A DNA stretch of 64,000 nucleotides, from contig CANLLN010000021.1 of NCBI GenBank assembly GCA_947491945.1, positions 1 through 64,000 of the forward strand, in the 5' to 3' direction. Shown one piece after another: positions 1 through 64,000 of this stretch. The notes beneath the pieces are model-generated. The model was not told the origin of the DNA. It made no database searches and was given only the letters and a program-made list of their open reading frames with translations. The DNA comes from an uncultured Carboxylicivirga sp. GTDB lineage: Bacteria > Bacteroidota > Bacteroidia > Bacteroidales > Marinilabiliaceae. The translations under genes and the position numbers were made by a program. Each line of letters opens with the position of its first letter. Position 1 is the stretch's first letter.

Positions 1-74
1 GGGCGATGAGGGAGTCGAACCCCCGACCCCTTGGGTGTAAACCAAGTGCTCTAAACCAACTGAGCTAATCGCCC
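1..74 (-). tRNA. tRNA-Val (anticodon UAC)
   Basis: The reverse complement folds into a full cloverleaf. The acceptor stem pairs GGGCGAT with ATCGCCC, the D-arm is GCTC/GAGC, the anticodon stem is CTTGG/CCAAG around the loop TTTACAC, and the T-loop is TTCGACT. The anticodon is TAC, so it reads valine GUA codons. No CCA is encoded within the window, and the 3' end lies exactly at the window edge. Confidence 0.95.
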
Positions 75-207
75 TGATATATTCAGGTAATTTCAATAAT
101 CGTGTTTAATTGATCTCGTTATATCAATTTTGTTTGTTTGCTCTTGTTGTATCTCCTTTCAAAAGCGATGCAAATGTATACCTCTTTTTTGTTACCTCCA
201 AATATAA

Positions 208-1506
208 TTAAAACTTTTCTAGCGCGTCAGCTACAATAAATGTACTTCCTCCGATGAATATCAAGTCGTTGGGGGTTGCATTTTTTTTAGCCGCTTCTAT
301 GGCCTTATTCACATTGGGGTAGGCATCACCGATTAAACCGGCTGTTGCAGCCATTGTTTTAAGTTGATTTTCGGCAAGACTTCTAGGGATAGCAGCCTTC
401 GTAAAATAATATTTAGCATTTTGAGGGAGTAGCTTAAGCACTGCTTCATGGTCTTTGTCATTTACCATCCCCAGTACAATGTGAAGCTTTTGGTGGGGTG
501 TATTCAGCAATTGCTCAACCAGCATCCTTATGCCGTCTTTGTTATGTCCTGTATCACAAATAATGCGTGGGTTGTAGCCCAGGTATTGCCAGCGTCCCAG
601 CAGTCCTGTATTCTTAACTACATTATTTAGTCCCTGATAGACGTGATCCTGTTTAATGTCAAATTCTTTCCTGCGAAGTTGATCGATGGAGGATAATACA
701 GTAACTATGTTTTTTGACTGATAGTTTCCCAATAAATCCAGCTTTAAGTCCACATAAGCCACATCCTGTCCTTTAAATATCTGGAAAACCTGTCGGTCAT
801 CAAGTGCAAGTGTTGCCGTTGATACTTTGTATTGTTCATCGGCAAATAGAATGCTTGTCCCCCTTTCTTTTGCAATCGCTTTAAATACCTTGCAGGTTTC
901 TGTTTGCGTTTGCCCTACAACGAGGGGTACTTCATTTTTGATAATGCCTCCTTTTTCGGCTGCAATTTGCCCTAAACTATCACCTAAAAATGCGGTATGA
1001 TCCTTTCCTATGTTGGTAATGACGGATAGCTCCGGTGTGATGATATTGGTTGAGTCGAGTCGACCCCCCATGCCCACTTCAACAACCGCCACATCAATAT
1101 TTTCGTCTCTGAAATAGTCAAAGGCCATGGCTACCGACATTTCAAAGAACGAGGGTTGCAGGCGCGTGATGATCTCCTGGTGTTTATCAACGAAAGCAGT
1201 AACCTTCTGCTCAGGTATCATGGCTCCGTTGATGCGTATGCGTTCTCTGAAATCCCTGAGGTGAGGCGATGTATAAAGTCCTACTTTGTAGCCGGCTGTC
1301 TGTAGTACCGAAGCCAAACAGTGTGAAACGCTGCCTTTGCCATTGGTGCCGGCCACATGAATTGTTTTGTACTGCTTGTGCGGATGATCAAAATATTGAT
1401 CGAGCGCCAGCGTGGTAGATAGGTCGGCCTTGTAGGCAGCCTGTCCTATGCGCTGATACATGGGCAGTTGGGCAAATAAAAAATTGAGGGTTTCTTTATA
1501 CGTCAT
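208..1506 (-). CDS. folC: Bifunctional folylpolyglutamate synthase / dihydrofolate synthase
   Basis: Mur-ligase family enzyme of 432 residues, the usual FolC length. It adds glutamate to dihydropteroate and folates in the cytoplasm. The P-loop GTNGKGS is at residues 53-59. It is followed by the FolC-type YTSPHL segment, MGGRLDSTN and the ITNIGKDH motif, and then a C-terminal glutamate-ligase domain. The start is the ATG at 1506, only five bases from a TATTTTTG -7 element, so its message may be leaderless. It is divergent from phoH. Folate family and fold are certain; whether it has both activities is inferred from bacterial homologues. Confidence 0.93.
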   Translation of the reverse strand: MTYKETLNFLFAQLPMYQRIGQAAYKADLSTTLALDQYFDHPHKQYKTIHVAGTNGKGSVSHCLASVLQTAGYKVGLYTSPHLRDFRERIRINGAMIPEQKVTAFVDKHQEIITRLQPSFFEMSVAMAFDYFRDENIDVAVVEVGMGGRLDSTNIITPELSVITNIGKDHTAFLGDSLGQIAAEKGGIIKNEVPLVVGQTQTETCKVFKAIAKERGTSILFADEQYKVSTATLALDDRQVFQIFKGQDVAYVDLKLDLLGNYQSKNIVTVLSSIDQLRRKEFDIKQDHVYQGLNNVVKNTGLLGRWQYLGYNPRIICDTGHNKDGIRMLVEQLLNTPHQKLHIVLGMVNDKDHEAVLKLLPQNAKYYFTKAAIPRSLAENQLKTMAATAGLIGDAYPNVNKAIEAAKKNATPNDLIFIGGSTFIVADALEKF

Positions 1507-1510
1507 GGTG

Positions 1511-1518
1511 CAAAAATA
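1511..1518 (-). promoter_or_regulatory. Putative -7 element of folC (TATTTTTG)
   Basis: On the minus strand the sequence TATTTTTG matches the Bacteroidota TAnnTTTG -7 consensus and ends five bases before the folC ATG. With initiation about 4-8 bases downstream, transcription would start at or next to the start codon. Confidence 0.45.
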
Positions 1519-1581
1519 TTGCTTAATCTCACAATAGCCATCATTTTTTCTATATCTTTAAGAGAAACAAAACCGTACCTT

Positions 1582-2901
1582 ATGGCTAAAAAATTATTTA
1601 TTCTCGACACAAATGTTCTCTTACACGATCACAAATGTATCTACAATTTTGAGGAAAACGATGTGATAATTCCCATTGTTGTGCTTGAAGAGCTTGACCG
1701 TTTTAAGAAAGGGAATGATTTAATTAATTTTCAGGCACGTGAATTTGCACGTGAAATGGATAAGATGGCGGGAGAAAAAGCCTTCAAAGAAGGAATTCCG
1801 CTGGGTACTAACAAGGGCAAGTTGTTTGTTGCAACCGGTAAGCCTATTCCTGAGCTGATGAAAGAATCTTTCAGCGAAAATACCTCCGATCATCGTATAT
1901 TGGCCATTGCGCTGCATGTGAAAGATACTTTCCCCAAACGGCAGACATCGCTTATCACCAAAGATATTAATTTGCGCTTGAAGGCTAAATCGCTGGGCTT
2001 GTCAGCCGAAGATTACGAGAATGATAAGGTGAAAGACATTGATGTGCTCGATAAGGGAGTTGAGATACTGGAAGATTTTGATAACGCGCTTATCGAAGCC
2101 CTCTATCAGCATCAGGGTATACCTGTAGGTGAGTTTCCATATGGAGAGCGTCTGCCTGCCAATCAATATTTTGTGTTGCGCAATGGTAACCAATCGGTGC
2201 TGGCGCAGAATGATGTGGCGGCCGGCTTAATCCGCCGGGTAGAGAAGCATGGTGCCTATGGTATTGAACCCCGCAATGCTGAGCAGACTTTCTCGCTCAA
2301 TGCACTTTTAAATCCTGATATTAAGCTGGTTTCGTTAACAGGTAAGGCCGGTACGGGTAAAACACTCCTTGCCCTGGCAGCCGCTTTGCAGCAGCATAAG
2401 CAGTACCGGCAGGTATTATTGGCGCGTCCCATTGTACCGCTGGCTAATCGCGATTTGGGTTTTCTGCCGGGTGATGTAAACGAGAAGATTGGACCATATA
2501 TGCAGCCCTTGTTTGATAATTTAGGTGTGATAAAAAGTCGATTTAAGTCGGCCAGTAAAGAGGTCAATAATCTGGATGAGATGCTGAAGAATGAACAGTT
2601 GGTGATTACGCCACTGGCCTATATCAGGGGCAGGAGTCTGTCAGATGCATTTTTTATTGTGGATGAGGCGCAAAACCTTACTCCTCACGAAGTTAAGACC
2701 ATAATAACCCGCGCCGGGGAAGGCACCAAAATGGTATTTACAGGGGATGTGCAGCAGATCGACTCGCCTTATTTGGATATGCAATCCAACGGACTGGCCT
2801 ACCTGACCGATAAGATGAAGGGGCAGGAGTTGTTTGCGCATGTTAATCTGGTGAAAGGAGAGCGCAGTTATTTGGCTGAGTTAGCTTCCGACCTTTTATA
2901 G
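1582..2901 (+). CDS. PhoH family protein with N-terminal PIN domain
   Basis: A 439-residue protein when started at the ATG at 1582, which begins MAKKLFILDTNVLLHD. An upstream TTG in frame would only add a non-conserved extension. The N-terminal PIN-like nuclease domain has the acidic LDTN and VVLEELDRF motifs. A PhoH-type P-loop ATPase follows, with Walker A GKAGTGKT at residues 254-261 and Walker B FFIVDEAQ around 357-363, then TGDVQQID. This PIN-PhoH arrangement is widespread and is thought to couple RNA cleavage to ATP-driven unwinding. It is transcribed away from folC with a short shared intergenic region. Confidence 0.9.
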   Translation: MAKKLFILDTNVLLHDHKCIYNFEENDVIIPIVVLEELDRFKKGNDLINFQAREFAREMDKMAGEKAFKEGIPLGTNKGKLFVATGKPIPELMKESFSENTSDHRILAIALHVKDTFPKRQTSLITKDINLRLKAKSLGLSAEDYENDKVKDIDVLDKGVEILEDFDNALIEALYQHQGIPVGEFPYGERLPANQYFVLRNGNQSVLAQNDVAAGLIRRVEKHGAYGIEPRNAEQTFSLNALLNPDIKLVSLTGKAGTGKTLLALAAALQQHKQYRQVLLARPIVPLANRDLGFLPGDVNEKIGPYMQPLFDNLGVIKSRFKSASKEVNNLDEMLKNEQLVITPLAYIRGRSLSDAFFIVDEAQNLTPHEVKTIITRAGEGTKMVFTGDVQQIDSPYLDMQSNGLAYLTDKMKGQELFAHVNLVKGERSYLAELASDLL

Positions 2902-2976
2902 CGAATGATGCCGGGCTTTTCGTAAGCCTGGTTTTGCCTTTTAACATCCTATGTTGTCATCTGATGCATACGGTTG

Positions 2977-3006
2977 TTTGCTGCTTTTTGCTTTTTTCTA
3001 CCTTTG
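2977..3006 (+). promoter_or_regulatory. Putative promoter of the mtaB operon
   Basis: TTTG at 2977-2980, an 18-base spacer and TACCTTTG at 2999-3006 match both halves of the Bacteroidota housekeeping promoter (TTTG, TAnnTTTG). The mtaB ATG is 22 bases downstream of the -7 element. Confidence 0.6.
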
Positions 3007-3027
3007 CAATTTACTTGATGTTATACA

Positions 3028-4344
3028 ATGATTGATAATTCGGTTTTTGAAAATAAAAAAGTAGCGTTTCACACCTTTGGCTGTAAGTTAAATTTTAGTG
3101 AAACATCAACGGTTGCACGTACCATGATGGAGGCGGGTTTTGCAAAGGTGGACATCTCTGAAGCGGCCGATGTGTATGTGTTCAATACCTGCTCGGTAAC
3201 TGAGCTGGCCGATAAAAAGTGTAAGCAGGTGATCCGAAAGGCCATTAAGCAGAATCCCGATGCTTTTGTGGTGGTTACCGGCTGTTTTGCACAGCTTAAA
3301 CCCGATGATGTATCCAATATTGAAGGTGTGGATCTGGTGCTGGGCTCCAACGAGAAATTTGATATACTGCAATATTTGGAGGACTGCAAGAAAACGGATC
3401 ATGCCGAGATACATGCCGGCGAGATCGGTAAAAATAAAACCTTCAAGCCTTCCTTTTCGTTTGGCGACCGCACGCGTTGCTTTTTAAAGGTACAGGATGG
3501 TTGTGATTATTTTTGCAGTTACTGCACCATCCCCTTTGCCCGGGGGCGCAGTCGCAGCGATACCGTTGCCCGCACTGTGGAGCAGGCACGAAAGGCGGCA
3601 GCAGGAGGTGCCAGGGAAATTATACTCACGGGCGTTAATATTGGTGATTTTGGTAAGGCCAACGGTGAGTCTTTTTATGAACTTGTGCAGGCGCTCGATA
3701 CCATTGAGTCCATTGATCGTTTTCGTATATCATCCATCGAACCCAATTTGTTAACCGATGAAATCATAAGGTTTGTAGCTGCTTCCAGCAAGTTCATGCC
3801 GCACTTTCATATTCCCCTACAGTCGGGATCGGACAAGGTATTGAAGCTGATGAAGCGGAAATATGATACGGCCCTTTTTAAGCAGAAGATAGAAGCTATA
3901 AAGGCCTTGATGCCCCACGCTTTTATAGGTGTTGATGTGATTGTGGGTGTTAGTGGCGAGTCGGATGATGATTTTGCGGAAACGCATCAGTTCTTATCGG
4001 ATCTGCCCATTTCGCAGTTGCATGTCTTTACTTACTCGGAGCGCCCCAATACTCAGGCTTTAAAAATTGAGGAGGTGGTGCCTGTGGCCGCTCGCAAAGA
4101 GCGTAGTAAAGTGTTGCATGCCTTATCGGATAAGATGACGCGGTATTTCTATAAGCAGTTTGTGGGCCAGCAGATGCCTGTTTTGTTTGAGGGTGCCGAG
4201 CACGATGGAATGATTAATGGTTTTACCCCCAATTATATAAAGGTAGCCGTGCCTTACAAAGGTTCGTTGAGCAATACCATCAAAAGCGTAAAATTGAAAC
4301 ACTTGTCTTTGGGAAATTCCTCCATGGACGGTGAACTAATATGA
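3028..4344 (+). CDS. mtaB: tRNA (N6-threonylcarbamoyladenosine37-C2) methylthiotransferase MtaB
   Basis: Radical-SAM methylthiotransferase of 438 residues that converts t6A37 to ms2t6A37 in ANN-decoding tRNAs. The N-terminal UPF0004 domain carries cysteines for the second cluster (FGCKLN, FNTCSV, TGCF). The radical-SAM CxxxCxxC is at C159, C163 and C166 (GCDYFCSYC), and a TRAM-like tail occupies roughly residues 375-435. The fusion-free length and FGCKLN start fit MtaB better than MiaB or RimO. It is the first gene of a run with suhB, an acyltransferase and a glycosyltransferase, with gaps of 2-15 bases. Confidence 0.92.
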   Translation: MIDNSVFENKKVAFHTFGCKLNFSETSTVARTMMEAGFAKVDISEAADVYVFNTCSVTELADKKCKQVIRKAIKQNPDAFVVVTGCFAQLKPDDVSNIEGVDLVLGSNEKFDILQYLEDCKKTDHAEIHAGEIGKNKTFKPSFSFGDRTRCFLKVQDGCDYFCSYCTIPFARGRSRSDTVARTVEQARKAAAGGAREIILTGVNIGDFGKANGESFYELVQALDTIESIDRFRISSIEPNLLTDEIIRFVAASSKFMPHFHIPLQSGSDKVLKLMKRKYDTALFKQKIEAIKALMPHAFIGVDVIVGVSGESDDDFAETHQFLSDLPISQLHVFTYSERPNTQALKIEEVVPVAARKERSKVLHALSDKMTRYFYKQFVGQQMPVLFEGAEHDGMINGFTPNYIKVAVPYKGSLSNTIKSVKLKHLSLGNSSMDGELI

Positions 4345-4348
4345 GCCT

Positions 4349-5137
4349 ATGGACTATCAGTCACTATGTAACCAGGTTTGCGATATTGCCAGGGAAACGG
4401 GGCAGTTTATAAAAGATGAGCGCAATAATGCACGTTTGAGCATTGAGGAGAAAGGCAGTAATGACTATGTGACCCAGGTGGACAAAGCATCGGAGGTCAG
4501 AATTATTAAGGCCCTTAGTGCTTTGTTGCCCACCAGTGGTTTTATTGCTGAAGAGGGTACCGCCAGTAAGCGGGGTGCTGTTTATAACTGGATCATTGAT
4601 CCCATTGACGGTACCACGAATTTTATTCATGGCCTGTCGCCCTATGCTATTAGCATAGCGTTGCAAGAGGATGATCAACTGGTTTTGGGTGTTATTTATG
4701 AAATAGGTCTTGATGAGTGCTTTTACGCCTACAAAGGATCACCTGCTTATCTAAATGGTCGGGTAGTGAAAGTATCATCTACGCAAACTGTGAAAGATAG
4801 TCTGATTGCCACGGGTTTTCCTTACTCCAACTATTCGCGTATGACCGGATTTATGGCCTCCCTGCAGTACTTTATGGAGCATTCCCGAGGCTTGCGACGC
4901 CTGGGGTCTGCGGCAACCGACCTGGCGTATGTTGCTTGTGGTCGCTTTGATTCTTTTTATGAGTACAATCTGAAGCCATGGGATGTGGCAGCAGGTGCTT
5001 TTCTAGTGCAGCAAGCCGGCGGTTGTGTTTGTGACTTCAGTGGGGGTGATAATTATGTTTTTGGACAGGAGATTATTGCAAGTAATGCAGCTACTCATAA
5101 TGAGTTTAAGCGGGTGGTTTCAGAAATTATGGGTTAA
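4349..5137 (+). CDS. suhB: Inositol monophosphatase family protein
   Basis: A 262-residue member of the Mg-dependent IMPase/SuhB superfamily. The metal-binding motif DPIDGT is at D84-T89, with the preceding AEEGT glutamates and the second motif WDVAAG around W211. The family hydrolyses phosphomonoesters such as inositol-1-phosphate; some members act on 3'-phosphoadenosine phosphate or sugar phosphates. It starts four bases after mtaB ends and is followed two bases later by an acyltransferase, so it is clearly co-transcribed. The substrate cannot be decided from sequence. Confidence 0.88.
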   Translation: MDYQSLCNQVCDIARETGQFIKDERNNARLSIEEKGSNDYVTQVDKASEVRIIKALSALLPTSGFIAEEGTASKRGAVYNWIIDPIDGTTNFIHGLSPYAISIALQEDDQLVLGVIYEIGLDECFYAYKGSPAYLNGRVVKVSSTQTVKDSLIATGFPYSNYSRMTGFMASLQYFMEHSRGLRRLGSAATDLAYVACGRFDSFYEYNLKPWDVAAGAFLVQQAGGCVCDFSGGDNYVFGQEIIASNAATHNEFKRVVSEIMG

Positions 5138-5139
5138 TT

Positions 5140-6024
5140 ATGAGTAGATTAGGTAATTATATCGCCTTGGTTTTTTTGTGGTTGTTTAGTTTACAACCTT
5201 TTTTTATTCTGTATAGGTACTCCGATATACTCTATCATATCATTCGTTTGATTGGATACCGTCGGTCTGTAATCAATGAGAACCTTCGCTATGCCTACCC
5301 GGATAAATCGGATGAGGATATTCGTGAAATGCGGCTTAAGTTTTATAGGGGATTCTGTGATATTATTATCGAAACAATTAAGTTTCAAACAATGAGTGAG
5401 CGTCAGTTGCGTAAGCGTTTCACCTTTAAGAATATTGAATATGTCAATACCGTGGCAGAGGCGGGTAAAGATGTTGTTGCAGTAATGGGGCATTATGCTT
5501 GTTGGGAGTGGATGTCGTCTATTAACCTGCATGCGCGCATGCAGTGCTGTGCTACTTATCGGCCACTGAAAAACAAAATATTTGATAAGCATATGCTTAA
5601 GGTGCGCAGTCGTTGGGGGAGTTTGAATTTTACCATGCAAAGCACCATGCGCGAATTGGTGAAACTGAGGCAAAATGATCAGCGTTTTCTTATTGGGCTA
5701 TTGGCCGATCAGTCGCCGGATAAGAATAAGATACAATACTGGACTAAGTTTCTGAACCAGAATACGGCCGTATTGTTGGGGCCTGAGAAAATGGCGAAGG
5801 CCTTTAAGGCAGTTGTGGTCTTTTTAAGGGTAAGTAGGATAAAACGTGGTTATTACGAGGTAAATGTAATACCCCTTACTGAAGACGCAGCAGCAACGTC
5901 GGATTACGAGATTACGGAGAAGCATCTTCAGTGCCTCGAAAATATAATTATGGAGCGTCCTGAAGACTGGCTATGGTCGCATAAGCGTTGGAAATACTCC
6001 GAAACGCGGGAGATAACTACTTAA
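5140..6024 (+). CDS. Lipid A biosynthesis-type (LpxL/HtrB family) lysophospholipid acyltransferase
   Basis: A 294-residue protein of the LpxL/HtrB family. It has an N-terminal hydrophobic segment at about residues 8-30 and the H-x4-E catalytic motif H118-YACW-E123. Downstream is a segment of the form GLLADQSPD that is typical of family members. These enzymes acylate lipid A precursors at the inner face of the cytoplasmic membrane. It sits two bases after suhB and 15 bases before a glycosyltransferase, which is consistent with envelope assembly. Family is clear; the acyl acceptor is inferred. Confidence 0.87.
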   Translation: MSRLGNYIALVFLWLFSLQPFFILYRYSDILYHIIRLIGYRRSVINENLRYAYPDKSDEDIREMRLKFYRGFCDIIIETIKFQTMSERQLRKRFTFKNIEYVNTVAEAGKDVVAVMGHYACWEWMSSINLHARMQCCATYRPLKNKIFDKHMLKVRSRWGSLNFTMQSTMRELVKLRQNDQRFLIGLLADQSPDKNKIQYWTKFLNQNTAVLLGPEKMAKAFKAVVVFLRVSRIKRGYYEVNVIPLTEDAAATSDYEITEKHLQCLENIIMERPEDWLWSHKRWKYSETREITT

Positions 6025-6039
6025 TAGGGTTTTAATTAT

Positions 6040-7074
6040 ATGTCAAAAACGGCAGTTGTAATATTAAATTGGAATGGCCAGGCTTTGCTTGAGAAGTTTC
6101 TTCCGCTTGTGTTAGCTCATTCTGTGTGTGATGGGGTGGAGGTTATAGTGGCCGATAATGCTTCAAGCGATGATAGTGTTGATTTCTTGCGCGAACATTA
6201 TCCCGGGCTGAGGTGTATAGAGCTGGATCAAAACTATGGCTTTGCAGGGGGCTATAATAAAGCGCTGAGTCAGGTGGAAGCCGATTATTATTTGCTGCTG
6301 AACAGCGATGTGGCACCCGAGGCTAACTGGTTACCTCCCTTGATAAATGCCATGGATACAATGCCCGATCTGGGTGCCTGCATGCCCAAGGTGCGCGCCT
6401 ATAATTCGCCGGATAGTTTTGAGTATGCCGGTGCGGCCGGTGGATATATCGATGTGTTCGGGTATCCATTCTGTCGTGGACGCATACTCAACAGTATAGA
6501 GGATGATGCGGGACAGTACAATACGCCACTTTCAGTTTTTTGGGCCACGGGAGCTGCCTTGATGATTCGTGCTGATTTATACAGAAAATCAGGCGGTCTC
6601 GATGAAAGTTTTTTCGCCCATATGGAAGAGATTGATTTGTGCTGGCGATTGAAGAATTTGGGTCATGATATTATGGTTTTCCCTCAATCGGAAGTACTGC
6701 ATGTGGGCGGGGCAACTTTAAGTCAGTATAATGCCCGAAAAACTTATCTGAACTTCCGTAATAACTTGTTGATGATGGTGAAGAATCTTCCCGGATGGCA
6801 GCTGCTGCCAATTCTTTTTGTTCGCATGGTGCTGGATGGCGTGGCAGGACTTCATTTCATGGCAAAAGGAGAGTTGAAGCATTTGCTTGCGGTTGTAAAG
6901 GCACATTTTAGTTTCTACGGGCGCCTGCCCGATGTGCTCGCAAAACGCCGTCAGCTGGCACCATTACGTGTAAAAACGAAACATAAAGAGGTATATCCGC
7001 AGAGTATTATCTGGGCCTTTTATTTTAAGGGTCTGCACCACTTTAGTCAGCTAAAGCACTTTCACCTCGACTAA
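6040..7074 (+). CDS. Glycosyltransferase family 2 protein
   Basis: A 344-residue GT-A fold glycosyltransferase. It starts with the nucleotide-binding VILNWNG and ADNAS motifs, has YGFAGGYN and the metal-binding LNSD (residues 87-90), and later ATGAALMIR and DLCWRL segments typical of rhamnosyl-type GT2 enzymes. It probably adds a sugar to a surface glycan or lipid-linked precursor; donor and acceptor are unknown. It ends the mtaB run. Its TAA overlaps the murF stop codon on the other strand, sharing the bases CTAA at 7071-7074. Confidence 0.87.
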   Translation: MSKTAVVILNWNGQALLEKFLPLVLAHSVCDGVEVIVADNASSDDSVDFLREHYPGLRCIELDQNYGFAGGYNKALSQVEADYYLLLNSDVAPEANWLPPLINAMDTMPDLGACMPKVRAYNSPDSFEYAGAAGGYIDVFGYPFCRGRILNSIEDDAGQYNTPLSVFWATGAALMIRADLYRKSGGLDESFFAHMEEIDLCWRLKNLGHDIMVFPQSEVLHVGGATLSQYNARKTYLNFRNNLLMMVKNLPGWQLLPILFVRMVLDGVAGLHFMAKGELKHLLAVVKAHFSFYGRLPDVLAKRRQLAPLRVKTKHKEVYPQSIIWAFYFKGLHHFSQLKHFHLD

Positions 7075-8369
7075 AGGTGGCTGAGTACTTTCTCCAGCTG
7101 ATTACTTCGCGAGCCCTTAATCAATATGTACGCATTTCTCACAGGTTCTTGGTCAATAGCATGAATCAGGCTTTCCGTATCGGGAAAAACAATCATTTTT
7201 GACGGAATATTGTTCAGGTCCTCAAATTCGCTGCCCACCAAAAACACCTGTGCTGCCCCAATCGATTCTATGGTAGCGATTAGCTTGCGGTGCTCATCTG
7301 TGCTGTCGGCGCCCAACTCTTTCATACCTCCCAGTATCAATACTTTGTTTTCTGCCTCCGTTTGAGCAAAATGTTGCAAGGCGGCCTGCATACTCGTTGG
7401 ATTAGCATTGTAGGCATCCATGATAATACGGTTGCTGCCCGATTCAATGTATTGCGAACGGTTATTGCTTGGGATATAATTTTCCAGCGCCTCATTAATG
7501 TCTTCCGCAGCTACGCCCAGATGATGACCAATACAAATAGCCGATAAAATGTTTTCGAAGTTATAAGTACCAATCAGCTGAGTGTTTACTTTATGTGAGG
7601 AGCCTTGAGGTAGGTGCCAACGAATGCCCACAAAAGGCGTTTTCGCTGTGATCTGTCCTGTAATCTGGCTATTTTGCGTGCCATAGCTTAAGCATTCGTT
7701 AAGTCCGGTCGCCATAGCTTTCAGGTGTTTATTATCGGTATTAATAAACACTCGTCCTCCCGTTTTGTGCATGTATTGATATAGCTCGCCTTTGGCGGTT
7801 TTAACACCCTCGAAGGAACCAAATCCCTCCAGGTGTGCCTTGCCCACATTGGTGATTAGTCCATAATTGGGTTCGGCTATGCGACACAGAAAATCGATTT
7901 CTCCTATATGATTGGCGCCCATCTCCACTACACCCATCTCCAATGAGCTGTCCATGCTGAGCAGTGTTAGCGGAACTCCAATGTGGTTGTTGAAGTTGCC
8001 AGCGGTGGCTTTCAGACGATATTTTTTTGACAGAACAGCGGCTACCAGCTCTTTGGTGGTGGTTTTGCCATTAGTGCCGGTAATGGCAAGGATGGGGATG
8101 TTAAGGTAACGCCTGTGATAGCGTGCCAGGTTCTGCAGGCAGGTCAATACATCTTCCACCAAAAACACATTGGGCTCACCCAGCAAGGCTTTGTCATCGG
8201 CAACGGCATAGGCGGCTCCTTTGGCAAGCACTTCGCGCACATATTTATTTCCATCAAAAGAGGCCCCTTTTAAAGCGAAAAAGATCGTGCCCTGGTTGGC
8301 GGCACGGCTATCAGTTGAAACGCCTTGTGAGGCGAGAAATGCTTTATGTATGCTGGCTAATTGCGTCAT
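7071..8369 (-). CDS. murF: UDP-N-acetylmuramoyl-tripeptide--D-alanyl-D-alanine ligase
   Basis: Mur ligase of 432 residues that adds D-Ala-D-Ala to the UDP-MurNAc-tripeptide, the last cytoplasmic step of peptidoglycan precursor synthesis. It has a short N-terminal MurF domain (DSRAANQGTIFFALKG, SFDGN), the P-loop ITGTNGKTTTKE, GNFNNHIGVP and VEMGANHIGEI motifs of MurF, and a ligase C-domain with DAYNANPTSM. It lies away from any dcw cluster, next to gldJ and transcribed in the same direction. Confidence 0.93.
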   Translation of the reverse strand: MTQLASIHKAFLASQGVSTDSRAANQGTIFFALKGASFDGNKYVREVLAKGAAYAVADDKALLGEPNVFLVEDVLTCLQNLARYHRRYLNIPILAITGTNGKTTTKELVAAVLSKKYRLKATAGNFNNHIGVPLTLLSMDSSLEMGVVEMGANHIGEIDFLCRIAEPNYGLITNVGKAHLEGFGSFEGVKTAKGELYQYMHKTGGRVFINTDNKHLKAMATGLNECLSYGTQNSQITGQITAKTPFVGIRWHLPQGSSHKVNTQLIGTYNFENILSAICIGHHLGVAAEDINEALENYIPSNNRSQYIESGSNRIIMDAYNANPTSMQAALQHFAQTEAENKVLILGGMKELGADSTDEHRKLIATIESIGAAQVFLVGSEFEDLNNIPSKMIVFPDTESLIHAIDQEPVRNAYILIKGSRSNQLEKVLSHL

Positions 8370-8400
8370 GGCAGTTAATGTTCTTAAAGGTTTGTATAGG

Positions 8401-8408
8401 CAAAAATA
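8401..8408 (-). promoter_or_regulatory. Putative murF -7 element inside the gldJ terminator tail
   Basis: On the minus strand TATTTTTG matches TAnnTTTG, 31 bases before the murF ATG. The same T-rich tract is the tail of the hairpin that follows gldJ, so terminator and promoter share sequence. Confidence 0.4.
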
Positions 8409-8439
8409 AAAAAAGAGGCTAACTTACTAAGTTAGCCTC
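8403..8439 (-). terminator. Rho-independent terminator of gldJ
   Basis: A perfect 11-bp stem (GAGGCTAACTT and its complement, 8415-8439) with a 3-base loop is followed on the minus strand by a T-rich tract. It lies 22 bases after the gldJ stop codon. Confidence 0.85.
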
Positions 8440-8461
8440 CTGGAATATTCTGCTATCGAAA

Positions 8462-9958
8462 TTATTTCTTGCTTTGTATTGGGCTGCCTACACGGGTCAT
8501 GGCACAACGGAATCCCAGGTCATCACGACTTTCGCGTTCGTCGAGGTAGCGGCGTGTGCCCGGTGCCAACCAATAGGCGCGGTCTCTCCAGCCACCGCCT
8601 TTGTATACCCTTGAACGGTCAGTTACCAGACTACCCAGGCTGCTGTTAGCCGATCCGGCGTACATGCTGCTGGTATTGGCATCTACATCATTCCAGCTTT
8701 CACCAACCACTGCGTTTGAGGTGGCATCACCATCGGCATAGTTGCGGTTGTCGGCAGTGCGGTAGTTCTTACGGTTTAGGATATCCTTGTCTTCTTCATT
8801 ACGGTAACGGATACGACCAAGGCTGTCTTTTTCAACAATGTAGCCTTCTTCATCAAGCACCTTTTGCTGGAATACGTTACCCCGGAATGGACTGAACTCC
8901 TCCACATCCTCGAATGAAAGAGGGCGGTATACATCGGCTACCCACTCGTTTACATTACCAGCCATACAATACAGGCCAAAGTCATTGGGGTAATATGATT
9001 TAACATCAACGGTGATGTCGCCGCCATCGTTCAGGTCACCGGCCATACCCATCATGTCACCAGCTCCACGCACAAAGTTAGCCATCATTTTACCACGTTC
9101 CTGCTTGCTGGCATTACGTGTAATGTGTCCGTCCCAAGGGTAGATGCGACGGTCTGTAAGGCGCTCATCGTATGAGTTACCAATCAAACCCAGTGCCGCG
9201 TATTCCCATTCGGCTTCGGTGGGGAGACGATAGCGGGGCAGTAGCAAACCATCATCCCAGCGCACACGGCGTGTGTCGTTGTTGGGGTTTAGATCTTCCA
9301 TGGGGTTTTTACCCTGTATGCCTTCGTATTGTCCGTAAAGGTACGCCTCTGTATTAAAGTTGTTTTCTCCAATTTGGTTCACATCAAACTCAAGAATACC
9401 TTCATCTACCAATATCATTTCGTTAACACGATCGGTACGCCATTTACAGTAATCCTGAGCCTGAACATGACTAACACCTACTACAGGGTACTCTGCATAA
9501 GCGGGGTGACGCAGATAGTTCTCTACCATCGGCTCGTTATAGGCCATTGGACGGCGCCATACAAGGGTATCAGGAAGAGCTTTGCGATATACCTCGGGAT
9601 AGTCAACATAAACACGTTGAATCCAGAAGAGATATTCTAGGTAATCAATGTTTCTTACTTCTGTTTGGTCCATGTAAAATGAAGGTACAGTAACGCGACG
9701 AGGAGCATTGTTCCATTCATAAAGAACATCTTGTTCTACGCGTCCCATGATGAAGGTACCCCCTTCAATAAAAACCAAGCCGGGTCCGGTTTCTTGCTCA
9801 TAGCCTGACTTATACTGAAAGCCGCCATTGTCGGGGTTGTTGTATTCCCAACCGGTGGCCGAAGAAACGGTTTTGCTTCCTCCACTTTTACTACATGACG
9901 ATAAGCCTACTAAGCTAAAAGCCAAAACAGCCAAAATAACTGCGGTATTTAATCTCAT
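8462..9958 (-). CDS. gldJ: Gliding motility / type IX secretion lipoprotein GldJ
   Basis: A 498-residue outer-membrane lipoprotein when started at the ATG at 9958, which gives a clean signal peptide with lipobox LSSC and acylated C22. The rest is a formylglycine-generating-enzyme (SUMF1) fold with the FIEGGTFIMG entry, LPTEAEWEYAA and GNVNEWVADVY, and the terminal RVYKGGGWRD...LGFRCA block. GldJ and GldK share this fold. GldJ is preferred because the next divergent genes are porU and porV, a conserved neighbourhood in gliding Bacteroidota. It is needed for stability of the type IX secretion and gliding machinery in characterised species. Confidence 0.85.
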   Translation of the reverse strand: MRLNTAVILAVLAFSLVGLSSCSKSGGSKTVSSATGWEYNNPDNGGFQYKSGYEQETGPGLVFIEGGTFIMGRVEQDVLYEWNNAPRRVTVPSFYMDQTEVRNIDYLEYLFWIQRVYVDYPEVYRKALPDTLVWRRPMAYNEPMVENYLRHPAYAEYPVVGVSHVQAQDYCKWRTDRVNEMILVDEGILEFDVNQIGENNFNTEAYLYGQYEGIQGKNPMEDLNPNNDTRRVRWDDGLLLPRYRLPTEAEWEYAALGLIGNSYDERLTDRRIYPWDGHITRNASKQERGKMMANFVRGAGDMMGMAGDLNDGGDITVDVKSYYPNDFGLYCMAGNVNEWVADVYRPLSFEDVEEFSPFRGNVFQQKVLDEEGYIVEKDSLGRIRYRNEEDKDILNRKNYRTADNRNYADGDATSNAVVGESWNDVDANTSSMYAGSANSSLGSLVTDRSRVYKGGGWRDRAYWLAPGTRRYLDERESRDDLGFRCAMTRVGSPIQSKK

Positions 9959-10045
9959 AGCAATTTGATATTGTATTCTAATTATCAATTATTTACGAAC
10001 TTAACAATTGCAAGGCCCAATGGCGCAACTGACTACTTTATACTG

Positions 10046-10053
10046 CAAAAATA
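10046..10053 (-). promoter_or_regulatory. Putative gldJ -7 element (TATTTTTG)
   Basis: The minus-strand sequence TATTTTTG matches TAnnTTTG and lies about 88 bases before the gldJ ATG. The 320-base gldJ-porU divergent gap also holds a porU -7 element and a 12-bp inverted repeat (10089-10100 / 10136-10147). Confidence 0.45.
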
Positions 10054-10088
10054 AAAAAAGGTTATAGCAGAAGTCCTTTTTCGGCCTT

Positions 10089-10147
10089 TTTTTTAACGTT
10101 TGCAGAATCGTCGGTTATACAATTTTTCATCTTTCAAAACGTTAAAA
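10089..10147. repeat. 12-bp inverted repeat in the gldJ-porU divergent region
   Basis: TTTTTAACGTTT at 10089-10100 is exactly complementary to AAACGTTAAAAA at 10136-10147, separated by 35 bases. It lies between the two divergent -7 elements, so it is placed where a shared regulator could act. No T-rich tail is present, so it is not a terminator. Confidence 0.55.
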
Positions 10148-10173
10148 ATAGAAATTTCTTATGCAGTAAACCC

Positions 10174-10181
10174 TATTTTTG
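10174..10181 (+). promoter_or_regulatory. Putative porU -7 element (TATTTTTG)
   Basis: TATTTTTG matches TAnnTTTG about 98 bases before the porU ATG. A T-rich stretch, not a clean TTTG, occupies the -33 position. Confidence 0.45.
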
Positions 10182-10278
10182 TGTTTTTATATGAACATTT
10201 GCAGTATGGTGGTGTATTACAAGAAAGCTAATGGGTGGATGTTTATCTGTGTAAGGTGCTGATAATTAATATTAAGGT

Positions 10279-13200
10279 ATGGTAAGATATATTGTTTTCT
10301 TGGTTTTTTCTTTTTGCTTGACGCTGAATGCGCAGATTCATAAAGGTGTGCAGTCTTTTACCTGGCAAACAGGTAATGCCACGCAGCCCTTTGTATTTGC
10401 TGAGTCCGATGGCGTTGATAACGAAACAAGCCTGCCGATGAAAGAGCTATTGGTGCCCATTGCAGGTGGAATAGAGGCTGACTCTATCGATCTTACTGTA
10501 TCTTTTACCTCTCACCCGGTAAGTGACTCTGTTCAGGTGACGTTTTTGTCTGCTTTGGATTTTGCTCATCTTTCACTTGTACAGAAACGGGTAGTGGTCA
10601 TACGAAAGAAGTGTTATTTACAATTATCTGTACTTCCTGTTGTACACGATCCCTTGGAGGGGGCTTTTCATCGTGTGGATGAGCTGCAATATTCACTCAA
10701 TATACCAGAGCAAGCAAATCAAAAACAGTTGAAAGCTTCGGTTGAACAGGAGCATTCGGTGCTGGCAAGTGGTAAGTGGATGAAGATAAGTGTTTCGGCA
10801 ACAGGCGTGCACAAGATACCCTACGCTACCCTTTCTTCATGGGGCTTTAGCGATCCGTCCAAAGTCAATGTGTTTGGTAATGGTGGAAATCTGTTGCCAC
10901 GTGCCAATGCAGCTTTTCGACACACCGACCTGACTGAAAACGCAGTTATCCATGCCAATAATGCCATCTATTTTTATGCGCAGGGTTCTGTTGCTTGGTC
11001 GTATAACCAGCAGCTGGGTATTTTTGAACATCAGCTTCACGACTATACCGATGTGGCTTATTATTTCCTGAGTGATGAGCAGGGTGTTGGTAAACGCGTG
11101 GCTGCAAGCCAGGAGCAGGGAGGTGAGCATACTGTTGAAACCGATGAATTTGATAGTTTCAAGTATCATGAAGTAGAGAATCAAAACTTGTTGAAATCAG
11201 GGCGAGAATGGTATGGGGAGCGTTTTGATCCATCCCAGAGCCGCAGCTTTGCTTTCACTTTTCCGCATCGGGTCAAAGAGATACCCGTTAAATTAAAGAC
11301 CCATGTGATTGGGCGATCCAGCGTGCCCTCAAGATTCATCACGTGTACGGAAGGCACAATAAAACTGGATACAATACAGGATATTGTTATTCCCAAAGTA
11401 AAATATGAAAATTACGTGGGCGCTTTTGCCAACGAGGGAGTTAGTGTATCAAGCTTTAATGGGTTAGAGGATCGTATCGAGCTGCAGCTAAACTATGCTT
11501 CAGAGTCAAGTGCTGCAAGTGGCTGGTTAAATTATCTGTGCCTCAATGCCAAATCGCGTATTGTGATCGATGGTCAGTTGAGCTTCCGCAATATGGATGT
11601 TACGGGATATGGACAGGTAACGCGCTTTAATATTTCCGGGGTGAATAGTAACACGGTATTATGGGATGTGAGCGATCATACGCAGCCCAAGGCCATCACT
11701 ATTACTGCCGCTGAAGGGGAAAATTATTTCACCTACAATACCGCTGGTCTTAAAGAGTTTGTGGCATTCGATCAAACGGCTGATCTGCCCGTGCCTCGTT
11801 TTGAGGAAACTATTGACAACCAGGATTTACGAGGTATGGAAGTGCCGGATATGCTGATTATTGTCTATCCGCCTTTTGAACAGGAGGCGCTGCGATTGGC
11901 ACAGATACACAAAGAGCACTCAGGGCTGGATTGTGCTGTTGTTTTTCCCTATCAGATTTACAACGAGTTTTCTTCCGGCTCGCCTGATATAAGTGCCATA
12001 CGTGATTACGCCCGTCACCTTTACAACAAAAACAAAGATAAGTTTAAATACATGCTTTTGTTTGGCGATGGATCGTATGATAACCGTACATATAGCGATA
12101 AAAACACGAACTATATACTCACGTATCAGTCTGATAACTCCATTAATATTCAATATTCCTACGTGTCGGATGATTATTATGGCTGCCTGGATGAAAGTGA
12201 AGGTGCTAATATTTTGTATGATAAGATGGATATCGGCATTGGCCGTTTTCCTGTTGGTACCTTAGAGGAAGCTCGTGTGATGGTAGATCGGGTGGATAAT
12301 TATTTGAATAATAGCGAGGCTGGATCCTGGAAGACACTGCTGAGTTTTGTAGGTGATGATGGTGATAATAATTTGCACATGGAGCAGGCCGATCAGCTTT
12401 CGCGCCAGGTGTATAATGACTATCCTGCCTTTGATCATCATAAAATATACTTCGACGCATACCCCAAGCTGACAACATCCTCGGGTGACCGTTACCCGGA
12501 CGTGAACGAAGCCATTCGGCAAATCCTGGAGCAAGGTACCCTCATATTCAACTATACGGGGCATGGCAGTGAGCGCTATCTGGCGCACGAAAATGTACTG
12601 GATAAAACAACCATTAAGCAGCTGACCAATTATAATCGTCTCCCTGTTTTTATGACGGCTACTTGCGAATTTAGTCGTTACGATGATTATCATGATATAT
12701 CCGCTGGAGAATGGGTGGTGTTATCGCCTTTGGGTGGTGGGGTAGCATTGTTCACTACTACACGGATTGCATGGTCGAATAGTAATATGGAGATTAATAA
12801 GAACTTTTACAGGTATATCTTCAAAAAGCAGGAAGACGGCATCAAGCTACGATTGGGAGAAGTGATGCAGCAGACTAAGAATCGTATGGGAAGCACCATT
12901 AACCGATTAAACTTCACCTTGTTGGGCGATCCGGCCTTGCAGTTGGTTTATCCCGATGGAGAGGTGCTTACAAGCCGCATTAACGGTGAGGGAAATACTG
13001 CCCTGCGCGACACCCTGAAGGCTTTGACCATTGCTCGTATTGAAGGTAAGATAGTGGATTATGAAGCTGGAAATTCGGCCGTTACCATGCAGGTGTTCGA
13101 TAAGCCTATTTCGGTGAAGACCCTGGGTAATAAAGGTGCTGTGCCCTTTGAGTATCAGGTGTATCAAAATCGTATCTATCAGGGCGAAGTGGATGCTGTC

Positions 13201-14013
13201 GATAGTGTTTTCAATGCTTCTTTCGTAATTCCCAAGGATATACGTTATAACGTGGGCGAGGGACGTATCAGCTACTATATGAATGGAGCCAATGGTGTGG
13301 AAGCCTTTGGTGCCGATAACTCCGTGCTGATCGGTGGGGTTTCGGATAACCCGCCGGCCGATACTCAAGGGCCACAGATGAATCTTTGGTTAAATGATTC
13401 AAGCTTTGTAAACGGAGGAGTTACGGGTTCGAAGCCCCTGTTGATTGCCCGCGTAAATGATGAGAGCGGGGTTAATATCAGCGGTGTGGGCATCGGACAC
13501 GATATAACTCTGGTGATTGATGATAATCGTGCACAGCCCATTAATCTGAATCGCTATTATGCTGCCGATAAAAATTCATACACAAACGGAACCATTGTTT
13601 TTCAGTTGCCAACGCTGCCCGAGGGTAAGCATAAGTTGTCGCTGAAAGCCTGGGATAACCTCAATAATTCATCGCTGGCAGAGCTGGACTTTGAGGTGCG
13701 CCTCGATGGGGAGCTATCGCTCAACAACACTGCTGTTTATCCTAACCCCTTTGAACAGGGAAATACACTCCATATCTATTTTGAGCACGATGCGCCCAAT
13801 AGTCTTTTGGATGTGTCCTACAGTCTTTACACCATGAGTGGGCGCCTGGTGAAGCATCATCAGCAACAGGTACCTGCTTCCGGCAATACCATTGCTCCCT
13901 TGGAATGGCAACCTAACAATCTGCAGAAAGGATTGTATATACTGCGGTGTGAAATTCGATCGCCCGAAAATCAAGTGGGAAAATTCTCGGAAAAAATACT
14001 GGTGATAAGATAA
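10279..14013 (+). CDS. porU: Type IX secretion system sortase PorU
   Basis: A 1,244-residue secreted protease-like protein with a signal peptide (first about 19 residues), a large beta-rich N-terminal region and a gingipain-type C25 peptidase domain in the middle. The catalytic His is H762 (YTGHGSERY) and the Cys is C796 (TATCEFSR). The last 90 residues, from VYPNPFEQGN, form a T9SS C-terminal sorting domain. PorU removes the sorting domain from cargo and attaches it to A-LPS at the cell surface, working with PorV, which follows directly. Its length and CTD retention match known PorU proteins. Confidence 0.92.
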   Translation: MVRYIVFLVFSFCLTLNAQIHKGVQSFTWQTGNATQPFVFAESDGVDNETSLPMKELLVPIAGGIEADSIDLTVSFTSHPVSDSVQVTFLSALDFAHLSLVQKRVVVIRKKCYLQLSVLPVVHDPLEGAFHRVDELQYSLNIPEQANQKQLKASVEQEHSVLASGKWMKISVSATGVHKIPYATLSSWGFSDPSKVNVFGNGGNLLPRANAAFRHTDLTENAVIHANNAIYFYAQGSVAWSYNQQLGIFEHQLHDYTDVAYYFLSDEQGVGKRVAASQEQGGEHTVETDEFDSFKYHEVENQNLLKSGREWYGERFDPSQSRSFAFTFPHRVKEIPVKLKTHVIGRSSVPSRFITCTEGTIKLDTIQDIVIPKVKYENYVGAFANEGVSVSSFNGLEDRIELQLNYASESSAASGWLNYLCLNAKSRIVIDGQLSFRNMDVTGYGQVTRFNISGVNSNTVLWDVSDHTQPKAITITAAEGENYFTYNTAGLKEFVAFDQTADLPVPRFEETIDNQDLRGMEVPDMLIIVYPPFEQEALRLAQIHKEHSGLDCAVVFPYQIYNEFSSGSPDISAIRDYARHLYNKNKDKFKYMLLFGDGSYDNRTYSDKNTNYILTYQSDNSINIQYSYVSDDYYGCLDESEGANILYDKMDIGIGRFPVGTLEEARVMVDRVDNYLNNSEAGSWKTLLSFVGDDGDNNLHMEQADQLSRQVYNDYPAFDHHKIYFDAYPKLTTSSGDRYPDVNEAIRQILEQGTLIFNYTGHGSERYLAHENVLDKTTIKQLTNYNRLPVFMTATCEFSRYDDYHDISAGEWVVLSPLGGGVALFTTTRIAWSNSNMEINKNFYRYIFKKQEDGIKLRLGEVMQQTKNRMGSTINRLNFTLLGDPALQLVYPDGEVLTSRINGEGNTALRDTLKALTIARIEGKIVDYEAGNSAVTMQVFDKPISVKTLGNKGAVPFEYQVYQNRIYQGEVDAVDSVFNASFVIPKDIRYNVGEGRISYYMNGANGVEAFGADNSVLIGGVSDNPPADTQGPQMNLWLNDSSFVNGGVTGSKPLLIARVNDESGVNISGVGIGHDITLVIDDNRAQPINLNRYYAADKNSYTNGTIVFQLPTLPEGKHKLSLKAWDNLNNSSLAELDFEVRLDGELSLNNTAVYPNPFEQGNTLHIYFEHDAPNSLLDVSYSLYTMSGRLVKHHQQQVPASGNTIAPLEWQPNNLQKGLYILRCEIRSPENQVGKFSEKILVIR

Positions 14014-14090
14014 TAAAATAAGAGATTTGAAGTTTAGGTTAGTACTCAACCTAACCGGTAATGTTAACTTGTTGTGAGCGTATTATAATT

Positions 14091-15242
14091 ATGAATCGGA
14101 ATATGAAACAGTCATTATTAAAGCTAAGCCTGGTGGCCTTTGCTTTTGTGTTAAACTGGAACACCATAAGTGCCCAGGAGGATGGCAACAATGCCATCAC
14201 CACGGCCGCACCTTTCTTGCTAATCAACCCCGACTCCCGTGCAGCGGGTATGGCGGATGCCGGGGTGGCCACAGCGGCCGATGTAAATTCGCAGTTTCTC
14301 AACCCCGCCAAGTATGCCTTTATCGAGGGTGACATGGGCGTGTCTATTTCTTTTACACCCTGGTTAAGAAAACTGGTGAATGACATTAACATGTCAACAG
14401 CTGCTTTTTACTATCGTTTGGATAAAATGCAAACGGTGAGTGCTTCGGTGCGGTATTTTACCATGGGGCAAATAGATTTTACAGATGGCCTTGGTAATCC
14501 CATGTTTTCGGCCAAACCCAATGAATTTGCCATTGATGCGGCCTACTCGCGCGTTTTGTCTGATAAGTTTAGTGGCGCCGTGGCGTTTCGATATATTCAT
14601 TCCGACCTGACCAATGGGTCGGTGGATGGTTTGAAAGCGGGTAATGCCTTTGCGGCCGATATGGCCTTTTATTTTCGTCAGCCCATGCGCGTAAACCGCA
14701 ACGATGCGGAATTTACTGCCGGTATTAATATCTCCAATATTGGTTCGAAGATTAGTTACGACGGCATTAATAAAGAATTTATACCCACCAATCTTAAGCT
14801 AGGTGCCGGATACTTCATGGAGCTGGATCGTTATAATTCCATTTCCTTTGCCTTGGATATTAACAAGCTTTTGGTGCCCTCTAACCAGCTACGCCCTGAC
14901 GATGCTGATGAGGACTGGGTGGATCCCAATGAAGATAAGTCGGTGCCCGCAGCCATTTTTGGCTCTTTTAGCGATGCGCCCGGTGGATTCGAACAGGAAC
15001 TACAGGAAATCACCTTCTCGGTGGGTGCCGAGTATTGGTACAATAAGCAGTTTGCCTTGCGTGCCGGTTATTTCCACGAGCACGAAAATCAGGGTAACCG
15101 TAAATTTGCATCGGCCGGTTTTGGTTTGAAATTTAATATTTTCACACTCGATGCATCCTACATTATTCCCATGGTTCAGAATAACCCGCTTGCCAATACC
15201 ATGCGTTTTTCGTTGTCATTTGACCTAAGTGATATATTATAA
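14091..15242 (+). CDS. porV: Type IX secretion system outer-membrane protein PorV
   Basis: A 383-residue FadL-like outer-membrane barrel from the ATG at 14091; an alternative ATG four codons later is equally good. A signal peptide ending near SAQ is followed by the PorV hallmark FLLINPDSRAAGMADAG. The protein ends with an aromatic strand fitting the outer-membrane barrel rule. PorV shuttles cargo from the Sov translocon to the PorU sortase. Directly downstream of porU with a 77-base gap, and followed by a strong terminator. Confidence 0.92.
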   Translation: MNRNMKQSLLKLSLVAFAFVLNWNTISAQEDGNNAITTAAPFLLINPDSRAAGMADAGVATAADVNSQFLNPAKYAFIEGDMGVSISFTPWLRKLVNDINMSTAAFYYRLDKMQTVSASVRYFTMGQIDFTDGLGNPMFSAKPNEFAIDAAYSRVLSDKFSGAVAFRYIHSDLTNGSVDGLKAGNAFAADMAFYFRQPMRVNRNDAEFTAGINISNIGSKISYDGINKEFIPTNLKLGAGYFMELDRYNSISFALDINKLLVPSNQLRPDDADEDWVDPNEDKSVPAAIFGSFSDAPGGFEQELQEITFSVGAEYWYNKQFALRAGYFHEHENQGNRKFASAGFGLKFNIFTLDASYIIPMVQNNPLANTMRFSLSFDLSDIL

Positions 15243-15263
15243 CAACAATATTCATTATATTTG

Positions 15264-15300
15264 AAAAGACCTTGAGGATTTCCTTAAGGTCTTTTTTTTT
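15264..15300 (+). terminator. Terminator after porV
   Basis: AAAAGACCTTGAGGA at 15264-15278 pairs with TCCTTAAGGTCTTTT at 15281-15295 (one G-T/A mismatch) and is followed by a run of T residues. It ends the porU-porV unit 22 bases after the stop codon. Confidence 0.85.
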
Positions 15301-15333
15301 AATTGTTCGTTAAAGTTATTTATATATATAAGT

Positions 15334-15816
15334 ATGAAGATACGAGTGGGATTTGGATATGATGTTCATAAGTTAGGTGAGGGAGAAGAGCTATGGATTG
15401 GTGGTTTGCACATCGATCATCATGCGGGTAGCATAGGGCATTCTGATGGTGATGTGCTGATACACGCCATCTGCGATGCGCTGCTGGGAGCTGCCAATAT
15501 GCGCGATATAGGTTATCATTTTCCGGATACTGACCCTGCCTTGAAAGGAATCGACAGTAAGATTTTGCTAAAAAAGACAGTGACGCTTGTGCGCGATGCC
15601 GGCTATACCATTGGTAATATCGACAGCACGGTAGCCTTAGAGCGTCCTAAATTAAAAGATCTTATACCGGGTATGCAAAAAACATTGGCGGAAGTGATGA
15701 GTATCGCGGTTGAGGATATTGCCATTAAGGCTACCACCAGCGAGAAACTCGGTTTTGTGGGTAAACAAGAAGGCATAGCTGCTTACGCTACCGTACTTAT
15801 TCAAAGCACTAAATAG
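15334..15816 (+). CDS. ispF: 2-C-methyl-D-erythritol 2,4-cyclodiphosphate synthase
   Basis: A 160-residue enzyme of the MEP isoprenoid pathway. It cyclises CDP-methylerythritol 2-phosphate to MEcPP with release of CMP. The zinc ligands D10 and H12 (GYDVH) and H42 in the SIGHSDGDVLIHAICDA signature are present, as is the C-terminal KATTSEKLGFVG motif. Length and start match the family exactly. A thioredoxin-like gene begins six bases after the stop. Confidence 0.95.
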   Translation: MKIRVGFGYDVHKLGEGEELWIGGLHIDHHAGSIGHSDGDVLIHAICDALLGAANMRDIGYHFPDTDPALKGIDSKILLKKTVTLVRDAGYTIGNIDSTVALERPKLKDLIPGMQKTLAEVMSIAVEDIAIKATTSEKLGFVGKQEGIAAYATVLIQSTK

Positions 15817-15822
15817 TTTTTT

Positions 15823-16113
15823 ATGAAGCAGGAAAACTGTCTTAAATATTTTTCGCATGATGCTTGCAGTGTTTGTAAAGTGTTATTTCCCAAGGTAAAG
15901 CAGTTGCTGGAAGAGGATTTTCCTATGATGGAGCTGATCTTTATTGACTTGGAGAAGAGGCCCGAAGAGGCTGCTCGTCACCAGGTTTTTACGGCGCCTA
16001 CACTGTTGGTTTTTTTCGAGGGGAAAGAGTATTATCGCTTTGCCCGTAATGTGTCGCTGCCACAATTAAAAACAGCCATTGAACGACCCTATCAACTGTT
16101 GTTCCAACCTTAG
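15823..16113 (+). CDS. Thioredoxin-like protein
   Basis: A compact 96-residue thioredoxin fold without a signal peptide, so cytoplasmic. It has a CSVC redox motif (C15, C18) rather than the classical CGPC, and TAPTLLVFFEG carries the cis-proline. It probably acts as a small thiol-disulphide reductant; the partner is unknown. It follows ispF by six bases, and the downstream tamA-like reading frame, in another frame, extends upstream into it. Confidence 0.8.
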   Translation: MKQENCLKYFSHDACSVCKVLFPKVKQLLEEDFPMMELIFIDLEKRPEEAARHQVFTAPTLLVFFEGKEYYRFARNVSLPQLKTAIERPYQLLFQP

Positions 16114-16195
16114 GGAGCAACAGCAAGTATGCCTGATCGGAAGGAGGTTGCGTAGCAGCGGTTATCCTCCACATAAGCCAAACAAAATACATGCC

Positions 16196-18025
16196 TTGAA
16201 ACGCCATTTTCTTACCATAGTATTCTTAGGTTTTGTGCTGGGCGCAGGAGGTCAGGCGGTATCGACTATACGTAAAATTAAATTTAAGGGTAATTCAAGC
16301 ATTGCCGACTCACGCCTAAAGAGCGAGGTGGGTATTAAGACCTACAGTGGTCTCAGCGAGCGTTTTTTTGATAAGATATCGGATCGTTATACAGAAGCTT
16401 TGTATGAGGAAAGCCTGGAACGTATCCGTTATGTCTATCAGAAAGAGGGTTATCTGAATGTGCGATTTGAGGCTCCCACGATCCATCGAAAACGCAATGG
16501 TAAAATTAAACTCAGCTATCATATTGTTGAAGGGGAAGCCATCAAACTTACCGGGGTCAGTTACACCATCGATTCGGTAAGTACACTCAAGGACTTTTTT
16601 GATAAGCAAGTGCAGCGTCAAATTCGCCTGCAATCGCAGCTGAAAGTTAATAAGCGTTTTCGTGATGAGTGGTATTACGAGGATCAGGTGTTTATCAACG
16701 AGGAGCTGAATAATATGGGTTATGCTTATGCCCGGGTAAGGCATAACTTGCAGGTTGATACGGTGCGTAATACGGCGCATCTCAATTGGATAATCGATAA
16801 AGGTGAGCTGTGTTATTTCGGCCCCATATCAATAGATGGAAATATACGGGTGCCTGAAAAAAGGATACGGCGGCAGCTGCGTTTCTCCACCGGGGATACC
16901 TGGTCGAAAGAGGCTATTGATGATACGCAAAAGCAAATTTACAACCTTGGGATGTTTCGTGTGGCCTCCATCAAAACACTGATGAGTGAAGAGAAGCCGG
17001 ATACGCTGCCCACCCTGATAAGCCTCAAAGAAGCACCCCGCTGGACCTCTCGTTTTGGGGTTGGTTATGGACGCGAAGATAAGTTTAGGGTTTTTGGCGA
17101 TGTGCAGTATCTGGGACTTATCAGTAAAACAGCACGACTGAATATTGTGGCCAAGCATTCAGCACTTGAGCCCTATAATTTTCAGCTTAAACTTTCGCAG
17201 CCGGCCGTTTTGTTACCTTATAATACGGTAACGCTAAATCCTTATGCCATGAAACAGCATGAGCCCGGCTATAAGATAAACCGGCGCGGACTTAATTTAA
17301 CCTTCCTGCAAAATTTCTCCGAGCGTTTTAATTCCTCTTTTAACATTTATGTTGAAAAGGTGGAATCCGACTCCAGTGCAGTGGCTAGCGGCGGATGGAA
17401 TACGGCAGATGGCATGGCGACATCATCCTATGGTAAGTCAGGTGTTTCTATGGGTTTTATCTACGCCAATGGTGAGCCGCGACTGGATCCGGTAACAGGC
17501 TATTCACTGGCAGTTAATATTAAACGAAACGGTAGCTTTTTGGAAGAATCAATACCGTTTTATCGCAGTTTACTTGAGTATAAGAACTACCTGGGTGTGC
17601 GTCCAGGCCTCACCTTGGCACTCAAAGCAAAGATGGGACTGGCTTTTCGTAAAGGAGGTGGTGAGCTGGTACCCGTTGAGGAGCGTTTCTATGCAGGAGG
17701 TAGTTATTCGGTGAGGGGATGGTCGCGAGCTCAGCTGGGACCTAAGGATGCATTGGGTGTACCGGTGGGAGGCAATAGTCTGCTTGAAGGCAGTTTTGAA
17801 GGACGCTACCTAATGGCATCCAATTTGGTGTTTGCGGTATTTTGTGATGCCGGTAATGTATGGCTCGATGATTTTCAATATCCATTGCGTCAGTTGCGTT
17901 ATGCCGCCGGGATTGGAATTCGCTATAAAACACCCATCGGGCCGGTTGGGATTGATTTTGCCCGTCCCATATTTGATGAGGTAAAGGCATGGCAAATTCA
18001 TTTTAATATAGGTAATCCCTTCTGA
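16196..18025 (+). CDS. TamA-like Omp85 outer-membrane assembly protein
   Basis: A 609-residue Omp85 protein if started at the TTG at 16196, which gives a well-formed signal peptide (KRHFLTIVFLGFVLGAGGQA). The frame stays open to a TTG at 16079 inside the preceding gene, but that extension would bury the signal. Three POTRA-like units (roughly residues 20-95, 100-190, 205-275) precede a 16-strand barrel with the family motif GGSYSVRGW near residue 515. It is followed one base later by tamB, so the two probably form the Bacteroidota TAM complex. No lipobox is present, so it is not the lipoprotein TamL type. Confidence 0.82.
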   Translation: MKRHFLTIVFLGFVLGAGGQAVSTIRKIKFKGNSSIADSRLKSEVGIKTYSGLSERFFDKISDRYTEALYEESLERIRYVYQKEGYLNVRFEAPTIHRKRNGKIKLSYHIVEGEAIKLTGVSYTIDSVSTLKDFFDKQVQRQIRLQSQLKVNKRFRDEWYYEDQVFINEELNNMGYAYARVRHNLQVDTVRNTAHLNWIIDKGELCYFGPISIDGNIRVPEKRIRRQLRFSTGDTWSKEAIDDTQKQIYNLGMFRVASIKTLMSEEKPDTLPTLISLKEAPRWTSRFGVGYGREDKFRVFGDVQYLGLISKTARLNIVAKHSALEPYNFQLKLSQPAVLLPYNTVTLNPYAMKQHEPGYKINRRGLNLTFLQNFSERFNSSFNIYVEKVESDSSAVASGGWNTADGMATSSYGKSGVSMGFIYANGEPRLDPVTGYSLAVNIKRNGSFLEESIPFYRSLLEYKNYLGVRPGLTLALKAKMGLAFRKGGGELVPVEERFYAGGSYSVRGWSRAQLGPKDALGVPVGGNSLLEGSFEGRYLMASNLVFAVFCDAGNVWLDDFQYPLRQLRYAAGIGIRYKTPIGPVGIDFARPIFDEVKAWQIHFNIGNPF

Positions 18026-18026
18026 G

Positions 18027-21000
18027 ATGAGAAAGATATTCAAATACATGGGATTATGCATCTTGCTGCTAGTGTTGCTGGTGACGGTTTTACTGGTGTT
18101 GTCGCAGACGGCTTTATTTCGCAATGTTGCTAAAGAAAAGGTTTTGCAGGCGGTCAATGCCGGCATTGACGGAGAGCTTTCCATTGGAAAGATTGAGGGC
18201 AATCTGTTTACTCATCTTCGTCTGCACGATGTGCGTCTGCGCGATAGGGACACGCTGATTATAGGCATAAATGAATTGATGATTCGTTATCGGCTATTGG
18301 GAATGCTCTATAAGCGCATTGACCTTGATAGTATTGTCGTGAAGGCTCCGTTTTTTAATATTCAATACAGGGACAGTGCAGAATTGAACATTGCCGCCGT
18401 TTTCAAAAGCGCGGCCTCACCGGATAGTTCATCCTCATCGGATTTTCCTTTTGTAGTAGCTGTTAAGCAATTGGTTGTGAGCGGAGCGGAAGGGGTGTTG
18501 CAGCCCGCTTTTGAGCGTCCTGTAATGTCGCTGAATGATATACATATTTCGGCCAGTGGTGAGTATCAGCAAGGATCATCATGGGTACAGATAGATTCCT
18601 TGCAACTTATGAGTGAGCAGCCACCATTCACCCTGGAGGCGATGCGCATTCATTTTCGTCAGGAGGGAGAGGCCATGCAGTTGGACACGCTCTTTCTTAA
18701 GACGGCGCATTCATTGCTGCAAGCCCGTGGGGGATATCGCTCATCGACGTCCTATGATTTGAACGTGAGGCTCAATCCACTTAGTAATAAGGATATGCAG
18801 ATACTGCTGCCGTCATTGCCCGTGAAAGCACTTCCTCAAGCGCTTGTTGATGTATGGACCCTTGACGATACTACCCGTTGTGATGTGTTGCTGCAAAAGG
18901 ATGATCAAGAGCTTGTGCTGCAATCCCGCATGGTGCATCTTTTAAATGGCCTGGATAACCCCGATCAGCCGATAGATTTTAACGCATTAGTGTCTTTCCG
19001 TGATTGGGTGCCTGAGGATTGGCTTAAGCTGGCAACTACCAGCGCTGTGCTTAATGGAACAATTAATTTAGAAGGAGCTCACCTGCTGGATATTAAGGAG
19101 GATATGAAGCTTCGGGGAAAGTTCAGTGGTTCGCGCTATGGCAATGTCTTGATCGATACCCTACGCATTGATGCCACGCAGATGTCCCAGCAGATAAAGG
19201 CAGAATTGCTGCTGCTCGCCGATAGTAGTCGCACAGAAGGATTCCTGGCGTTAAGTGATCCATACTTTAAGCCGCGGCTTAATGCAGCTTTGGATTTTAA
19301 AGGACTTAAGCTGGCACCTTTTGTTCCGTCGCTTAAGCACACTCTTGCCAATGGAAGTGTTGAGGTCGACGGTCATGATATTTTTACTGAGGAGCGACGC
19401 CTGAATGCCAGCCTCAGGCTTTTCAATAGTTCGGTGTATGCGCATAATATAGACTCGGTATTGGCGAAGGGTGCAATGGGTGAAGGTTGGGCTTATCTGG
19501 ATACCTGTATTGTGTATCATCGCTATGCGCGGGCTGATGCTGCCGGACAGTATAATATGCTGCATGGTGGTTTTGCTGCAGTGGCAAATTTGCAGAGTGA
19601 TAGCTCTCTTTTGCTGAGCTCCTTGAGTCTGCCGCCAATCAGCTATCAAAAGGCGCGTGCCAACATGTCGGTGAACGGTTCATTGAAGGGTTTTGGATAT
19701 ACAGGTGAAGTGAGCCTGTCCGGGGCTGGCTACGAAGATGTGCGTATAGAGCATCTAAAGGGAATGGCTGAAGGTTACTATGGAGCGGATTCCGTAATGC
19801 TGGATGGAGGTGTCAATGCCTATCAGATAGAAAATGAGCTGCAGAGCTTGGATAGTCTGGATATTTCTTTGTTCATGGATAAAAGTCATATCAAAAGTGA
19901 TCTGAGCCTATCACGAACCGATACTGTGCAGGCACAGATAAGCACAGCCATACAAATGGCCGATACCCTTACTCTCCTTCTTAACAGCGCTTATTGCCAG
20001 CTGCCCTACGCTCATTTTTACCTTACCGACACCTTGCAGTCCATTGCTGTTTACGATAGCACCCTACGTATACATCACCTTGAAGTGAAAGATAAGATGA
20101 ATGAAGCTTTCGGCTTTAAGGTATTGGGGCAGCTAAGTGGCACTGCTGAGCAGGATTTTTCGTTGGCTGTCAAAACCTTTAACCTGGCGATGTTAAATCG
20201 CCTTATGCCTTTGGTCGATACCTTGAGCGGTGAATTATCAGCTAGTTTGCAGTTGAAAGGCAGTGTTTTGAAGCCCCGGCTGTTGGGTGATTATTCCCTG
20301 CAGAGGGCAGCTTATGGCAGCATGGCCTTGCCCGATGTGGAAGGTGCACTGGGCTTACTTGATGATACTGCCCATATTAATGCTCATCTTCCGGCTCTCG
20401 ACAGCAGTGTTTATGCGCTTGTGCGTTTGCCTCTTTCGCTGCGTGCTGATTCAGTCAATGGTTTGGAAGTACAGGTGTCCGACTCGTTAAGGGCCCAGCT
20501 AAGGATTGATTCATTGAAGATAAGCAGTCCTGATACCGCGCATCTTACGCGTATACAGGCCGGTGCCTTTTTTAACGGTGATATTCGGGCGGAAGGTAGT
20601 TTTGCGTCACCTCAGTTCTATGGTCGTCTGGAAATGAGCGATGCTTATGTCAAGGATCATGAACAAGGCCTTTATTATGAAGGAATGAAGACCGATATTT
20701 CATTGAAGGGAAGTACCCTTAAGGTGGATACCATTTATATTGGCAGTAAAAAAGGATATTTTGCCACTAAAGGGTATCTTGTCTTTGATTCTACCCTGGT
20801 ATCAGGTCGCATAAAAGCCTCCGATGTTATCAGTGATATCCGTAATTTCGACCTTGTTCAACAAAAAAATGCAAGCATCAATATCAGTGGTAATCCCTAT
20901 TATCGGGCCGACTCGTTAGGTAATCCTGTTTTTGGAGGTTCGATAACCATTAACCGATCCGTGTTTAATTTGCCGGGATTGATGGATGCCCCCCTGGCAC

Positions 21001-21869
21001 AAGGGGGTGATGAAAATGTACCGCTGTTAATGGCTGCATTGCAGGAAGGAGACAGTGTAGGTGTAAGGGGGGAGGCTTTGGAAGAGGAGGCTAAGGAAGT
21101 CCCTATACTAAAGCAGCTAAGAGGGCGTTTAACCATTGATATACCCCGCAGTACATGGCTGAAGGGTGATAATATGAACATTGAGATTTCCGGAGATTTT
21201 GATATTGCTAAATCGGCCGATTATTTTGAGCTTTTTGGTGATGTGGAAATCTTACGGGGCTATTATATTTTATATGGTCGCAAATTCACCATTGAAGAAG
21301 GCCTGATTACCTTTATGGGTGGTGAGGACCTGGATCCGCGCCTGGCCATTAGTGCTGACTATGTGTTTAGGGGGAGCGATCGCCAGAAGCATACCTTGAG
21401 CCTTCAGGTAAGTGAAAATTTGTCAGAGCCTGCAATAAGTTTTACATTAGATGGCAATGCCATTACGGAGTCGGATGCTGTCTCTATTATGGTATTTGGA
21501 AAAACAATGGATGAGTTGAGTTACGACGGTCAGAATGGTATCATCGGTTCGGTGGGTTCAAATATGCTTGCCAACATGGTGACATCATCCCTGAGTTCTA
21601 CCATTGGACAGCGCTTAAAGCTGGACATGATAGAGATTAACTCAACTGAAAACTGGAGCAGTGCTGCCTTTGTTGTTGGTAAATATATCACTAACGATTT
21701 GTTTGTGATTTATCAACGCGGCTTTGGTGAAACCGAGGATGATGAGATTACGCCCGAGACCATTACCCTCGAATATGAGTTAAACAAACTTTTATTCTTC
21801 CGTTTACAGAGCGGCAGTTCCAAATCATCGGGTTTTGATGTAATTTTGAAGTTCGAATCCACTAAATAA
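18027..21869 (+). CDS. tamB: Translocation and assembly module protein TamB (DUF490)
   Basis: A 1,280-residue AsmA/TamB family protein with one N-terminal membrane anchor (about residues 7-28) and a very long repetitive beta-strand region. The conserved TamB C-terminal domain spans about residues 920-1280, including the ITFMGGEDLDPRLAISADY segment. It likely forms a periplasmic bridge between inner and outer membrane, taking part in outer-membrane protein insertion or lipid transport. It starts one base after the tamA-like stop, and the pairing supports both names. Confidence 0.87.
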   Translation: MRKIFKYMGLCILLLVLLVTVLLVLSQTALFRNVAKEKVLQAVNAGIDGELSIGKIEGNLFTHLRLHDVRLRDRDTLIIGINELMIRYRLLGMLYKRIDLDSIVVKAPFFNIQYRDSAELNIAAVFKSAASPDSSSSSDFPFVVAVKQLVVSGAEGVLQPAFERPVMSLNDIHISASGEYQQGSSWVQIDSLQLMSEQPPFTLEAMRIHFRQEGEAMQLDTLFLKTAHSLLQARGGYRSSTSYDLNVRLNPLSNKDMQILLPSLPVKALPQALVDVWTLDDTTRCDVLLQKDDQELVLQSRMVHLLNGLDNPDQPIDFNALVSFRDWVPEDWLKLATTSAVLNGTINLEGAHLLDIKEDMKLRGKFSGSRYGNVLIDTLRIDATQMSQQIKAELLLLADSSRTEGFLALSDPYFKPRLNAALDFKGLKLAPFVPSLKHTLANGSVEVDGHDIFTEERRLNASLRLFNSSVYAHNIDSVLAKGAMGEGWAYLDTCIVYHRYARADAAGQYNMLHGGFAAVANLQSDSSLLLSSLSLPPISYQKARANMSVNGSLKGFGYTGEVSLSGAGYEDVRIEHLKGMAEGYYGADSVMLDGGVNAYQIENELQSLDSLDISLFMDKSHIKSDLSLSRTDTVQAQISTAIQMADTLTLLLNSAYCQLPYAHFYLTDTLQSIAVYDSTLRIHHLEVKDKMNEAFGFKVLGQLSGTAEQDFSLAVKTFNLAMLNRLMPLVDTLSGELSASLQLKGSVLKPRLLGDYSLQRAAYGSMALPDVEGALGLLDDTAHINAHLPALDSSVYALVRLPLSLRADSVNGLEVQVSDSLRAQLRIDSLKISSPDTAHLTRIQAGAFFNGDIRAEGSFASPQFYGRLEMSDAYVKDHEQGLYYEGMKTDISLKGSTLKVDTIYIGSKKGYFATKGYLVFDSTLVSGRIKASDVISDIRNFDLVQQKNASINISGNPYYRADSLGNPVFGGSITINRSVFNLPGLMDAPLAQGGDENVPLLMAALQEGDSVGVRGEALEEEAKEVPILKQLRGRLTIDIPRSTWLKGDNMNIEISGDFDIAKSADYFELFGDVEILRGYYILYGRKFTIEEGLITFMGGEDLDPRLAISADYVFRGSDRQKHTLSLQVSENLSEPAISFTLDGNAITESDAVSIMVFGKTMDELSYDGQNGIIGSVGSNMLANMVTSSLSSTIGQRLKLDMIEINSTENWSSAAFVVGKYITNDLFVIYQRGFGETEDDEITPETITLEYELNKLLFFRLQSGSSKSSGFDVILKFESTK

Positions 21870-21876
21870 TCAGTGC

Positions 21877-24084
21877 ATGATGCAAGTTAGAGAAATAAAG
21901 ACTGCCCATAAGCGTATCTGTCAGCTGCTGGCACAGAAAAATATCAAAGAAAGCCTTGATGAGATTCAGGTATTGGTAAAGGAATCGCAGAACAGTGGCC
22001 TGATTGATGAGCACTATAATATTGAGTTTACATACAAAAATATTCTGAAATATACCGTGGAAGGGATCTCTGACCCCGAACGGCAAAAGATATACCACCA
22101 CCTGATTCGCGATGTGTACCATCTGGCGGATAAAGTTACTGATTTACTGCTGATGAAATATTCCAGCGAGGCCATTTATGAGTTTCGGAAGCAACATGAC
22201 GAACAGGCTTTTACCGGCCTTATTTCTGAGTTGGAAGCCCTATTGAGCAGCATTGAGCTGGAGAAGGTATTGAATGCAAATGCTGAAAATAAGACGGCAC
22301 TCAAACAGAAAGTGGATGTACTGTTTAATTATATTTGGGCTTATCCGGCACCGGTGGGCGATCAGCAGACCTTGCTCAAGAAGCTGCTGTTTGAAAGTAC
22401 GCTGCCCGTTTTTTATAAGGCAACATTGGTAGGTGCGCTTAACCTATCGCTGATGAATAGTTTTTCCTACGACTATATGCGTCTGTTAATGGCGCTGTGT
22501 AATCACCCCGAGGATGCGGTGAGCACCCGCGCTATGACCTCCCTGTTGCTGGCATTGAATGCCTACGATGCTCGTTTGCCACTTTATCCTGAGCTTTATA
22601 CGCAGCTGTTTATGATGATTGAGGAAGGAGGGCTGCAAACCCTGATTCAAAGTATTGTCATTCAGCTTATACGCACCCGTGAAACAGAGCGAATATCGCA
22701 AAAGCTGAGTGATGAGATACTACCTGAAGTGGTGAAGATGCATCCGAAGCTGAAGGATAAACTGGATCTCGAGAACCTTATCAGTGATAAGCTGGCTGAA
22801 GGTAAAAATCCGGACTGGGGCGATGTGTTCAAGGATTCGCCCAACCTGATGAATAAGATGGAGGAGTTAACGCAATGGCAGATGGAGGGTGCCGATGTAT
22901 TTCTGTCGACCTTCAAGCATCTTAAGCATTTCTCATTTTTCAATGAGCTGTCTAATTGGTTGCTTCCTTTCTATCCGTCGCAGCCCGATGTGCAGGCAGC
23001 GCTTTCAAAGGAAGAGGCCGTGTTCAGCAGTCAGCAGCTGCTCGATGGCCTGGCCTCATCACGTTTTCTTTGCAACTCCGATAAGTACTCGTTAATACTG
23101 AGCATCCCTCACATGCCGGGCATGCAAAAAGAAATGATGGGGCAAATGTTTTCGGCTGAGATTGAGCAGATGGTGGAGATGGAAAAAGATGAAAAGGTAT
23201 TGCAGGCCAATCAGAAAAAGTTGGTGGCCAGTAATCAGTTTATTCAGGATTTATACCGTTTGGTGAAAGTACACCCGCAAAAGCATCAGTTTACCGATGT
23301 GTTTGTGCAGAAAATGGATTTTCATAATCGTTGGTTCTTCCGTCAGTTGCTTGATGATAGCAGCGCACTGCGCGAGATTGGGGAGTATTATTTTAAGAAG
23401 AATTATTTTGAGGATGCACTGGATATTTTGCTTAAAGTGCGATCCAAGGCCGGTGGCGACAGCGAGGTGGTACAGAAAATTGCATATTGCTACCAGCAGC
23501 TGAAAGATTATGAGCACGCGCTAACTTATTATCTGGAGGCTGACTTGCTGGGGGCCGACAGTATGTGGAATAAGAAAAAGATAGCCTTGTGTTACCGTCA
23601 TTTGAAGGCCCCGCAAAAAGCCCTCAATTATTATCTGGAAGCTGAAAAGTTGAGTCCCGATAATCTGCATACCCAAGTGTCGGTAGGGCACTGCTTGTTA
23701 GAGCTGGAAAACTTTTCTGAAGCGTTGAAATATTATTTTAAAGTGGAATACCTCGACCCCAATAATAATAAGGTGTGGCGCCCCATTGCCTGGTGTTCTT
23801 TCGTGGAAGGTAAATTTGAGCAGGCCGAGAAGTATTACAATCAGCTGCTTGTTTCGGAAAAGAATAAGCACGACCTAATTAACCTGGGACATACCTTGTG
23901 GTGTAAGAAGTTGCGTAAGGAAGCACTGGCCTATTATCAGCAAAGTATTCAATTGCCTAATCATTCCATTGGGGAGTTTATCGAGACCTTCACGGCTGAT
24001 ATCCCCTATCTTAAAAAACATGGCATTGATGCCGGAGATATTCCGTTAATGCTGGACCAGATTCGTTATTCACTGGAAAGTTAA
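21877..24084 (+). CDS. Tetratricopeptide repeat protein
   Basis: A 735-residue cytoplasmic protein without signal peptide or membrane segment. The N-terminal 500 residues are helical and of unknown fold. From about residue 500 there are TPR units with the typical A-Y-x5-Y spacing (for example EHALTYYLEADLLG, QKALNYYLEAEKLS, SEALKYYFKVEYLD). TPRs mediate protein-protein contact; no enzymatic motif is visible. It lies seven bases after tamB and nine before a small conserved gene, so all may be one unit. The partner is unknown. Confidence 0.8.
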   Translation: MMQVREIKTAHKRICQLLAQKNIKESLDEIQVLVKESQNSGLIDEHYNIEFTYKNILKYTVEGISDPERQKIYHHLIRDVYHLADKVTDLLLMKYSSEAIYEFRKQHDEQAFTGLISELEALLSSIELEKVLNANAENKTALKQKVDVLFNYIWAYPAPVGDQQTLLKKLLFESTLPVFYKATLVGALNLSLMNSFSYDYMRLLMALCNHPEDAVSTRAMTSLLLALNAYDARLPLYPELYTQLFMMIEEGGLQTLIQSIVIQLIRTRETERISQKLSDEILPEVVKMHPKLKDKLDLENLISDKLAEGKNPDWGDVFKDSPNLMNKMEELTQWQMEGADVFLSTFKHLKHFSFFNELSNWLLPFYPSQPDVQAALSKEEAVFSSQQLLDGLASSRFLCNSDKYSLILSIPHMPGMQKEMMGQMFSAEIEQMVEMEKDEKVLQANQKKLVASNQFIQDLYRLVKVHPQKHQFTDVFVQKMDFHNRWFFRQLLDDSSALREIGEYYFKKNYFEDALDILLKVRSKAGGDSEVVQKIAYCYQQLKDYEHALTYYLEADLLGADSMWNKKKIALCYRHLKAPQKALNYYLEAEKLSPDNLHTQVSVGHCLLELENFSEALKYYFKVEYLDPNNNKVWRPIAWCSFVEGKFEQAEKYYNQLLVSEKNKHDLINLGHTLWCKKLRKEALAYYQQSIQLPNHSIGEFIETFTADIPYLKKHGIDAGDIPLMLDQIRYSLES

Positions 24085-24093
24085 GCAGGCTAG

Positions 24094-24480
24094 ATGGCAA
24101 AGAAAAAAGTGAGCTGGGAGCTTTATAGCTATGGTGAGTATAGTAATTGGGAACGCACATCGCGGAAGCTGCCCAAGTTGCTTAAAATAGCCAATAAAGT
24201 AAGGATAAGACCCGATGTGGAATTTGGCTATGTGGTAAAAATAAAAGGTGCTAAAGGAAAGGTGGTGGAGTATAGAATCGAACATCCGCCATTCAGGGGT
24301 AAGGATGGTCAGGTTGAGCCTCCTTTCGAAGGCGAGTATTTTATCAATTCAAATGATTATGAGTTTTTTCTGGGAGATACCGTATGGGAACCCTACGAGG
24401 ATAAGGCGGGTGAGTGGCGGCTGGTTACCCTTTTGGACGGGAAGGTAATTGCCGATAAAACTATTACTTTGCTATTATAG
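24094..24480 (+). CDS. Conserved hypothetical protein (possibly DUF3859-like)
   Basis: A 128-residue protein, basic at its N-terminus, with many aromatic residues and beta-strand-like segments (VEFGYVVKIKGAKGK, EYRIEHPPF, DTVWEPYEDKAGEW, LVTLLDGKVIADKTI). There is no signal peptide. The pattern of an interaction-type beta-sandwich ending in a short KVIADKTI strand resembles the DUF3859 family, but that is recognition from memory only. It is the last gene of the tamA-tamB-TPR run, nine bases after the TPR gene. Confidence 0.6.
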   Translation: MAKKKVSWELYSYGEYSNWERTSRKLPKLLKIANKVRIRPDVEFGYVVKIKGAKGKVVEYRIEHPPFRGKDGQVEPPFEGEYFINSNDYEFFLGDTVWEPYEDKAGEWRLVTLLDGKVIADKTITLLL

Positions 24481-24482
24481 GT

Positions 24483-24611
24483 TTAGCTCATCAGTACCAT
24501 TATAAGGAACATGATAAAAGCCACCAAGGCAATAATAAGGGCTACTTCGATGATGGAGTAGATTAATATTTTCCGTTTTAGCTTCAGTGTTATATCTGTT
24601 TCTTTCTTCAT
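24483..24611 (-). CDS. Small membrane protein (42 residues)
   Basis: A complete short frame, ATG at 24611 to TAA at 24483, encodes a basic head (KKETD, LKLKRK) and one hydrophobic stretch of about 25 residues (residues 15-41: isoleucine, leucine, valine, alanine and methionine rich). It is convergent to the preceding conserved gene, two bases after its stop. The charge pattern and single membrane span suggest a real bitopic inner-membrane peptide. No homologue is recognised and expression is unproven. Confidence 0.5.
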   Translation of the reverse strand: MKKETDITLKLKRKILIYSIIEVALIIALVAFIMFLIMVLMS

Positions 24612-24833
24612 CTTTTGTTAATTCATTTGGTTTCACCACAATACTGATCTGCAAACATACTAGCCCTGGTGAAATAATCAAGTTGCTTTAACAGGTTTTA
24701 ACAGTGGCTTGACGTTTTTTAACCGCTTGTGAGTGAACCTAATCGAGAATTCAGTGTCGCGAAAACAGTCAGCGTGCTACCGGGGGAATAGGGGAAAGCC
24801 CCGCTGCCGGTATGCTAAAATAGATAAAAAGGC
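24612..24833. other. Intergenic region without recognised gene
   Basis: 222 bases between the small membrane gene and the hybrid kinase stop. A GC-rich imperfect hairpin lies at about 24779-24812 (ACCGG ... CCGGT with an inner GGGG-AAAG-CCCC). It has no T-tract on the minus strand. No open frame of interest is present. Confidence 0.4.
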
Positions 24834-26579
24834 TTAGCTCAAATGCTTACGTATCTTACTAATCAGGTCTTCCGGCTGAAAAGGTTTGCTAATATAATCG
24901 TCCATTCCGCTCGCCAGGCACTTCTCCTTGTCTTCGGGGAAGGCATTGGCCGTAACGGCGATAATGGGGGTGTGCGTACCCGTGCTCTGCTCTATCTGAC
25001 GAATCTTCTCGGTAGCCTTAAAGCCATCCATAATGGGCATTTGCACATCCATCAAAATCAAATCATACTTCACCTTACCAAACTTATCGAGGGCCTCTTT
25101 GCCGTTAAAAGCCACCTCGATTTTCCTTACTTCATCTTTTATATATAGGATGATAATTTGCTGGTTACTGAAGTTATCCTCCACCAGCAGGATATTGGCA
25201 TCAGCAATGTCAATGACCGGCTTAAAATAGCTGTCGCTTTGTTGTGTGGGAGTCTTAATGTTTTGGATGGACTGACTCTTTGTATTTTCTTTAAAGGAAG
25301 CCGAGAATTCAATTACAGTTTTTAACGAATCGGGGAATATGTCGATGGTATTACCATCCATCTCAATGATGTTTTGGGTGATGCCCAAATCAAGCTGGCT
25401 TATGTATTTTGAGCGGTTGAGATGGATTACATCAGATGCATGAATACCATTTTCATTCATATCTGATTTGGGCAGGGGAATCACCGTGTTGCTGCTGATT
25501 CGGAATTTCAACACGATTTTTTCGGGCAATGATTCTTTTAGTGATACCTCAATCGTCACTGTTTTAAGCTCCGATTGATTGTATTTTAACAGGCTATTGA
25601 GTAGGTTCAGAAATATCTGTTTTATCTTCACACTATTGCCTATCAGGTTAGTAGGGATGTTGGCCGATAAAGAAAGGCTGAATTGCTTCTTATCCTGTTC
25701 ATCCTGAAATAGCTTGATGGTATTATTGATGGTGGAGTACAGGTTAAAGCTTACCTCTTCGGTGGGTAGCTGGTTGAAATTTGTTTTGGAAGCGGCAATC
25801 ATGTTATTAACCACATTAACCAGATTGTTTGATGAGGCATGGATGGTGTTGATGTAGTCGCGCTGGTCGTCGCTTAGGTTGGTTTTTTCCAGTACATCGA
25901 TAATGCCCGTGATATTGCTCAGCGGTGTTCGTATTTGATGCGATAGTTTTGAGATGAGCTCTTCCTGTGTTTTATTGAAATTTTGCGAGTCTAGCACACG
26001 TCGTTCTTTCTTTAATAAAATGCCGGCATAGGTATAGTGAATGGCATAGGTAGTTATGAAAAAGAGGAGGTAGAATGTCAGGAATACGATTTTCTCGGTG
26101 AGGCTGTATTGCTTGGCTGTGCTGATAAGCTGATGATCGTTAATGATTAAAATGATAAGGGCTGTGATAACCCAAAAGATAAGGGAGAAGATCGTCCCGC
26201 GCTTCAGTCCCATCAGTGAAATGATAAAGGGAGGAAACAGTGCCGTCCAGATAATGTCGATACCGGTGCTGCTCCCAAAGACAACAAAATATATAAAGGT
26301 AGCACTGGAGAAGAAAAACAGCGAGTTATGCATGCCTTTGGCTTGTGAGCGGCGGCTAAGGTAAACAAAGTGAAATGCAAAGATAAGGCTAAGGCTCAGT
26401 AAAGGGAAAGCAAAGATATTCTCATCGGCCCGTAGGCTTATTAGTCCTTCGATAAATACAATGCAGAACAGAAAGAAGTTAATGAGATTATTGATTAGTA
26501 AGGGGGTCAATTCCTCCTCTTCGGCATTATCTCGGGTGTCTATTTTAAATAGCAATAGTAATTTATTTAAAATGTTCAT
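24834..26579 (-). CDS. Hybrid sensor histidine kinase / response regulator with degenerate ATPase domain
   Basis: A 581-residue membrane protein from the ATG at 26579. About six hydrophobic segments (residues 10-190) precede a HisKA dimerisation domain with the phospho-His in LSHQIRTPL. The following ATPase region is unusual: the N-box reads NLLNSLLKYNQ and the usual DxGxG motif is replaced by an SSNTVIPLP stretch, so ATP binding is doubtful. The C-terminal receiver domain is intact, with acidic pocket and phospho-Asp in LMDVQMPIMDG and KPF lysine. It stands alone, with no adjacent output regulator. Confidence 0.85.
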   Translation of the reverse strand: MNILNKLLLLFKIDTRDNAEEEELTPLLINNLINFFLFCIVFIEGLISLRADENIFAFPLLSLSLIFAFHFVYLSRRSQAKGMHNSLFFFSSATFIYFVVFGSSTGIDIIWTALFPPFIISLMGLKRGTIFSLIFWVITALIILIINDHQLISTAKQYSLTEKIVFLTFYLLFFITTYAIHYTYAGILLKKERRVLDSQNFNKTQEELISKLSHQIRTPLSNITGIIDVLEKTNLSDDQRDYINTIHASSNNLVNVVNNMIAASKTNFNQLPTEEVSFNLYSTINNTIKLFQDEQDKKQFSLSLSANIPTNLIGNSVKIKQIFLNLLNSLLKYNQSELKTVTIEVSLKESLPEKIVLKFRISSNTVIPLPKSDMNENGIHASDVIHLNRSKYISQLDLGITQNIIEMDGNTIDIFPDSLKTVIEFSASFKENTKSQSIQNIKTPTQQSDSYFKPVIDIADANILLVEDNFSNQQIIILYIKDEVRKIEVAFNGKEALDKFGKVKYDLILMDVQMPIMDGFKATEKIRQIEQSTGTHTPIIAVTANAFPEDKEKCLASGMDDYISKPFQPEDLISKIRKHLS

Positions 26580-26743
26580 TTCTCTTCTTTTATATGGTTT
26601 TGCAAGTGCTTGGTAAGTGGCATTTCTTTCATCCAAAAGCAGCTTCCGATATGCATGTCGAATATAAAACTTTTAACTTAGTCTTCATGTTCTCTCGATC
26701 TAAAATTGTTAAATATTTTAGTATCTTAATATTATTTAAAATG

Positions 26744-26761
26744 CACAAATAGTTATTTGTG
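26744..26761. promoter_or_regulatory. Perfect palindrome CACAAATA-GT-TATTTGTG, candidate operator
   Basis: An 8+2+8 perfect dyad in the 297-base gap between the hybrid kinase (minus) and the secreted protein gene (plus), 115 bases before the plus-strand ATG and 165 before the kinase ATG. Symmetry and length fit a dimeric repressor or activator site. Nothing else in this gap is recognised. Confidence 0.5.
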
Positions 26762-26876
26762 AGCGCATTGTACGTATCTATTGAGGTTTGGTGTTTTACT
26801 GCCTCTAAAAATAATGACCGTAAGATGTAACCGAAGATTGGTTTTTCTGCGTATGAAGTCCTAAAACGAAACAATA

Positions 26877-27722
26877 ATGAAGACAGTAGTAGCAAGTATC
26901 GCATTAATTTTATTTTCAATGGCTGCATCGGCCAAAGAACACCTTCCAACCAAAGAAGAGTATCAGGCTTTTTTAAATACAAAAACGCTGGTGGTGATGG
27001 ATGTGAACCCAATGAGTGACTTTAACTTTAAGATTGAGGAGGTGATGGAAACTGTATGGACCCTCACTGATTACGAATTTATTACCAACGAGGAGTTTGA
27101 AGACAAGAGAAATGATCCATCCTATTCTTTTCTATTAATGACCGTGGGTACTTTCGATGCCGATAAAACAAAGGCTCGCTATAATTTCCTTAGCTTGCTA
27201 ATGGGCGAAACAGATAAGCAGGTGCGCGATTTGCCCGATCTGTGTTCTTTGCCGCTATCATACTTACGGGTAGAGGATACAAGTTACGCATATAAGCTGG
27301 AGGCTTTTATTCGTTTTATTCAGGATCATGTGAACCTGATGAATGAGCGTCCCGAACTGATTAAAGCCAATGCCTTTAAATATTACAATAAGAATGTAGG
27401 AAGTTTGACCGATAAAACTTTATACCTGGTAAAAGAGGACTTGACCCCCGATGTAAATACCCTGGCGAAAATTAAAAGTATCTATCCTTATAATGTAAAG
27501 ATTGTTACGCAAAAAGAGGTGGAGGATGCCATTGAGCGACGCGACCCAAAGGTGGTGTTTATGCACAAAGTGGGCCCTGAGGGGACAAAGTACAAGGCGC
27601 GTTGCTATAAGATATTAATTGGTGCTGATAGTTCCAGCTTTTATTATTTCGATTATCATATGGTAAATAAAAAGAACCGTGATGGGCTGCTTGCCAAAGA
27701 TTTGAAAAAGATGGGTGCCTAA
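26877..27722 (+). CDS. Secreted hypothetical protein with internal duplication
   Basis: A 281-residue protein with a clear cleavable signal peptide (first 19 residues, ending ASA), no lipobox and no further membrane segment, so periplasmic. Its two halves share a pattern: TKTLVVMDVN ... KIEEV ... FITNEEFEDKRNDP ... LLM in the first, and DKTLYLVKED ... KIKSI ... IVTQKEVEDAIERRDP ... VFM in the second. This suggests a repeated domain. No known family or catalytic motif is recognised. It is transcribed alone, divergent from the hybrid kinase. Confidence 0.75.
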   Translation: MKTVVASIALILFSMAASAKEHLPTKEEYQAFLNTKTLVVMDVNPMSDFNFKIEEVMETVWTLTDYEFITNEEFEDKRNDPSYSFLLMTVGTFDADKTKARYNFLSLLMGETDKQVRDLPDLCSLPLSYLRVEDTSYAYKLEAFIRFIQDHVNLMNERPELIKANAFKYYNKNVGSLTDKTLYLVKEDLTPDVNTLAKIKSIYPYNVKIVTQKEVEDAIERRDPKVVFMHKVGPEGTKYKARCYKILIGADSSSFYYFDYHMVNKKNRDGLLAKDLKKMGA

Positions 27723-27794
27723 CAAAGGGGCGATAAAATCAGAAAGCAGCGGTGTTTTTAATTAAAGAAATGAATCATCATTCAAAAACTTAAT

Positions 27795-27802
27795 TAATTT
27801 TG
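27795..27802 (+). promoter_or_regulatory. Putative rex -7 element (TAATTTTG)
   Basis: TAATTTTG matches TAnnTTTG and lies 28 bases before the rex ATG. No copy of the known Rex operator (TTGTGAAN4TTCACAA-like) was found in the same gap, so autoregulation is not evident. Confidence 0.4.
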
Positions 27803-27830
27803 TAAGGTTATTAATCTGATAATTATCACC

Positions 27831-28472
27831 ATGTCGCTAACGAATCGAAAAAAAAATAACCAGGTACCCGAGCCCGCGCTTCGTCGCATGCCCTGCTATC
27901 TGGCTTATCTTAAACTCGCTCAAAAAGAAGGTCTGAAGCATATCTCATCGACTTTAATTGCCCGCGATATGGGGGTGGATCCCACGCAGGTTACCAAGGA
28001 CTTGTCATATACCAGTATTGTTGGAAAAACAAGGGTAGGCTATGAGGTAGTGCCGCTTATTCAAGTGCTGGAGGATTTTCTGGGATTTACTGTGGTTGAT
28101 GAGGCATACCTCTTTGGTGTAGGTAGCCTGGGTAAAGCCTTGTTGCACGATCATGGATTAAAGCAGTTTGGACTTAAGGTAGTGGCTGCTTTTGATGTAG
28201 ATCCTGAAGTAGTGGGTAAAACCATTGAAGGAGTGCCCATTTACCATTTTGAAGAGTTGGCCACAATGCGGGCCGAAACAGTGAAAATAGGCATTTTGAC
28301 CGTGCCGGTTGATAAGGCGCAGGAGGTGGCCAACCGGCTGGTTGAGGTAGGCATAAAAGCACTGTGGAATTTTACCCCGGTGCGCATTAAGGTGGATGAG
28401 CGCGTGGTGGTGCAGAACACCTCATTATATGCTCATCTGGCGGTTATGTTTAATAGAATGAAGGCCGACTAG
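27831..28472 (+). CDS. rex: Redox-sensing transcriptional repressor Rex
   Basis: A 213-residue regulator with an N-terminal winged helix (RRMPCYLAYLKLAQKEG through VDPTQVTKDLSYT) and a Rossmann NAD(H)-binding domain with GVGSLGKAL and the FDVDPEVVGK acidic turn. The C-terminal swapped helix is YAHLAVMFNRM. Rex senses the NADH/NAD+ ratio and represses fermentation and respiration genes when NADH is low. Length and motifs match the family throughout. It stands as a single gene with its own terminator. Confidence 0.95.
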   Translation: MSLTNRKKNNQVPEPALRRMPCYLAYLKLAQKEGLKHISSTLIARDMGVDPTQVTKDLSYTSIVGKTRVGYEVVPLIQVLEDFLGFTVVDEAYLFGVGSLGKALLHDHGLKQFGLKVVAAFDVDPEVVGKTIEGVPIYHFEELATMRAETVKIGILTVPVDKAQEVANRLVEVGIKALWNFTPVRIKVDERVVVQNTSLYAHLAVMFNRMKAD

Positions 28473-28496
28473 TAAGCGTTGTCTTGAAATATTACC

Positions 28497-28536
28497 AAAG
28501 AGGTTGCTCAAAATATTGAGGCAGCCTCTTTTTTTT
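28497..28536 (+). terminator. Terminator of rex
   Basis: AAAGAGGTTGC at 28497-28507 pairs with GCAGCCTCTTT at 28521-28531 (one G-U), followed by a run of T. It lies between the rex stop and the convergent kinase stop. Confidence 0.85.
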
Positions 28537-28540
28537 GTGT

Positions 28541-29902
28541 TTAAAATGTAAGTGTGAATTTAGTGAATTGCTCCGGTTCTGAGTAAGCCGATATATTGCC
28601 TCCGTGCAGGCGCAGTATCTGTTTTGAAAGGCTGAGGCCGATACCCGATCCATGTGGCTTGGTGGTAAAGAAGGGGATGAATATTTTATCCAGTACATTG
28701 GGTAGAATACCTTGTCCGTTGTCAATGACCTGAAGGGTGATACGTCCGCGTTTATTAAGGAAAGCACGTAGTTCTATGGTGGCATCTTTTCGTCCTTCCA
28801 GGGCCTGTATAGCATTTTTCACAAGGTTGATAACTACCTGCTCGATGAGTTTTTCATCAGCCGATAGCTCCAGTGAGTCAGGCTCGATGCTGATTTGGCA
28901 TTGTACGCCCTTTGTTTTGAGTTCTTCCCCCAAAAGCCCCTTTATGTTTGTAAAAAGCTTACTCACCGGGAAGATAGAGAAAGTAGGTGCAGGAATCTTT
29001 GTCAGATCCCGGTAGGTGTTCACAAAGTGTAGGAGCCCGTCCGTTCGTTTATGTATGGTTTTGAGGGCATCTTCCACCTCTTTGATGGTATCCAGATCAT
29101 CCCTCTCAATATTTTTATCTTTTAGGCTGTCTGCAAGCTCCGACAGTATCATGCTAATGGTGGAGGATAGGGAGGAGATGGGGGTAATGGAGTTCATGAT
29201 TTCATGAGTGAGCACACGGATTAGCTTTTGCCACGATTCCATCTCTTTTTCCTCCAGCTCGTCCTGAATATTTTTGATGGAAGTGAGCAGAATGGTGCGG
29301 TTGTGTATTTTAAATTCGGTGGCATAGATGGCCAGTTGCAGCAGCTCATCTTTTTCCTGCACACGTATTAGCGTGTTTTCACCATGACGGATGGTCAGTA
29401 GTTTTTGAACCAGTTCAGGGCTAAATTCTTTCAGCGACTGTATCTTATTTAAGGTGCGAACCTGAAAGAGTTTTTTGGTGGCATTGTTAATCAGCTCTAC
29501 CTTCCCGTCTTTACTGTAGGCAATCAGCGATATGCCAATATGTTGTATCACTGTTTGCAGGTAGTAGTAGTTTTCTTCTTTTTCGGCCCGTACTTCCTGA
29601 AAGTCCTTGATAACTTCATTAAACGACTTTTTTAATTTGTCGAATGATGAGTCGAGACTCTCCACCTGAAAGGTGCGGGTGAAATCGGAGTAGCGGATGG
29701 ATTCCAGGAAATTATTGAGCACACGATTGGTGCGATCCACATAATGGATCATAGCAAATATCTGAAAGGCGATTAGCAGTCCAATAAGTACCAGCGTCAT
29801 GGTCAGCTCAGTATTGAAGAGCAGATAGAAAAATGCAAACATAGACCCGGCTAAGAGCAGGACTCTGACGACAAAATTAATGCGAAAATTGTTATAAGCC
29901 AT
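28541..29902 (-). CDS. NtrB/NtrY-like sensor histidine kinase
   Basis: A 453-residue membrane kinase from the ATG at 29902. Two transmembrane helices (about residues 8-50) are followed by a HAMP-like linker, a PAS-like domain (about 105-205), and a HisKA domain with H in LTHEIMNSITP. An intact ATPase has the N-box NLVKNAIQAL, VIDNGQGI and GSGIGLSLSKQI. The HEIMNSITP form is typical of kinases paired with NtrC-type regulators. Its start overlaps the preceding regulator by 11 bases, so the two are translationally coupled. The signal is unknown. Confidence 0.9.
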   Translation of the reverse strand: MAYNNFRINFVVRVLLLAGSMFAFFYLLFNTELTMTLVLIGLLIAFQIFAMIHYVDRTNRVLNNFLESIRYSDFTRTFQVESLDSSFDKLKKSFNEVIKDFQEVRAEKEENYYYLQTVIQHIGISLIAYSKDGKVELINNATKKLFQVRTLNKIQSLKEFSPELVQKLLTIRHGENTLIRVQEKDELLQLAIYATEFKIHNRTILLTSIKNIQDELEEKEMESWQKLIRVLTHEIMNSITPISSLSSTISMILSELADSLKDKNIERDDLDTIKEVEDALKTIHKRTDGLLHFVNTYRDLTKIPAPTFSIFPVSKLFTNIKGLLGEELKTKGVQCQISIEPDSLELSADEKLIEQVVINLVKNAIQALEGRKDATIELRAFLNKRGRITLQVIDNGQGILPNVLDKIFIPFFTTKPHGSGIGLSLSKQILRLHGGNISAYSEPEQFTKFTLTF

Positions 29903-31268
29903 GCTTTTCAAGTCTTCGATACAGGGATGTGCGCGTAAGGCCTAAATCGGCTGCTGCTTTGGATACATTGCCGCGGTTCATGCGCAAAACTTTTTCAATA
30001 ATCTGTTTTTCAATGTCCTCAAGGTTGTAGCTGTCAAATTCAAACCCTTCGGAGCTTGTGGGTAAGGAGGATAATTGAAAATCGCTTTCCTCCAGGTTGG
30101 GTGATTCACTCATGATAACGGTACGCTCTAATATGTGTTGAAATTCGCGTACGTTGCCCGGCCATGGGTAATTGGTGAGTTTCTTAATTACTTTGGATGA
30201 TAATTTATTTATTTTCTTCTTGTATTTCTTCGAGAAGATCTTTAAAAAGTGATCAGCTAGTACCGGTATGTCTTCAGGCCTTTCGCGCAGCGGTGGCAAT
30301 TCAATCTCAACCGTATTTATTCGGTAGATCAAGTCCTGTCGGTAGCTGTCTTCCATGGCCATCTGTTTCAGGTTCATATTGGTAGCACATATAAGACGTA
30401 TATCGATGGCCTTGGGTTTGTTAGCTCCTACACGGGTTACCTCACGGCGTTCCAACACGGTTAGTAGCTTGGCCTGAAGGGGTAGTGAGAGGTTTCCTAT
30501 TTCATCGAGAAAGATGGTTCCACCCGAAGCCAGTTCGAAGCGTCCGGGGCGCTCACTCTTGGCATCCGTAAAAGCACCCTTCACATGTCCAAACAGTTCA
30601 CTCTCAAACAGACTTTCACTTAAGGCACCCAGGTCAACACTAATAAAACTCTCGTTGTTGCGCAGCGAATTACGATGCAGGGCGCGGGCCACCAGCTCCT
30701 TTCCTGTACCGTTTTCGCCCAATATCAGTACATTGGCATCCGTGGCAGCTACCTTTTTTATGGTGTTAAATACATTTTGCATACCTGGCGATACGCCAAT
30801 AAAATCGGCAAAGGGCTGATCAAGAATAGTGTTGATCTCTTTCTGTTTGCTCCTTAAGTCTTTCACTTCATTGCGCGACTGCCGCAGTTGAACCGCCGAG
30901 TTAACTGTGGCCAGTAGCTTTTCGTTTTGCCAGGGCTTAAGAATAAAATCAGTGGCTCCGGCTCGTATGGCCTTCACCGACTTTTCAACATCGCCATAAG
31001 CCGTGATAAAAAGCACTACGGCAGAGGGATCAATCTCAAGTATTTTTTCCAGCCAGTGAAACCCTTCCTGCCCACTGATGGCATCTTTAGTAAAGTTCAT
31101 GTCCAGCAGTACAACATCAAAGGACTCATCAGCCATTAATGCTGGTATTTTATTGGGATCGGTCGAAGTAGTGATGGATTCAACATGCGGTTTTAATAAT
31201 AGCTTAAGGGCAAACAATATGTCAGCATTATCGTCAATGGCCAGTATGCGTCCTGATTTTTTCGTCAT
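29892..31268 (-). CDS. NtrC-family sigma-54-dependent response regulator
   Basis: A 458-residue regulator from the ATG at 31268. The receiver domain has the phospho-Asp in VVLLDMNF. The AAA+ domain has Walker A GENGTGKE, the sigma-54 contact loop GAFTDA (a variant of GAFTGA), GGTIFLDEIGNL and the arginine finger region. The Fis-type helix-turn-helix is at the end (RGNVSKAAADLGLTRTSLYRRL). It activates sigma-54 promoters with the downstream kinase. It diverges from an ABC ATPase/permease pair across a 382-base gap containing repeated TTCGA elements, so those genes are its likely targets. Confidence 0.92.
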   Translation of the reverse strand: MTKKSGRILAIDDNADILFALKLLLKPHVESITTSTDPNKIPALMADESFDVVLLDMNFTKDAISGQEGFHWLEKILEIDPSAVVLFITAYGDVEKSVKAIRAGATDFILKPWQNEKLLATVNSAVQLRQSRNEVKDLRSKQKEINTILDQPFADFIGVSPGMQNVFNTIKKVAATDANVLILGENGTGKELVARALHRNSLRNNESFISVDLGALSESLFESELFGHVKGAFTDAKSERPGRFELASGGTIFLDEIGNLSLPLQAKLLTVLERREVTRVGANKPKAIDIRLICATNMNLKQMAMEDSYRQDLIYRINTVEIELPPLRERPEDIPVLADHFLKIFSKKYKKKINKLSSKVIKKLTNYPWPGNVREFQHILERTVIMSESPNLEESDFQLSSLPTSSEGFEFDSYNLEDIEKQIIEKVLRMNRGNVSKAAADLGLTRTSLYRRLEKHGL

Positions 31269-31330
31269 GATTCTGATTTTTTTGGGGCAACTAAATATAC
31301 CACTTATTAAGAACAACTTAGCAATAAATT

Positions 31331-31344
31331 GTTCGAAATCGAAC
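31331..31344. promoter_or_regulatory. Palindrome GTTCGA-AA-TCGAAC, candidate operator
   Basis: A perfect 6+2+6 dyad 63 bases upstream of the NtrC-type regulator ATG. It is closely related to two elements at 31601-31614 and 31622-31635 beside the ABC genes, suggesting one protein binds all three. Confidence 0.5.
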
Positions 31345-31600
31345 GTTTATTTATTGAATCTGCTATAACCAAAAAGGATGCCGTTTTTGTAATTAGCTTG
31401 ATTATAAGTAATTAAAGTGGATGGCATGGAACATGGTTATGATTTTGATAGTAAACAACGAACCGTCACTTGGATATGATAAGGAGATGTGAGGTTAATG
31501 TGCTGATTGATAGTGTTGTGTAGTGTGGTTGGGATGCTTTATGGTAAGTTGTTAGTCGTTTAAAGGGGAAAATTAAGTGAAATAATATATACAAGGAAAT

Positions 31601-31635
31601 GTTCGATTTCGTACACTAGTGTTTCGAAAACGTAC
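31601..31635 (+). promoter_or_regulatory. Two direct TTCGA-type elements, 21 bp apart
   Basis: GTTCGATTTCGTAC at 31601-31614 and TTTCGAAAACGTAC at 31622-31635 share 10 of 14 bases and are exactly 21 bp (two helical turns) apart. They end 15 bases before the ABC ATPase start, and resemble the palindrome at 31331. They are candidate binding sites for the divergent regulator. The rest of the 382-base gap shows no gene and no good sigma-54 promoter. Confidence 0.5.
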
Positions 31636-31650
31636 ATAATAGGGTAGATC

Positions 31651-32334
31651 ATGATTCATACACGAAACTTAACAAAGCTGATCCGCAACGGGGCTATCGA
31701 GACTAAGGTACTTCAAAATGTTAATATTGACATTGAACAGGGTGAGTATGTGGCTATTCTGGGGCCATCAGGTAGTGGTAAATCTTCCCTGATAAATACC
31801 ATAGGACTCATTGAAAAGCCTAGTGCCGGAGAGTTATTTTTCATGGATCACGAGGTGAGCCGCTTGAGCGAACGCCAAAGGAGTAATCTGCGTCGGGGAG
31901 GCATTGGATTTATCTTTCAGAATTTTGGTTTGATCAAGGAGCTGAAGGTATATGAGAATATTGAGTTACCACTTCAGTATCTTAGATATAACAAGAAAGA
32001 ACGTCAGCAAAAAGTAGAGGCGGTACTAGCAGGCTTGCAGATAAGCCACCTGCGGCAATATTTTCCGGATCAGCTGCCGGCTCTTCAAAAACAATTGGTG
32101 GCCATTGCCCGCGCTGTGGTTTCAAAACCCGACTTGATTGTGGCCGATGAGCCTACGGGTAGTCTTAGTTCGTCGGATGGTAATCGAGTTATGGAGGTTT
32201 TGTCATCCCTCAATGAAGAGGGCTATACCCTTGTTGTGGCCACTCATTCGGCGCTTGAAGCAGAGCGGGCGCAGCGCATTATTCAGTTGTTTGATGGTCA
32301 TGTTGTTACCGAAAATATTAAGAATCGTTTGTAA
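31651..32334 (+). CDS. MacB/LolD-type ABC transporter ATP-binding protein with atypical signature motif
   Basis: A 227-residue ATPase with Walker A GPSGSGKS at 38-45, a Q-loop (IFQNFGL) and Walker B LIVADEPTGSL. The family signature LSGGQ is replaced by LPALQ (residues 142-146), and the D-loop is SLSSSDG rather than NLDS. This makes ATP hydrolysis uncertain, although the general fold is intact. It starts 0 bases before the FtsX-type permease, with which it forms the transporter. In this class, ATPase and permease usually export or extract envelope substrates, or sense antimicrobials. Confidence 0.88.
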   Translation: MIHTRNLTKLIRNGAIETKVLQNVNIDIEQGEYVAILGPSGSGKSSLINTIGLIEKPSAGELFFMDHEVSRLSERQRSNLRRGGIGFIFQNFGLIKELKVYENIELPLQYLRYNKKERQQKVEAVLAGLQISHLRQYFPDQLPALQKQLVAIARAVVSKPDLIVADEPTGSLSSSDGNRVMEVLSSLNEEGYTLVVATHSALEAERAQRIIQLFDGHVVTENIKNRL

Positions 32335-34758
32335 ATGATGCTTACTCATCACATAAAGGTCGCTATCCGAAGCATTCGCAAACAGGGGATTTATGCTTTG
32401 CTAAATGTTTTTGGCTTGTCGCTGGGTTTGGTACTCGGACTGTTTGTCATTTTACTGGTGCGACACGAGCTGAGTTACGATACGGTATTTACAAACAGCG
32501 ATCGGATCTGCCGTTTGGCCACTAAAGGTGTAATGGGTAATGATATAATAAACTCGGCGAATACACCTATGCCCCTCGCTGGTTTGCTGAGCGATAGTGA
32601 TGAGGTGGGGGCTGTGGTGCGTATTGTGCCGGGCGCTAATAATGTAGTTGAAGCAGATGATAAGCGCTTTAATGAGGATGGCTTCATCTTTGGCGATGAA
32701 GACTTTTTCGATTTGTTCGATTTACCATTTTCACAGAAGGCCGATTCCTTTGATTTGTCAGTTCCCAGCCAGGTTGTGCTTACGTCCTCCACGGCTAATA
32801 AATATTTTGGGAAGGACAATGCTGTGGGACAGTTTATCGAACGAGATGGTATGACCTATAAAGTTGTTGGTGTTTGTCAGGATCTTCCATCCGCCTCACA
32901 TCTTCGCTTCGATTTTGTGGCCTCCCTATCAACCATCGATCAGATCCTATTAAATAAGACTGACTCCAGTTATCTGAAAACATGGAAAACAGACTGGCTC
33001 TACCTCAATTGTTATACTTATTTGCGCCTCCGGGAGGGGGTTGATGCTGCATCTTTTGTTGATTGGGTAAATGCGGCCAAAGATGAATTGCTGTTGCCCC
33101 AGGTGGCTACTTTAATGAAGACACAACAGGATGCCGGTAAAGGGGTTTTCACCTTTTTTGCTCAGAAGATTCAAACTATTCATTTTGAGTCGCATCTGGA
33201 TGGTGAATTCACATCTAATTCAAAACCGATTTATATTCGTTTGTTTGTGTTTGTGGCCATTTTTGTGCTTTTAACTACTTGTATCAACTTTATGAACCTC
33301 ACTACTGCTAAAATGCGGGATAAATACCAGGAAGTTGGGTATCGTCAGCTGGTGGGGGCAACGCGCTCACAACTGATTCTTCAGTTTCTGATTGAGGCCC
33401 TAGTGTATGGTTTGGGTGCTATGTTTATCAGTATGGTACTGCTTGAGTTGTTGTTACCTTTTCTCAACAGTTTTTTTGAGGTTCGGCTCACTTTTAATTT
33501 TTTTCGGGGATGGATTGACTTCTTTGGCATCCTAGTTGTTTTGCTCGTTGTGGGACTTTTGGCGGGTAGCTTTCCTGCATTTTTCTTTTCGGGTTTGAAG
33601 CCTGAGAAACTGATTGCCGGAGTACTAAAAATCGGAAGAACAAGTTTTATTGTGCGTGGCCTTTTTGTTACCAGCCAGTTTGCTGTGGTAATGTTTCTGG
33701 CGGTTGTGGCCTCGGCTATGTGGTGGCAGATTGATTTTGTGCAAAATAATGATCCGGGCTTTGATACCAGTAACATATTGGTTGTGGAGAGGGGGCATGC
33801 TATCCGCAGTGAGCTGCCGGCTTTTAAAGCCGATTTGAAGGCTTTGGAGGGAGTGCGTTATGTAAGTGTATGTAATAGCTTGCCCGGTGATGATCACTAT
33901 CAGTATGCATTCCGGCTGAGCGGAGGAAGTGATGATCAAGTGGTGTTTTTACCCATTAACTTCATTGATGATGACTACTTTAGAGTGATGGGTTTAGGCC
34001 TGAAGGCAGGGCGTTTTTTGAATTTGGATTTGGGTGATAGTTTGGCTGTTAACCTGAATGAGGCAGCTGTTGCAAAGCTGGGCATGCGTAAGCCGCTGGA
34101 TGAAAAGATTGAAACCCTGGGTGATAAAGGCTGGAGTTTAACTACGGTGGGGGTGATTCGGGATTATCATTATGAGAGTTATTTCTCTCCCATTAACCCA
34201 CTGGCATTAATTCTTATTGGCGAAAAATCACGTTTTGAATACGTTTTGATTAAGATGGTTGACGATGTGGAAGTGGATGTAAAAGCCATAAGAGCTGTGT
34301 GGGACAAATATTCTGGAGGAGCGCCCTTTGTGTATAATACTTTGGAGGATCGTATTGAAAAACTGTATGACGAAGATGTGCGAATTGCCAAAATTATGTC
34401 CGTTTTTACTTTTTTGTCCTTTTTTGTAGCCCTGTTGGGTCTTATTGCTCTGGTAACTTTTATTATTGAATATAAAGCTGAAACAGTCGCGCTGAAAAAT
34501 GTGCTGGGAGCTCCGAGGCAATCCATCATGCGACAGGTATTCTCTATGTTTGGTGCCTATGTGGCAGGGGGAGTATTATTGGCCTTTGCGCCTGCCTATT
34601 ATGCCATTAAAGCCTGGGGCAGCAGTTACGCTTACTTCGATTTTATTGGCTGGTGGATTTTCGTTGCGTGGGCAATTGCGCTTATTTTCATGGCTTTTCT
34701 GGTAACCTTTACGCAGGCCTATCGGGGGGTGCGCTTACGCCTTCGGGGTGCAGCTTAG
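32335..34758 (+). CDS. FtsX-like ABC transporter permease
   Basis: An 807-residue permease with two MacB-type periplasmic domains and two FtsX domains. Transmembrane segments occur at about residues 20-45, 300-325, 345-375 and 395-420 in the first half, and at about 440-465, 690-715, 735-760 and 775-797 in the second. This double MacB_PCD/FtsX architecture is characteristic of Bacteroidota. It is paired with the ATPase immediately upstream, both facing the NtrC-type system, so it may respond to envelope stress or export a compound. The substrate is unknown. Confidence 0.87.
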   Translation: MMLTHHIKVAIRSIRKQGIYALLNVFGLSLGLVLGLFVILLVRHELSYDTVFTNSDRICRLATKGVMGNDIINSANTPMPLAGLLSDSDEVGAVVRIVPGANNVVEADDKRFNEDGFIFGDEDFFDLFDLPFSQKADSFDLSVPSQVVLTSSTANKYFGKDNAVGQFIERDGMTYKVVGVCQDLPSASHLRFDFVASLSTIDQILLNKTDSSYLKTWKTDWLYLNCYTYLRLREGVDAASFVDWVNAAKDELLLPQVATLMKTQQDAGKGVFTFFAQKIQTIHFESHLDGEFTSNSKPIYIRLFVFVAIFVLLTTCINFMNLTTAKMRDKYQEVGYRQLVGATRSQLILQFLIEALVYGLGAMFISMVLLELLLPFLNSFFEVRLTFNFFRGWIDFFGILVVLLVVGLLAGSFPAFFFSGLKPEKLIAGVLKIGRTSFIVRGLFVTSQFAVVMFLAVVASAMWWQIDFVQNNDPGFDTSNILVVERGHAIRSELPAFKADLKALEGVRYVSVCNSLPGDDHYQYAFRLSGGSDDQVVFLPINFIDDDYFRVMGLGLKAGRFLNLDLGDSLAVNLNEAAVAKLGMRKPLDEKIETLGDKGWSLTTVGVIRDYHYESYFSPINPLALILIGEKSRFEYVLIKMVDDVEVDVKAIRAVWDKYSGGAPFVYNTLEDRIEKLYDEDVRIAKIMSVFTFLSFFVALLGLIALVTFIIEYKAETVALKNVLGAPRQSIMRQVFSMFGAYVAGGVLLAFAPAYYAIKAWGSSYAYFDFIGWWIFVAWAIALIFMAFLVTFTQAYRGVRLRLRGAA

Positions 34759-34921
34759 CAGCCTGATATAGCTTGAATTTTTAAAACTTACTTATCCTTT
34801 GAATTCAGCCTGGTAGTTTCTTAGTGTTGTTTTTATTGTTCAGTAGTATGATTTCATAAAGTATTCTGTCCGTCTATCAATTTAACGCTTCTTTTTACAA
34901 GCTGTGTATTAAAAAATTCGA

Positions 34922-34929
34922 TATATTTG
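34922..34929 (+). promoter_or_regulatory. Putative secDF -7 element (TATATTTG)
   Basis: TATATTTG matches TAnnTTTG and lies 50 bases before the secDF ATG. The remainder of the 221-base gap is AT-rich, with no gene. Confidence 0.5.
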
Positions 34930-34979
34930 CGCGCTAAGACGTGAAATTTGTCAAAACGAATTATAAAAATTTTTAACAA

Positions 34980-37964
34980 ATGCAGAACAAAGGAGCTATA
35001 AGACTTTTTGCCATTTTGTTGGTATTAGTCAGCTTATATCAATTGATGTTTACTTTCCAGACTCGCAGAGTGGAAAACGAGGCAAAGGAGATAGCAGGTG
35101 GCGACCCGGACAAAGAATTTGCCTACCTGGATTCAATTAAAAACGAAACCGTTTATAACTTTCTATGGGTAGCCCGCAAATATACCTACCAGGAGTGTAA
35201 AGAGCGTGAGATCAATTTCGGTCTTGACCTGAAAGGTGGTATGAACCTAATTCTTGAGGTGAAGGTGGCCGACGTTGTTAAAGCTCTTTCAAATTATAAT
35301 ACTGATGAGACTTTCCTGGAAGCTCTTAGACGTGCCGAGGAAGCAGAGAAAAATTCATCAGACGACTTCATCAAATTGTTTGGTAAGGCTTTTTCAGATA
35401 TCGACCCTGATGCCCAGCTTGCCACTATCTTTAATACCGTAGAGTTAAAGGAGCGCGTGAATTATAACTCAAGCAATGAGGAAGTGCTAAAGGTTATCCG
35501 CGAGGAGGCTAACAGCGCAATCGATAATGCTTTTAATATTCTTCGCTCACGTATCGACCGCTTCGGTGTTACGCAGCCCAATATTCAGCGTTTGGAGAAA
35601 GCCGGACGTGTTTTGGTGGAGTTACCCGGTGTAACAGATCCACAGCGTGTACGTAAGTTACTTCAGGGAACCGCTAGTCTTGAGTTCTGGGAGACTTACG
35701 AAAATTCTGAGTTGTTCGAGTCCTTTGTTCAGGCCGACAGCAAGGTGCGCGAGATGGAAGCTGCCAAAGCTCCCGCGCAGGAAGCAAGCGAAGCAACAGC
35801 GGCTGAAGAAACAACTGATGAAACAAGTCTTGTTGATCAGCTGGCGGCTGAAGCTACAGCTACTGATTCCTTAGAAGCTGCCAATGCCAAATCATTGTTT
35901 ACTTATTTGCAGCCTAACCATCCCCAGCAAGGTGGTCCGGTTGTAGGTGTAGCCTTGTCGCGTGATACAGCTGAGGTCAATTCTTATTTAGCCAATCCGG
36001 CAATTAAGAGTCTGTTTCCAAAGAATGCTCGTTTCTTCTGGACAGTTAAGCCCATTGAAAAAGATTACTTAGTGAGTCGTTTTGGTGATGATGTAAATGA
36101 GAAAGAAACAGCATTTCAACTGGTAGCCATTAAGGTAAGTACACATGATGGACGTCCGCCGCTGGAAGGTGATGTTATTACTTCAGCCCGTAGTCAAACC
36201 AATCAGCGTGGTCAGTTCGAAGTGAGCATGAGCATGAATGCCGAAGGTGCCAAAACATGGTCGCGCCTCACTGGTGCCAACGTAAATCGTAGTATTGCTG
36301 TGGTACTGGATGGTTTTGTATATAGTTTCCCAACGGTTAATCAGAAGATCGACGGAGGACAGAGTCAGATTACCGGTAACTTTACGCCGGAAGAATCACA
36401 GGATTTGGCCAATATTCTTAAGTCAGGTAAGCTACCGGCACCGGCTCGCATTGTGGAAGATACTGTAGTGGGTCCTTCACTGGGTCAGGAAGCTGTTGAC
36501 AGTGGTTTCACTTCGTTCATCTGGGCCTTTGTGGTAGTACTTATCTATATGTTATTGTACTATGGTGTTCGCGCAGGTTGGGTGGCCGACTTTGCTTTGG
36601 TGGCTAACATGTTCTTTATCCTGGGTGTATTGGCTTCCTTTGGAGCTGTATTGACACTGCCTGGTATTGCCGGTATTGTGTTGACGATTGGTATGTCGGT
36701 GGATGCTAACGTACTTATCTATGAGCGCATCAAAGAAGAATTGCGATCGGGTAAAGGCATACAGCTGGCCATTAAAGATGGTTACAATAACGCCTTCTCG
36801 GCAATTATCGATGCCAACGTTACTACTTTCCTTACCGGTTTGATCTTATTCTTGTTCGGTACAGGTCCTATTAAAGGTTTTGCCACTACCTTGATGATTG
36901 GTATTGCTACCTCATTCTTCTCAGCCATCTTTATTACCCGTTTGATTTTCGAACAGATGCTGAGCAAGAACAAAACTTTGGTATTCGATACTAAAATGAC
37001 GCGCAACCTATACAAGAACATGCATATCAAATTCCTCGAGAAGCGTAAGATGTTCTTTGTAATCTCTGCCGTGGCCGTTGTGGTTTCATTGGGATCTTTA
37101 TCAACTATGGGTCTAAAGCAGGGTATTGATTTCACCGGGGGTCGTACTTTCGTGGTGCGTTTCGATGATCAGGTGTCGTCTGTTGATGTACAGAATGCAC
37201 TGAGCGATGTATTCGAGAATGCTCACGTTGAGGCCAAGCAATTTGGTAACGAAGGAAATCAGGTGCGTATTGCTACCAACTATATGATTGAAGAAAACTC
37301 TGAAGAGATTGACAATGCAGTAGAAGAGAAATTGTATGCCGGTCTGAAGAACTTCATCAAGAGTGATGTGTCGCAGGATGATTTCCTAACGGATTACCGT
37401 ATGAGTTCGCAGAAAGTGGGACCCACCATTGCCAGCGATATCAAAAAGAATGCGGCTTACGCCATTGGTTTCAGTTTATTGGTGATTTTCCTTTATATCC
37501 TAATGCGTTTCCGCAACAAGGAGTTTGGATTTGGTGCAGTAGCTGCCCTTGTGCATGATGTTATTATTGTGTTGGGTATCTTTTCGCTTACCTATTCGTT
37601 TATGCCATTCTCTATGGAAATCGACCAGGCATTTATCGCGGCCATCCTTACTGTAATTGGTTATTCGATTAACGATACCGTAGTTGTATTTGACCGTATT
37701 CGTGAGTATCTGAAGCTATATCCTAAGCGTGATAAAGGTGAAGTGGTGGATGCGGCTCTTAACTCAACCGTTAGCCGTACAGTGAATACATCGATTACTA
37801 CTTTTGTAGTGCTGTTGGTTATCTTCCTGTTTGGAGGTGAGGTAATCCGCGGTTTCGTATTTGCCCTAATGGTAGGTGTGTTGGTTGGTACTTACTCATC
37901 GCTATTTATTGCAACACCGGTTGCCTTTAATATGATTGAGAAGAAAGGGAACAAGAAAAAATAA
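34980..37964 (+). CDS. secDF: Protein translocase subunit SecDF (fused)
   Basis: A 994-residue fusion of SecD (residues 1 to about 640) and SecF (about 680-990), the usual arrangement in Bacteroidota. It has 12 predicted transmembrane helices, the SecD DLKGGMNL and SecF IDFTGGRTF motifs, and the first periplasmic domain. A low-complexity Ala/Glu/Thr-rich insert occurs at about residues 260-305. SecDF uses the proton-motive force to pull secreted proteins across the membrane after SecYEG/SecA. It stands alone, with its own promoter and strong terminator. Confidence 0.95.
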   Translation: MQNKGAIRLFAILLVLVSLYQLMFTFQTRRVENEAKEIAGGDPDKEFAYLDSIKNETVYNFLWVARKYTYQECKEREINFGLDLKGGMNLILEVKVADVVKALSNYNTDETFLEALRRAEEAEKNSSDDFIKLFGKAFSDIDPDAQLATIFNTVELKERVNYNSSNEEVLKVIREEANSAIDNAFNILRSRIDRFGVTQPNIQRLEKAGRVLVELPGVTDPQRVRKLLQGTASLEFWETYENSELFESFVQADSKVREMEAAKAPAQEASEATAAEETTDETSLVDQLAAEATATDSLEAANAKSLFTYLQPNHPQQGGPVVGVALSRDTAEVNSYLANPAIKSLFPKNARFFWTVKPIEKDYLVSRFGDDVNEKETAFQLVAIKVSTHDGRPPLEGDVITSARSQTNQRGQFEVSMSMNAEGAKTWSRLTGANVNRSIAVVLDGFVYSFPTVNQKIDGGQSQITGNFTPEESQDLANILKSGKLPAPARIVEDTVVGPSLGQEAVDSGFTSFIWAFVVVLIYMLLYYGVRAGWVADFALVANMFFILGVLASFGAVLTLPGIAGIVLTIGMSVDANVLIYERIKEELRSGKGIQLAIKDGYNNAFSAIIDANVTTFLTGLILFLFGTGPIKGFATTLMIGIATSFFSAIFITRLIFEQMLSKNKTLVFDTKMTRNLYKNMHIKFLEKRKMFFVISAVAVVVSLGSLSTMGLKQGIDFTGGRTFVVRFDDQVSSVDVQNALSDVFENAHVEAKQFGNEGNQVRIATNYMIEENSEEIDNAVEEKLYAGLKNFIKSDVSQDDFLTDYRMSSQKVGPTIASDIKKNAAYAIGFSLLVIFLYILMRFRNKEFGFGAVAALVHDVIIVLGIFSLTYSFMPFSMEIDQAFIAAILTVIGYSINDTVVVFDRIREYLKLYPKRDKGEVVDAALNSTVSRTVNTSITTFVVLLVIFLFGGEVIRGFVFALMVGVLVGTYSSLFIATPVAFNMIEKKGNKKK

Positions 37965-37982
37965 AGCATTTTAGCTTCTTGT

Positions 37983-38020
37983 AAAGCCCCATGGTAACTG
38001 CCATGGGGCTTTCTTATTTA
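37983..38020 (+). terminator. Terminator of secDF
   Basis: AAAGCCCCATGG at 37983-37994 pairs perfectly with CCATGGGGCTTT at 38001-38012 around a 6-base loop, followed by a T-rich tail. Confidence 0.85.
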
Positions 38021-38038
38021 AAGCTGTTTCTATTTTAT

Positions 38039-38046
38039 TATCTTTG
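38039..38046 (+). promoter_or_regulatory. Putative tatA -7 element (TATCTTTG)
   Basis: TATCTTTG matches TAnnTTTG and lies 18 bases before the tatA ATG, just after the secDF terminator. Confidence 0.5.
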
Positions 38047-38064
38047 AACACGAAAATTTATGAT

Positions 38065-38433
38065 ATGGGTACATTGCTTTTTATTTCCGGCATTGAAACT
38101 GTAGTGATTGTGCTTGTGGTACTCTTGCTTTTTGGTGCCAAAAGTATTCCTGATGTGGCACGTATGTTGGGCAAAGGAATGAATGAATTCAGGCGTGCTT
38201 CTGAAGAGATTAAGCGCGAATTCAGGGAAAATACCAGTGGTATAACGGATGTGGTGGAGGAGACCAAGCAGGATCTGAATCGTGAGATTGAATCCCTGGA
38301 TAGGCCGGATGATAAAGCCATTGCTTCATCTGATCATCAAAAAACTGAAGATCAAGCTGACGATGAAGCAGACCGAGAAGTGCCACCTACATCTTCCAAT
38401 AAGCGTGTATCGCGCAATGATGCTGTTGATTAA
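38065..38433 (+). CDS. tatA: Twin-arginine translocase subunit TatA/TatE-type
   Basis: A 122-residue protein from the ATG at 38065; an upstream TTG would add seven residues before the true membrane segment. One transmembrane helix (about residues 5-22) is followed by the FGAKSIPDVARMLGKGMNEFRRA hinge and amphipathic helix, and an acidic C-terminal tail rich in Asp and Glu. The FG-hinge and -x-PD- element place it in TatA/B. No tatC or tatB is nearby. It is followed 17 bases later by a cation exchanger gene. Confidence 0.85.
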   Translation: MGTLLFISGIETVVIVLVVLLLFGAKSIPDVARMLGKGMNEFRRASEEIKREFRENTSGITDVVEETKQDLNREIESLDRPDDKAIASSDHQKTEDQADDEADREVPPTSSNKRVSRNDAVD

Positions 38434-38450
38434 TTAATACGAAAGTTTAT

Positions 38451-39383
38451 ATGTTACCTATTCTTTATTTATTGGCCGGTTTTGTGTTGTTGTTTGTTAG
38501 TGGAGACTGGTTGGTAAAGTCCAGTGTTCAGTTTGCCCGGCACTTTAAAGTGTCGACCCTGGTAATTGGTGTTACTGTTGTGGCTTTCGGCACTTCGGCT
38601 CCCGAGCTACTTGTAAGTTTAAATGCCGTTTTTGATGGAGCCGCCGATATATCAGTGGGCAATGTAGTGGGTTCTAATATTGCCAATATTGCTTTGGTGC
38701 TGGGGCTTGTATCGGTGGTATATCCGGTAAAGGTGAAGAAGAAAACCGTATGGTTCGACTGGCTGGTTATGATGTTGGCAACCATCGGCTTGATGTTAGG
38801 TAGTCGGGATGGACGCATCAGCGTAGGTGAAGGTATATTGTTCCTCATCGTGTTAGTTGTTTATGTTATTTGGGTAGTGTATGCCAGTCGCAAGCAGCAA
38901 AAGAAAGAGGAGGCCATTGAAGCACCCTCCTTGCCCTTGTGGCGTGCCGCTGTATTATTTCTAATGGCTGCTGCCGGTCTTTATTACGGTGCAGAGTGGT
39001 TAGTTCTTGGCGCTAAAGATATTGCGATTAATCTGGGAGTTAGCGAGCGCGTTATTGGTATTTCTGTGGTGGCTATTGGTACTAGTGTGCCCGAATTGGC
39101 CACCTCTCTGATAGCTGCCATCAAGAAGGAATCGGATATCTCCATTGGTAATATCGTGGGATCCAATATTTTTAATATTTGGGCTGTTTTGGGCATTACT
39201 GCCACACTTAAGCCCATTCAGGTGAGTACGTCAATCATGAATATCGATTATTGGTGGATGTTGGGCATCGCTGTTATTCTTTTGCTGGCCATTCTTCCGC
39301 TATCAAAAGGTATTATTACCCGTTGGAAGGGAGCCGTGCTGTTTGCCATTTATTTGCTCTATATTTATCTCTTATTTGTTTAG
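38451..39383 (+). CDS. Calcium/sodium antiporter (CaCA family, YrbG/CaxA-like)
   Basis: A 310-residue inner-membrane protein with about 10 transmembrane helices and the two inverted alpha-repeats: [11 protein letters not shown] through [16 protein letters not shown], and [11 protein letters not shown] through [16 protein letters not shown]. These carry the ion-binding Glu, Asn and Ser residues of Na+/Ca2+ exchangers. It probably extrudes Ca2+ using the Na+ gradient. It lies 17 bases after tatA and two before lolD. Confidence 0.9.
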
Positions 39384-39385
39384 TT

Positions 39386-40042
39386 ATGATTCAATGTCAG
39401 CAAATCAGAAAAAGTTATGGCGACCTGGAAGTATTAAAGGGCATTGATTTGTCCATTAAGGCCGGAGAGGTGGTATCCATTGTAGGTGCCAGCGGAGCCG
39501 GTAAAACTACTTTATTGCAAATACTGGGCACCCTCGATAAGCCCACGTCCGGAGAGGTGTTTCTCGATGGAATTAATCTCAATACCTTAAACGGAAAAAA
39601 GCTGTCTTCTTTTCGAAATACCCGCATTGGGTTTGTTTTTCAGTTTCATCAGTTGCTACCTGAGTTTACGGCTTTGGAGAATGCTATGCTACCGGCACTG
39701 ATTAAGGGGGGTAACAAGGCAGAGGCGGAGCAGGAGGCAAAGAAATTACTAAATTTTCTCAGTCTCGATCATCGGCTTGACCATAAGCCATCTGAACTGA
39801 GTGGTGGTGAAAAGCAGCGGGTAGCAGTGGCTCGGGCGCTAATCAATCGTCCTGCTGTTGTATTTGCCGATGAGCCCTCGGGTAATCTTGATTCGCACAG
39901 TCAGGAAGAATTACAGAGGTTATTTTTTGAGCTGCGTGAGGCTTTCAATCAAACCTTTGTTATTGTTACACACGACTATCATTTGGCCAAAATGTGCGAC
40001 CGTATGATTGAAATGAAAGACGGACTGATCCACGCATCATGA
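39386..40042 (+). CDS. lolD: Lipoprotein-releasing-type ABC ATPase LolD
   Basis: A 218-residue ABC ATPase from the ATG at 39386, two bases after the exchanger stop. Walker A is GASGAGKTT, the signature is [14 protein letters not shown] and Walker B is [12 protein letters not shown], all intact. Compare the ATPase at 31651-32334, where the signature is lost. LolD powers release of outer-membrane lipoproteins from the inner membrane with LolC/E, but no lolCE is adjacent. Its end overlaps the next gene by four bases (ATGA), so it is probably co-transcribed with it. Confidence 0.83.
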
Positions 40043-40803
40043 CTTTAGATGAGATAAAAGATTTTCTTGACGAAAAGGTTGAAAAATATAACACCCCAGA
40101 TTTCATAACTGATGATCCTATCAGCATACCGCACCGTTTTTCGTTAAAAGAAGATATTGAAATTGCCGGATTTTTAGCTTCCACAATCGCGTGGGGTAAA
40201 CGTTCCATGATAATCAAAAGCGCGAATACAATAATGTCGATTATGGGAGATTCTCCATATGACTTTGTTATGGAGCATTCCGAAGATGACTTGGCAAAGA
40301 TAGAGGGTTCAATACATCGCACGTTTAATTCAATCGATCTCAGGTTTTTCGTTGCTTCACTACGGAATATATATGCCAATCACGGGGGATTAGAGGCTGT
40401 GTTTAGTAAATATGCCGCGCACGATTCATTGCTATACGCCATTCATAAATTCAAATCAGTATTCTTTGAAATCCCCCATGAACGTCGGACGATCAAACAC
40501 ATTGGGGATCCATTAGCCGGGTCGGCTGCAAAGAAAATCAATATGTTCCTTAGGTGGATGATAAGGGATGATAGTAGGGGTGTTGACTTTGGCATCTGGA
40601 AAGAAATCAGTCCGTCAATATTATCATGTCCCTTAGATGTGCACAGTGGCAATGTGGCACGTAAACTAGGTCTGTTAAAACGTAAGCAAAATGATGCCAA
40701 AGCGCTTGTTGAATTGGACGCCTGCTTGCGTAAGTTAGATGCTGCAGATCCCGTAAAATATGATTTTGCATTGTTCGGACTTGGCGTTTATGAAGGGTTT
40801 TAA
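40039..40803 (+). CDS. TIGR02757 family protein (DUF2400)
   Basis: A 254-residue protein of the DUF2400/TIGR02757 family. It shows the family's [14 protein letters not shown] segment, the [24 protein letters not shown] segment, and the [14 protein letters not shown] end with conserved aromatic residues. The helix-rich fold resembles HhH DNA-glycosylase-like proteins; its function is not established. It overlaps lolD by ATGA and is followed two bases later by trmN6. Confidence 0.85.
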
Positions 40804-40805
40804 TC

Positions 40806-41525
40806 ATGGCTAATAACTATTTTCAATTTAAACAGTTTACCGTTCATCAGGATAAGGCAGCCATGAAGGTGGGTACAGATGGTGTGTTATTGGGTGCCTG
40901 GGTCAATGTTCTGCCATGCAGTACCATATTGGATGTGGGTACCGGAACCGGTCTGATTGCTTTAATGATGGCTCAGCGTAATGATAGTGCGCTCATCAGC
41001 GCTATTGATATTGATGCAAAGGCGGTAGAACAGGCTAATGATAATTGCCGGCAGTCGCCCTGGGGCGAGCGCATAAAAGTAGAGCATATTACCCTGCAAA
41101 GCATGGAAATCCCTTGTGATGGGGGCTTTGATCATATTGTGTGTAACCCTCCATTTTTTATTAATGCCTACAAGGCCAATGATGCATCCCGAAATATGGC
41201 CAGGCATACCGATCACTTGTCTTTCGATGATTTAATACAGCATGCACACCGGCTTACCAATGACCGAGGGCGCCTCAGTGTTGTGTTGCCTTATGCTTGT
41301 AAGGATGATTTTACAACCCGTGCGCACAATTATGGTTTTTCCCTCGCTCGGTTTTGTGCGGTGCGTCCCACTCCTGCCAAAGGTTATGTGCGCTGCCTTA
41401 TGGAATTCTCTAAGCAGCCTTTGCCTCATCAGGAGCGGACTGAATTGGTTATTGAGGATAAGGGGCGCCATGGTTATTCCGATGATTATATTGCGCTAAC
41501 CAAAGCCTTCTACCTGGCCATGTGA
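40806..41525 (+). CDS. trmN6: tRNA1(Val) (adenine37-N6)-methyltransferase
   Basis: A 239-residue class I SAM methyltransferase. The motifs are MKVGTDGVLLGAW, the SAM-binding DVGTGTGLIA and the catalytic VCNPPFF (NPPF). It matches TrmN6 (YfiC), which methylates A37 of tRNA-Val, in length and motif order. It starts two bases after the DUF2400 gene. A tRNA-Val lies about 40 kb away at the window start, which is likely coincidence. Confidence 0.9.
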   Translation: MANNYFQFKQFTVHQDKAAMKVGTDGVLLGAWVNVLPCSTILDVGTGTGLIALMMAQRNDSALISAIDIDAKAVEQANDNCRQSPWGERIKVEHITLQSMEIPCDGGFDHIVCNPPFFINAYKANDASRNMARHTDHLSFDDLIQHAHRLTNDRGRLSVVLPYACKDDFTTRAHNYGFSLARFCAVRPTPAKGYVRCLMEFSKQPLPHQERTELVIEDKGRHGYSDDYIALTKAFYLAM

Positions 41526-41658
41526 GACCCTCTTTTGCGCATAAGGCTAATTATTGATCCCCTGTTTACATATCGTCTTGATTGTGAAATGCCTTCATTG
41601 GCTATGGTGATTCATGATAATTCAATAATAATCACTATTTTAGTTCCGGAAAACGACC

Positions 41659-42237
41659 ATGATGTTACGAAAGAAATATAGCGATAATGAACTTTTGGAA
41701 GCGGTTTACTCACGCGATAGTAAACTGATTAAGTATATCATGCAACTGGTGTGGAGTCAGGTGCGCGAGCTTGTTACCTCCAATAGTGGCACCAATGATG
41801 ATGCCATGCAAATTGTTCAGGAAGCCTTTGTGGCCATTTACTCAAAAAAGGAAAAACCAGTGCTGGTCAGTACTTTTAGTACCTATTTCGTGTCCATCTG
41901 CAAAAACTTATGGTATCACGAGTTGCGCAGGCGTAAAGTACGGCCCGTCTATCAGACCTTGCACGATGAGATCCCTGATCTGGATAATGAGATAAAAGAA
42001 AAGGAATTGTTTGAACAACGTCGTCAATTGTATCTGAAGTATTATAAAAAGATACAGAAGGTATGTCAGGATGTATTGCGTCTGATGGCCATGGGTTTTA
42101 CCAACGAGCATATCACAACGGAGCTGGCTTTTAGTTCGGTGGCTTATACCAGGAATAGAAAATCGATGTGTAATAAAAAATTGTTGGAGATGATTAAGGC
42201 TGATCCGCAATATAACGCCTTGAAGTATGGACTATAA
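41659..42237 (+). CDS. RNA polymerase sigma-70 family (ECF-type) factor
   Basis: A 192-residue sigma factor. Region 2 runs through DDAMQIVQEAFVAIYSK and TYFVSICKNLWYHELRRRK. Region 4 is the helix-turn-helix near VCQDVLRLMAMGFTNEHITTELAFSS. It overlaps the following membrane TPR gene by 11 bases, a sigma/anti-sigma type coupling. The spacer between regions 2 and 4 is long and charged. A second ATG three bases downstream is equally possible. It lies in the cluster with the TPR-CHAT protein and GG-peptide exporter; targets are unknown. The 133-base gap before it shows no strong promoter match. Confidence 0.88.
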   Translation: MMLRKKYSDNELLEAVYSRDSKLIKYIMQLVWSQVRELVTSNSGTNDDAMQIVQEAFVAIYSKKEKPVLVSTFSTYFVSICKNLWYHELRRRKVRPVYQTLHDEIPDLDNEIKEKELFEQRRQLYLKYYKKIQKVCQDVLRLMAMGFTNEHITTELAFSSVAYTRNRKSMCNKKLLEMIKADPQYNALKYGL

Positions 42238-42964
42238 TAAAAAGATTCTATCCTTTTTTACCGGTGAGTTGGATGCAGCACATCGTGAGGAGTTAAAGCT
42301 TGAAATGGCGGATAATGCAAAACTTCAAGAGGACATGAAGCTTCAGCAGGAAGTGTTGTATGCCATTGCCAATCATCAGGACGACTATTCTGATTTCAAA
42401 AATCAATTGGCTGATTTGGGTAATGAGTTCATGGAAGAGCAAGAAGCTAAGTCACCATCTTTTAAAATTAACTATTGGCTGGCTGCTGCCTCGCTTATCG
42501 TAGTGCTGGGCTTGGGTAGTTACCTGGGGCTTTTGCGCGACTCATCATACAGTGGTGGCCAGGCTTTTAATGAGTACTACGAGGCCTATGGTACTGATAT
42601 GATGGTAAGGGGCAATACCTCAACGGGTGTTTTTACTAAAGCTTTTGAGCAGTATCGCTCTGGTGATATCGCCAATGCACTTGTGTCGTTTGATGATTTA
42701 AGGTTGGAGAATGAGGAATTGGCCGGATTCTTCAGCGGGCTGTGCTACATTGAGATGGGCGATATGGAAAAGGCTCGTCAGGAGTTACGGTCTACACTCG
42801 ACATCGCTATTTTTTACGAGGCACAAATACGATGGTATCTGGCACTTTGTTATTTGAAGCTGGAAGAATACGAAGAGGCTGAACTATTGTTAACTCAGAT
42901 TGTGGCTGATGGGCATACTTATTCTGTAGAAGCCAGGTCCATCCTTAGTAAGTTAAAGGTTTAA
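42227..42964 (+). CDS. Membrane TPR protein, putative anti-sigma factor
   Basis: A 245-residue protein with an N-terminal cytoplasmic helical part (about residues 1-80), one transmembrane helix at about 82-103, and a periplasmic TPR-like part (about 135-245; for example AFEQYRSGDIANALVSFDDLRLENEELA). It overlaps the sigma gene by 11 bases. The topology of cytoplasmic domain, single span and periplasmic sensor is that of anti-sigma factors, although no ZAS zinc motif is seen. Its stop is two bases from the stop of the convergent CHAT gene. Confidence 0.72.
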   Translation: MDYNKKILSFFTGELDAAHREELKLEMADNAKLQEDMKLQQEVLYAIANHQDDYSDFKNQLADLGNEFMEEQEAKSPSFKINYWLAAASLIVVLGLGSYLGLLRDSSYSGGQAFNEYYEAYGTDMMVRGNTSTGVFTKAFEQYRSGDIANALVSFDDLRLENEELAGFFSGLCYIEMGDMEKARQELRSTLDIAIFYEAQIRWYLALCYLKLEEYEEAELLLTQIVADGHTYSVEARSILSKLKV

Positions 42965-42966
42965 TC

Positions 42967-45900
42967 CTATCGTCTGCGGATATAATAAAACACTAGCATG
43001 CCGCTTAAAAGTGCTAATGCCAAAAGAGTAATTCGCTTGCCTTTTGGCATTTTTTGTTCGATGGCATTGGTATTGCCCGACAATACATAGCTGGCCCAGT
43101 AATAGGGATGTGAGCGTATGCCATCGGCAGCTGCCAGGTAATTGAGTTTGCTTTCGCGCATAGCGCTATTCTTATTTAATCCATCTTTTAGTTTTGCATA
43201 AAAATGCTTGATAAGATTAGCTCCGCTTTGATCGTTTACCGGCCACAATGTCATTACTTGCGCCTCAACACCAGCAAAAGTAAAGGCGCGTGCAAGGCTG
43301 AGCAGTCCTTCTCCTTTATGCTTATATCCGCTGCCTGAACTGCAGGAGCTAAGCACTGCCAGTGGTGATTTGATATTGTAGTTATAGAGCTCTCCGGCTT
43401 TAAAACCCCCACTTTGGCCCTTGTGCGATGAAAATATTAATTGTGAGTTAAATGGTTGAGCCTCGTTGTTAATAGAGTGCATGGCAAGATGCAATATGGC
43501 ATCGCTTTGCATAGAGGCGATAAAGCGTGGGCGAGTAGCTTCTTCGCCCTCGAAAGCGATGACTGAGAAGCTGGATTCAATAGCCGATAACTCTTTCTGA
43601 GCACCGGGCAGTGAGGGCAATAGGCTATCGAGCTGACGCATTGTTTCCAAATTGATATTTTGCGGGTTGGTATGGCCTGAATAATGCGGGGCAAAGGCAA
43701 TTACCTTTTGAAATATACGAGCTTGAGAGCTTACGTTATTTAACAAGGCAGTATTGTAGGAGTAGCTAATGGCCTGTTGTTTGATTAGCCAGGGGTAATC
43801 TTTAAAGTTGGGTTTTTTGTGCGAGTAATCTTTAGTTAGTAGTGCTTCAAAAGCCAGGTATGATAACTCGGAATGCGGTACAATGATCAGTTCCTTATCG
43901 TTAATAAGTGACTGTACATCCCCAAGCAGTCTTTTATAAAGCAGATGAGCAGCACCTGCAAATCGTTGCATTTTTTCGGAGGTTCCCTGACCTACAAATG
44001 GATTGGACAGTTCTTCTATTACGCGTTGGAAGGATTGCTTGAAGGCAGCATCCTTGGGTATGATAGCGCAATGAAAAGTATCGGTATTGATGGTAAAGCG
44101 GAATATTTCCGTTTCTGTTTCATAGTAATCAATAATGCACTGATTGGCTTGCAAGCGTTGTTGTGTTTCAGCAATACTTAAGTAGGGACGTTGTGCCTTT
44201 TCTTGTTCGTACAGCGGAAAATCTATTTTAATGAGCATATTGATGCTGTCAATATTGGACATGCAGCGGTCCATTTGTTTATTTAGCTGAGCCAAAAGGG
44301 TACTGTCGGAGGAATGCGTAAACAAGGCATCGTTATAGCGCATCAGGTAGCGGTCGTATTGTTCTTTGTTTTTGTTTAAGGCATTGATCATATCAATGGG
44401 GACACCTGAGTTAAGTTTATACTGCTTATCTGCTACACCCTGTAGCAGTGCATACGACTTTCCCTTTTGTATGAAGTTAAATGCCTGATGCAGATATTGC
44501 TGATCATTGGTGGCCTTATGCAACGCCATCGCAATGGAAGCGCTATTCCGCGTAAAATCATCATATAGCTTACCGGTCACAAGGCGGTCACGATCATAGT
44601 ATTGCTTGCTCCTTAAACGTTCAAGTCCGCGACCGGCCGCTTCAATATAGGTCATAGCTTCTTTCAGGTGCGTAAGTTCATTGCTTGCACGATACTGCCT
44701 GTTAAGACCATGCGCCAGCTCTATGTTTACCTTGCGGTAGAGCATGGCAAAACGACTATCCTGAATGGAGGAGGCAGGGTCTTGCAGATGGGGGTATTTA
44801 GTCAGCATCTCATCGATAACCTGTGTAAGTAAACGGTAACTTTGGTGGTACTTATCAAGTCGATTGAAGCAAAGGGCTTTTTCATACTTGTTGTCCCAAA
44901 ACAGATAGTGGGTGTAATTTTTATTTTCAGAAAGTATCTGCCCCACGTTATTTAGGTGAAAGAGGCATTGGTTGTATTGACCCAGTTCATAATAGGCAAG
45001 GGCTAGTATATTCTCAAAATTTTTACTCAGGGGGAGTTTAAGCTGGTGGTAATACACTTGCTGAGCCGAATCAATATAAGCATAGGCTGTTTCGTCCTCA
45101 TAAAGCTTGGCCAGGTACTCGGCCGTTGATAAATAAGCGTCAGCAAGGTTTCTAAGATTACCTTGCTTGCTCTCGGCCACTTCCTTAAGTAGGTAGTATT
45201 TCATTTTATCATACTGCTGTAAGTCAAAATAGGTAGTGGCCAGTAGCATATGGGCCGAGCTGCGCGTGGGTTTTGAATAGTTGTTTAAAGATGTGATGGA
45301 TAATGTGCGGGTAGCGTACAGAATGCAGTTTGTGTAATTATTCTGTCGTTTATAGTGGTTGGCCAGGGAGATTAAAAAATTAGCGTACTCCTCTTTGAAT
45401 TGCAGCTCATGGTTTTCGTAGAATTTGGTGAGTGCTATAATTTCATGCTTAGCTTTGTCCTGCAAGCCCATACGCAGCAGTAAATCAATGTAGTTCTGGT
45501 AGAGAGCATGATTGTAATTGTTGATGTGCTGATTGAAAGGCTGAATCAGAGCCTCCTGCAATACACGATAGGCCTTTTCATATTGACGGTATTTGCCGTA
45601 CAGGGTGGCCGTATAAACTTCTACCGACACATTGTAACTCTCGTAGTTTTGGTTGTTGAGTAAATTTTTTTTCTCCAGTTCGAATGATTTAGCAAGATAA
45701 TTAAGGCGCTGGGCATGCTGCTCCTCTTGTCCATAAATAATTGATAGGTTATGGTATATTTTGGCACGAACAGAGTCTACCAGGAAGCCATTGTTTGGAT
45801 GTATTAGCAATTGGTTCAGCAGCACTTTAGCCTGTTGGGTGCGGTTGCAGGTTAATGCCATTATGCCTTGATATAGTTTTATGTAGTCGGCTAATAAAGG

Positions 45901-46191
45901 GTCGTCAGCCGGAGCATTTAGTGTTGTGATAAACGCATAGGCCTTATCTAGTTGCCGGGCATATAAAAACGAGCGAATGGTTTTATACAGTAGCCGAAAA
46001 CGCTCGTCATCTTGTGGGCGAATGCTATCGTAGCGTAAAATTTCGGCTCCTTTCTTTGCTGCAAGTGAATAATTCCCTGCCGAATAATGCTTCGTAAAAT
46101 ATAATATGTTGGTACTTGTTTCCTGGGAATGACTTTTATTTGAGGGTGCTAAAAGGCACATTATTAGTATGATAGTCTTAAGACTTTTCAT
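42967..46191 (-). CDS. Secreted TPR-CHAT domain protein (caspase-like peptidase)
   Basis: A 1,074-residue protein with a signal peptide, started at the ATG at 46191; an upstream TTG adds seven residues. About 600 residues of TPR repeats are followed by a CHAT domain. The catalytic His is H905 (LAMHSIN) and Cys is C950 (SSCSSGSG), both intact, and SLARAFTFAGV...LWPVND completes the family block. A C-terminal hydrophobic helix and RRR end (last 25 residues) anchors it in the membrane. CHAT peptidases are usually activated by partners through their TPR region. It shares an 84-base control region with a GG-leader peptide gene. Confidence 0.87.
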   Translation of the reverse strand: MKSLKTIILIMCLLAPSNKSHSQETSTNILYFTKHYSAGNYSLAAKKGAEILRYDSIRPQDDERFRLLYKTIRSFLYARQLDKAYAFITTLNAPADDPLLADYIKLYQGIMALTCNRTQQAKVLLNQLLIHPNNGFLVDSVRAKIYHNLSIIYGQEEQHAQRLNYLAKSFELEKKNLLNNQNYESYNVSVEVYTATLYGKYRQYEKAYRVLQEALIQPFNQHINNYNHALYQNYIDLLLRMGLQDKAKHEIIALTKFYENHELQFKEEYANFLISLANHYKRQNNYTNCILYATRTLSITSLNNYSKPTRSSAHMLLATTYFDLQQYDKMKYYLLKEVAESKQGNLRNLADAYLSTAEYLAKLYEDETAYAYIDSAQQVYYHQLKLPLSKNFENILALAYYELGQYNQCLFHLNNVGQILSENKNYTHYLFWDNKYEKALCFNRLDKYHQSYRLLTQVIDEMLTKYPHLQDPASSIQDSRFAMLYRKVNIELAHGLNRQYRASNELTHLKEAMTYIEAAGRGLERLRSKQYYDRDRLVTGKLYDDFTRNSASIAMALHKATNDQQYLHQAFNFIQKGKSYALLQGVADKQYKLNSGVPIDMINALNKNKEQYDRYLMRYNDALFTHSSDSTLLAQLNKQMDRCMSNIDSINMLIKIDFPLYEQEKAQRPYLSIAETQQRLQANQCIIDYYETETEIFRFTINTDTFHCAIIPKDAAFKQSFQRVIEELSNPFVGQGTSEKMQRFAGAAHLLYKRLLGDVQSLINDKELIIVPHSELSYLAFEALLTKDYSHKKPNFKDYPWLIKQQAISYSYNTALLNNVSSQARIFQKVIAFAPHYSGHTNPQNINLETMRQLDSLLPSLPGAQKELSAIESSFSVIAFEGEEATRPRFIASMQSDAILHLAMHSINNEAQPFNSQLIFSSHKGQSGGFKAGELYNYNIKSPLAVLSSCSSGSGYKHKGEGLLSLARAFTFAGVEAQVMTLWPVNDQSGANLIKHFYAKLKDGLNKNSAMRESKLNYLAAADGIRSHPYYWASYVLSGNTNAIEQKMPKGKRITLLALALLSGMLVFYYIRRR

Positions 46192-46220
46192 TTCTTCAAA
46201 AAAAAGTTTCAAAAATGGTG

Positions 46221-46234
46221 TTACGATTTACGAT
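46221..46234. repeat. Tandem 7-bp repeat TTACGAT x2 in the CHAT-peptide intergenic gap
   Basis: TTACGAT occurs twice head-to-tail at 46221-46227 and 46228-46234 in the 84-base divergent gap between the CHAT gene and the leader-peptide gene. The placement suggests a shared regulatory site. No -7 element is clear. Confidence 0.35.
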
Positions 46235-46275
46235 TTCTGCAATTAACCTATAGAAACCATTAACAAATCAAGATT

Positions 46276-46419
46276 ATGAGATCATCAGTTAACCCAAAGA
46301 AACAAGAGCAATATAAAAAGTTTATGGCAAAAGACGCTGCTTTTTTAAAAAAGGTTGTTGGCGGAGAAGGCACCGGAGCCAATCCTAAGCGTCCTGAGGA
46401 CATAAAAATTAAAATATAA
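46276..46419 (+). CDS. Small Gly-Gly-leader peptide precursor (47 residues)
   Basis: A complete 47-codon gene, too short for routine calling. The first 30 residues are a highly basic, helix-prone leader ending in KKVVGG. Cleavage after GG would release a 17-residue peptide (EGTGANPKRPEDIKIKI). The double-Gly site fits the C39 peptidase-ABC exporter encoded 1.7 kb downstream. No cysteine is present, so no disulphide or thioether modification is expected in the mature part. It lies between the divergent CHAT gene and a winged-helix gene. No homologue recognised; the cleavage site is inferred from the exporter. Confidence 0.7.
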   Translation: MRSSVNPKKQEQYKKFMAKDAAFLKKVVGGEGTGANPKRPEDIKIKI

Positions 46420-46509
46420 GTAATTCCTAAGTAGGTGTTAGGCGGCTTTGGACGAGTGCGCTGAGCGAAAAAGAGATTAGATATATTTAAGATTATCCCG
46501 ATTAGAAGA

Positions 46510-46618
46510 AGTCTGAATGCAGACTCACTGTAGGTGAAAAGAAGGTAGAGCGGTTCCCCCTGTAGATTCCCAAATTTTTACATTCCCCATAAACACCGTT
46601 CTCCTTCTTTACCTTACA
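46510..46618 (+). promoter_or_regulatory. RNA structural region upstream of the winged-helix gene
   Basis: A short perfect hairpin AGTCTG-AATG-CAGACT lies at 46510-46525. Downstream is a long imperfect stem: AAAGAAGG at 46538-46545 pairs with CCTTCTTT at 46603-46610, with inner CGGT/ACCG pairing. There is no T-tract. The rest of the gap (46420-46666) contains no gene. It might be an attenuator or riboregulator between the peptide and regulator genes. Confidence 0.4.
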
Positions 46619-46666
46619 TTGAGCTGGTTAATAGGAAATAAGTTGCCCCAGTACGAAGTTCACAAA

Positions 46667-46903
46667 ATGATTGCACTGATTGATGTTGAAATCAGAGGCA
46701 GGAAAACCGGCTCTCCTAACGTCCTTGCCGGGCGTTTGTGTATGTCGGTGCGTATGCTTTTCTTTTATATAGATACCATGAAGGCGCTGGGAGCTAGCAT
46801 ACGTTTTTCGAAGGAGAATAACACCTTTGAATATGAGCAGTCTGGATATTTTAAAGACGGCATTCAGTGGGTGCTTTGCAAGGCCGAAACCGGAACGGAA
46901 TGA
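46667..46903 (+). CDS. Small winged helix-turn-helix protein (HTH_11-like)
   Basis: A 78-residue protein if started at the ATG at 46667; the frame stays open to a TTG at 46619. The sequence follows the winged-helix pattern RGRKTGSPNVLAGRLCMSVRMLFFYIDTMKALGA, with wing residues SIRFSKENNTFEYEQSG. This matches the DeoR/WYL-type HTH_11 fold without an effector domain. It lies between the leader-peptide gene and the HlyD/C39 exporter genes, so it is a likely local regulator of this locus. Effector unknown. Confidence 0.7.
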   Translation: MIALIDVEIRGRKTGSPNVLAGRLCMSVRMLFFYIDTMKALGASIRFSKENNTFEYEQSGYFKDGIQWVLCKAETGTE

Positions 46904-46985
46904 TAGTTAGCAGGGCAATGTTAAGTTAGCTGTGTTGTTGCCAGCATTAAAAACACTACTTTTAGGCTGATAGCTAAGAAAAAAT

Positions 46986-48164
46986 ATGCCTGAAAAAATC
47001 TCCACAGAGGAACATCCTTACCGAAATAAATATCACAACTATACGCATATGCATTATCGGGGGCACAGTTTGTACTGGCTCTTGCTAATCATCGTTTTCG
47101 CAGTTTTAGGATCCCTGCCCTTTATCAAGGTGGATGTGTCGGTGCAAAGCCGCGGACAAATTAATGCTGTGCATAAAACAGTGGCACTAACGGCTCCACT
47201 AACAGCAAGAGTGAAGAGTATCTCCATGCATGAAAATTTAAGGGTAAAAAGGGGCGATACACTTGTGGTAATGGATCATAGCGGCATCTCAGGTGAGATG
47301 AACGCTATTAGGCAGCAACTGACTCTTCATCAGTCGTATATCGCAGACCTTAAGGCTTTGCGCCAAAGCAAAGAAGCTAAGCTGCAAACTCAGCTGTATA
47401 AAAGGGCATATGCCGATTATAGGCGCAGTATTGAAAAGCATGGGCGCAGAATCCAGAAGCTGAAGAATGATTTTAAGCGTACACAGTCTCTGTACAACGA
47501 CGGGGTAGTGCCCTCGTTGGAGCTGGAAGATGGAAAATTTAAGTTGGACGAAGCCCGCAATGAATTGGCTACTTATAAAACAGCCATGATGGCAGGTTGG
47601 GAGGGCGACCATCGGAATTATCTTTTATCAGTTCATGAGTTGAGGGGACGCATTGAACAGCTAAATCAGCAGCAACAGCAATATGTTTTAAGGGCACCCT
47701 TTGATGGTAGTGTGATTGATTTTAAAGGTATTGCCATCGGACATTTTTTAAATGAACAACAACATATAGCTTACCTATCGCCACACGAAGACCTAATCGC
47801 AGAGTGTTATCTGTCGCCGGGCGATATCGGTTTTATCCACGAGGGGATGCCGGTGAAACTACAGATAGACACTTATGATTATAATCAATGGGGGCTTATG
47901 GATGCCCGTGTTTTTGAGGTGGCTGATGATGTAACCATGAGGGAAGGACGTTATGCTTACCTGATTCGTTGCCGCCTTAGTAAGAATTACCTGAAATTGA
48001 AGCAAGGTCGTAAGGGGCCAATGAAAAAGGGGATGAGTTGCACGGCACGTTTTATAATTACGCGCCGCAGCTTATTTCAGCTATTGTTCGATAGTATTGA
48101 CGATTGGATCAACCCCAAAATAATGAACGAAACCAATTTTATCTCTCAAGCACCCAAACAATGA
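46986..48164 (+). CDS. HlyD-family membrane fusion protein
   Basis: A 392-residue inner-membrane-anchored protein. One transmembrane helix (about residues 30-50) is followed by a beta-barrel/lipoyl domain (VDVSVQSRGQINAV, LRVKRGDTLVVMD), a long coiled coil (about 90-220) and a second lipoyl half (YVLRAPFDGSVIDFKG). It would link the C39 ABC exporter to an outer-membrane channel; no TolC-type gene is adjacent. Its TGA overlaps the exporter ATG (ATGA), so they are translationally coupled. Confidence 0.87.
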   Translation: MPEKISTEEHPYRNKYHNYTHMHYRGHSLYWLLLIIVFAVLGSLPFIKVDVSVQSRGQINAVHKTVALTAPLTARVKSISMHENLRVKRGDTLVVMDHSGISGEMNAIRQQLTLHQSYIADLKALRQSKEAKLQTQLYKRAYADYRRSIEKHGRRIQKLKNDFKRTQSLYNDGVVPSLELEDGKFKLDEARNELATYKTAMMAGWEGDHRNYLLSVHELRGRIEQLNQQQQQYVLRAPFDGSVIDFKGIAIGHFLNEQQHIAYLSPHEDLIAECYLSPGDIGFIHEGMPVKLQIDTYDYNQWGLMDARVFEVADDVTMREGRYAYLIRCRLSKNYLKLKQGRKGPMKKGMSCTARFIITRRSLFQLLFDSIDDWINPKIMNETNFISQAPKQ

Positions 48165-50332
48165 CCCTTAACGTTCAGCAATTTGATGCCACTGACTGTG
48201 GAGCTGCCTGTCTGGCTTCCGTCGCACGATACTATAAATTATATCTGCCTTTGTGGACCATCCGACGCAAGGCGGGTACCAATCGTGGGGGCACCAGCGC
48301 TTATGGCCTTATCCGGGCAGCCGAGCAGCTGGGTTTTGACGCTAAGGGGATAGTGATCGAAGCGCACGAATTAAATGATTTACCTACACCGGCCATTGCT
48401 CACCTGAAGATGCCTGGGGGTACGCATCATTTTGTGGTTATTTATAGGGTGGGTAAGAAAATGATAAAAATTATGGATCCGGCAACGGGGCGTATGGAAA
48501 GACTGACCCAGCAAGCATTCCTGGAACGGTGGACAGGGGTGGCAGTGTTACTCATTCCTGCGGCACAGTTTCAAAAGGGTGATAAAACCGTGTCCAATAT
48601 AGGTCGTTTCGCTCGTCTTATCGGGCCGCACCGATCCGTATTTGTACAGGCGGGTTTTGGTGCTTTGGCTTTTTCATTGCTAGGTTTGTCTACAGCTTTT
48701 TACATTCAAAAACTGACCGATTTTGTGTTGGTGGGGCATAATCATAACTTACTTCACCTCATGGGTGTTATCATGATTTTAGTATTTATCACTCAGCTTC
48801 TTATTGGCATATTACAATCATGGTTTGTGCTGCGCGTGAGCCAAAATATCGATACCTCGCTTATCTCGGGTTATTTTAGGCATTTGATACGCTTGCCACA
48901 AAAGTTTTATGACAGTATGCGAATTGGTGAGCTGATAGCGCGTATTAACGATGCTGTTAAAATACGCAATTTTATCAATCAGGTGGCGGTAGAAGCTGTT
49001 GTTGATGCCCTTATTGTGCTAGTGGCCTTTGTGGTTATGTTCTTTTTCAGCTGGCGCCTGGCACTACTGGCTTACAGCGTTGTACCGCTTTACGTATTGT
49101 TGTTTTTTATTACCAATGCTTTTAACCGGCGGCTGGAGCGTGCCCGCATGGAGGAGACCGCCGAGCTGGAGATACAGCTTGTGGAGTCATTGAGGTCGGT
49201 TAAGACCATTAAGCAGATGGGTGCCGAGGGTCATTTTGCCGACGCTGTGGATCATCGTTTGATGCGTCTGCTTCATAAAGTATACCAGTCGGGTAAGATG
49301 GATATTTTTTCTGTTTCGGGCATGCAGTTGATTAATCGCTGCATTACGCTTGCAATTTTATGGTTGGGTGCCGGCCTTGTAATACAAACCGAACTAACAG
49401 CTGGCGAGCTCATGTCGTTTTTCGCTATAACGGCATTCTTCACAGGGCCAGTGGCACGCCTAACGGCTATTAATAAGAGTGTTCATGGAGCCCTCATTGC
49501 CATGGATCGACTTTTTGAGTTGCTGGAATTGGAGGCGGAGAGAGGCTCAGAGGATGGATTGCCCTTTACCCATGAGGATGTTGGGGAAATACAATTTTCA
49601 GGAGTGGATTTTTCTTATTCCCTGGAGCAGACTTTATTTTGTAATTTCTACGCTACCATAAAGCCCGGTGTCGTTACTGTATTGCTGGGTGATAGTGGCT
49701 CGGGTAAGTCCACACTGGCAGCACTTATACAGGGGCTTTATCCGTTGGATGGCGGACGCATTACCATTGGCGACTATGATGTAAGTCAGCTGTGCCTGGG
49801 TGATTTACGCCGTGTTGTGGGTATTGTGCCCCAGCAGATTGAACTTTTTGCCGGTAATGTTATTGATAATATTGCCCTGGGAGATGGTCAGCCCGATGTG
49901 CGCCGCATCAACGATATTATTAAAGCACTAAGGTTGAGTGAGTGCATTGAACATTTACCTGAAGGACTCTATACCTGGTTAGGCGAGAATGCAGTACAGC
50001 TATCGGGTGGCCAACGTCAGCGACTGGCCATAGCCCGTCTGTTGTATCTGAACCCGCAGGTGTATATCTTCGACGAGGCCACCTCGTATTTAGATGATCG
50101 CTCCGAGGCCGTGGTTAAGAAAGTAATAGAACAGCTCAAGGCCGATGGCAAAACCATAATAATGGTGGCACATCGCATGAGTGTTATGGATTTGGCTGAT
50201 GAGGTTATGGTTTTTGATCGGGGTAAGATTCTACAGGCGGGTAAGGTGGAAGTCCTCAAGACCGATCGGCAAGGGCGATTCTATGAGATGTGGAAACATC
50301 ACCATGGAGGGATGACTTTATCCGGAAAATAG
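48161..50332 (+). CDS. Peptidase-C39-containing ABC exporter (PCAT)
   Basis: A 723-residue protein from the ATG at 48161. An N-terminal C39 protease has the catalytic triad C13 (DATDCGAAC, with oxyanion Q7), H90 (THHFVVIY) and D106 (IMDPATG), all intact. It is followed by an exporter transmembrane domain (about residues 160-440) and an ATPase with Walker A GDSGSGKST from residue 510, LSGGQRQRLAIAR and DEATSYLD. PCATs remove a Gly-Gly leader and export the core peptide. The nearby 47-residue precursor is its best candidate substrate. Coupled to the HlyD gene. Confidence 0.93.
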   Translation: MTLNVQQFDATDCGAACLASVARYYKLYLPLWTIRRKAGTNRGGTSAYGLIRAAEQLGFDAKGIVIEAHELNDLPTPAIAHLKMPGGTHHFVVIYRVGKKMIKIMDPATGRMERLTQQAFLERWTGVAVLLIPAAQFQKGDKTVSNIGRFARLIGPHRSVFVQAGFGALAFSLLGLSTAFYIQKLTDFVLVGHNHNLLHLMGVIMILVFITQLLIGILQSWFVLRVSQNIDTSLISGYFRHLIRLPQKFYDSMRIGELIARINDAVKIRNFINQVAVEAVVDALIVLVAFVVMFFFSWRLALLAYSVVPLYVLLFFITNAFNRRLERARMEETAELEIQLVESLRSVKTIKQMGAEGHFADAVDHRLMRLLHKVYQSGKMDIFSVSGMQLINRCITLAILWLGAGLVIQTELTAGELMSFFAITAFFTGPVARLTAINKSVHGALIAMDRLFELLELEAERGSEDGLPFTHEDVGEIQFSGVDFSYSLEQTLFCNFYATIKPGVVTVLLGDSGSGKSTLAALIQGLYPLDGGRITIGDYDVSQLCLGDLRRVVGIVPQQIELFAGNVIDNIALGDGQPDVRRINDIIKALRLSECIEHLPEGLYTWLGENAVQLSGGQRQRLAIARLLYLNPQVYIFDEATSYLDDRSEAVVKKVIEQLKADGKTIIMVAHRMSVMDLADEVMVFDRGKILQAGKVEVLKTDRQGRFYEMWKHHHGGMTLSGK

Positions 50333-50413
50333 TTTGGCAGATATTAATGATTACCCTTGGCCTGCCAGCAGCTTAAAATGATGGCATGGGCAGTTTTCAA
50401 TATCAATTTTAGC

Positions 50414-50421
50414 TACTTTTG
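50414..50421 (+). promoter_or_regulatory. Putative MATE gene -7 element (TACTTTTG)
   Basis: TACTTTTG matches TAnnTTTG and lies 27 bases before the MATE ATG, separating it transcriptionally from the exporter genes. Confidence 0.4.
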
Positions 50422-50448
50422 TGCCTTCATTGTTTTAAGTTCAAGCAG

Positions 50449-51783
50449 ATGAAGAACAAATATGCAGCCCATTACTGGCCCAACCTAAAGCTGGCGACTC
50501 CGGTTGTGTTGTCGCAAGCCGGTCAGATGCTGGTTAACGTTGCCGATACCGTGATGGTAGGACGTGTGGGTACGATTCCCCTGGCCGCCGCCTCCTTTGC
50601 CAATAGTATCTTTATTAATGTATTGGTGCTGGGCATGGGTATTTCTTTTGCCCTCACACCGCTTGTGGGAAAGGCCTTTGGAGCTCGTGATAAGAAAGAA
50701 TGTGCCTACTGGTTTCAGCAGGGTATTTTTGCCAACCTTATCATCGGGGTTTTATTAACCTTGGTGGCCGGCGCCATTGTCTGGGCTATGCCCTACATGG
50801 GACAGGAGGATGGTGTTGCCGAAGCTGCTATACCCTATTATCTCTTACTAATTGCTTCCATCATACCACTTCAGCTTTTTAATAGTTACAAGCAGTTTGC
50901 CGAAGGTTTGAGTAACACTCGTATTGCCATGTTTATAACCATTGGCGGCAATGTGTTAAATGTGTTTCTCAATTACGTATTTATCTACGGCCACTTTGGT
51001 GCGCCGGCCCTGGGGCTGGTGGGTGCAGGCATCGGCACACTGGTATCGCGAATAGTAATGGCACTTGTTTTTGTGTGGCTGTCATATCAGATTCGCTTAT
51101 TTAAGGATTACCGGGGTTTTTATGTTACCCGTTTTTCGACCTCGGCTTTTGTGCGTATCTGGCGCTTGGGTCTTCCCATTGGTTTGCAGTCGGTCATTGA
51201 GGTATTTGCTTTTAGCCTGGGCAGTATTATGATGGGATGGTTGAATGCGGTGAGTCTGGCTGCACATCAAATTGTGTTAAGTATGGCCAGTGTAACTTAT
51301 ATGATGTCATCGGGGCTGGCTTCGGCAACCACCATTAAGGTGAGTATTCTGCGCGGGCGCAAGGAGTATGCAGCTCTTAAAGATAGTGCTTTCGCTTCGC
51401 TTCATCTGGTTATACTATTCATGACGGCCATGAGTGTGCTGTTTTTGCTCTTGCGTTACTGGCTGCCATCTCTTTTTGTCGATGAGCAAGAGGTGATTAA
51501 TGTGGCGGCTAGCTTGATGTTGGTAGCCGGGTTATTTCAGATATCGGATGGGATACAAGTAGTTGCACTTGGTATTTTACGCGGTCTGGAAGATGTGGTG
51601 ATGCCAGTGATTGGTGCCGGTGTGGCCTTTTTGCTGATTGCTTTGCCTACCGCTTATTTAAGTACTTTTACATTGGATATAGGCCCTATGGGCATATGGA
51701 TAGGTTATCTTTCGGGCCTGGTATCAGCCGGTAGTTTTTTGCTTTGGCGTTTCAGAATGTTATATCGTAAAAAATATGCCTGA
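50449..51783 (+). CDS. MATE family efflux transporter
   Basis: A 444-residue inner-membrane protein from the ATG at 50449. Twelve predicted transmembrane helices with the MATE motifs LATPVVLSQAGQMLVNVADTVMVGR and the second-half LPIGLQSVIEV segment. It is a Na+ or H+ driven exporter of cationic compounds (NorM-type). It follows the peptide-exporter genes but has its own promoter, so its link to them is uncertain. Substrate unknown. Confidence 0.9.
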   Translation: MKNKYAAHYWPNLKLATPVVLSQAGQMLVNVADTVMVGRVGTIPLAAASFANSIFINVLVLGMGISFALTPLVGKAFGARDKKECAYWFQQGIFANLIIGVLLTLVAGAIVWAMPYMGQEDGVAEAAIPYYLLLIASIIPLQLFNSYKQFAEGLSNTRIAMFITIGGNVLNVFLNYVFIYGHFGAPALGLVGAGIGTLVSRIVMALVFVWLSYQIRLFKDYRGFYVTRFSTSAFVRIWRLGLPIGLQSVIEVFAFSLGSIMMGWLNAVSLAAHQIVLSMASVTYMMSSGLASATTIKVSILRGRKEYAALKDSAFASLHLVILFMTAMSVLFLLLRYWLPSLFVDEQEVINVAASLMLVAGLFQISDGIQVVALGILRGLEDVVMPVIGAGVAFLLIALPTAYLSTFTLDIGPMGIWIGYLSGLVSAGSFLLWRFRMLYRKKYA

Positions 51784-51841
51784 AAACAGCCATTTGATTG
51801 TTGATGATTGGCATTACTAATGGTCGGAGTAAAATAAAGTT

Positions 51842-51863
51842 GCCCACCCCCTCAGGGGTAGGC
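51842..51863 (-). terminator. Weak hairpin, possible terminator of the small membrane gene
   Basis: An approximately 9-bp stem (GCCCACCCC/GGGGTAGGC, one mismatch) around CTCA lies just after the small gene's stop. On the minus strand it is followed by AACTTTATTTT, only moderately T-rich. Confidence 0.4.
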
Positions 51864-51873
51864 GATATTTTCC

Positions 51874-52044
51874 TCACTCAAGCACTCTGTTCAGAATAAT
51901 ATGAACGGCAATGCCACCAATAAGCAGTAGCGCGGCCAAAGCGAGCGGCGTGTTACTAACGATTGGATTCATGGCATAAACAGCCAAAACAACAACGCCG
52001 GCAATAATGAGGAGAATTCCGAAATTCTTAAGAAATGTATTCAT
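51874..52044 (-). CDS. Small two-helix membrane protein (56 residues)
   Basis: A 56-residue protein from the ATG at 52044. Two hydrophobic segments (about residues 8-25 and 31-49) separated by MNPIVSN, with few charges, indicate a hairpin inner-membrane protein. Such short conserved proteins occur in many Bacteroidota, function unknown. It is transcribed alone between the MATE gene and the ECF locus. Confidence 0.65.
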   Translation of the reverse strand: MNTFLKNFGILLIIAGVVVLAVYAMNPIVSNTPLALAALLLIGGIAVHIILNRVLE

Positions 52045-52156
52045 GGTGCAATTTTTATTAGGTATTTTTAAATATACAAACAATTCGTTTTTATTCAAAG
52101 TGACATGAGTAGCTTGATGTTGGCCATCGATTTTTTTGTAAAAAATGTTGTTGGTG

Positions 52157-52186
52157 TTCCAACCATGGCAGGCTTTTATCCGTCAT
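52157..52186 (+). promoter_or_regulatory. Putative ECF sigma promoter (TTCCAACC-N16-CGTCAT)
   Basis: TTCCAACC at 52157-52164, a 16-base spacer, and CGTCAT at 52181-52186, 21 bases before the lipoprotein ATG. The identical bipartite element occurs at 55079-55108 with the same spacer. AAC/CGTC is the core pattern of ECF promoters, and the sigma gene is in the operon it would drive, so it is probably autoregulated. Confidence 0.65.
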
Positions 52187-52207
52187 TAAAATAAGTAGAT
52201 TAGAAGA

Positions 52208-52948
52208 ATGAAGAAACACTATCTTTTACATACACTGTTTACCTTATTAATGTTCAGTAGTTGCCAGAAGGATGAGTTTACCTATCCCGTTGCGGTAAAG
52301 ATGGAAATTGCTATTGCTGAGGGAAATGCATCGCACCTTAATTTCACCCATGGATATATATTATTCGATCAGATAACTTTCGAAGGACAAAGGCGACAAG
52401 GTGAGGATGTGTATTTCGCCACCCGATCCGATGATGAAATTGGTCCTGTGTATTTCCAGTATGGAGATAAGGTTCGAGTGAAGGATTTTGATATTCCTCA
52501 AGGTATCTACAGCAGCATGCGATGGCGCTTTGAACTCGAGGACATGGATGATATTGGTGACGATACAGATTCGAGCAATTATGATGAAGTAGATGAAAAT
52601 CTGTTGGATGAGGGTGGATTACTGTTGGTGGGCAGTTATCGTGCGCTGGACGGCACAGTTTTACCTTTATACATAGTTGTTGATGACGGTGAGCTTTTGG
52701 TAGCAGATACAAAAGGAGGTGATTCGTATGGAGATATTACTTTATCGACAGAGAATACCTATAATGCCTGCTTGGTGTTGGATCCTTACTATGCCTTGCA
52801 AGCTGTAGCACCTGAATCGTTGGAGGCCGCCGAACGCAGTGATAATGATGGTGTGGAGTATATCGAAATATCAGAGGATGAGAATGAGGCCTTATTTGAA
52901 ATAATACTATACCGGCTGCAAAATTCAATAAGTGTAGTTATTGAATAG
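52208..52948 (+). CDS. Lipoprotein, first gene of the ECF sigma operon
   Basis: A 246-residue lipoprotein with signal peptide and lipobox FSSC (acylated C19). The remainder is beta-rich and strongly acidic, without known motif. Its architecture resembles the lipoprotein at 55156 (similar length, SYRALDGTVLPLYIVV versus SGTYDGTPFSIVS segments), and both look like DUF4382-type cell-surface or periplasmic proteins. It is followed 15 bases later by the sigma gene and is preceded by the ECF-type promoter. Probably a regulon product that acts in the envelope; role unknown. Confidence 0.72.
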   Translation: MKKHYLLHTLFTLLMFSSCQKDEFTYPVAVKMEIAIAEGNASHLNFTHGYILFDQITFEGQRRQGEDVYFATRSDDEIGPVYFQYGDKVRVKDFDIPQGIYSSMRWRFELEDMDDIGDDTDSSNYDEVDENLLDEGGLLLVGSYRALDGTVLPLYIVVDDGELLVADTKGGDSYGDITLSTENTYNACLVLDPYYALQAVAPESLEAAERSDNDGVEYIEISEDENEALFEIILYRLQNSISVVIE

Positions 52949-52963
52949 AACTTTATTGGGGCA

Positions 52964-53494
52964 ATGGATGATAATGATGAACAATTGCTGATAGCTTGTA
53001 GAAAAAATGAGCGTAAGGCACAGGAGCTGCTCTACCGTAAATATGCCGGTGAGATGCTGAGAATATGCCTGGCCTATGAGCCAGATCGCGACGCAGCAAA
53101 AGATATTTTACAGAATGCTTTTTTAAAGGTGTTTCGCAATATAGAAGCCTACAGTGGCGAGGGGGCTTTGAAGGCCTGGATACGAAGGATCATAACCAAT
53201 ACAGCCATTGATGCCTATCGCAAGCGGCAGCAAAGCCAAACCTTGCGGCTCGATGATCTGCAGGGAGCTATTGAGCCCTTTGAGGAGCAAAGCGATCCCC
53301 TGGTGTGTCAGGATTTGCTGCGCGAGGTTGAGAAGCTGCCCGATGGGGCACGCATGGTGTTTAATTTATATGCAATTGAAGGCTATGGCCATAAAGAAAT
53401 TGCTGAAAAACTAGGTATCAGCGAAGGTACCTCTAAGTCGCAGCTGAACAGGGCACGCAAGCTGTTGAATGAACAAATAATGAATAGTAACTAG
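52964..53494 (+). CDS. ECF-type RNA polymerase sigma factor
   Basis: A 176-residue ECF sigma factor. Region 2 is YRKYAGEMLRICLAYEPDRDAAKDILQNAFLKVFRN and KAWIRRIITNTAIDAYRKR; region 4 is the helix-turn-helix YAIEGYGHKEIAEKLGISEGTSKSQLNRARKLL. It directs RNA polymerase to a small promoter set, here probably the TTCCAACC-N16-CGTCAT sites at 52157 and 55079. It is followed four bases later by its putative membrane-bound anti-sigma factor. Confidence 0.93.
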   Translation: MDDNDEQLLIACRKNERKAQELLYRKYAGEMLRICLAYEPDRDAAKDILQNAFLKVFRNIEAYSGEGALKAWIRRIITNTAIDAYRKRQQSQTLRLDDLQGAIEPFEEQSDPLVCQDLLREVEKLPDGARMVFNLYAIEGYGHKEIAEKLGISEGTSKSQLNRARKLLNEQIMNSN

Positions 53495-53498
53495 GGTA

Positions 53499-54983
53499 AT
53501 GTCAGAAAAGGAATTCCATAAAAAATATAAGGCGCTGCTGGAGCAACTGGCAGCGGAAGCGCCTATGGATGTATGGGATGAGATTGCCAGTAAATTGGAT
53601 ACTGATGCCCGTGAGCTGCGCCTACAGGATGAGGAAAAGGCGCTGGTGGATGAGGTGTGGAATAAGCTGGAAGATGAGCTGGATATTGATCAGGTGTGGG
53701 GTAATATCGATGGCCAACTGAATGCCACTCAAAAGCGTCCGTTCTATCGCTCAATGCGTTATTGGCTGGCGGCAGCCATGGTTTTCCTAGTCATGGGCCT
53801 TATTTCCGTGCTGCACCTTTTTACCCGCGATCTGTCGCAGCCTTCATTGGTCGATAGAGGTAAGCAAGGCACGCAACAGGATGCTGAAGAAGTGAATTTA
53901 AAGGATGCGTTGCGGACACATCAGATCAAGCGCGATACCGTTAAAAATGTAAGGGGTGTCTATTGGCTTGATGAAGAAAAGATTGCAGATAATTCTTTGG
54001 CTACTGAGCCGTCAAATAAAAATATCACGGCACCGATTAAAGTACTACGTGAGGAGCCTGATGCCCCGGCGAATAATCTGTTTAGCCCCAATGAAGAAAG
54101 CAGTACCTTCGCTGGTTCTACCACCAATGCATCAGGCTCACTTTTAACAACACCCATGCTGGCCTATCTTAGTGAGCAGCCACCGGCCATCGACTTGTCC
54201 GGTGATTATACCCTTAGTCCCGAACTGGTGTTGCCGCAGGAAGATACGCCTTTTGAGCATTGGATGAAGGCTTTTAATTTGCCCGATTTAGTTGATGAAA
54301 AGGATGTACTGGCCTATGATCGGAAAGACAGCCGGTGGACGGCTGGTGTTGTAACAGCTATAAAAAATACTTACCTGATAAATGGCGAGACCATCGATGG
54401 ATTTTCATCATCGGGTTATAGCGATGCCAAAATTACCATTCAGCCCGATTGGGGACTGAATGTGCAATATGCCCTCAATCAGCGGCTTGTATTGTCGACC
54501 AACGTATTCTTATCATCATCATCAAAGCAAAGTTCCAGCACCTATCAGTATGGCGAGTATGTGAGCAAGGAAACGGCACTTACCTATGTCGCCACCGAGC
54601 TGGCACTAAAGCAAAATGCCAAACGCAGCCTTCTGGGCGATAAGGTGATTCGTCGTAATATGGCAGGGATTTATGTGGCACAGATGAGCGCTGCAAGTGA
54701 AACACAAACGGGCACTTCAAGCGATGTATCTTCCAAATATGCCAACTACGATTATGGTGTGTTGCTGGGGCAGGAGTTTGAGCTGCGCAGCAAAGGCCCG
54801 GTGAAGTTATCGGCCGGTATGGTAGCTAAGTTTGGTATTCCTAATGTTTATCAGGGAGATGCCGATACCCCGGGACATCTGAACAAAACACACAATGCCT
54901 CCATCGAGTTTCGGGTAGGTATTGCTTATCGTTGGAAAACAAAAGTGGGTGTTGATCGCTATCTGGGCGATCTGAAGAAATAA
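53499..54983 (+). CDS. Anti-sigma factor-like protein with C-terminal outer-membrane beta-barrel-like domain
   Basis: A 494-residue protein. The N-terminal cytoplasmic region (about residues 1-80, two WDEIASKL/VWNKLEDEL-type helical repeats) is followed by one transmembrane helix (about 87-107). The rest is a long Ser/Asn-rich linker, then from about residue 285 a barrel-like domain of alternating strands (WTAGVVTAIKNTYL, GLNVQYALNQRLVLSTNVF, EFRVGIAYRWKTKVGV). It lies four bases after the sigma gene, so an anti-sigma role is likely. An OM-barrel-like domain behind an inner-membrane anchor is unusual. Confidence 0.72.
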   Translation: MSEKEFHKKYKALLEQLAAEAPMDVWDEIASKLDTDARELRLQDEEKALVDEVWNKLEDELDIDQVWGNIDGQLNATQKRPFYRSMRYWLAAAMVFLVMGLISVLHLFTRDLSQPSLVDRGKQGTQQDAEEVNLKDALRTHQIKRDTVKNVRGVYWLDEEKIADNSLATEPSNKNITAPIKVLREEPDAPANNLFSPNEESSTFAGSTTNASGSLLTTPMLAYLSEQPPAIDLSGDYTLSPELVLPQEDTPFEHWMKAFNLPDLVDEKDVLAYDRKDSRWTAGVVTAIKNTYLINGETIDGFSSSGYSDAKITIQPDWGLNVQYALNQRLVLSTNVFLSSSSKQSSSTYQYGEYVSKETALTYVATELALKQNAKRSLLGDKVIRRNMAGIYVAQMSAASETQTGTSSDVSSKYANYDYGVLLGQEFELRSKGPVKLSAGMVAKFGIPNVYQGDADTPGHLNKTHNASIEFRVGIAYRWKTKVGVDRYLGDLKK

Positions 54984-55078
54984 AACCACCCAATCATCTA
55001 AAATACCTCTGTGTAATAATTTGTAGATCAGCTACATATTGAATTACTGAGTAATAATTTGAAAAAAAATCAAATTCA

Positions 55079-55108
55079 TTCCAACCTATCGGTCTATCCC
55101 CGCGTCAT
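55079..55108 (+). promoter_or_regulatory. Second ECF-type promoter (TTCCAACC-N16-CGTCAT)
   Basis: TTCCAACC at 55079-55086, 16-base spacer, CGTCAT at 55103-55108; 47 bases before the lipoprotein ATG. Both half-sites and the spacer length match the element at 52157 exactly. The preceding 100 bases contain only short AT-rich dyads. Confidence 0.65.
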
Positions 55109-55155
55109 GGTAGTAAAGAAACAAAAAACGAAGTATAACAAATAATTTAACGATC

Positions 55156-55902
55156 ATGAATTTATTTAAGAACCTATTTCTATTAGCCCTTAGTGTTGTG
55201 GTATTGGCAAGCTGTAATGATGATGATAACAATGCTGCCACAAGTAAAGTGAAAGTAGCTGTAAAAACTGTTAAAACATCAAGCCCGGGTTTAAAGGCTG
55301 CTGGTGAGTCTGCTGAAGATCCATTTCAGTTGGAAGTATTTATGATGAGCATTGGCGAAATAGAGTTTGATGTAAACGACGATATGGAAGATGTTATCCC
55401 CGGTGGTGACTCTATCTATAGCGATATTGATTTCGAAGGTCCTTTCCTGGTTGACATCTTATCACCCGATGCCGAGACAGGTATTGACCTGGCCGCTGCT
55501 AACGTGCCCAATGCAGTATACGAAGAAATCGAGTTTGACTTTGAGCCTTACGATAAGGAAGAGCCTGCTGCGATGGCCGGTAACACACTGATTGCTTCTG
55601 GTACTTATGACGGTACTCCTTTCTCTATTGTTAGTGACGAAGAGGTTGAACTTGAACTTGAATTTCCTAATGGTTATTCCCTTGAAGGAGCCGATTCGCG
55701 CTTATTTATTGAGTTGTATCTAACGCAGCTTATTGATTTGGTAAAAGCTATTGATTTTACAAATGTTGAGCTAGTTGATGGTGTTATCCTGATTAATAAA
55801 GATCATAACAAAGACATTCTTGATCAGTTCGAAGAGGCTGTTGAAAACTGCCTGGATATGGAAGAAGAAGGCGATGATGATGATGACAATGACGATGAGT
55901 AG
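55156..55902 (+). CDS. DUF4382-like lipoprotein, ECF regulon member
   Basis: A 248-residue lipoprotein with lipobox LASC (acylated C20). The body is very acidic with alternating beta-strands, ending in an Asp/Glu-rich tail (GDDDDDNDDE). Segments such as GPFLVDILSPD...GIDLAAANVPNAVYEEIEFDFE resemble the DUF4382 pattern. Similar in size and layout to the lipoprotein at 52208. The dedicated ECF promoter and neighbouring sigma gene suggest it is a regulon target; Ca2+ binding by the acidic tail is conceivable but unproven. Confidence 0.75.
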   Translation: MNLFKNLFLLALSVVVLASCNDDDNNAATSKVKVAVKTVKTSSPGLKAAGESAEDPFQLEVFMMSIGEIEFDVNDDMEDVIPGGDSIYSDIDFEGPFLVDILSPDAETGIDLAAANVPNAVYEEIEFDFEPYDKEEPAAMAGNTLIASGTYDGTPFSIVSDEEVELELEFPNGYSLEGADSRLFIELYLTQLIDLVKAIDFTNVELVDGVILINKDHNKDILDQFEEAVENCLDMEEEGDDDDDNDDE

Positions 55903-55932
55903 GACATAGTATCTGAATCACTTAATACAATC

Positions 55933-55970
55933 AAAAAGGCGCTCTGGGAAAAATCTCGGAGTGCCTTTTT
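55933..55970 (+). terminator. Terminator after the DUF4382-like lipoprotein
   Basis: AAAAAGGCGCTCTG pairs with CGGAGTGCCTTTTT (two G-U pairs), with a T-run. It ends the ECF cluster; the following 140 bases before the minus-strand gene contain nothing recognised. Confidence 0.8.
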
Positions 55971-56111
55971 AGTATGTAGGGCATGGTGATAGCTTACCAC
56001 TATGCAATGTTCATGGTACTCTGTACTTTTGGCTTGTCCAGCTTAGGTGAATGGCGGCAAAACCGCAGGGTGCAAACTATAAGGTGAGCCAACGGGTGCA
56101 ATTAGCGTCTA

Positions 56112-57146
56112 TTAATGATCTTTGTTATGGTATCGCTTTTTGTTCCAGTAGTCAATGTATTTATCCATGGTGATGATGCCCACAGGTCCTTGGTAAATAC
56201 CGCCACTTTGCACACGATCCTGCACGCGCACTGCAATGGTAATACTTTCTGAGCTTTGGTAGAGTTCGGTGGGTAGGTAGTAGCCGCGTTGTGTCCGCCA
56301 GGCTTCTCCATATAAAGTGAAATGGCTGTTATTGATTTCACCCGTTTGGCCAATAAGCTGACCATTGACAAATACTTCATCCACATCATCGATCTTACCC
56401 AATACCAACACCAGCTTCGTGTTTTTTAAATGCTCGGGCAATTTAATGGTTAGGCGGTACCATGCCATGCCATCGTAACGTGCATAGCCCTGATCTTCCC
56501 AGGGGCGGGGCACCCATATCTTATCCCAGGTGCTATCGTTGTATTCCACCGCTTTGTAATAGGGTTTGTCGCCGGTTTTAAATTTCCAGTATCCCTCGAG
56601 CCCATAATCCATTATCAGCGGATTTATTTCGGAGCGTATTCTAATATTGCCGCTAACTATTCCACCCTCGTTGTATGCATCAAAAACGCGTACAGCAATA
56701 ATGTTTGTGTTGCCCGGCTTGATCAGTTGATTTGGCAATTGATAGAGACGATGGGCATTATAGGCAGTTTTAAAGTCGGGAGGAAATTGTCCAGATCCAT
56801 TAATGCGTTCCCCGTTAAGATAGACTTCATCCACATCATCAATGTAGCCCAGGTCGAGCCACAGGCTGTGTTGATGGGCATCAGAGGGCAGTGTGAAGGC
56901 TTTGCGGTACCATGCATAGCCATCGTAACCATTAAAACCCTGTTGCTCCCAGCTGTTGGGCACGCGTACTTGCTCCCAACTGCTATGGTTGTAATCGTAG
57001 GCGGCTCGGTCAGCAGCATCGCCAATGGAGAAATACCAAAGCCCGTTGAGCGAAATGTAGTCACTCAGGTTCTGGCCAACAGCACTGATGCCGGTCAGCC
57101 ATAATACGATCATCATATATCGGCCTAATGCTGCCATTTTATTCAT
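56112..57146 (-). CDS. Secreted tandem galactose-binding-like (jelly-roll) protein A
   Basis: A 344-residue secreted protein with a signal peptide (first about 24 residues). It contains two copies of a beta-sandwich of the glycoside-hydrolase-2 sugar-binding type: SLNGLWYFSIGD...SWEQVRVPNSWEQQG...YAWYRKAFTL...DEVYLNG, then the same pattern from YWKFKTGD. No catalytic domain follows. It overlaps the next upstream gene by eight bases, and the two are paralogues. Probably binds glycans in the periplasm or at the surface; target unknown. Confidence 0.8.
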   Translation of the reverse strand: MNKMAALGRYMMIVLWLTGISAVGQNLSDYISLNGLWYFSIGDAADRAAYDYNHSSWEQVRVPNSWEQQGFNGYDGYAWYRKAFTLPSDAHQHSLWLDLGYIDDVDEVYLNGERINGSGQFPPDFKTAYNAHRLYQLPNQLIKPGNTNIIAVRVFDAYNEGGIVSGNIRIRSEINPLIMDYGLEGYWKFKTGDKPYYKAVEYNDSTWDKIWVPRPWEDQGYARYDGMAWYRLTIKLPEHLKNTKLVLVLGKIDDVDEVFVNGQLIGQTGEINNSHFTLYGEAWRTQRGYYLPTELYQSSESITIAVRVQDRVQSGGIYQGPVGIITMDKYIDYWNKKRYHNKDH

Positions 57147-58209
57147 TTAACCAGTTCCTTAGTTGTTGCCAAAAGTCTGGCTCCTTATGCACGTTTTCCT
57201 CAAATTGCGCGTATTGTTTTTCGGTCATTATACCAATGGGGCCTTGGTAGATGCCGCCATCAATACCTGTATCAGTCACACGGATGGCAATGGTGTTTGA
57301 ACCACTCCGCAGCAGGTTTGGAGGTATTTTGTAAGCACGCAGTGTAGTATAACTCTCATAGGTCCCCTCTAGTCCACGTGCCAGCGATGAGCGTAGTTTA
57401 TGGGGCGATACTCCGCCAATACCTACGCCGTTTATCCATGTTTTATCCTCATCATCAATTTTACCAAGTAGTAAAATCAGTTTTTCATTCGCCAGCCTGT
57501 CCGGTAGTACAAAGGTTTTACGGTACCAGGCTGTACCGTCATAGCCATCCCATCCCTGTCCCTCCCAAAAGCCCGGTACCTGGATATTACTCCAGGAGCG
57601 ATCATCATAATCACCCTCTTCTGCTCTGCTTTGATTATGAACGGCAAATTTCCAGGTGCCTGAAAGATCGAGTGAAAGCAGTTGGCTGGTAATGTCACTA
57701 TACAGCTTAACCGGGCCGCTGACGATGCCACCTTCCAGGTAGTAGTCGTAAACACGTATGGCAATTACATTGTGTCCTTTTTGCCAATAGCTACGGGGTA
57801 TGGTATACCTGCGCTCTTTATCATAGGCGGTTTTGATGTTGGGGGGTAAGCCGCCTGTTTTCCCTACGAAGCGGCCGTTGATATACACTTCATCGGCATC
57901 GTCAATGCGCCCCAGGGTAATCACCATATCGTATTGGGGAAGTACATCGAGACGTATTGTTTTGCGGTACCAGGCAAATCCGTTGTATCCCTCGTAACCT
58001 TGTGTTTGCCATGCTGCCGGAACACGTATGCTTTCCCAGTTGCTATCGTCGAAGTGGCGGTTTTTCCACTCCTCATTATCACCCACCGAGAACTTCCACA
58101 GTCCTTCCAGGGCTTGTTCCTCCTGAAGTATCTGGCCATATAAGGACCCGGTATTCAAGCACAGCGCAGTGGTGGCGATAATGAGGTATCTTAGTGTGTA
58201 GGTAAGCAT
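57139..58209 (-). CDS. Secreted tandem galactose-binding-like (jelly-roll) protein B
   Basis: A 356-residue secreted protein with a signal peptide (first about 25 residues). Same two-domain layout as its neighbour: ALEGLWKFSVGDNEEW...SNWESIRVPAAWQTQGY...FAWYRKTIRL...DEVYINGRFVGKTG, repeated from DLSGTWKFAVHN. Its 3' end overlaps the start of protein A, so the pair is translated from one message. Neither has catalytic residues of GH2 enzymes. They may be subunits of one glycan-binding complex. Confidence 0.8.
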   Translation of the reverse strand: MLTYTLRYLIIATTALCLNTGSLYGQILQEEQALEGLWKFSVGDNEEWKNRHFDDSNWESIRVPAAWQTQGYEGYNGFAWYRKTIRLDVLPQYDMVITLGRIDDADEVYINGRFVGKTGGLPPNIKTAYDKERRYTIPRSYWQKGHNVIAIRVYDYYLEGGIVSGPVKLYSDITSQLLSLDLSGTWKFAVHNQSRAEEGDYDDRSWSNIQVPGFWEGQGWDGYDGTAWYRKTFVLPDRLANEKLILLLGKIDDEDKTWINGVGIGGVSPHKLRSSLARGLEGTYESYTTLRAYKIPPNLLRSGSNTIAIRVTDTGIDGGIYQGPIGIMTEKQYAQFEENVHKEPDFWQQLRNWLNE

Positions 58210-58286
58210 AATTATATCTGGTGATTAAAAATACTGATTATTGGGGGTATTGCCAAAAAAGCCTTTTGTGTTAATTTCGTGTAATG

Positions 58287-58652
58287 CTAATGACTACGGT
58301 ACCTGAATTGAATTGGGAAGCGTAGCATTTTACCTTGCAACGATGAATTGATGGTTTGTATATCCATGTTGCTCAGTGTTGATTCAACGTAATTGATTAG
58401 TTTTTCGTTCTGCCCGCTGATCTTGTGAAATATTAATTTATTGTTTTCATCAACAACGAACTTAACAATTACGGTTTCCTCACAATCGGGTTTCAGGTAT
58501 TCGAAGTTAGGTCCTTCAAGGGTCTTTCTTATTTCCTTATTCAGTTGCCTACAGCATTTTTTAAAGGCTGCTTTTTCAGCGGTGCTTGCACATACTGCTG
58601 TACTTACTCCAAGCATAAGTACCATTGTGGCGAAAAAAATTCTTGCTTTCAT
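58287..58652 (-). CDS. Small secreted protein, TonB C-terminal-like fold
   Basis: A 121-residue protein from the ATG at 58652, with a signal peptide (ending VCA-S). The C-terminal half, VIVKFVVDENNKLIFHKISGQNEKLINYVESTLSNM...LRFPIQFRYR, follows the TonB-C pattern of a beta-strand, Val-Asp-x-Asn/Gly and a final strand, but lacks a membrane anchor and Pro-rich linker. Two Cys pairs (CCRQLN and DC) may form disulphides. Its -7 element is TACATTTG with a phased TGTCA array upstream, so it is likely controlled by the neighbouring two-component system. Confidence 0.65.
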   Translation of the reverse strand: MKARIFFATMVLMLGVSTAVCASTAEKAAFKKCCRQLNKEIRKTLEGPNFEYLKPDCEETVIVKFVVDENNKLIFHKISGQNEKLINYVESTLSNMDIQTINSSLQGKMLRFPIQFRYRSH

Positions 58653-58692
58653 AATGCTTTGTTTTTTGGGGTTATCAAATAACTTACAAAAG

Positions 58693-58767
58693 CAAATGTA
58701 TAAGAGGGCTAACACCGCAATGTCAAAGTACTGTCATCTCTTGTCACCAATTGTCATTAAAATGTCA
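58693..58767 (-). promoter_or_regulatory. Promoter with five phased TGTCA half-sites
   Basis: On the minus strand TACATTTG (58693-58700) is a TAnnTTTG -7 element. Upstream, the plus-strand pentamer TGTCA starts at 58721, 58732, 58742, 58752 and 58763, with spacings of 11, 10, 10 and 11 bp. Phased direct repeats of this kind are the binding pattern of OmpR/PhoB-family regulators, and one is encoded next door. The nearest half-site occupies the -33 position. Confidence 0.6.
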
Positions 58768-58775
58768 TGGGAACC

Positions 58776-58995
58776 GGTGGATAGGTGAGTTGGTGAGTTG
58801 GTGAACTTGTTAACCGTGGAATTGGAGAATCGGGCAAGTGGTAAAATGGAAAGCTGATGAATTGAAAAACTATTCTCCAATTTTGTCATTGACAACCAAC
58901 CCTTAGTTTATCTATTTTTCGTTTCTACAATTCCTCAATTTCTCAAATTTTCAGTTTCTCAATTCCCCGGTTTTTCAACTTCTTCACATTTAGAA
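58776..58995. repeat. Degenerate inverted short-repeat region
   Basis: The 355-base gap before the response regulator stop (58653-59007) holds arrays of about 9-10-base units of the GAATTGAGAA/GGTGAGTTG type on one side (58785-58880), and their complements (AATTTCTCAA, CAATTCC) on the other (58920-58985). The two arms are imperfect inverted copies. No gene or clear terminator is found. Confidence 0.5.
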
Positions 58996-59007
58996 GACAT
59001 CCTCCTT

Positions 59008-59703
59008 TTAATAGTAGCTCACCAATCGATACCCCATTCCGTGCACGGTAATGATTATCTCCGGCTCGTTGGGGTTATCTTCAATCTTCTGGCGCAGCTT
59101 GAGGATAAAGTTATCGATTGTGCGCTGTGTTGGCTGAAAGTCATATCCCCATACATTGTCCAGCAGGCTATCGCGACTGATGGTGGCATTTTTGTGTCGC
59201 AGCAGGTATTGTAGTATCTCAAACTCTTTGCTGGTCATTTTCACGGCATCTCCATCAATGCTTGCCGTGTAGGTGTTAAAATCAACGGTAAGACGGCCAA
59301 TGGTGGTGTGTCCCTTGCTGCTTCCTGACGGGGTGGATTGGGTGCGTCGTAAAACGGCTTTTACCCTAGCCAGTAACTCACGTAGGCTAAAGGGTTTGGT
59401 CAGATAGTCGTCGCCACCCGATTCAAGGCCTATTACCTTGTCAATTTCTTCCCCTTTGGCACTTAAAAAAATGATGGGTGTAGGGCTGTTCTCGTGTCGT
59501 GCTTTTTTGCACACCTCAAAGCCACTCATTAGGGGAAGCATCACGTCCAGCAGCACCAGATCGAAGTTGCCCGTCAGTATTTTCTGAAGCCCCGTTTTGC
59601 CATCACCGGCCGTTTCAACTTCGTAGCCCTCAAACTCCAGGTTGTCTTTAATACCCGTTTGCATATCCGGCTCGTCTTCGATGATTAAGATTCGTTTCGT
59701 CAT
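59008..59703 (-). CDS. OmpR/PhoB-family response regulator
   Basis: A 231-residue regulator. Receiver domain with acidic pocket (IIEDEPD), phospho-Asp in LVLLDVMLP and KPF lysine, followed by a winged-helix DNA-binding domain (MTSKEFEILQYLLRHKN...NVWGYDFQPTQRTIDNFILKLRQKIEDNP...IITVHGMGYRLV). Its stop precedes the short-repeat region and the TGTCA array. Its start overlaps the kinase stop by four bases (TCAT on the plus strand), so it is coupled to the kinase. Similar to RprY-type regulators of Bacteroidota. Confidence 0.93.
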   Translation of the reverse strand: MTKRILIIEDEPDMQTGIKDNLEFEGYEVETAGDGKTGLQKILTGNFDLVLLDVMLPLMSGFEVCKKARHENSPTPIIFLSAKGEEIDKVIGLESGGDDYLTKPFSLRELLARVKAVLRRTQSTPSGSSKGHTTIGRLTVDFNTYTASIDGDAVKMTSKEFEILQYLLRHKNATISRDSLLDNVWGYDFQPTQRTIDNFILKLRQKIEDNPNEPEIIITVHGMGYRLVSYY

Positions 59704-61265
59704 GATAGATTGTTTGGCTTATGGATGGGAAAAAGTAAGCGAAAACAGCTGCCATGCCCTTCTTCACTCTCCAGCTCAATCTTTCCCTTGTGTTCTTTCA
59801 TCAGATGCATCACAATGCTCAATCCCAGCCCCGATCCTTTGGCATGGTGTGCCAGCGCTCCCTTTGTTACACGATAGAATTTCTGAAAAATATGTTTTTG
59901 CTCATTGGGTGCAATGCCCAGCCCTTCATCTTTAATCTCCACAAACTGGTATTGGTTTTTCAGCCCGGTGGTGATGGCAAGTGTTTTTTTGTCTTTGCTG
60001 TATTTAATAGCGTTATCGATGAGATTAATAAGGCATTCGCTCATCGCCTGTCGATCGGCCATTATGGGCGTCAATTGTTCGTTTTGTTGCAGCTTAAGGG
60101 TGAAACCTTTCTCTTTCAGGTGGTGGCGGTAGTTGCGCAATACCTCTGCTACAACGGCGTTGAGTGATAGGGGTACGAAATGTAGCTTTTGTCGTCCGCT
60201 TTCGATGCGGGAAAAGTTAAGGATATTATTTACAATTCCAGACAGGCGCTGCGTCTCCCCGTAAATGATATCATAGTAACGCTGCCTTTTATCTTCGCCT
60301 TTGAGGCGTCCCATCTGAAGCGTCTCTGCGTACATGCTGATGAGTGCCAGTGGGGTGCGTATTTCGTGCGATACATTGGATACAAAATCGGATTTCACTT
60401 TCGCCAGATGTAACTCGCGTTTAACATTACGGTAAAACAGCCAGGCACCAATAATCAGCAATACATCCACTAGTATAAGCAGTGCAATGTTTTGGGCAGC
60501 ACGTTTGCGGGCCAGGTCGGCAATGCTGATGCCACGCGGCAGGATACCCAGTTTATAATCAGGCAGTAGCCAAATGGCTTGTTCTTTAATCACATCCTCG
60601 GGCGCCTCATTAAGCAGGCTACTGGCAATTAGTTGATTGGTTTTGGCGTGTCGTACCACAATAATCAGGTTTTCGCCGGCTACCATCTGTAGTCGAGGTG
60701 ATAATGCTTCGCTGATAAATTTTTGTGCATCAACTAGTAGGATATTTAGAAAGAAGCGGTCGTTATTACGCGATACGAAAGTCAGCATACTCAGATGCTG
60801 CTGGTATTCCAGGTCAATGCCGATTATTTTGCGGTATCCGCTTTTTAGGTATTCTTTCAATTGACTTATTTCGCTCTCATACTTCCTTAGCTGTGTAATT
60901 ATTTCATTTTGCAGGCTATCGTTGGCAATATGAAAATGATTAAGGTTTAAAGTATCATCGGCGAGGGGGTGCATAATAAACATCTGCACCTGTGGGAAGG
61001 CCGGCAGATCTTTCTCGTAGGTATTTTCATAAGAGGCCGGCTCCAGTTCTTTGTAGAGCTTATTAATCCAGTTATTGCTTATATCATCGGTGTATTGATT
61101 GATGGAGAAGAGAACGGATTCCAACTGTTTGGTGTAGATCGATTCAATGGCTTCTTCCTGATCATTCAGGGTGAGTAGCTGAATACCTGTAAACAGGGTT
61201 GTTGGAATGATTAAAAGGCACCCAACAATGAACCAGGGTTTTAATATGAGGCGATGCTTTTTCAT
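59700..61265 (-). CDS. Sensor histidine kinase (RprX-like)
   Basis: A 521-residue membrane kinase. Two transmembrane helices (about residues 12-32 and 258-278) flank an extracytoplasmic domain of about 225 residues with no recognised fold. The HisKA domain has the phospho-His in VSHEIRTPLAL. The ATPase is intact: NLIDNAIKYS, KDEGLGIAP, GSGLGLSIV. The partner is the response regulator that follows in transcription order. The signal is unknown; the neighbouring TGTCA array suggests a cell-envelope target. Confidence 0.92.
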   Translation of the reverse strand: MKKHRLILKPWFIVGCLLIIPTTLFTGIQLLTLNDQEEAIESIYTKQLESVLFSINQYTDDISNNWINKLYKELEPASYENTYEKDLPAFPQVQMFIMHPLADDTLNLNHFHIANDSLQNEIITQLRKYESEISQLKEYLKSGYRKIIGIDLEYQQHLSMLTFVSRNNDRFFLNILLVDAQKFISEALSPRLQMVAGENLIIVVRHAKTNQLIASSLLNEAPEDVIKEQAIWLLPDYKLGILPRGISIADLARKRAAQNIALLILVDVLLIIGAWLFYRNVKRELHLAKVKSDFVSNVSHEIRTPLALISMYAETLQMGRLKGEDKRQRYYDIIYGETQRLSGIVNNILNFSRIESGRQKLHFVPLSLNAVVAEVLRNYRHHLKEKGFTLKLQQNEQLTPIMADRQAMSECLINLIDNAIKYSKDKKTLAITTGLKNQYQFVEIKDEGLGIAPNEQKHIFQKFYRVTKGALAHHAKGSGLGLSIVMHLMKEHKGKIELESEEGHGSCFRLLFPIHKPNNLS

Positions 61266-61273
61266 GCCTTTTT

Positions 61274-61498
61274 TTAATCCGGTATTTTAATCAGTTCGGG
61301 TTCTTCCTGCTGAAACTGTCGCATCTCATCAATCACCAGCTTCATATCATCGAGAAAGGCAGTGTTGCAACCCTTCGCTTTGGCAATTTGCAGATAGGCC
61401 TCCATGGCTTCCACGGCGCATACATCGGTGCCCGCAATAACAAAGGCCGGCCAGTCGTTGCGTAAGCATTTGTGTAGTATGGCTTTTTGATCTTTCAT
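61274..61498 (-). CDS. Small conserved hypothetical protein (74 residues)
   Basis: A 74-residue soluble, acidic protein without signal peptide or membrane segment. It contains one Cys-rich pattern (HKCLRNDWPAFVIAGTDVCAVEAMEAY, AKGCNTAFLDDM) that could be structural. It is eight bases upstream of the histidine kinase and transcribed with it. No family is recognised; it may be a modulator of the two-component system. Confidence 0.6.
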   Translation of the reverse strand: MKDQKAILHKCLRNDWPAFVIAGTDVCAVEAMEAYLQIAKAKGCNTAFLDDMKLVIDEMRQFQQEEPELIKIPD

Positions 61499-61553
61499 TT
61501 ATTGATCCTAAATATAGGAAAAATTAAGAAAGGGCGGAACCGGATAAATGGTC

Positions 61554-62009
61554 TTACACCGCCGTATTGGCCTGTAACTCCATCTTCAGATGCGGAATGC
61601 CATCTTCGAGGTATTCGTCTGAGATGATTTTATAGCCCAGGCTGACATAGAATGCTTTTAAGTATTTCTGGGCACTGATTTGTATACAAGGAACTTTCCA
61701 TTGAGAAAAAATCCAGCTGGCTGCTTTTTGCATTACCTGGCGCGCCAAGCCTTTAAAGCGATAATCTTTATCTACCACTAAGCGTCCAATGGAAGCTTCT
61801 TTAAAGCGGCTGCCGGGGGGCAGTATTCTTGCATAAGCAATTATTGTGTCATTATCGATAAGCAGTAGGTGGTGCGCATATTCATCGTTGCCATCCAAAT
61901 CATTGTAAACACAGTCTTGTTCAACGACAAATATTTCGGCACGCAGTTGAAGTGACTGGTATAATTCCTTTAATTTTAAGTTGTTGAACGATATGATTTT
62001 AAGTTCCAT
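61554..62009 (-). CDS. ElaA-type GNAT N-acetyltransferase
   Basis: A 151-residue GNAT acetyltransferase from the ATG at 62009; an upstream in-frame extension is not conserved. The ElaA-like features are LQLRAEIFVVEQDCVYNDLDGNDEY, YARILPPGSRFKEASIGRLVVDKDYRFKGLARQVM (acetyl-CoA-binding loop) and ISAQKYLKAFYVSLGYKIISDEYLEDGIPH. The acceptor is unknown. It is separated from the kinase unit by 55 bases without a clear terminator. Confidence 0.85.
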   Translation of the reverse strand: MELKIISFNNLKLKELYQSLQLRAEIFVVEQDCVYNDLDGNDEYAHHLLLIDNDTIIAYARILPPGSRFKEASIGRLVVDKDYRFKGLARQVMQKAASWIFSQWKVPCIQISAQKYLKAFYVSLGYKIISDEYLEDGIPHLKMELQANTAV

Positions 62010-62071
62010 TTGTATGCATGGTAGTTTAACGAATATTGAAAATAAAATCTTTTCAGTACTTGTGCAAATTC

Positions 62072-62950
62072 TTACTTTCTTAGCCTTGCTATGTTCACTA
62101 AATAGATACCCCCGATCACCACAACACCGCCTGCAATTTGCCACGCGCTAAGTAATTCGCCCAGAATGAAAAATGCCGCAATGGCGGTTACTACAGGCTG
62201 TCCGAGCAGGGTGGGCGATACCGTGGTGGCTTTCAGGTGTCCCTGCGAGTAGTTAATGAGTGTCCACCCACCCACATGCACCCCGATGCCATAAACCAGC
62301 CAGATAATCCAGGTGGTGTCACTGTATCCGGTAAATGAATGAGGACTTAATAAAACGGCCCATCCGGTTGTAAAAGCAGCCGCAATTGTGCTTAAGGAAA
62401 GATAAAGCAGAGTGTTCATATAGGAGCGCCCTTGCTGGGTAAATAGATGATAGATGCCATAGAAGATGCCTGCTACAATGCTGAGACCTATTCCGGCAAT
62501 TAAGCCATCTTTAACATACCAGCTACGTGCGGCCATCATAAACATGCCTGTTATGGTAACGAATAGTCCCAGCCAAAAGCCCTTGGATTGCCTTTCTTTA
62601 AAGATAAATACAGCGCCGAGGCCGACCCATACAGGAGCCAGATTCGCGATTAAGGTAGGAATGGTGGCATTGCTCAGTTCAATGCCCCACGACCACAAGG
62701 CCATGTCGATACCAAAAGCTACGCCACCCAATATGGGCATTAGTAGTGCTTTTAGGGGGAGTTTTATAAGCAGGCGCCACTTGCTTAACAGGGGAGTGAT
62801 TAATACCAGTGAGGCCACAGCAACCCTGTAAAAGGCGGTTACCATGCCGGGGGCTTCAGCCGACTTAATAAGGATGGCCGAAAAGCCAATGATGATAAGG
62901 CCTGTAAACAAAGCCAGATAGGGGCGTACAAGTGATGATGAGCTGCACAT
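62072..62950 (-). CDS. EamA/DMT family transporter
   Basis: A 292-residue inner-membrane protein from the ATG at 62950; the upstream in-frame TTG is ignored. Ten hydrophobic helices in two EamA repeats, with family features AVASLVLITPLL, NLAPVWVGLGAVFIF, PTLLGQPVVTAIAAFFILGELLSAWQIAGGVVVIGGIYLV. Such DMT exporters move metabolites or drugs; the substrate is unknown. A -7 element (TATCTTTG, minus strand, 62966-62973) lies 16 bases before the ATG. Confidence 0.9.
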   Translation of the reverse strand: MCSSSSLVRPYLALFTGLIIIGFSAILIKSAEAPGMVTAFYRVAVASLVLITPLLSKWRLLIKLPLKALLMPILGGVAFGIDMALWSWGIELSNATIPTLIANLAPVWVGLGAVFIFKERQSKGFWLGLFVTITGMFMMAARSWYVKDGLIAGIGLSIVAGIFYGIYHLFTQQGRSYMNTLLYLSLSTIAAAFTTGWAVLLSPHSFTGYSDTTWIIWLVYGIGVHVGGWTLINYSQGHLKATTVSPTLLGQPVVTAIAAFFILGELLSAWQIAGGVVVIGGIYLVNIARLRK

Positions 62951-62965
62951 GATTTTAAATTTGCG

Positions 62966-62973
62966 CAAAGATA
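62966..62973 (-). promoter_or_regulatory. Putative EamA gene -7 element (TATCTTTG)
   Basis: The minus-strand TATCTTTG matches TAnnTTTG, 16 bases before the EamA ATG. The 400-base gap to the RRM gene holds no other gene. Confidence 0.45.
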
Positions 62974-63179
62974 AGCCGATTATTGTTACAGCCTAATAAT
63001 ACCTGTTTATTAGATGCTTATAAAGGCTTAGGGTGAATAGTCACTTAGCTTTACTTGTCAATGATTCGATCCTGTTTACTCAGGAGACGGTGTTTAATGC
63101 CGTAAAATACAATTAAATAGAAGCGTTATTAATTAACACTCTTTAGGGTACATTGTTATTAAACTGATAATTATTTGTT

Positions 63180-63350
63180 TACCTTTGTGGCATATTTTAA
63201 AAGGCCGATTTTTGATAATTTCCTGAATGATAGCCGCTTCACGTCACTTCCTCCGAAGCCTGCTGCAGTTCACATCTTCAATTCTCTTCTTTTTAAATAA
63301 GTAATATTGGCACACGAAGTGCCATCGTCTAATTTTATAAGTGTTATAGC
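63180..63350 (+). promoter_or_regulatory. Promoter and long 5' leader of the RRM gene
   Basis: TACCTTTG at 63180-63187 is a TAnnTTTG element about 163 bases before the ATG, giving an unusually long leader. A 6-bp hairpin TGGCAC-ACGAA-GTGCCA lies at 63308-63324, 27 bases before the ATG. Long structured leaders are common in cold-shock RNA-binding protein genes. Confidence 0.45.
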
Positions 63351-63629
63351 ATGAATATTTTTATTGCAGGTCTGACAGATAACATCTGGGATGAGGATTT
63401 GAAAGAACTTTTTGAAGAATACGGACAGGTAACTTCCGCTAAAGTTATCAAAGATCGCGAAACCCGCAAGTCACGTGGTTTTGGTTTTGTGGAGATGCCC
63501 GACGATGCGGCAGCTAAAAAGGCCATTCATGAATTGGATCGTGCCGAGTATGATGGAAAGATCATCAATATTAAAGAAGCGCGTCCTAAAGAAGGAGGTC
63601 GCCAGGGCGGTAACCGTCGTCGCTTCTAG
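63351..63629 (+). CDS. RNA recognition motif (RRM) RNA-binding protein
   Basis: A 92-residue single-RRM protein. RNP2 is IFIAGL (residues 3-8) and RNP1 is SRGFGFVEM (about 41-49), with a basic glycine/arginine tail (GGRQGGNRRRF). Such small RRM proteins are abundant in Bacteroidota and bind single-stranded RNA as global post-transcriptional regulators; some are cold induced. The long leader with hairpin supports control at the RNA level. It has its own promoter and a strong terminator. Confidence 0.93.
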   Translation: MNIFIAGLTDNIWDEDLKELFEEYGQVTSAKVIKDRETRKSRGFGFVEMPDDAAAKKAIHELDRAEYDGKIINIKEARPKEGGRQGGNRRRF

Positions 63630-63660
63630 TAATATAGCGCAGAATAACCTAAGATATGAC

Positions 63661-63696
63661 AAAAAAGCCCGTGCACTTGTTGCACGGGCTTTTTTG
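63661..63696 (+). terminator. Terminator of the RRM gene
   Basis: GCCCGTGCA (63667-63675) pairs perfectly with TGCACGGGC (63681-63689) around CTTGT, flanked by A- and T-runs, so it can act on both strands. Confidence 0.88.
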
Positions 63697-63710
63697 CGAA
63701 TTAATGTTTG

Positions 63711-63749
63711 ATTGCCTGAGTTTAAAAATTCACATCAAACTCAGGCAAT
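63711..63749 (-). terminator. 13-bp inverted repeat, possible terminator of the membrane protein gene
   Basis: ATTGCCTGAGTTT (63711-63723) and AAACTCAGGCAAT (63737-63749) pair perfectly around 13 bases. It is 15 bases after the minus-strand stop, but no T-tract follows, so the terminator function is only likely. Confidence 0.55.
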
Positions 63750-63764
63750 AGTAATATCCATTTC

Positions 63765-64000
63765 TTAGTTGTTGGTACCTTCTGTTTTACTAAGGTGCTT
63801 GTCGTAAAAGAATAATGCTACTACAGCAGCCAAACCAATAATGAGAATAACCGTCCAGATGGATGCCGGGTTATAGGTGTCCCACAAGTAGTTGGTCAGT
63901 TCATTGCTGTTCATATTCATGGCCGTAGCCGCTTGTTCAAAATATTCGTTTTGTGTCAGCCCCTCATCAATGCTCAGTCCCCGGGCCGCTACTTCCTGCT
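63765..64000 (-). CDS. C-terminal part of a membrane protein (possibly MFS transporter), partial
   Basis: The last 78 residues of a minus-strand gene whose start lies beyond the window. It includes a soluble loop (GLSIDEGLTQNEYFEQAATAM), the segment LWDTYNPASIW, and one terminal transmembrane helix (VILIIGLAAVVALFFYDK). The loop-helix order resembles the end of MFS permeases in Bacteroidota, but the family is not certain. It ends with SKTEGTNN. Confidence 0.6.
   Translation of the reverse strand, partial: QEVAARGLSIDEGLTQNEYFEQAATAMNMNSNELTNYLWDTYNPASIWTVILIIGLAAVVALFFYDKHLSKTEGTNN

Follow-up and report, generated by a model that had tools for sequence, protein, structure and literature searches.

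A double-glycine peptide cassette beside ECF sigma factor and TPR-CHAT protease genes in Carboxylicivirga

A gene for a short double-glycine (GG) peptide in an uncultured Carboxylicivirga appears to be tied, along with a caspase-like protease and a folded RNA, into a stress-type switch, an arrangement that looks like a signalling circuit rather than an ordinary antibiotic peptide. With modest confidence, we favour the reading that the locus makes a small secreted signal-type peptide under a dedicated ECF sigma factor and not a classical bacteriocin. The window, that is, the whole stretch of 64,000 nucleotides analysed, had been described in an earlier note as holding a complete precursor-regulator-adaptor-PCAT cassette (PCAT, C39 peptidase-containing ABC exporter). 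The cassette is indeed complete, and the description overlooked a promoter-like motif, a structured RNA and the genes for a divergent TPR-CHAT protease, an ECF sigma factor and an anti-sigma-like protein (Table 1). No description of this locus was recognised in the open-access literature searched.

Table 1. Coordinates of the features of the locus within the window
Feature	Position	Strand	Remarks
ECF-type sigma factor	41662..42237	+	Sigma70_r2 28.5 bits, cut-off 24
Membrane TPR protein	42227..42964	+	helices at the N-terminus, TM helix (residues ~81-99) and TPR domain at the C-terminus (alignment)
TPR-CHAT caspase-like protease (Craspase/separase-like)	42967..46191	-	divergent from precursor
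Promoter-like motif TGTTACG-N12-TGCAATTAA	46219..46246	+	sole copy (at most one mismatch) in the window's genome
Double-glycine precursor ORF	46276-46419	+	47 codons; translation MRSSVNPKKQEQYKKFMAKDAAFLKKVVGG (leader) followed by EGTGANPKRPEDIKIKI (core)
Double-glycine leader	46276..46365	+	30 aa; L(-7), V/I(-4), G(-2)G(-1) kept
Core and stop codon	46366..46419	+	17 residues, ending KIKI; C-terminal tail conserved, middle variable
Structured RNA	46492..46625	+	CCCGAUU motif, hairpins P1 (6 bp) and P2 (long); separates the precursor from the exporter genes
Small helix-turn-helix (HTH)-like protein	46643..46903	+	86 aa; probable start TTG 46643
HlyD-type membrane fusion adaptor	46986..48164	+	392 aa; Pfam HlyD_3 E 3e-13
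PCAT exporter	48161..50332	+	Peptidase_C39 E 2e-33, ABC_membrane, ABC_tran

The peptide cassette and its distribution

The 47-codon gene with a basic leader and a 17-residue cysteine-free core, as first described, was borne out: the leader has a net charge of +6, the core composition agrees, and among the window's 167 ATG ORFs with lengths of 35-70 codons the precursor alone matches the pattern L(-7)xxxxGG. Given that homologues were found in 16 of 71 family genomes and that pN was below pS for the leader in 119 of 120 pairs, the ORF goes beyond chance, with purifying selection acting on the leader. The carriers comprise all 14 genomes of one genus, apparently Carboxylicivirga, together with two other genera. 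When the precursor alignment was searched against 393 genomes sampled evenly from the order, only the window's genome matched (0 of 392 others), a sample in which the family is thinly represented and the other 15 carriers are missing, so that it bears on absence outside the family only. L(-7) and GG are invariant in the 16 aligned precursors. Two genomes, G022 and G032, have two precursor copies each, and both copies of G032, which were found later, retain GG and carry M at -7.

The cores range from 13 to 20 aa in the 16 aligned copies and vary in sequence between species, and 15 of them end in K-[IVMT]-[KQR]-hydrophobic. Cysteine is absent from all 16 and present in one of the two later-found cores of G032. 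The claim that the core fits no recognised peptide family agrees with the searches, as no Pfam or NCBIfam model matched the precursor at E<=1, models of ComC/BlpC-type pheromone families included.

Pfam matches and motif inspection upheld the same-strand HlyD adaptor and the C39-ABC exporter, whose C13/H90/D106 triad (counted from ATG 48161), Walker A/B and LSGGQ motifs are all preserved. Homologues place the exporter start at this ATG, which overlaps the HlyD stop codon as ATGA, and not at 48104. The exporter is the one C39 match in the window's genome and its nearest solved sequence is PCAT1 (4ry2, E 5.6e-132). The HlyD adaptor scores under the TIGR01843 cut-off. A defence-system identity of the locus was considered and dropped, as PADLOC (E<=1e-5) matched nothing but the exporter's ABC portion. 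For the small gene between RNA and adaptor, homologues favour the start in Table 1 over the first TTG at 46619 (94-aa version). Its earlier assignment as a winged-helix protein has weak support: there is no Pfam match and a single weak NCBIfam match (FeaR, E 0.028), but profile comparison relates the product to small HTH-like proteins encoded at further exporter loci (probability 96.8, E 3e-10). The profile of this protein found nothing significant among PDB sequences (best E 0.46).

Homologues were also looked for beside C39 transporters, and the precursor was found to adjoin the same exporter in all 15 loci readable throughout, window included, each with the gene order CHAT-precursor-HTH-HlyD-PCAT. 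The sixteenth carrier, G032, has the precursors and lacks a close exporter orthologue (best PCAT 29%). Given that the flanking ABC ATPase, DUF2400, methyltransferase and MATE genes are syntenic too, the linkage partly reflects plain vertical inheritance. Another genome, G026 (72% complete), keeps the CHAT gene and a sigma relative as well as an RNA-like element. It has no exact promoter motif, and neither a precursor nor an exporter gene lies in its CHAT-MATE interval.

A GG leader encoded with a PCAT and an HlyD adaptor is a common layout among bacteriocins, and the earlier note had proposed a new bacteriocin as one identity for the peptide. A narrow-spectrum bacteriocin or toxin-like peptide, with immunity unlinked or built-in, would also accord with the variation of the core between species and with the small hydrophobic GG peptides, bacteriocin-like by eye, that occur at five of the eight family loci examined whose PCATs show ~47-49% identity. 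We nevertheless consider it improbable: from the precursor to MATE there are only the HTH-like, HlyD and PCAT genes, with no class II bacteriocin immunity gene and no maturation gene among them; the short cores are net negative in 13 of 16 copies, zero in two and +1 in the window; the C-terminal tail is conserved; and all of the genus genomes retain the peptide. Bacteroidetocins likewise pair a GG peptide of Bacteroidota with an ABC exporter of the C39 type, but the first two have 42-aa cores with four Cys and a region with a TM protein and a (mostly present) thiol oxidoreductase, both of which are absent from the cassette with its 17-aa Cys-free core (PMC6671954). A signal or ligand, rather than a killing peptide, is thus the better fit for a short, Cys-free core with a conserved C-terminal tail, encoded without an immunity gene and carried by every genome of the genus. 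The other identity offered by the earlier note, a signalling peptide, can be retained in this inferred sense.

Promoter-like motif, sigma factor and TPR-CHAT protease

The precursor gene begins 30 bases downstream of the motif TGTTACG-N12-TGCWATTAA, whose distribution follows that of the precursor: all 83 exact sites lie in the 16 precursor-bearing genomes, with none in the other 55 of the 71, and the reversed pattern used as a control gave no exact site in the 71 family genomes. At one mismatch the control gave 3 sites in 17 genomes; a search at two mismatches did no better than its control and stricter patterns were used instead. Of the 67 exact non-precursor sites, 40 were examined: at 30 of them an ATG ORF of at least 75 aa begins 28-180 nt further downstream, compared with 9.2% of 16,000 random positions. 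The motif precedes four of the eight second PCAT loci of ~47-49% identity (exact in G004, G006 and G012, with one mismatch in G008) and is missing from the other four. In some relatives, the second exporter locus opens with a gene in which a DNA-binding-like domain is joined to a GG leader and peptide of its own.

The ECF sigma factor of the locus is the candidate to act on this motif, judging from their co-occurrence within one clade, a pattern that any other clade sigma would equally give; upstream of the sigma gene itself, the motif was not found. The sigma ORF was called from 41659, and the alignment with most homologues begins at the second Met. The protein falls just under the cut-off of TIGR02937 (39.5 vs 42.9) and gave no region-4 match. 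Sigma relatives are present in all nine genomes tested, including four with the sigma gene elsewhere. In 11 of the 15 readable loci, the sigma gene lies next to both the TPR gene and CHAT; in the other four it is located elsewhere, still with the TPR gene alongside.

The membrane TPR gene shares 11 bases with the sigma gene, and its product may be the anti-sigma factor, although it matched no anti-sigma model. Its TPR part resembles SycD/PcrH/CHIP. Structures at the locus were predicted as monomers, and the AlphaFold model of this protein has a mean pLDDT of only 62.6 (residues 39-119 below 50).

The TPR-CHAT protease carries a CHAT domain (PF12770, E 3.7e-46) in which the His and Cys expected for catalysis (H901/H905 and C950) are invariant in 16 of 16 copies. 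A PDB sequence search with the single CHAT sequence found no match, and the CHAT profile found TPR proteins only. A signal-peptide-like start and a C-terminal TM-like helix, read by eye, suggest a place outside the cytoplasm. These features, and the divergent position of the gene next to the precursor in all 16 loci, could also mean that the peptide is an envelope effector, exported to the periplasm or surface only and meeting a partner there (for example as an inhibitor of the neighbouring CHAT protease), with no cell-to-cell signal. In the four genomes with the sigma/TPR pair elsewhere, CHAT remains beside the peptide cassette, which speaks for such a role, but these genomes may derive from one shared break, and we judge an effector of this kind improbable, slightly more so than a bacteriocin.

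The structured RNA

Within the 71 genomes, the RNA element (E<=0.1) and the precursor occur in the very same 16. Its pairing is supported by compensatory changes in 7 of 13 pairs; further pair types did not surpass shuffles, as 448 of 500 shuffles were as high. Rfam gave no credible match, with only mir-1249 (15.9 bits, gathering 83) and one 11.4-bit match over the element, and none over the element in locus L018. A possible second RNA match in G011 (C65, 28.9 bits, E 0.025) shares similar loop letters and has a different stem. Two further identities were rejected. Against a dispersed repeat, the P1 pattern occurred once each in three of eight genomes and never in the other five, even with a letter-changed element present; and a terminator scan called no intrinsic terminator at the element in the window.

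A reading in which the sigma-driven transcript chiefly serves this RNA (an attenuator or small RNA), with peptide and exporter added to it later, is the least probable of the alternatives, as the presence of the RNA in all 16 genomes, the three tandem copies beside one precursor in G008 and the RNA-like match with hairpin and T-run in peptide-less G026 are set against the clear purifying selection on the precursor leader, the duplicated precursors of G022 and G032, and the weakness of the G026 match (33.8 bits, E 2e-4 for 0.5 Mb; absent from a stricter genome search).

Proposed function and relation to known systems

For the signal-type peptide that we favour, the following course can be proposed. 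The ECF sigma factor would be released from its membrane partner, and RNA polymerase would then start at the promoter-like motif and read across the precursor gene and the structured RNA into the exporter genes. The adjoining PCAT would bind the basic leader, cleave after GG and export the 17-residue core via HlyD, and the core would serve as a signal or ligand for sister cells, acting outside or in the envelope. Counting against this proposal are the +1 charge of the window core, the K(-12) and F(-8) of its leader, M(-7) and the lack of a close PCAT in G032, the gene content of G026, the synteny of the flanking genes, the purely co-occurrence-based link between motif and sigma factor, and the four second PCAT loci free of the motif.

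Pheromones of the ComC/BlpC type come with a linked histidine kinase and response regulator, and a Pfam scan found neither among the 16 genes of 39251-55902. Rap/NprR (RRNPP) receptors are cytoplasmic and bind an exported peptide with a TPR domain; the likeness here is weak, as the fold match lies in the TPR, for which the unrelated TPR proteins MalT, APC/C subunits and LGN score equally.

The closest exporter system, PCAT1-CtA, has in common with the locus the C39 triad, the ABC core, the GG site, L(-7), V/I(-4) and a small precursor beside the exporter (PMC6959990). The leader consensus given there for PCAT1 includes L(-12) and E(-8), whereas the leader of the locus has K and F at these positions, and the locus differs further in its HlyD adaptor, its 13-20 aa core with a conserved C-terminal tail and its sigma-type motif (PMC6959990). 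In Craspase, the TPR-CHAT protease Csx29 acts on an ECF-sigma inhibitor; in contrast, no Cas7-11 was found among the 16 neighbouring genes scanned with Pfam, the TPR-CHAT of the locus has the signal-peptide-like start and TM-like helix, and the inhibitor architecture differs (PMC10028731). The Myxococcus pair DdvS/DdvA consists of an ECF sigma and a transmembrane anti-sigma (PDB 8rw5, 8rot); DdvA is itself the anti-sigma, whereas at this locus the anti-sigma-like part has a gene of its own (42227-42964) and there is a linked peptide exporter (PMC4374960).

It can be speculated that these parts form an extracytoplasmic autoinduction loop. The peptide tail K-[IVMT]-[KQR]-hydrophobic would dock in the TPR solenoid of the membrane-anchored TPR-CHAT, the protease would cut the neighbouring TPR anti-sigma, and the freed ECF sigma would transcribe the peptide, the exporter, the control RNA and, in some relatives, the second exporter locus. 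We hold such a loop to be unlikely, if somewhat less so than the alternatives weighed above. In our judgement, knowledge of peptide signalling in Bacteroidota is scant, and the loop, if true, would be of a new kind in this phylum, a quorum-type system with a caspase-like receptor in place of a kinase. The RNA element and the HTH-GG fusion peptides are separate leads. The locus brings together a GG peptide, its exporter, a sharp sigma-type motif, a TPR-CHAT protease and a covarying RNA in marine bacteria, and whether a peptide triggers the release of an ECF sigma by a CHAT protease is a question that is directly testable at this locus.

Spread and composition of the precursor family

The precursor is a genuine gene. 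Searching with the single sequence recovered it from 15 of 60 genomes; with the alignment as query it turned up in 16 of the 71 family genomes (own genome counted), namely all 14 genomes of the genus plus G022, with two tandem copies, and G032, with two copies of which the second is complete only on a different contig; in an order-wide even sample of 393 genomes a match was found in its own genome only. Changes in the leader codons are mostly silent among the 16 sequences compared, G032 being left out (median pS 0.595, pN 0.21; pN below pS in 119 of 120 pairs), and the leader approximates QFKKFxAKDxAFLKK[IV][VI]GG. Cores are 13-20 aa long and differ in their middle part; their four C-terminal residues are K (15/16) or T, I/V/M/T, K/Q/R and I/L/F/V/W. 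In G032 the ending is KIDV, and one of the two cores of that genome contains Cys. Of the 16 cores, 13 carry a net negative charge, two are neutral overall and the one in the window is +1, so the label 'acidic' does not fit the peptide encoded there.

Gene order around the peptide cassette

The 47-codon ORF, HTH-like gene, HlyD gene and C39-ABC exporter (PCAT) described in the earlier note are all borne out in the window, whose genome (4.9 Mb, 216 contigs) yielded a single C39 match in a whole-genome search, that of this exporter. The same order recurs in all 15 loci readable end to end, the window among them, in which the precursor is followed by HTH-like, HlyD, PCAT and MATE genes and is divergently adjoined by the TPR-CHAT gene. 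The ECF sigma and TPR membrane protein genes adjoin CHAT in 11 of these loci; in G001, G002, G005 and G007 the pair is located elsewhere, with DUF2400 and methyltransferase genes alongside, and CHAT remains beside the peptide cassette, a separation that may stem from a single break within one lineage. Pfam backs the MATE, DUF2400, methyltransferase and ABC ATPase labels of the window genes. A second ECF sigma gene in the window (Pfam Sigma70_r2 and r4_2) precedes a 494-aa protein without a Pfam match, and the genes flanking this pair look to us like acidic lipoproteins.

In G032, sigma-TPR-CHAT adjoins the first precursor, tRNA-Phe genes come after the HTH-like gene, and past it lies what we read as an M16-type peptidase, not an exporter; the best PCAT of this genome has 29% identity. 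CHAT relatives near full length occur in the 16 precursor genomes and G026 (27%), with shorter CHAT-domain matches in further genomes. MATE directly adjoins CHAT in G026 (72% complete), precursor and exporter being absent between them.

Promoter-like motif and structured RNA

In each of the 16 genomes (15 loci and G032) the precursor is preceded by the motif TGTTACG-N12-TGCAATTAA, and the window's genome has this one site. Exact matches to TGTTACG-N12-TGCWATTAA number 83 and are confined to exactly the 16 precursor-bearing genomes, with none in the 55 remaining family genomes; the reversed-pattern control gave no exact match in all 71, climbing to 3 when one mismatch was allowed (AATTAA form, 17 genomes). 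Of the 67 exact sites that do not belong to precursor promoters, 40 were examined, along with G032 C412 (L187). At 30 of the 40, an ATG ORF of at least 75 aa begins 28-180 nt downstream; for 16,000 positions drawn at random from the same DNA the share is 9.2%. We infer from co-occurrence that the ECF sigma at 41662 reads the motif; no motif was seen upstream of the sigma gene itself.

A first gene could be called by our rule at 37 of 42 inspected sites (the 40 exact sites, a near-exact one in L228 and one in L187). Small HTH-like proteins take this place at seven sites and a 115-118-aa family at six, five of its members being followed by a 407-aa gene (HydF per Pfam, one copy scanned). The commonest first gene (8/37) encodes a family of ~200-235 aa, with no Pfam match over the cut-off in the eight scanned; others are a DUF6261 protein (L203) and a LytTR protein (L196).

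The motif also precedes a second PCAT locus in G004, G006 and G012 (exact) and G008 (one mismatch), that is, four of the eight such loci at about 47-49% identity in motif-bearing genomes. Six small HTH-like proteins carry a C-terminal GG leader and short core as a fusion, with HFFGQ in three of the six cores. The fusion is the first gene of the second PCAT locus in four Carboxylicivirga genomes and is also found in G022, where the contig ends, and in Echinicola, adjoining a PCAT; it seems to be a DNA-binding-like protein doubling as its own export precursor.

An RNA element between the precursor and the HTH-like gene folds into two hairpins, one of 6 bp and one long, around a loop that holds UUCCC and CCCGAUU in most copies. 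Standard pairs fill 94.7% of the pair cells in an alignment of 17 copies, 16 of them distinct; slid controls drop to 37-53% paired, and 7 of 13 pairs change on both sides. Among 500 shuffles, none matched the real alignment in covariation score or in percentage paired, one did so in the count of pairs changed on both sides and 448 did so in the number of further pair types; these shuffles overstate the support because the copies are related. The RNA model matches exactly the 16 precursor genomes among 71, including G032, outside the model-building set (E 6.5e-8), and G008 has three tandem copies with a single precursor gene. A laxer search (0.5 Mb) gave a weak match in G026 (33.8 bits, E 2e-4), where the interval from CHAT to MATE holds a promoter-like sequence and a hairpin that resembles the RNA and has a T-run, but no peptide cassette. 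Rfam gave no credible match to the element. A G011 hairpin has similar TTTCCC...TTTCCCGATT loop letters on a different stem, and the two possibly belong to a wider RNA family. The element may be a small RNA, or else an attenuator or processing element that sets the amount of peptide relative to exporter.

Coordinates of features in the window and in other DNA stretches read (L-numbers, own coordinates; G-numbers, family genomes)
Feature	Stretch	Position
CHAT gene, better-placed start	window	46191
Motif site	window	46219-46246
RNA element	window	46492-46625
HTH-like gene, better-placed start (TTG)	window	46643
C39-ABC exporter, better-placed start	window	48161
Second ECF sigma and 494-aa protein genes	window	52964-54983
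Genes flanking this pair	window	52208; 55156
HTH-GG fusion protein	L209	4976-5284
HTH-GG fusion protein	L210	274-618
HTH-GG fusion protein	L228	231-533
HTH-GG fusion protein	L229	216-524
HTH-GG fusion protein	L216	195-518
HTH-GG fusion protein	L053	6207-6530
~200-235-aa family, example	L204	2591-3262
Tandem RNA copies, G008	L025	9345-9474; 9534-9669; 9819-9952
CHAT-MATE interval, G026	L109	2700-3420
Hairpin, G011	L188	2094-2217

Nature of the product

The earlier note had proposed a new bacteriocin or signalling peptide. A bacteriocin ranks lower and appears unlikely, and we lean towards a signal-type peptide. As far as the precursor and PCAT go, the locus is one of double-glycine export; the regulatory setting around it is new.
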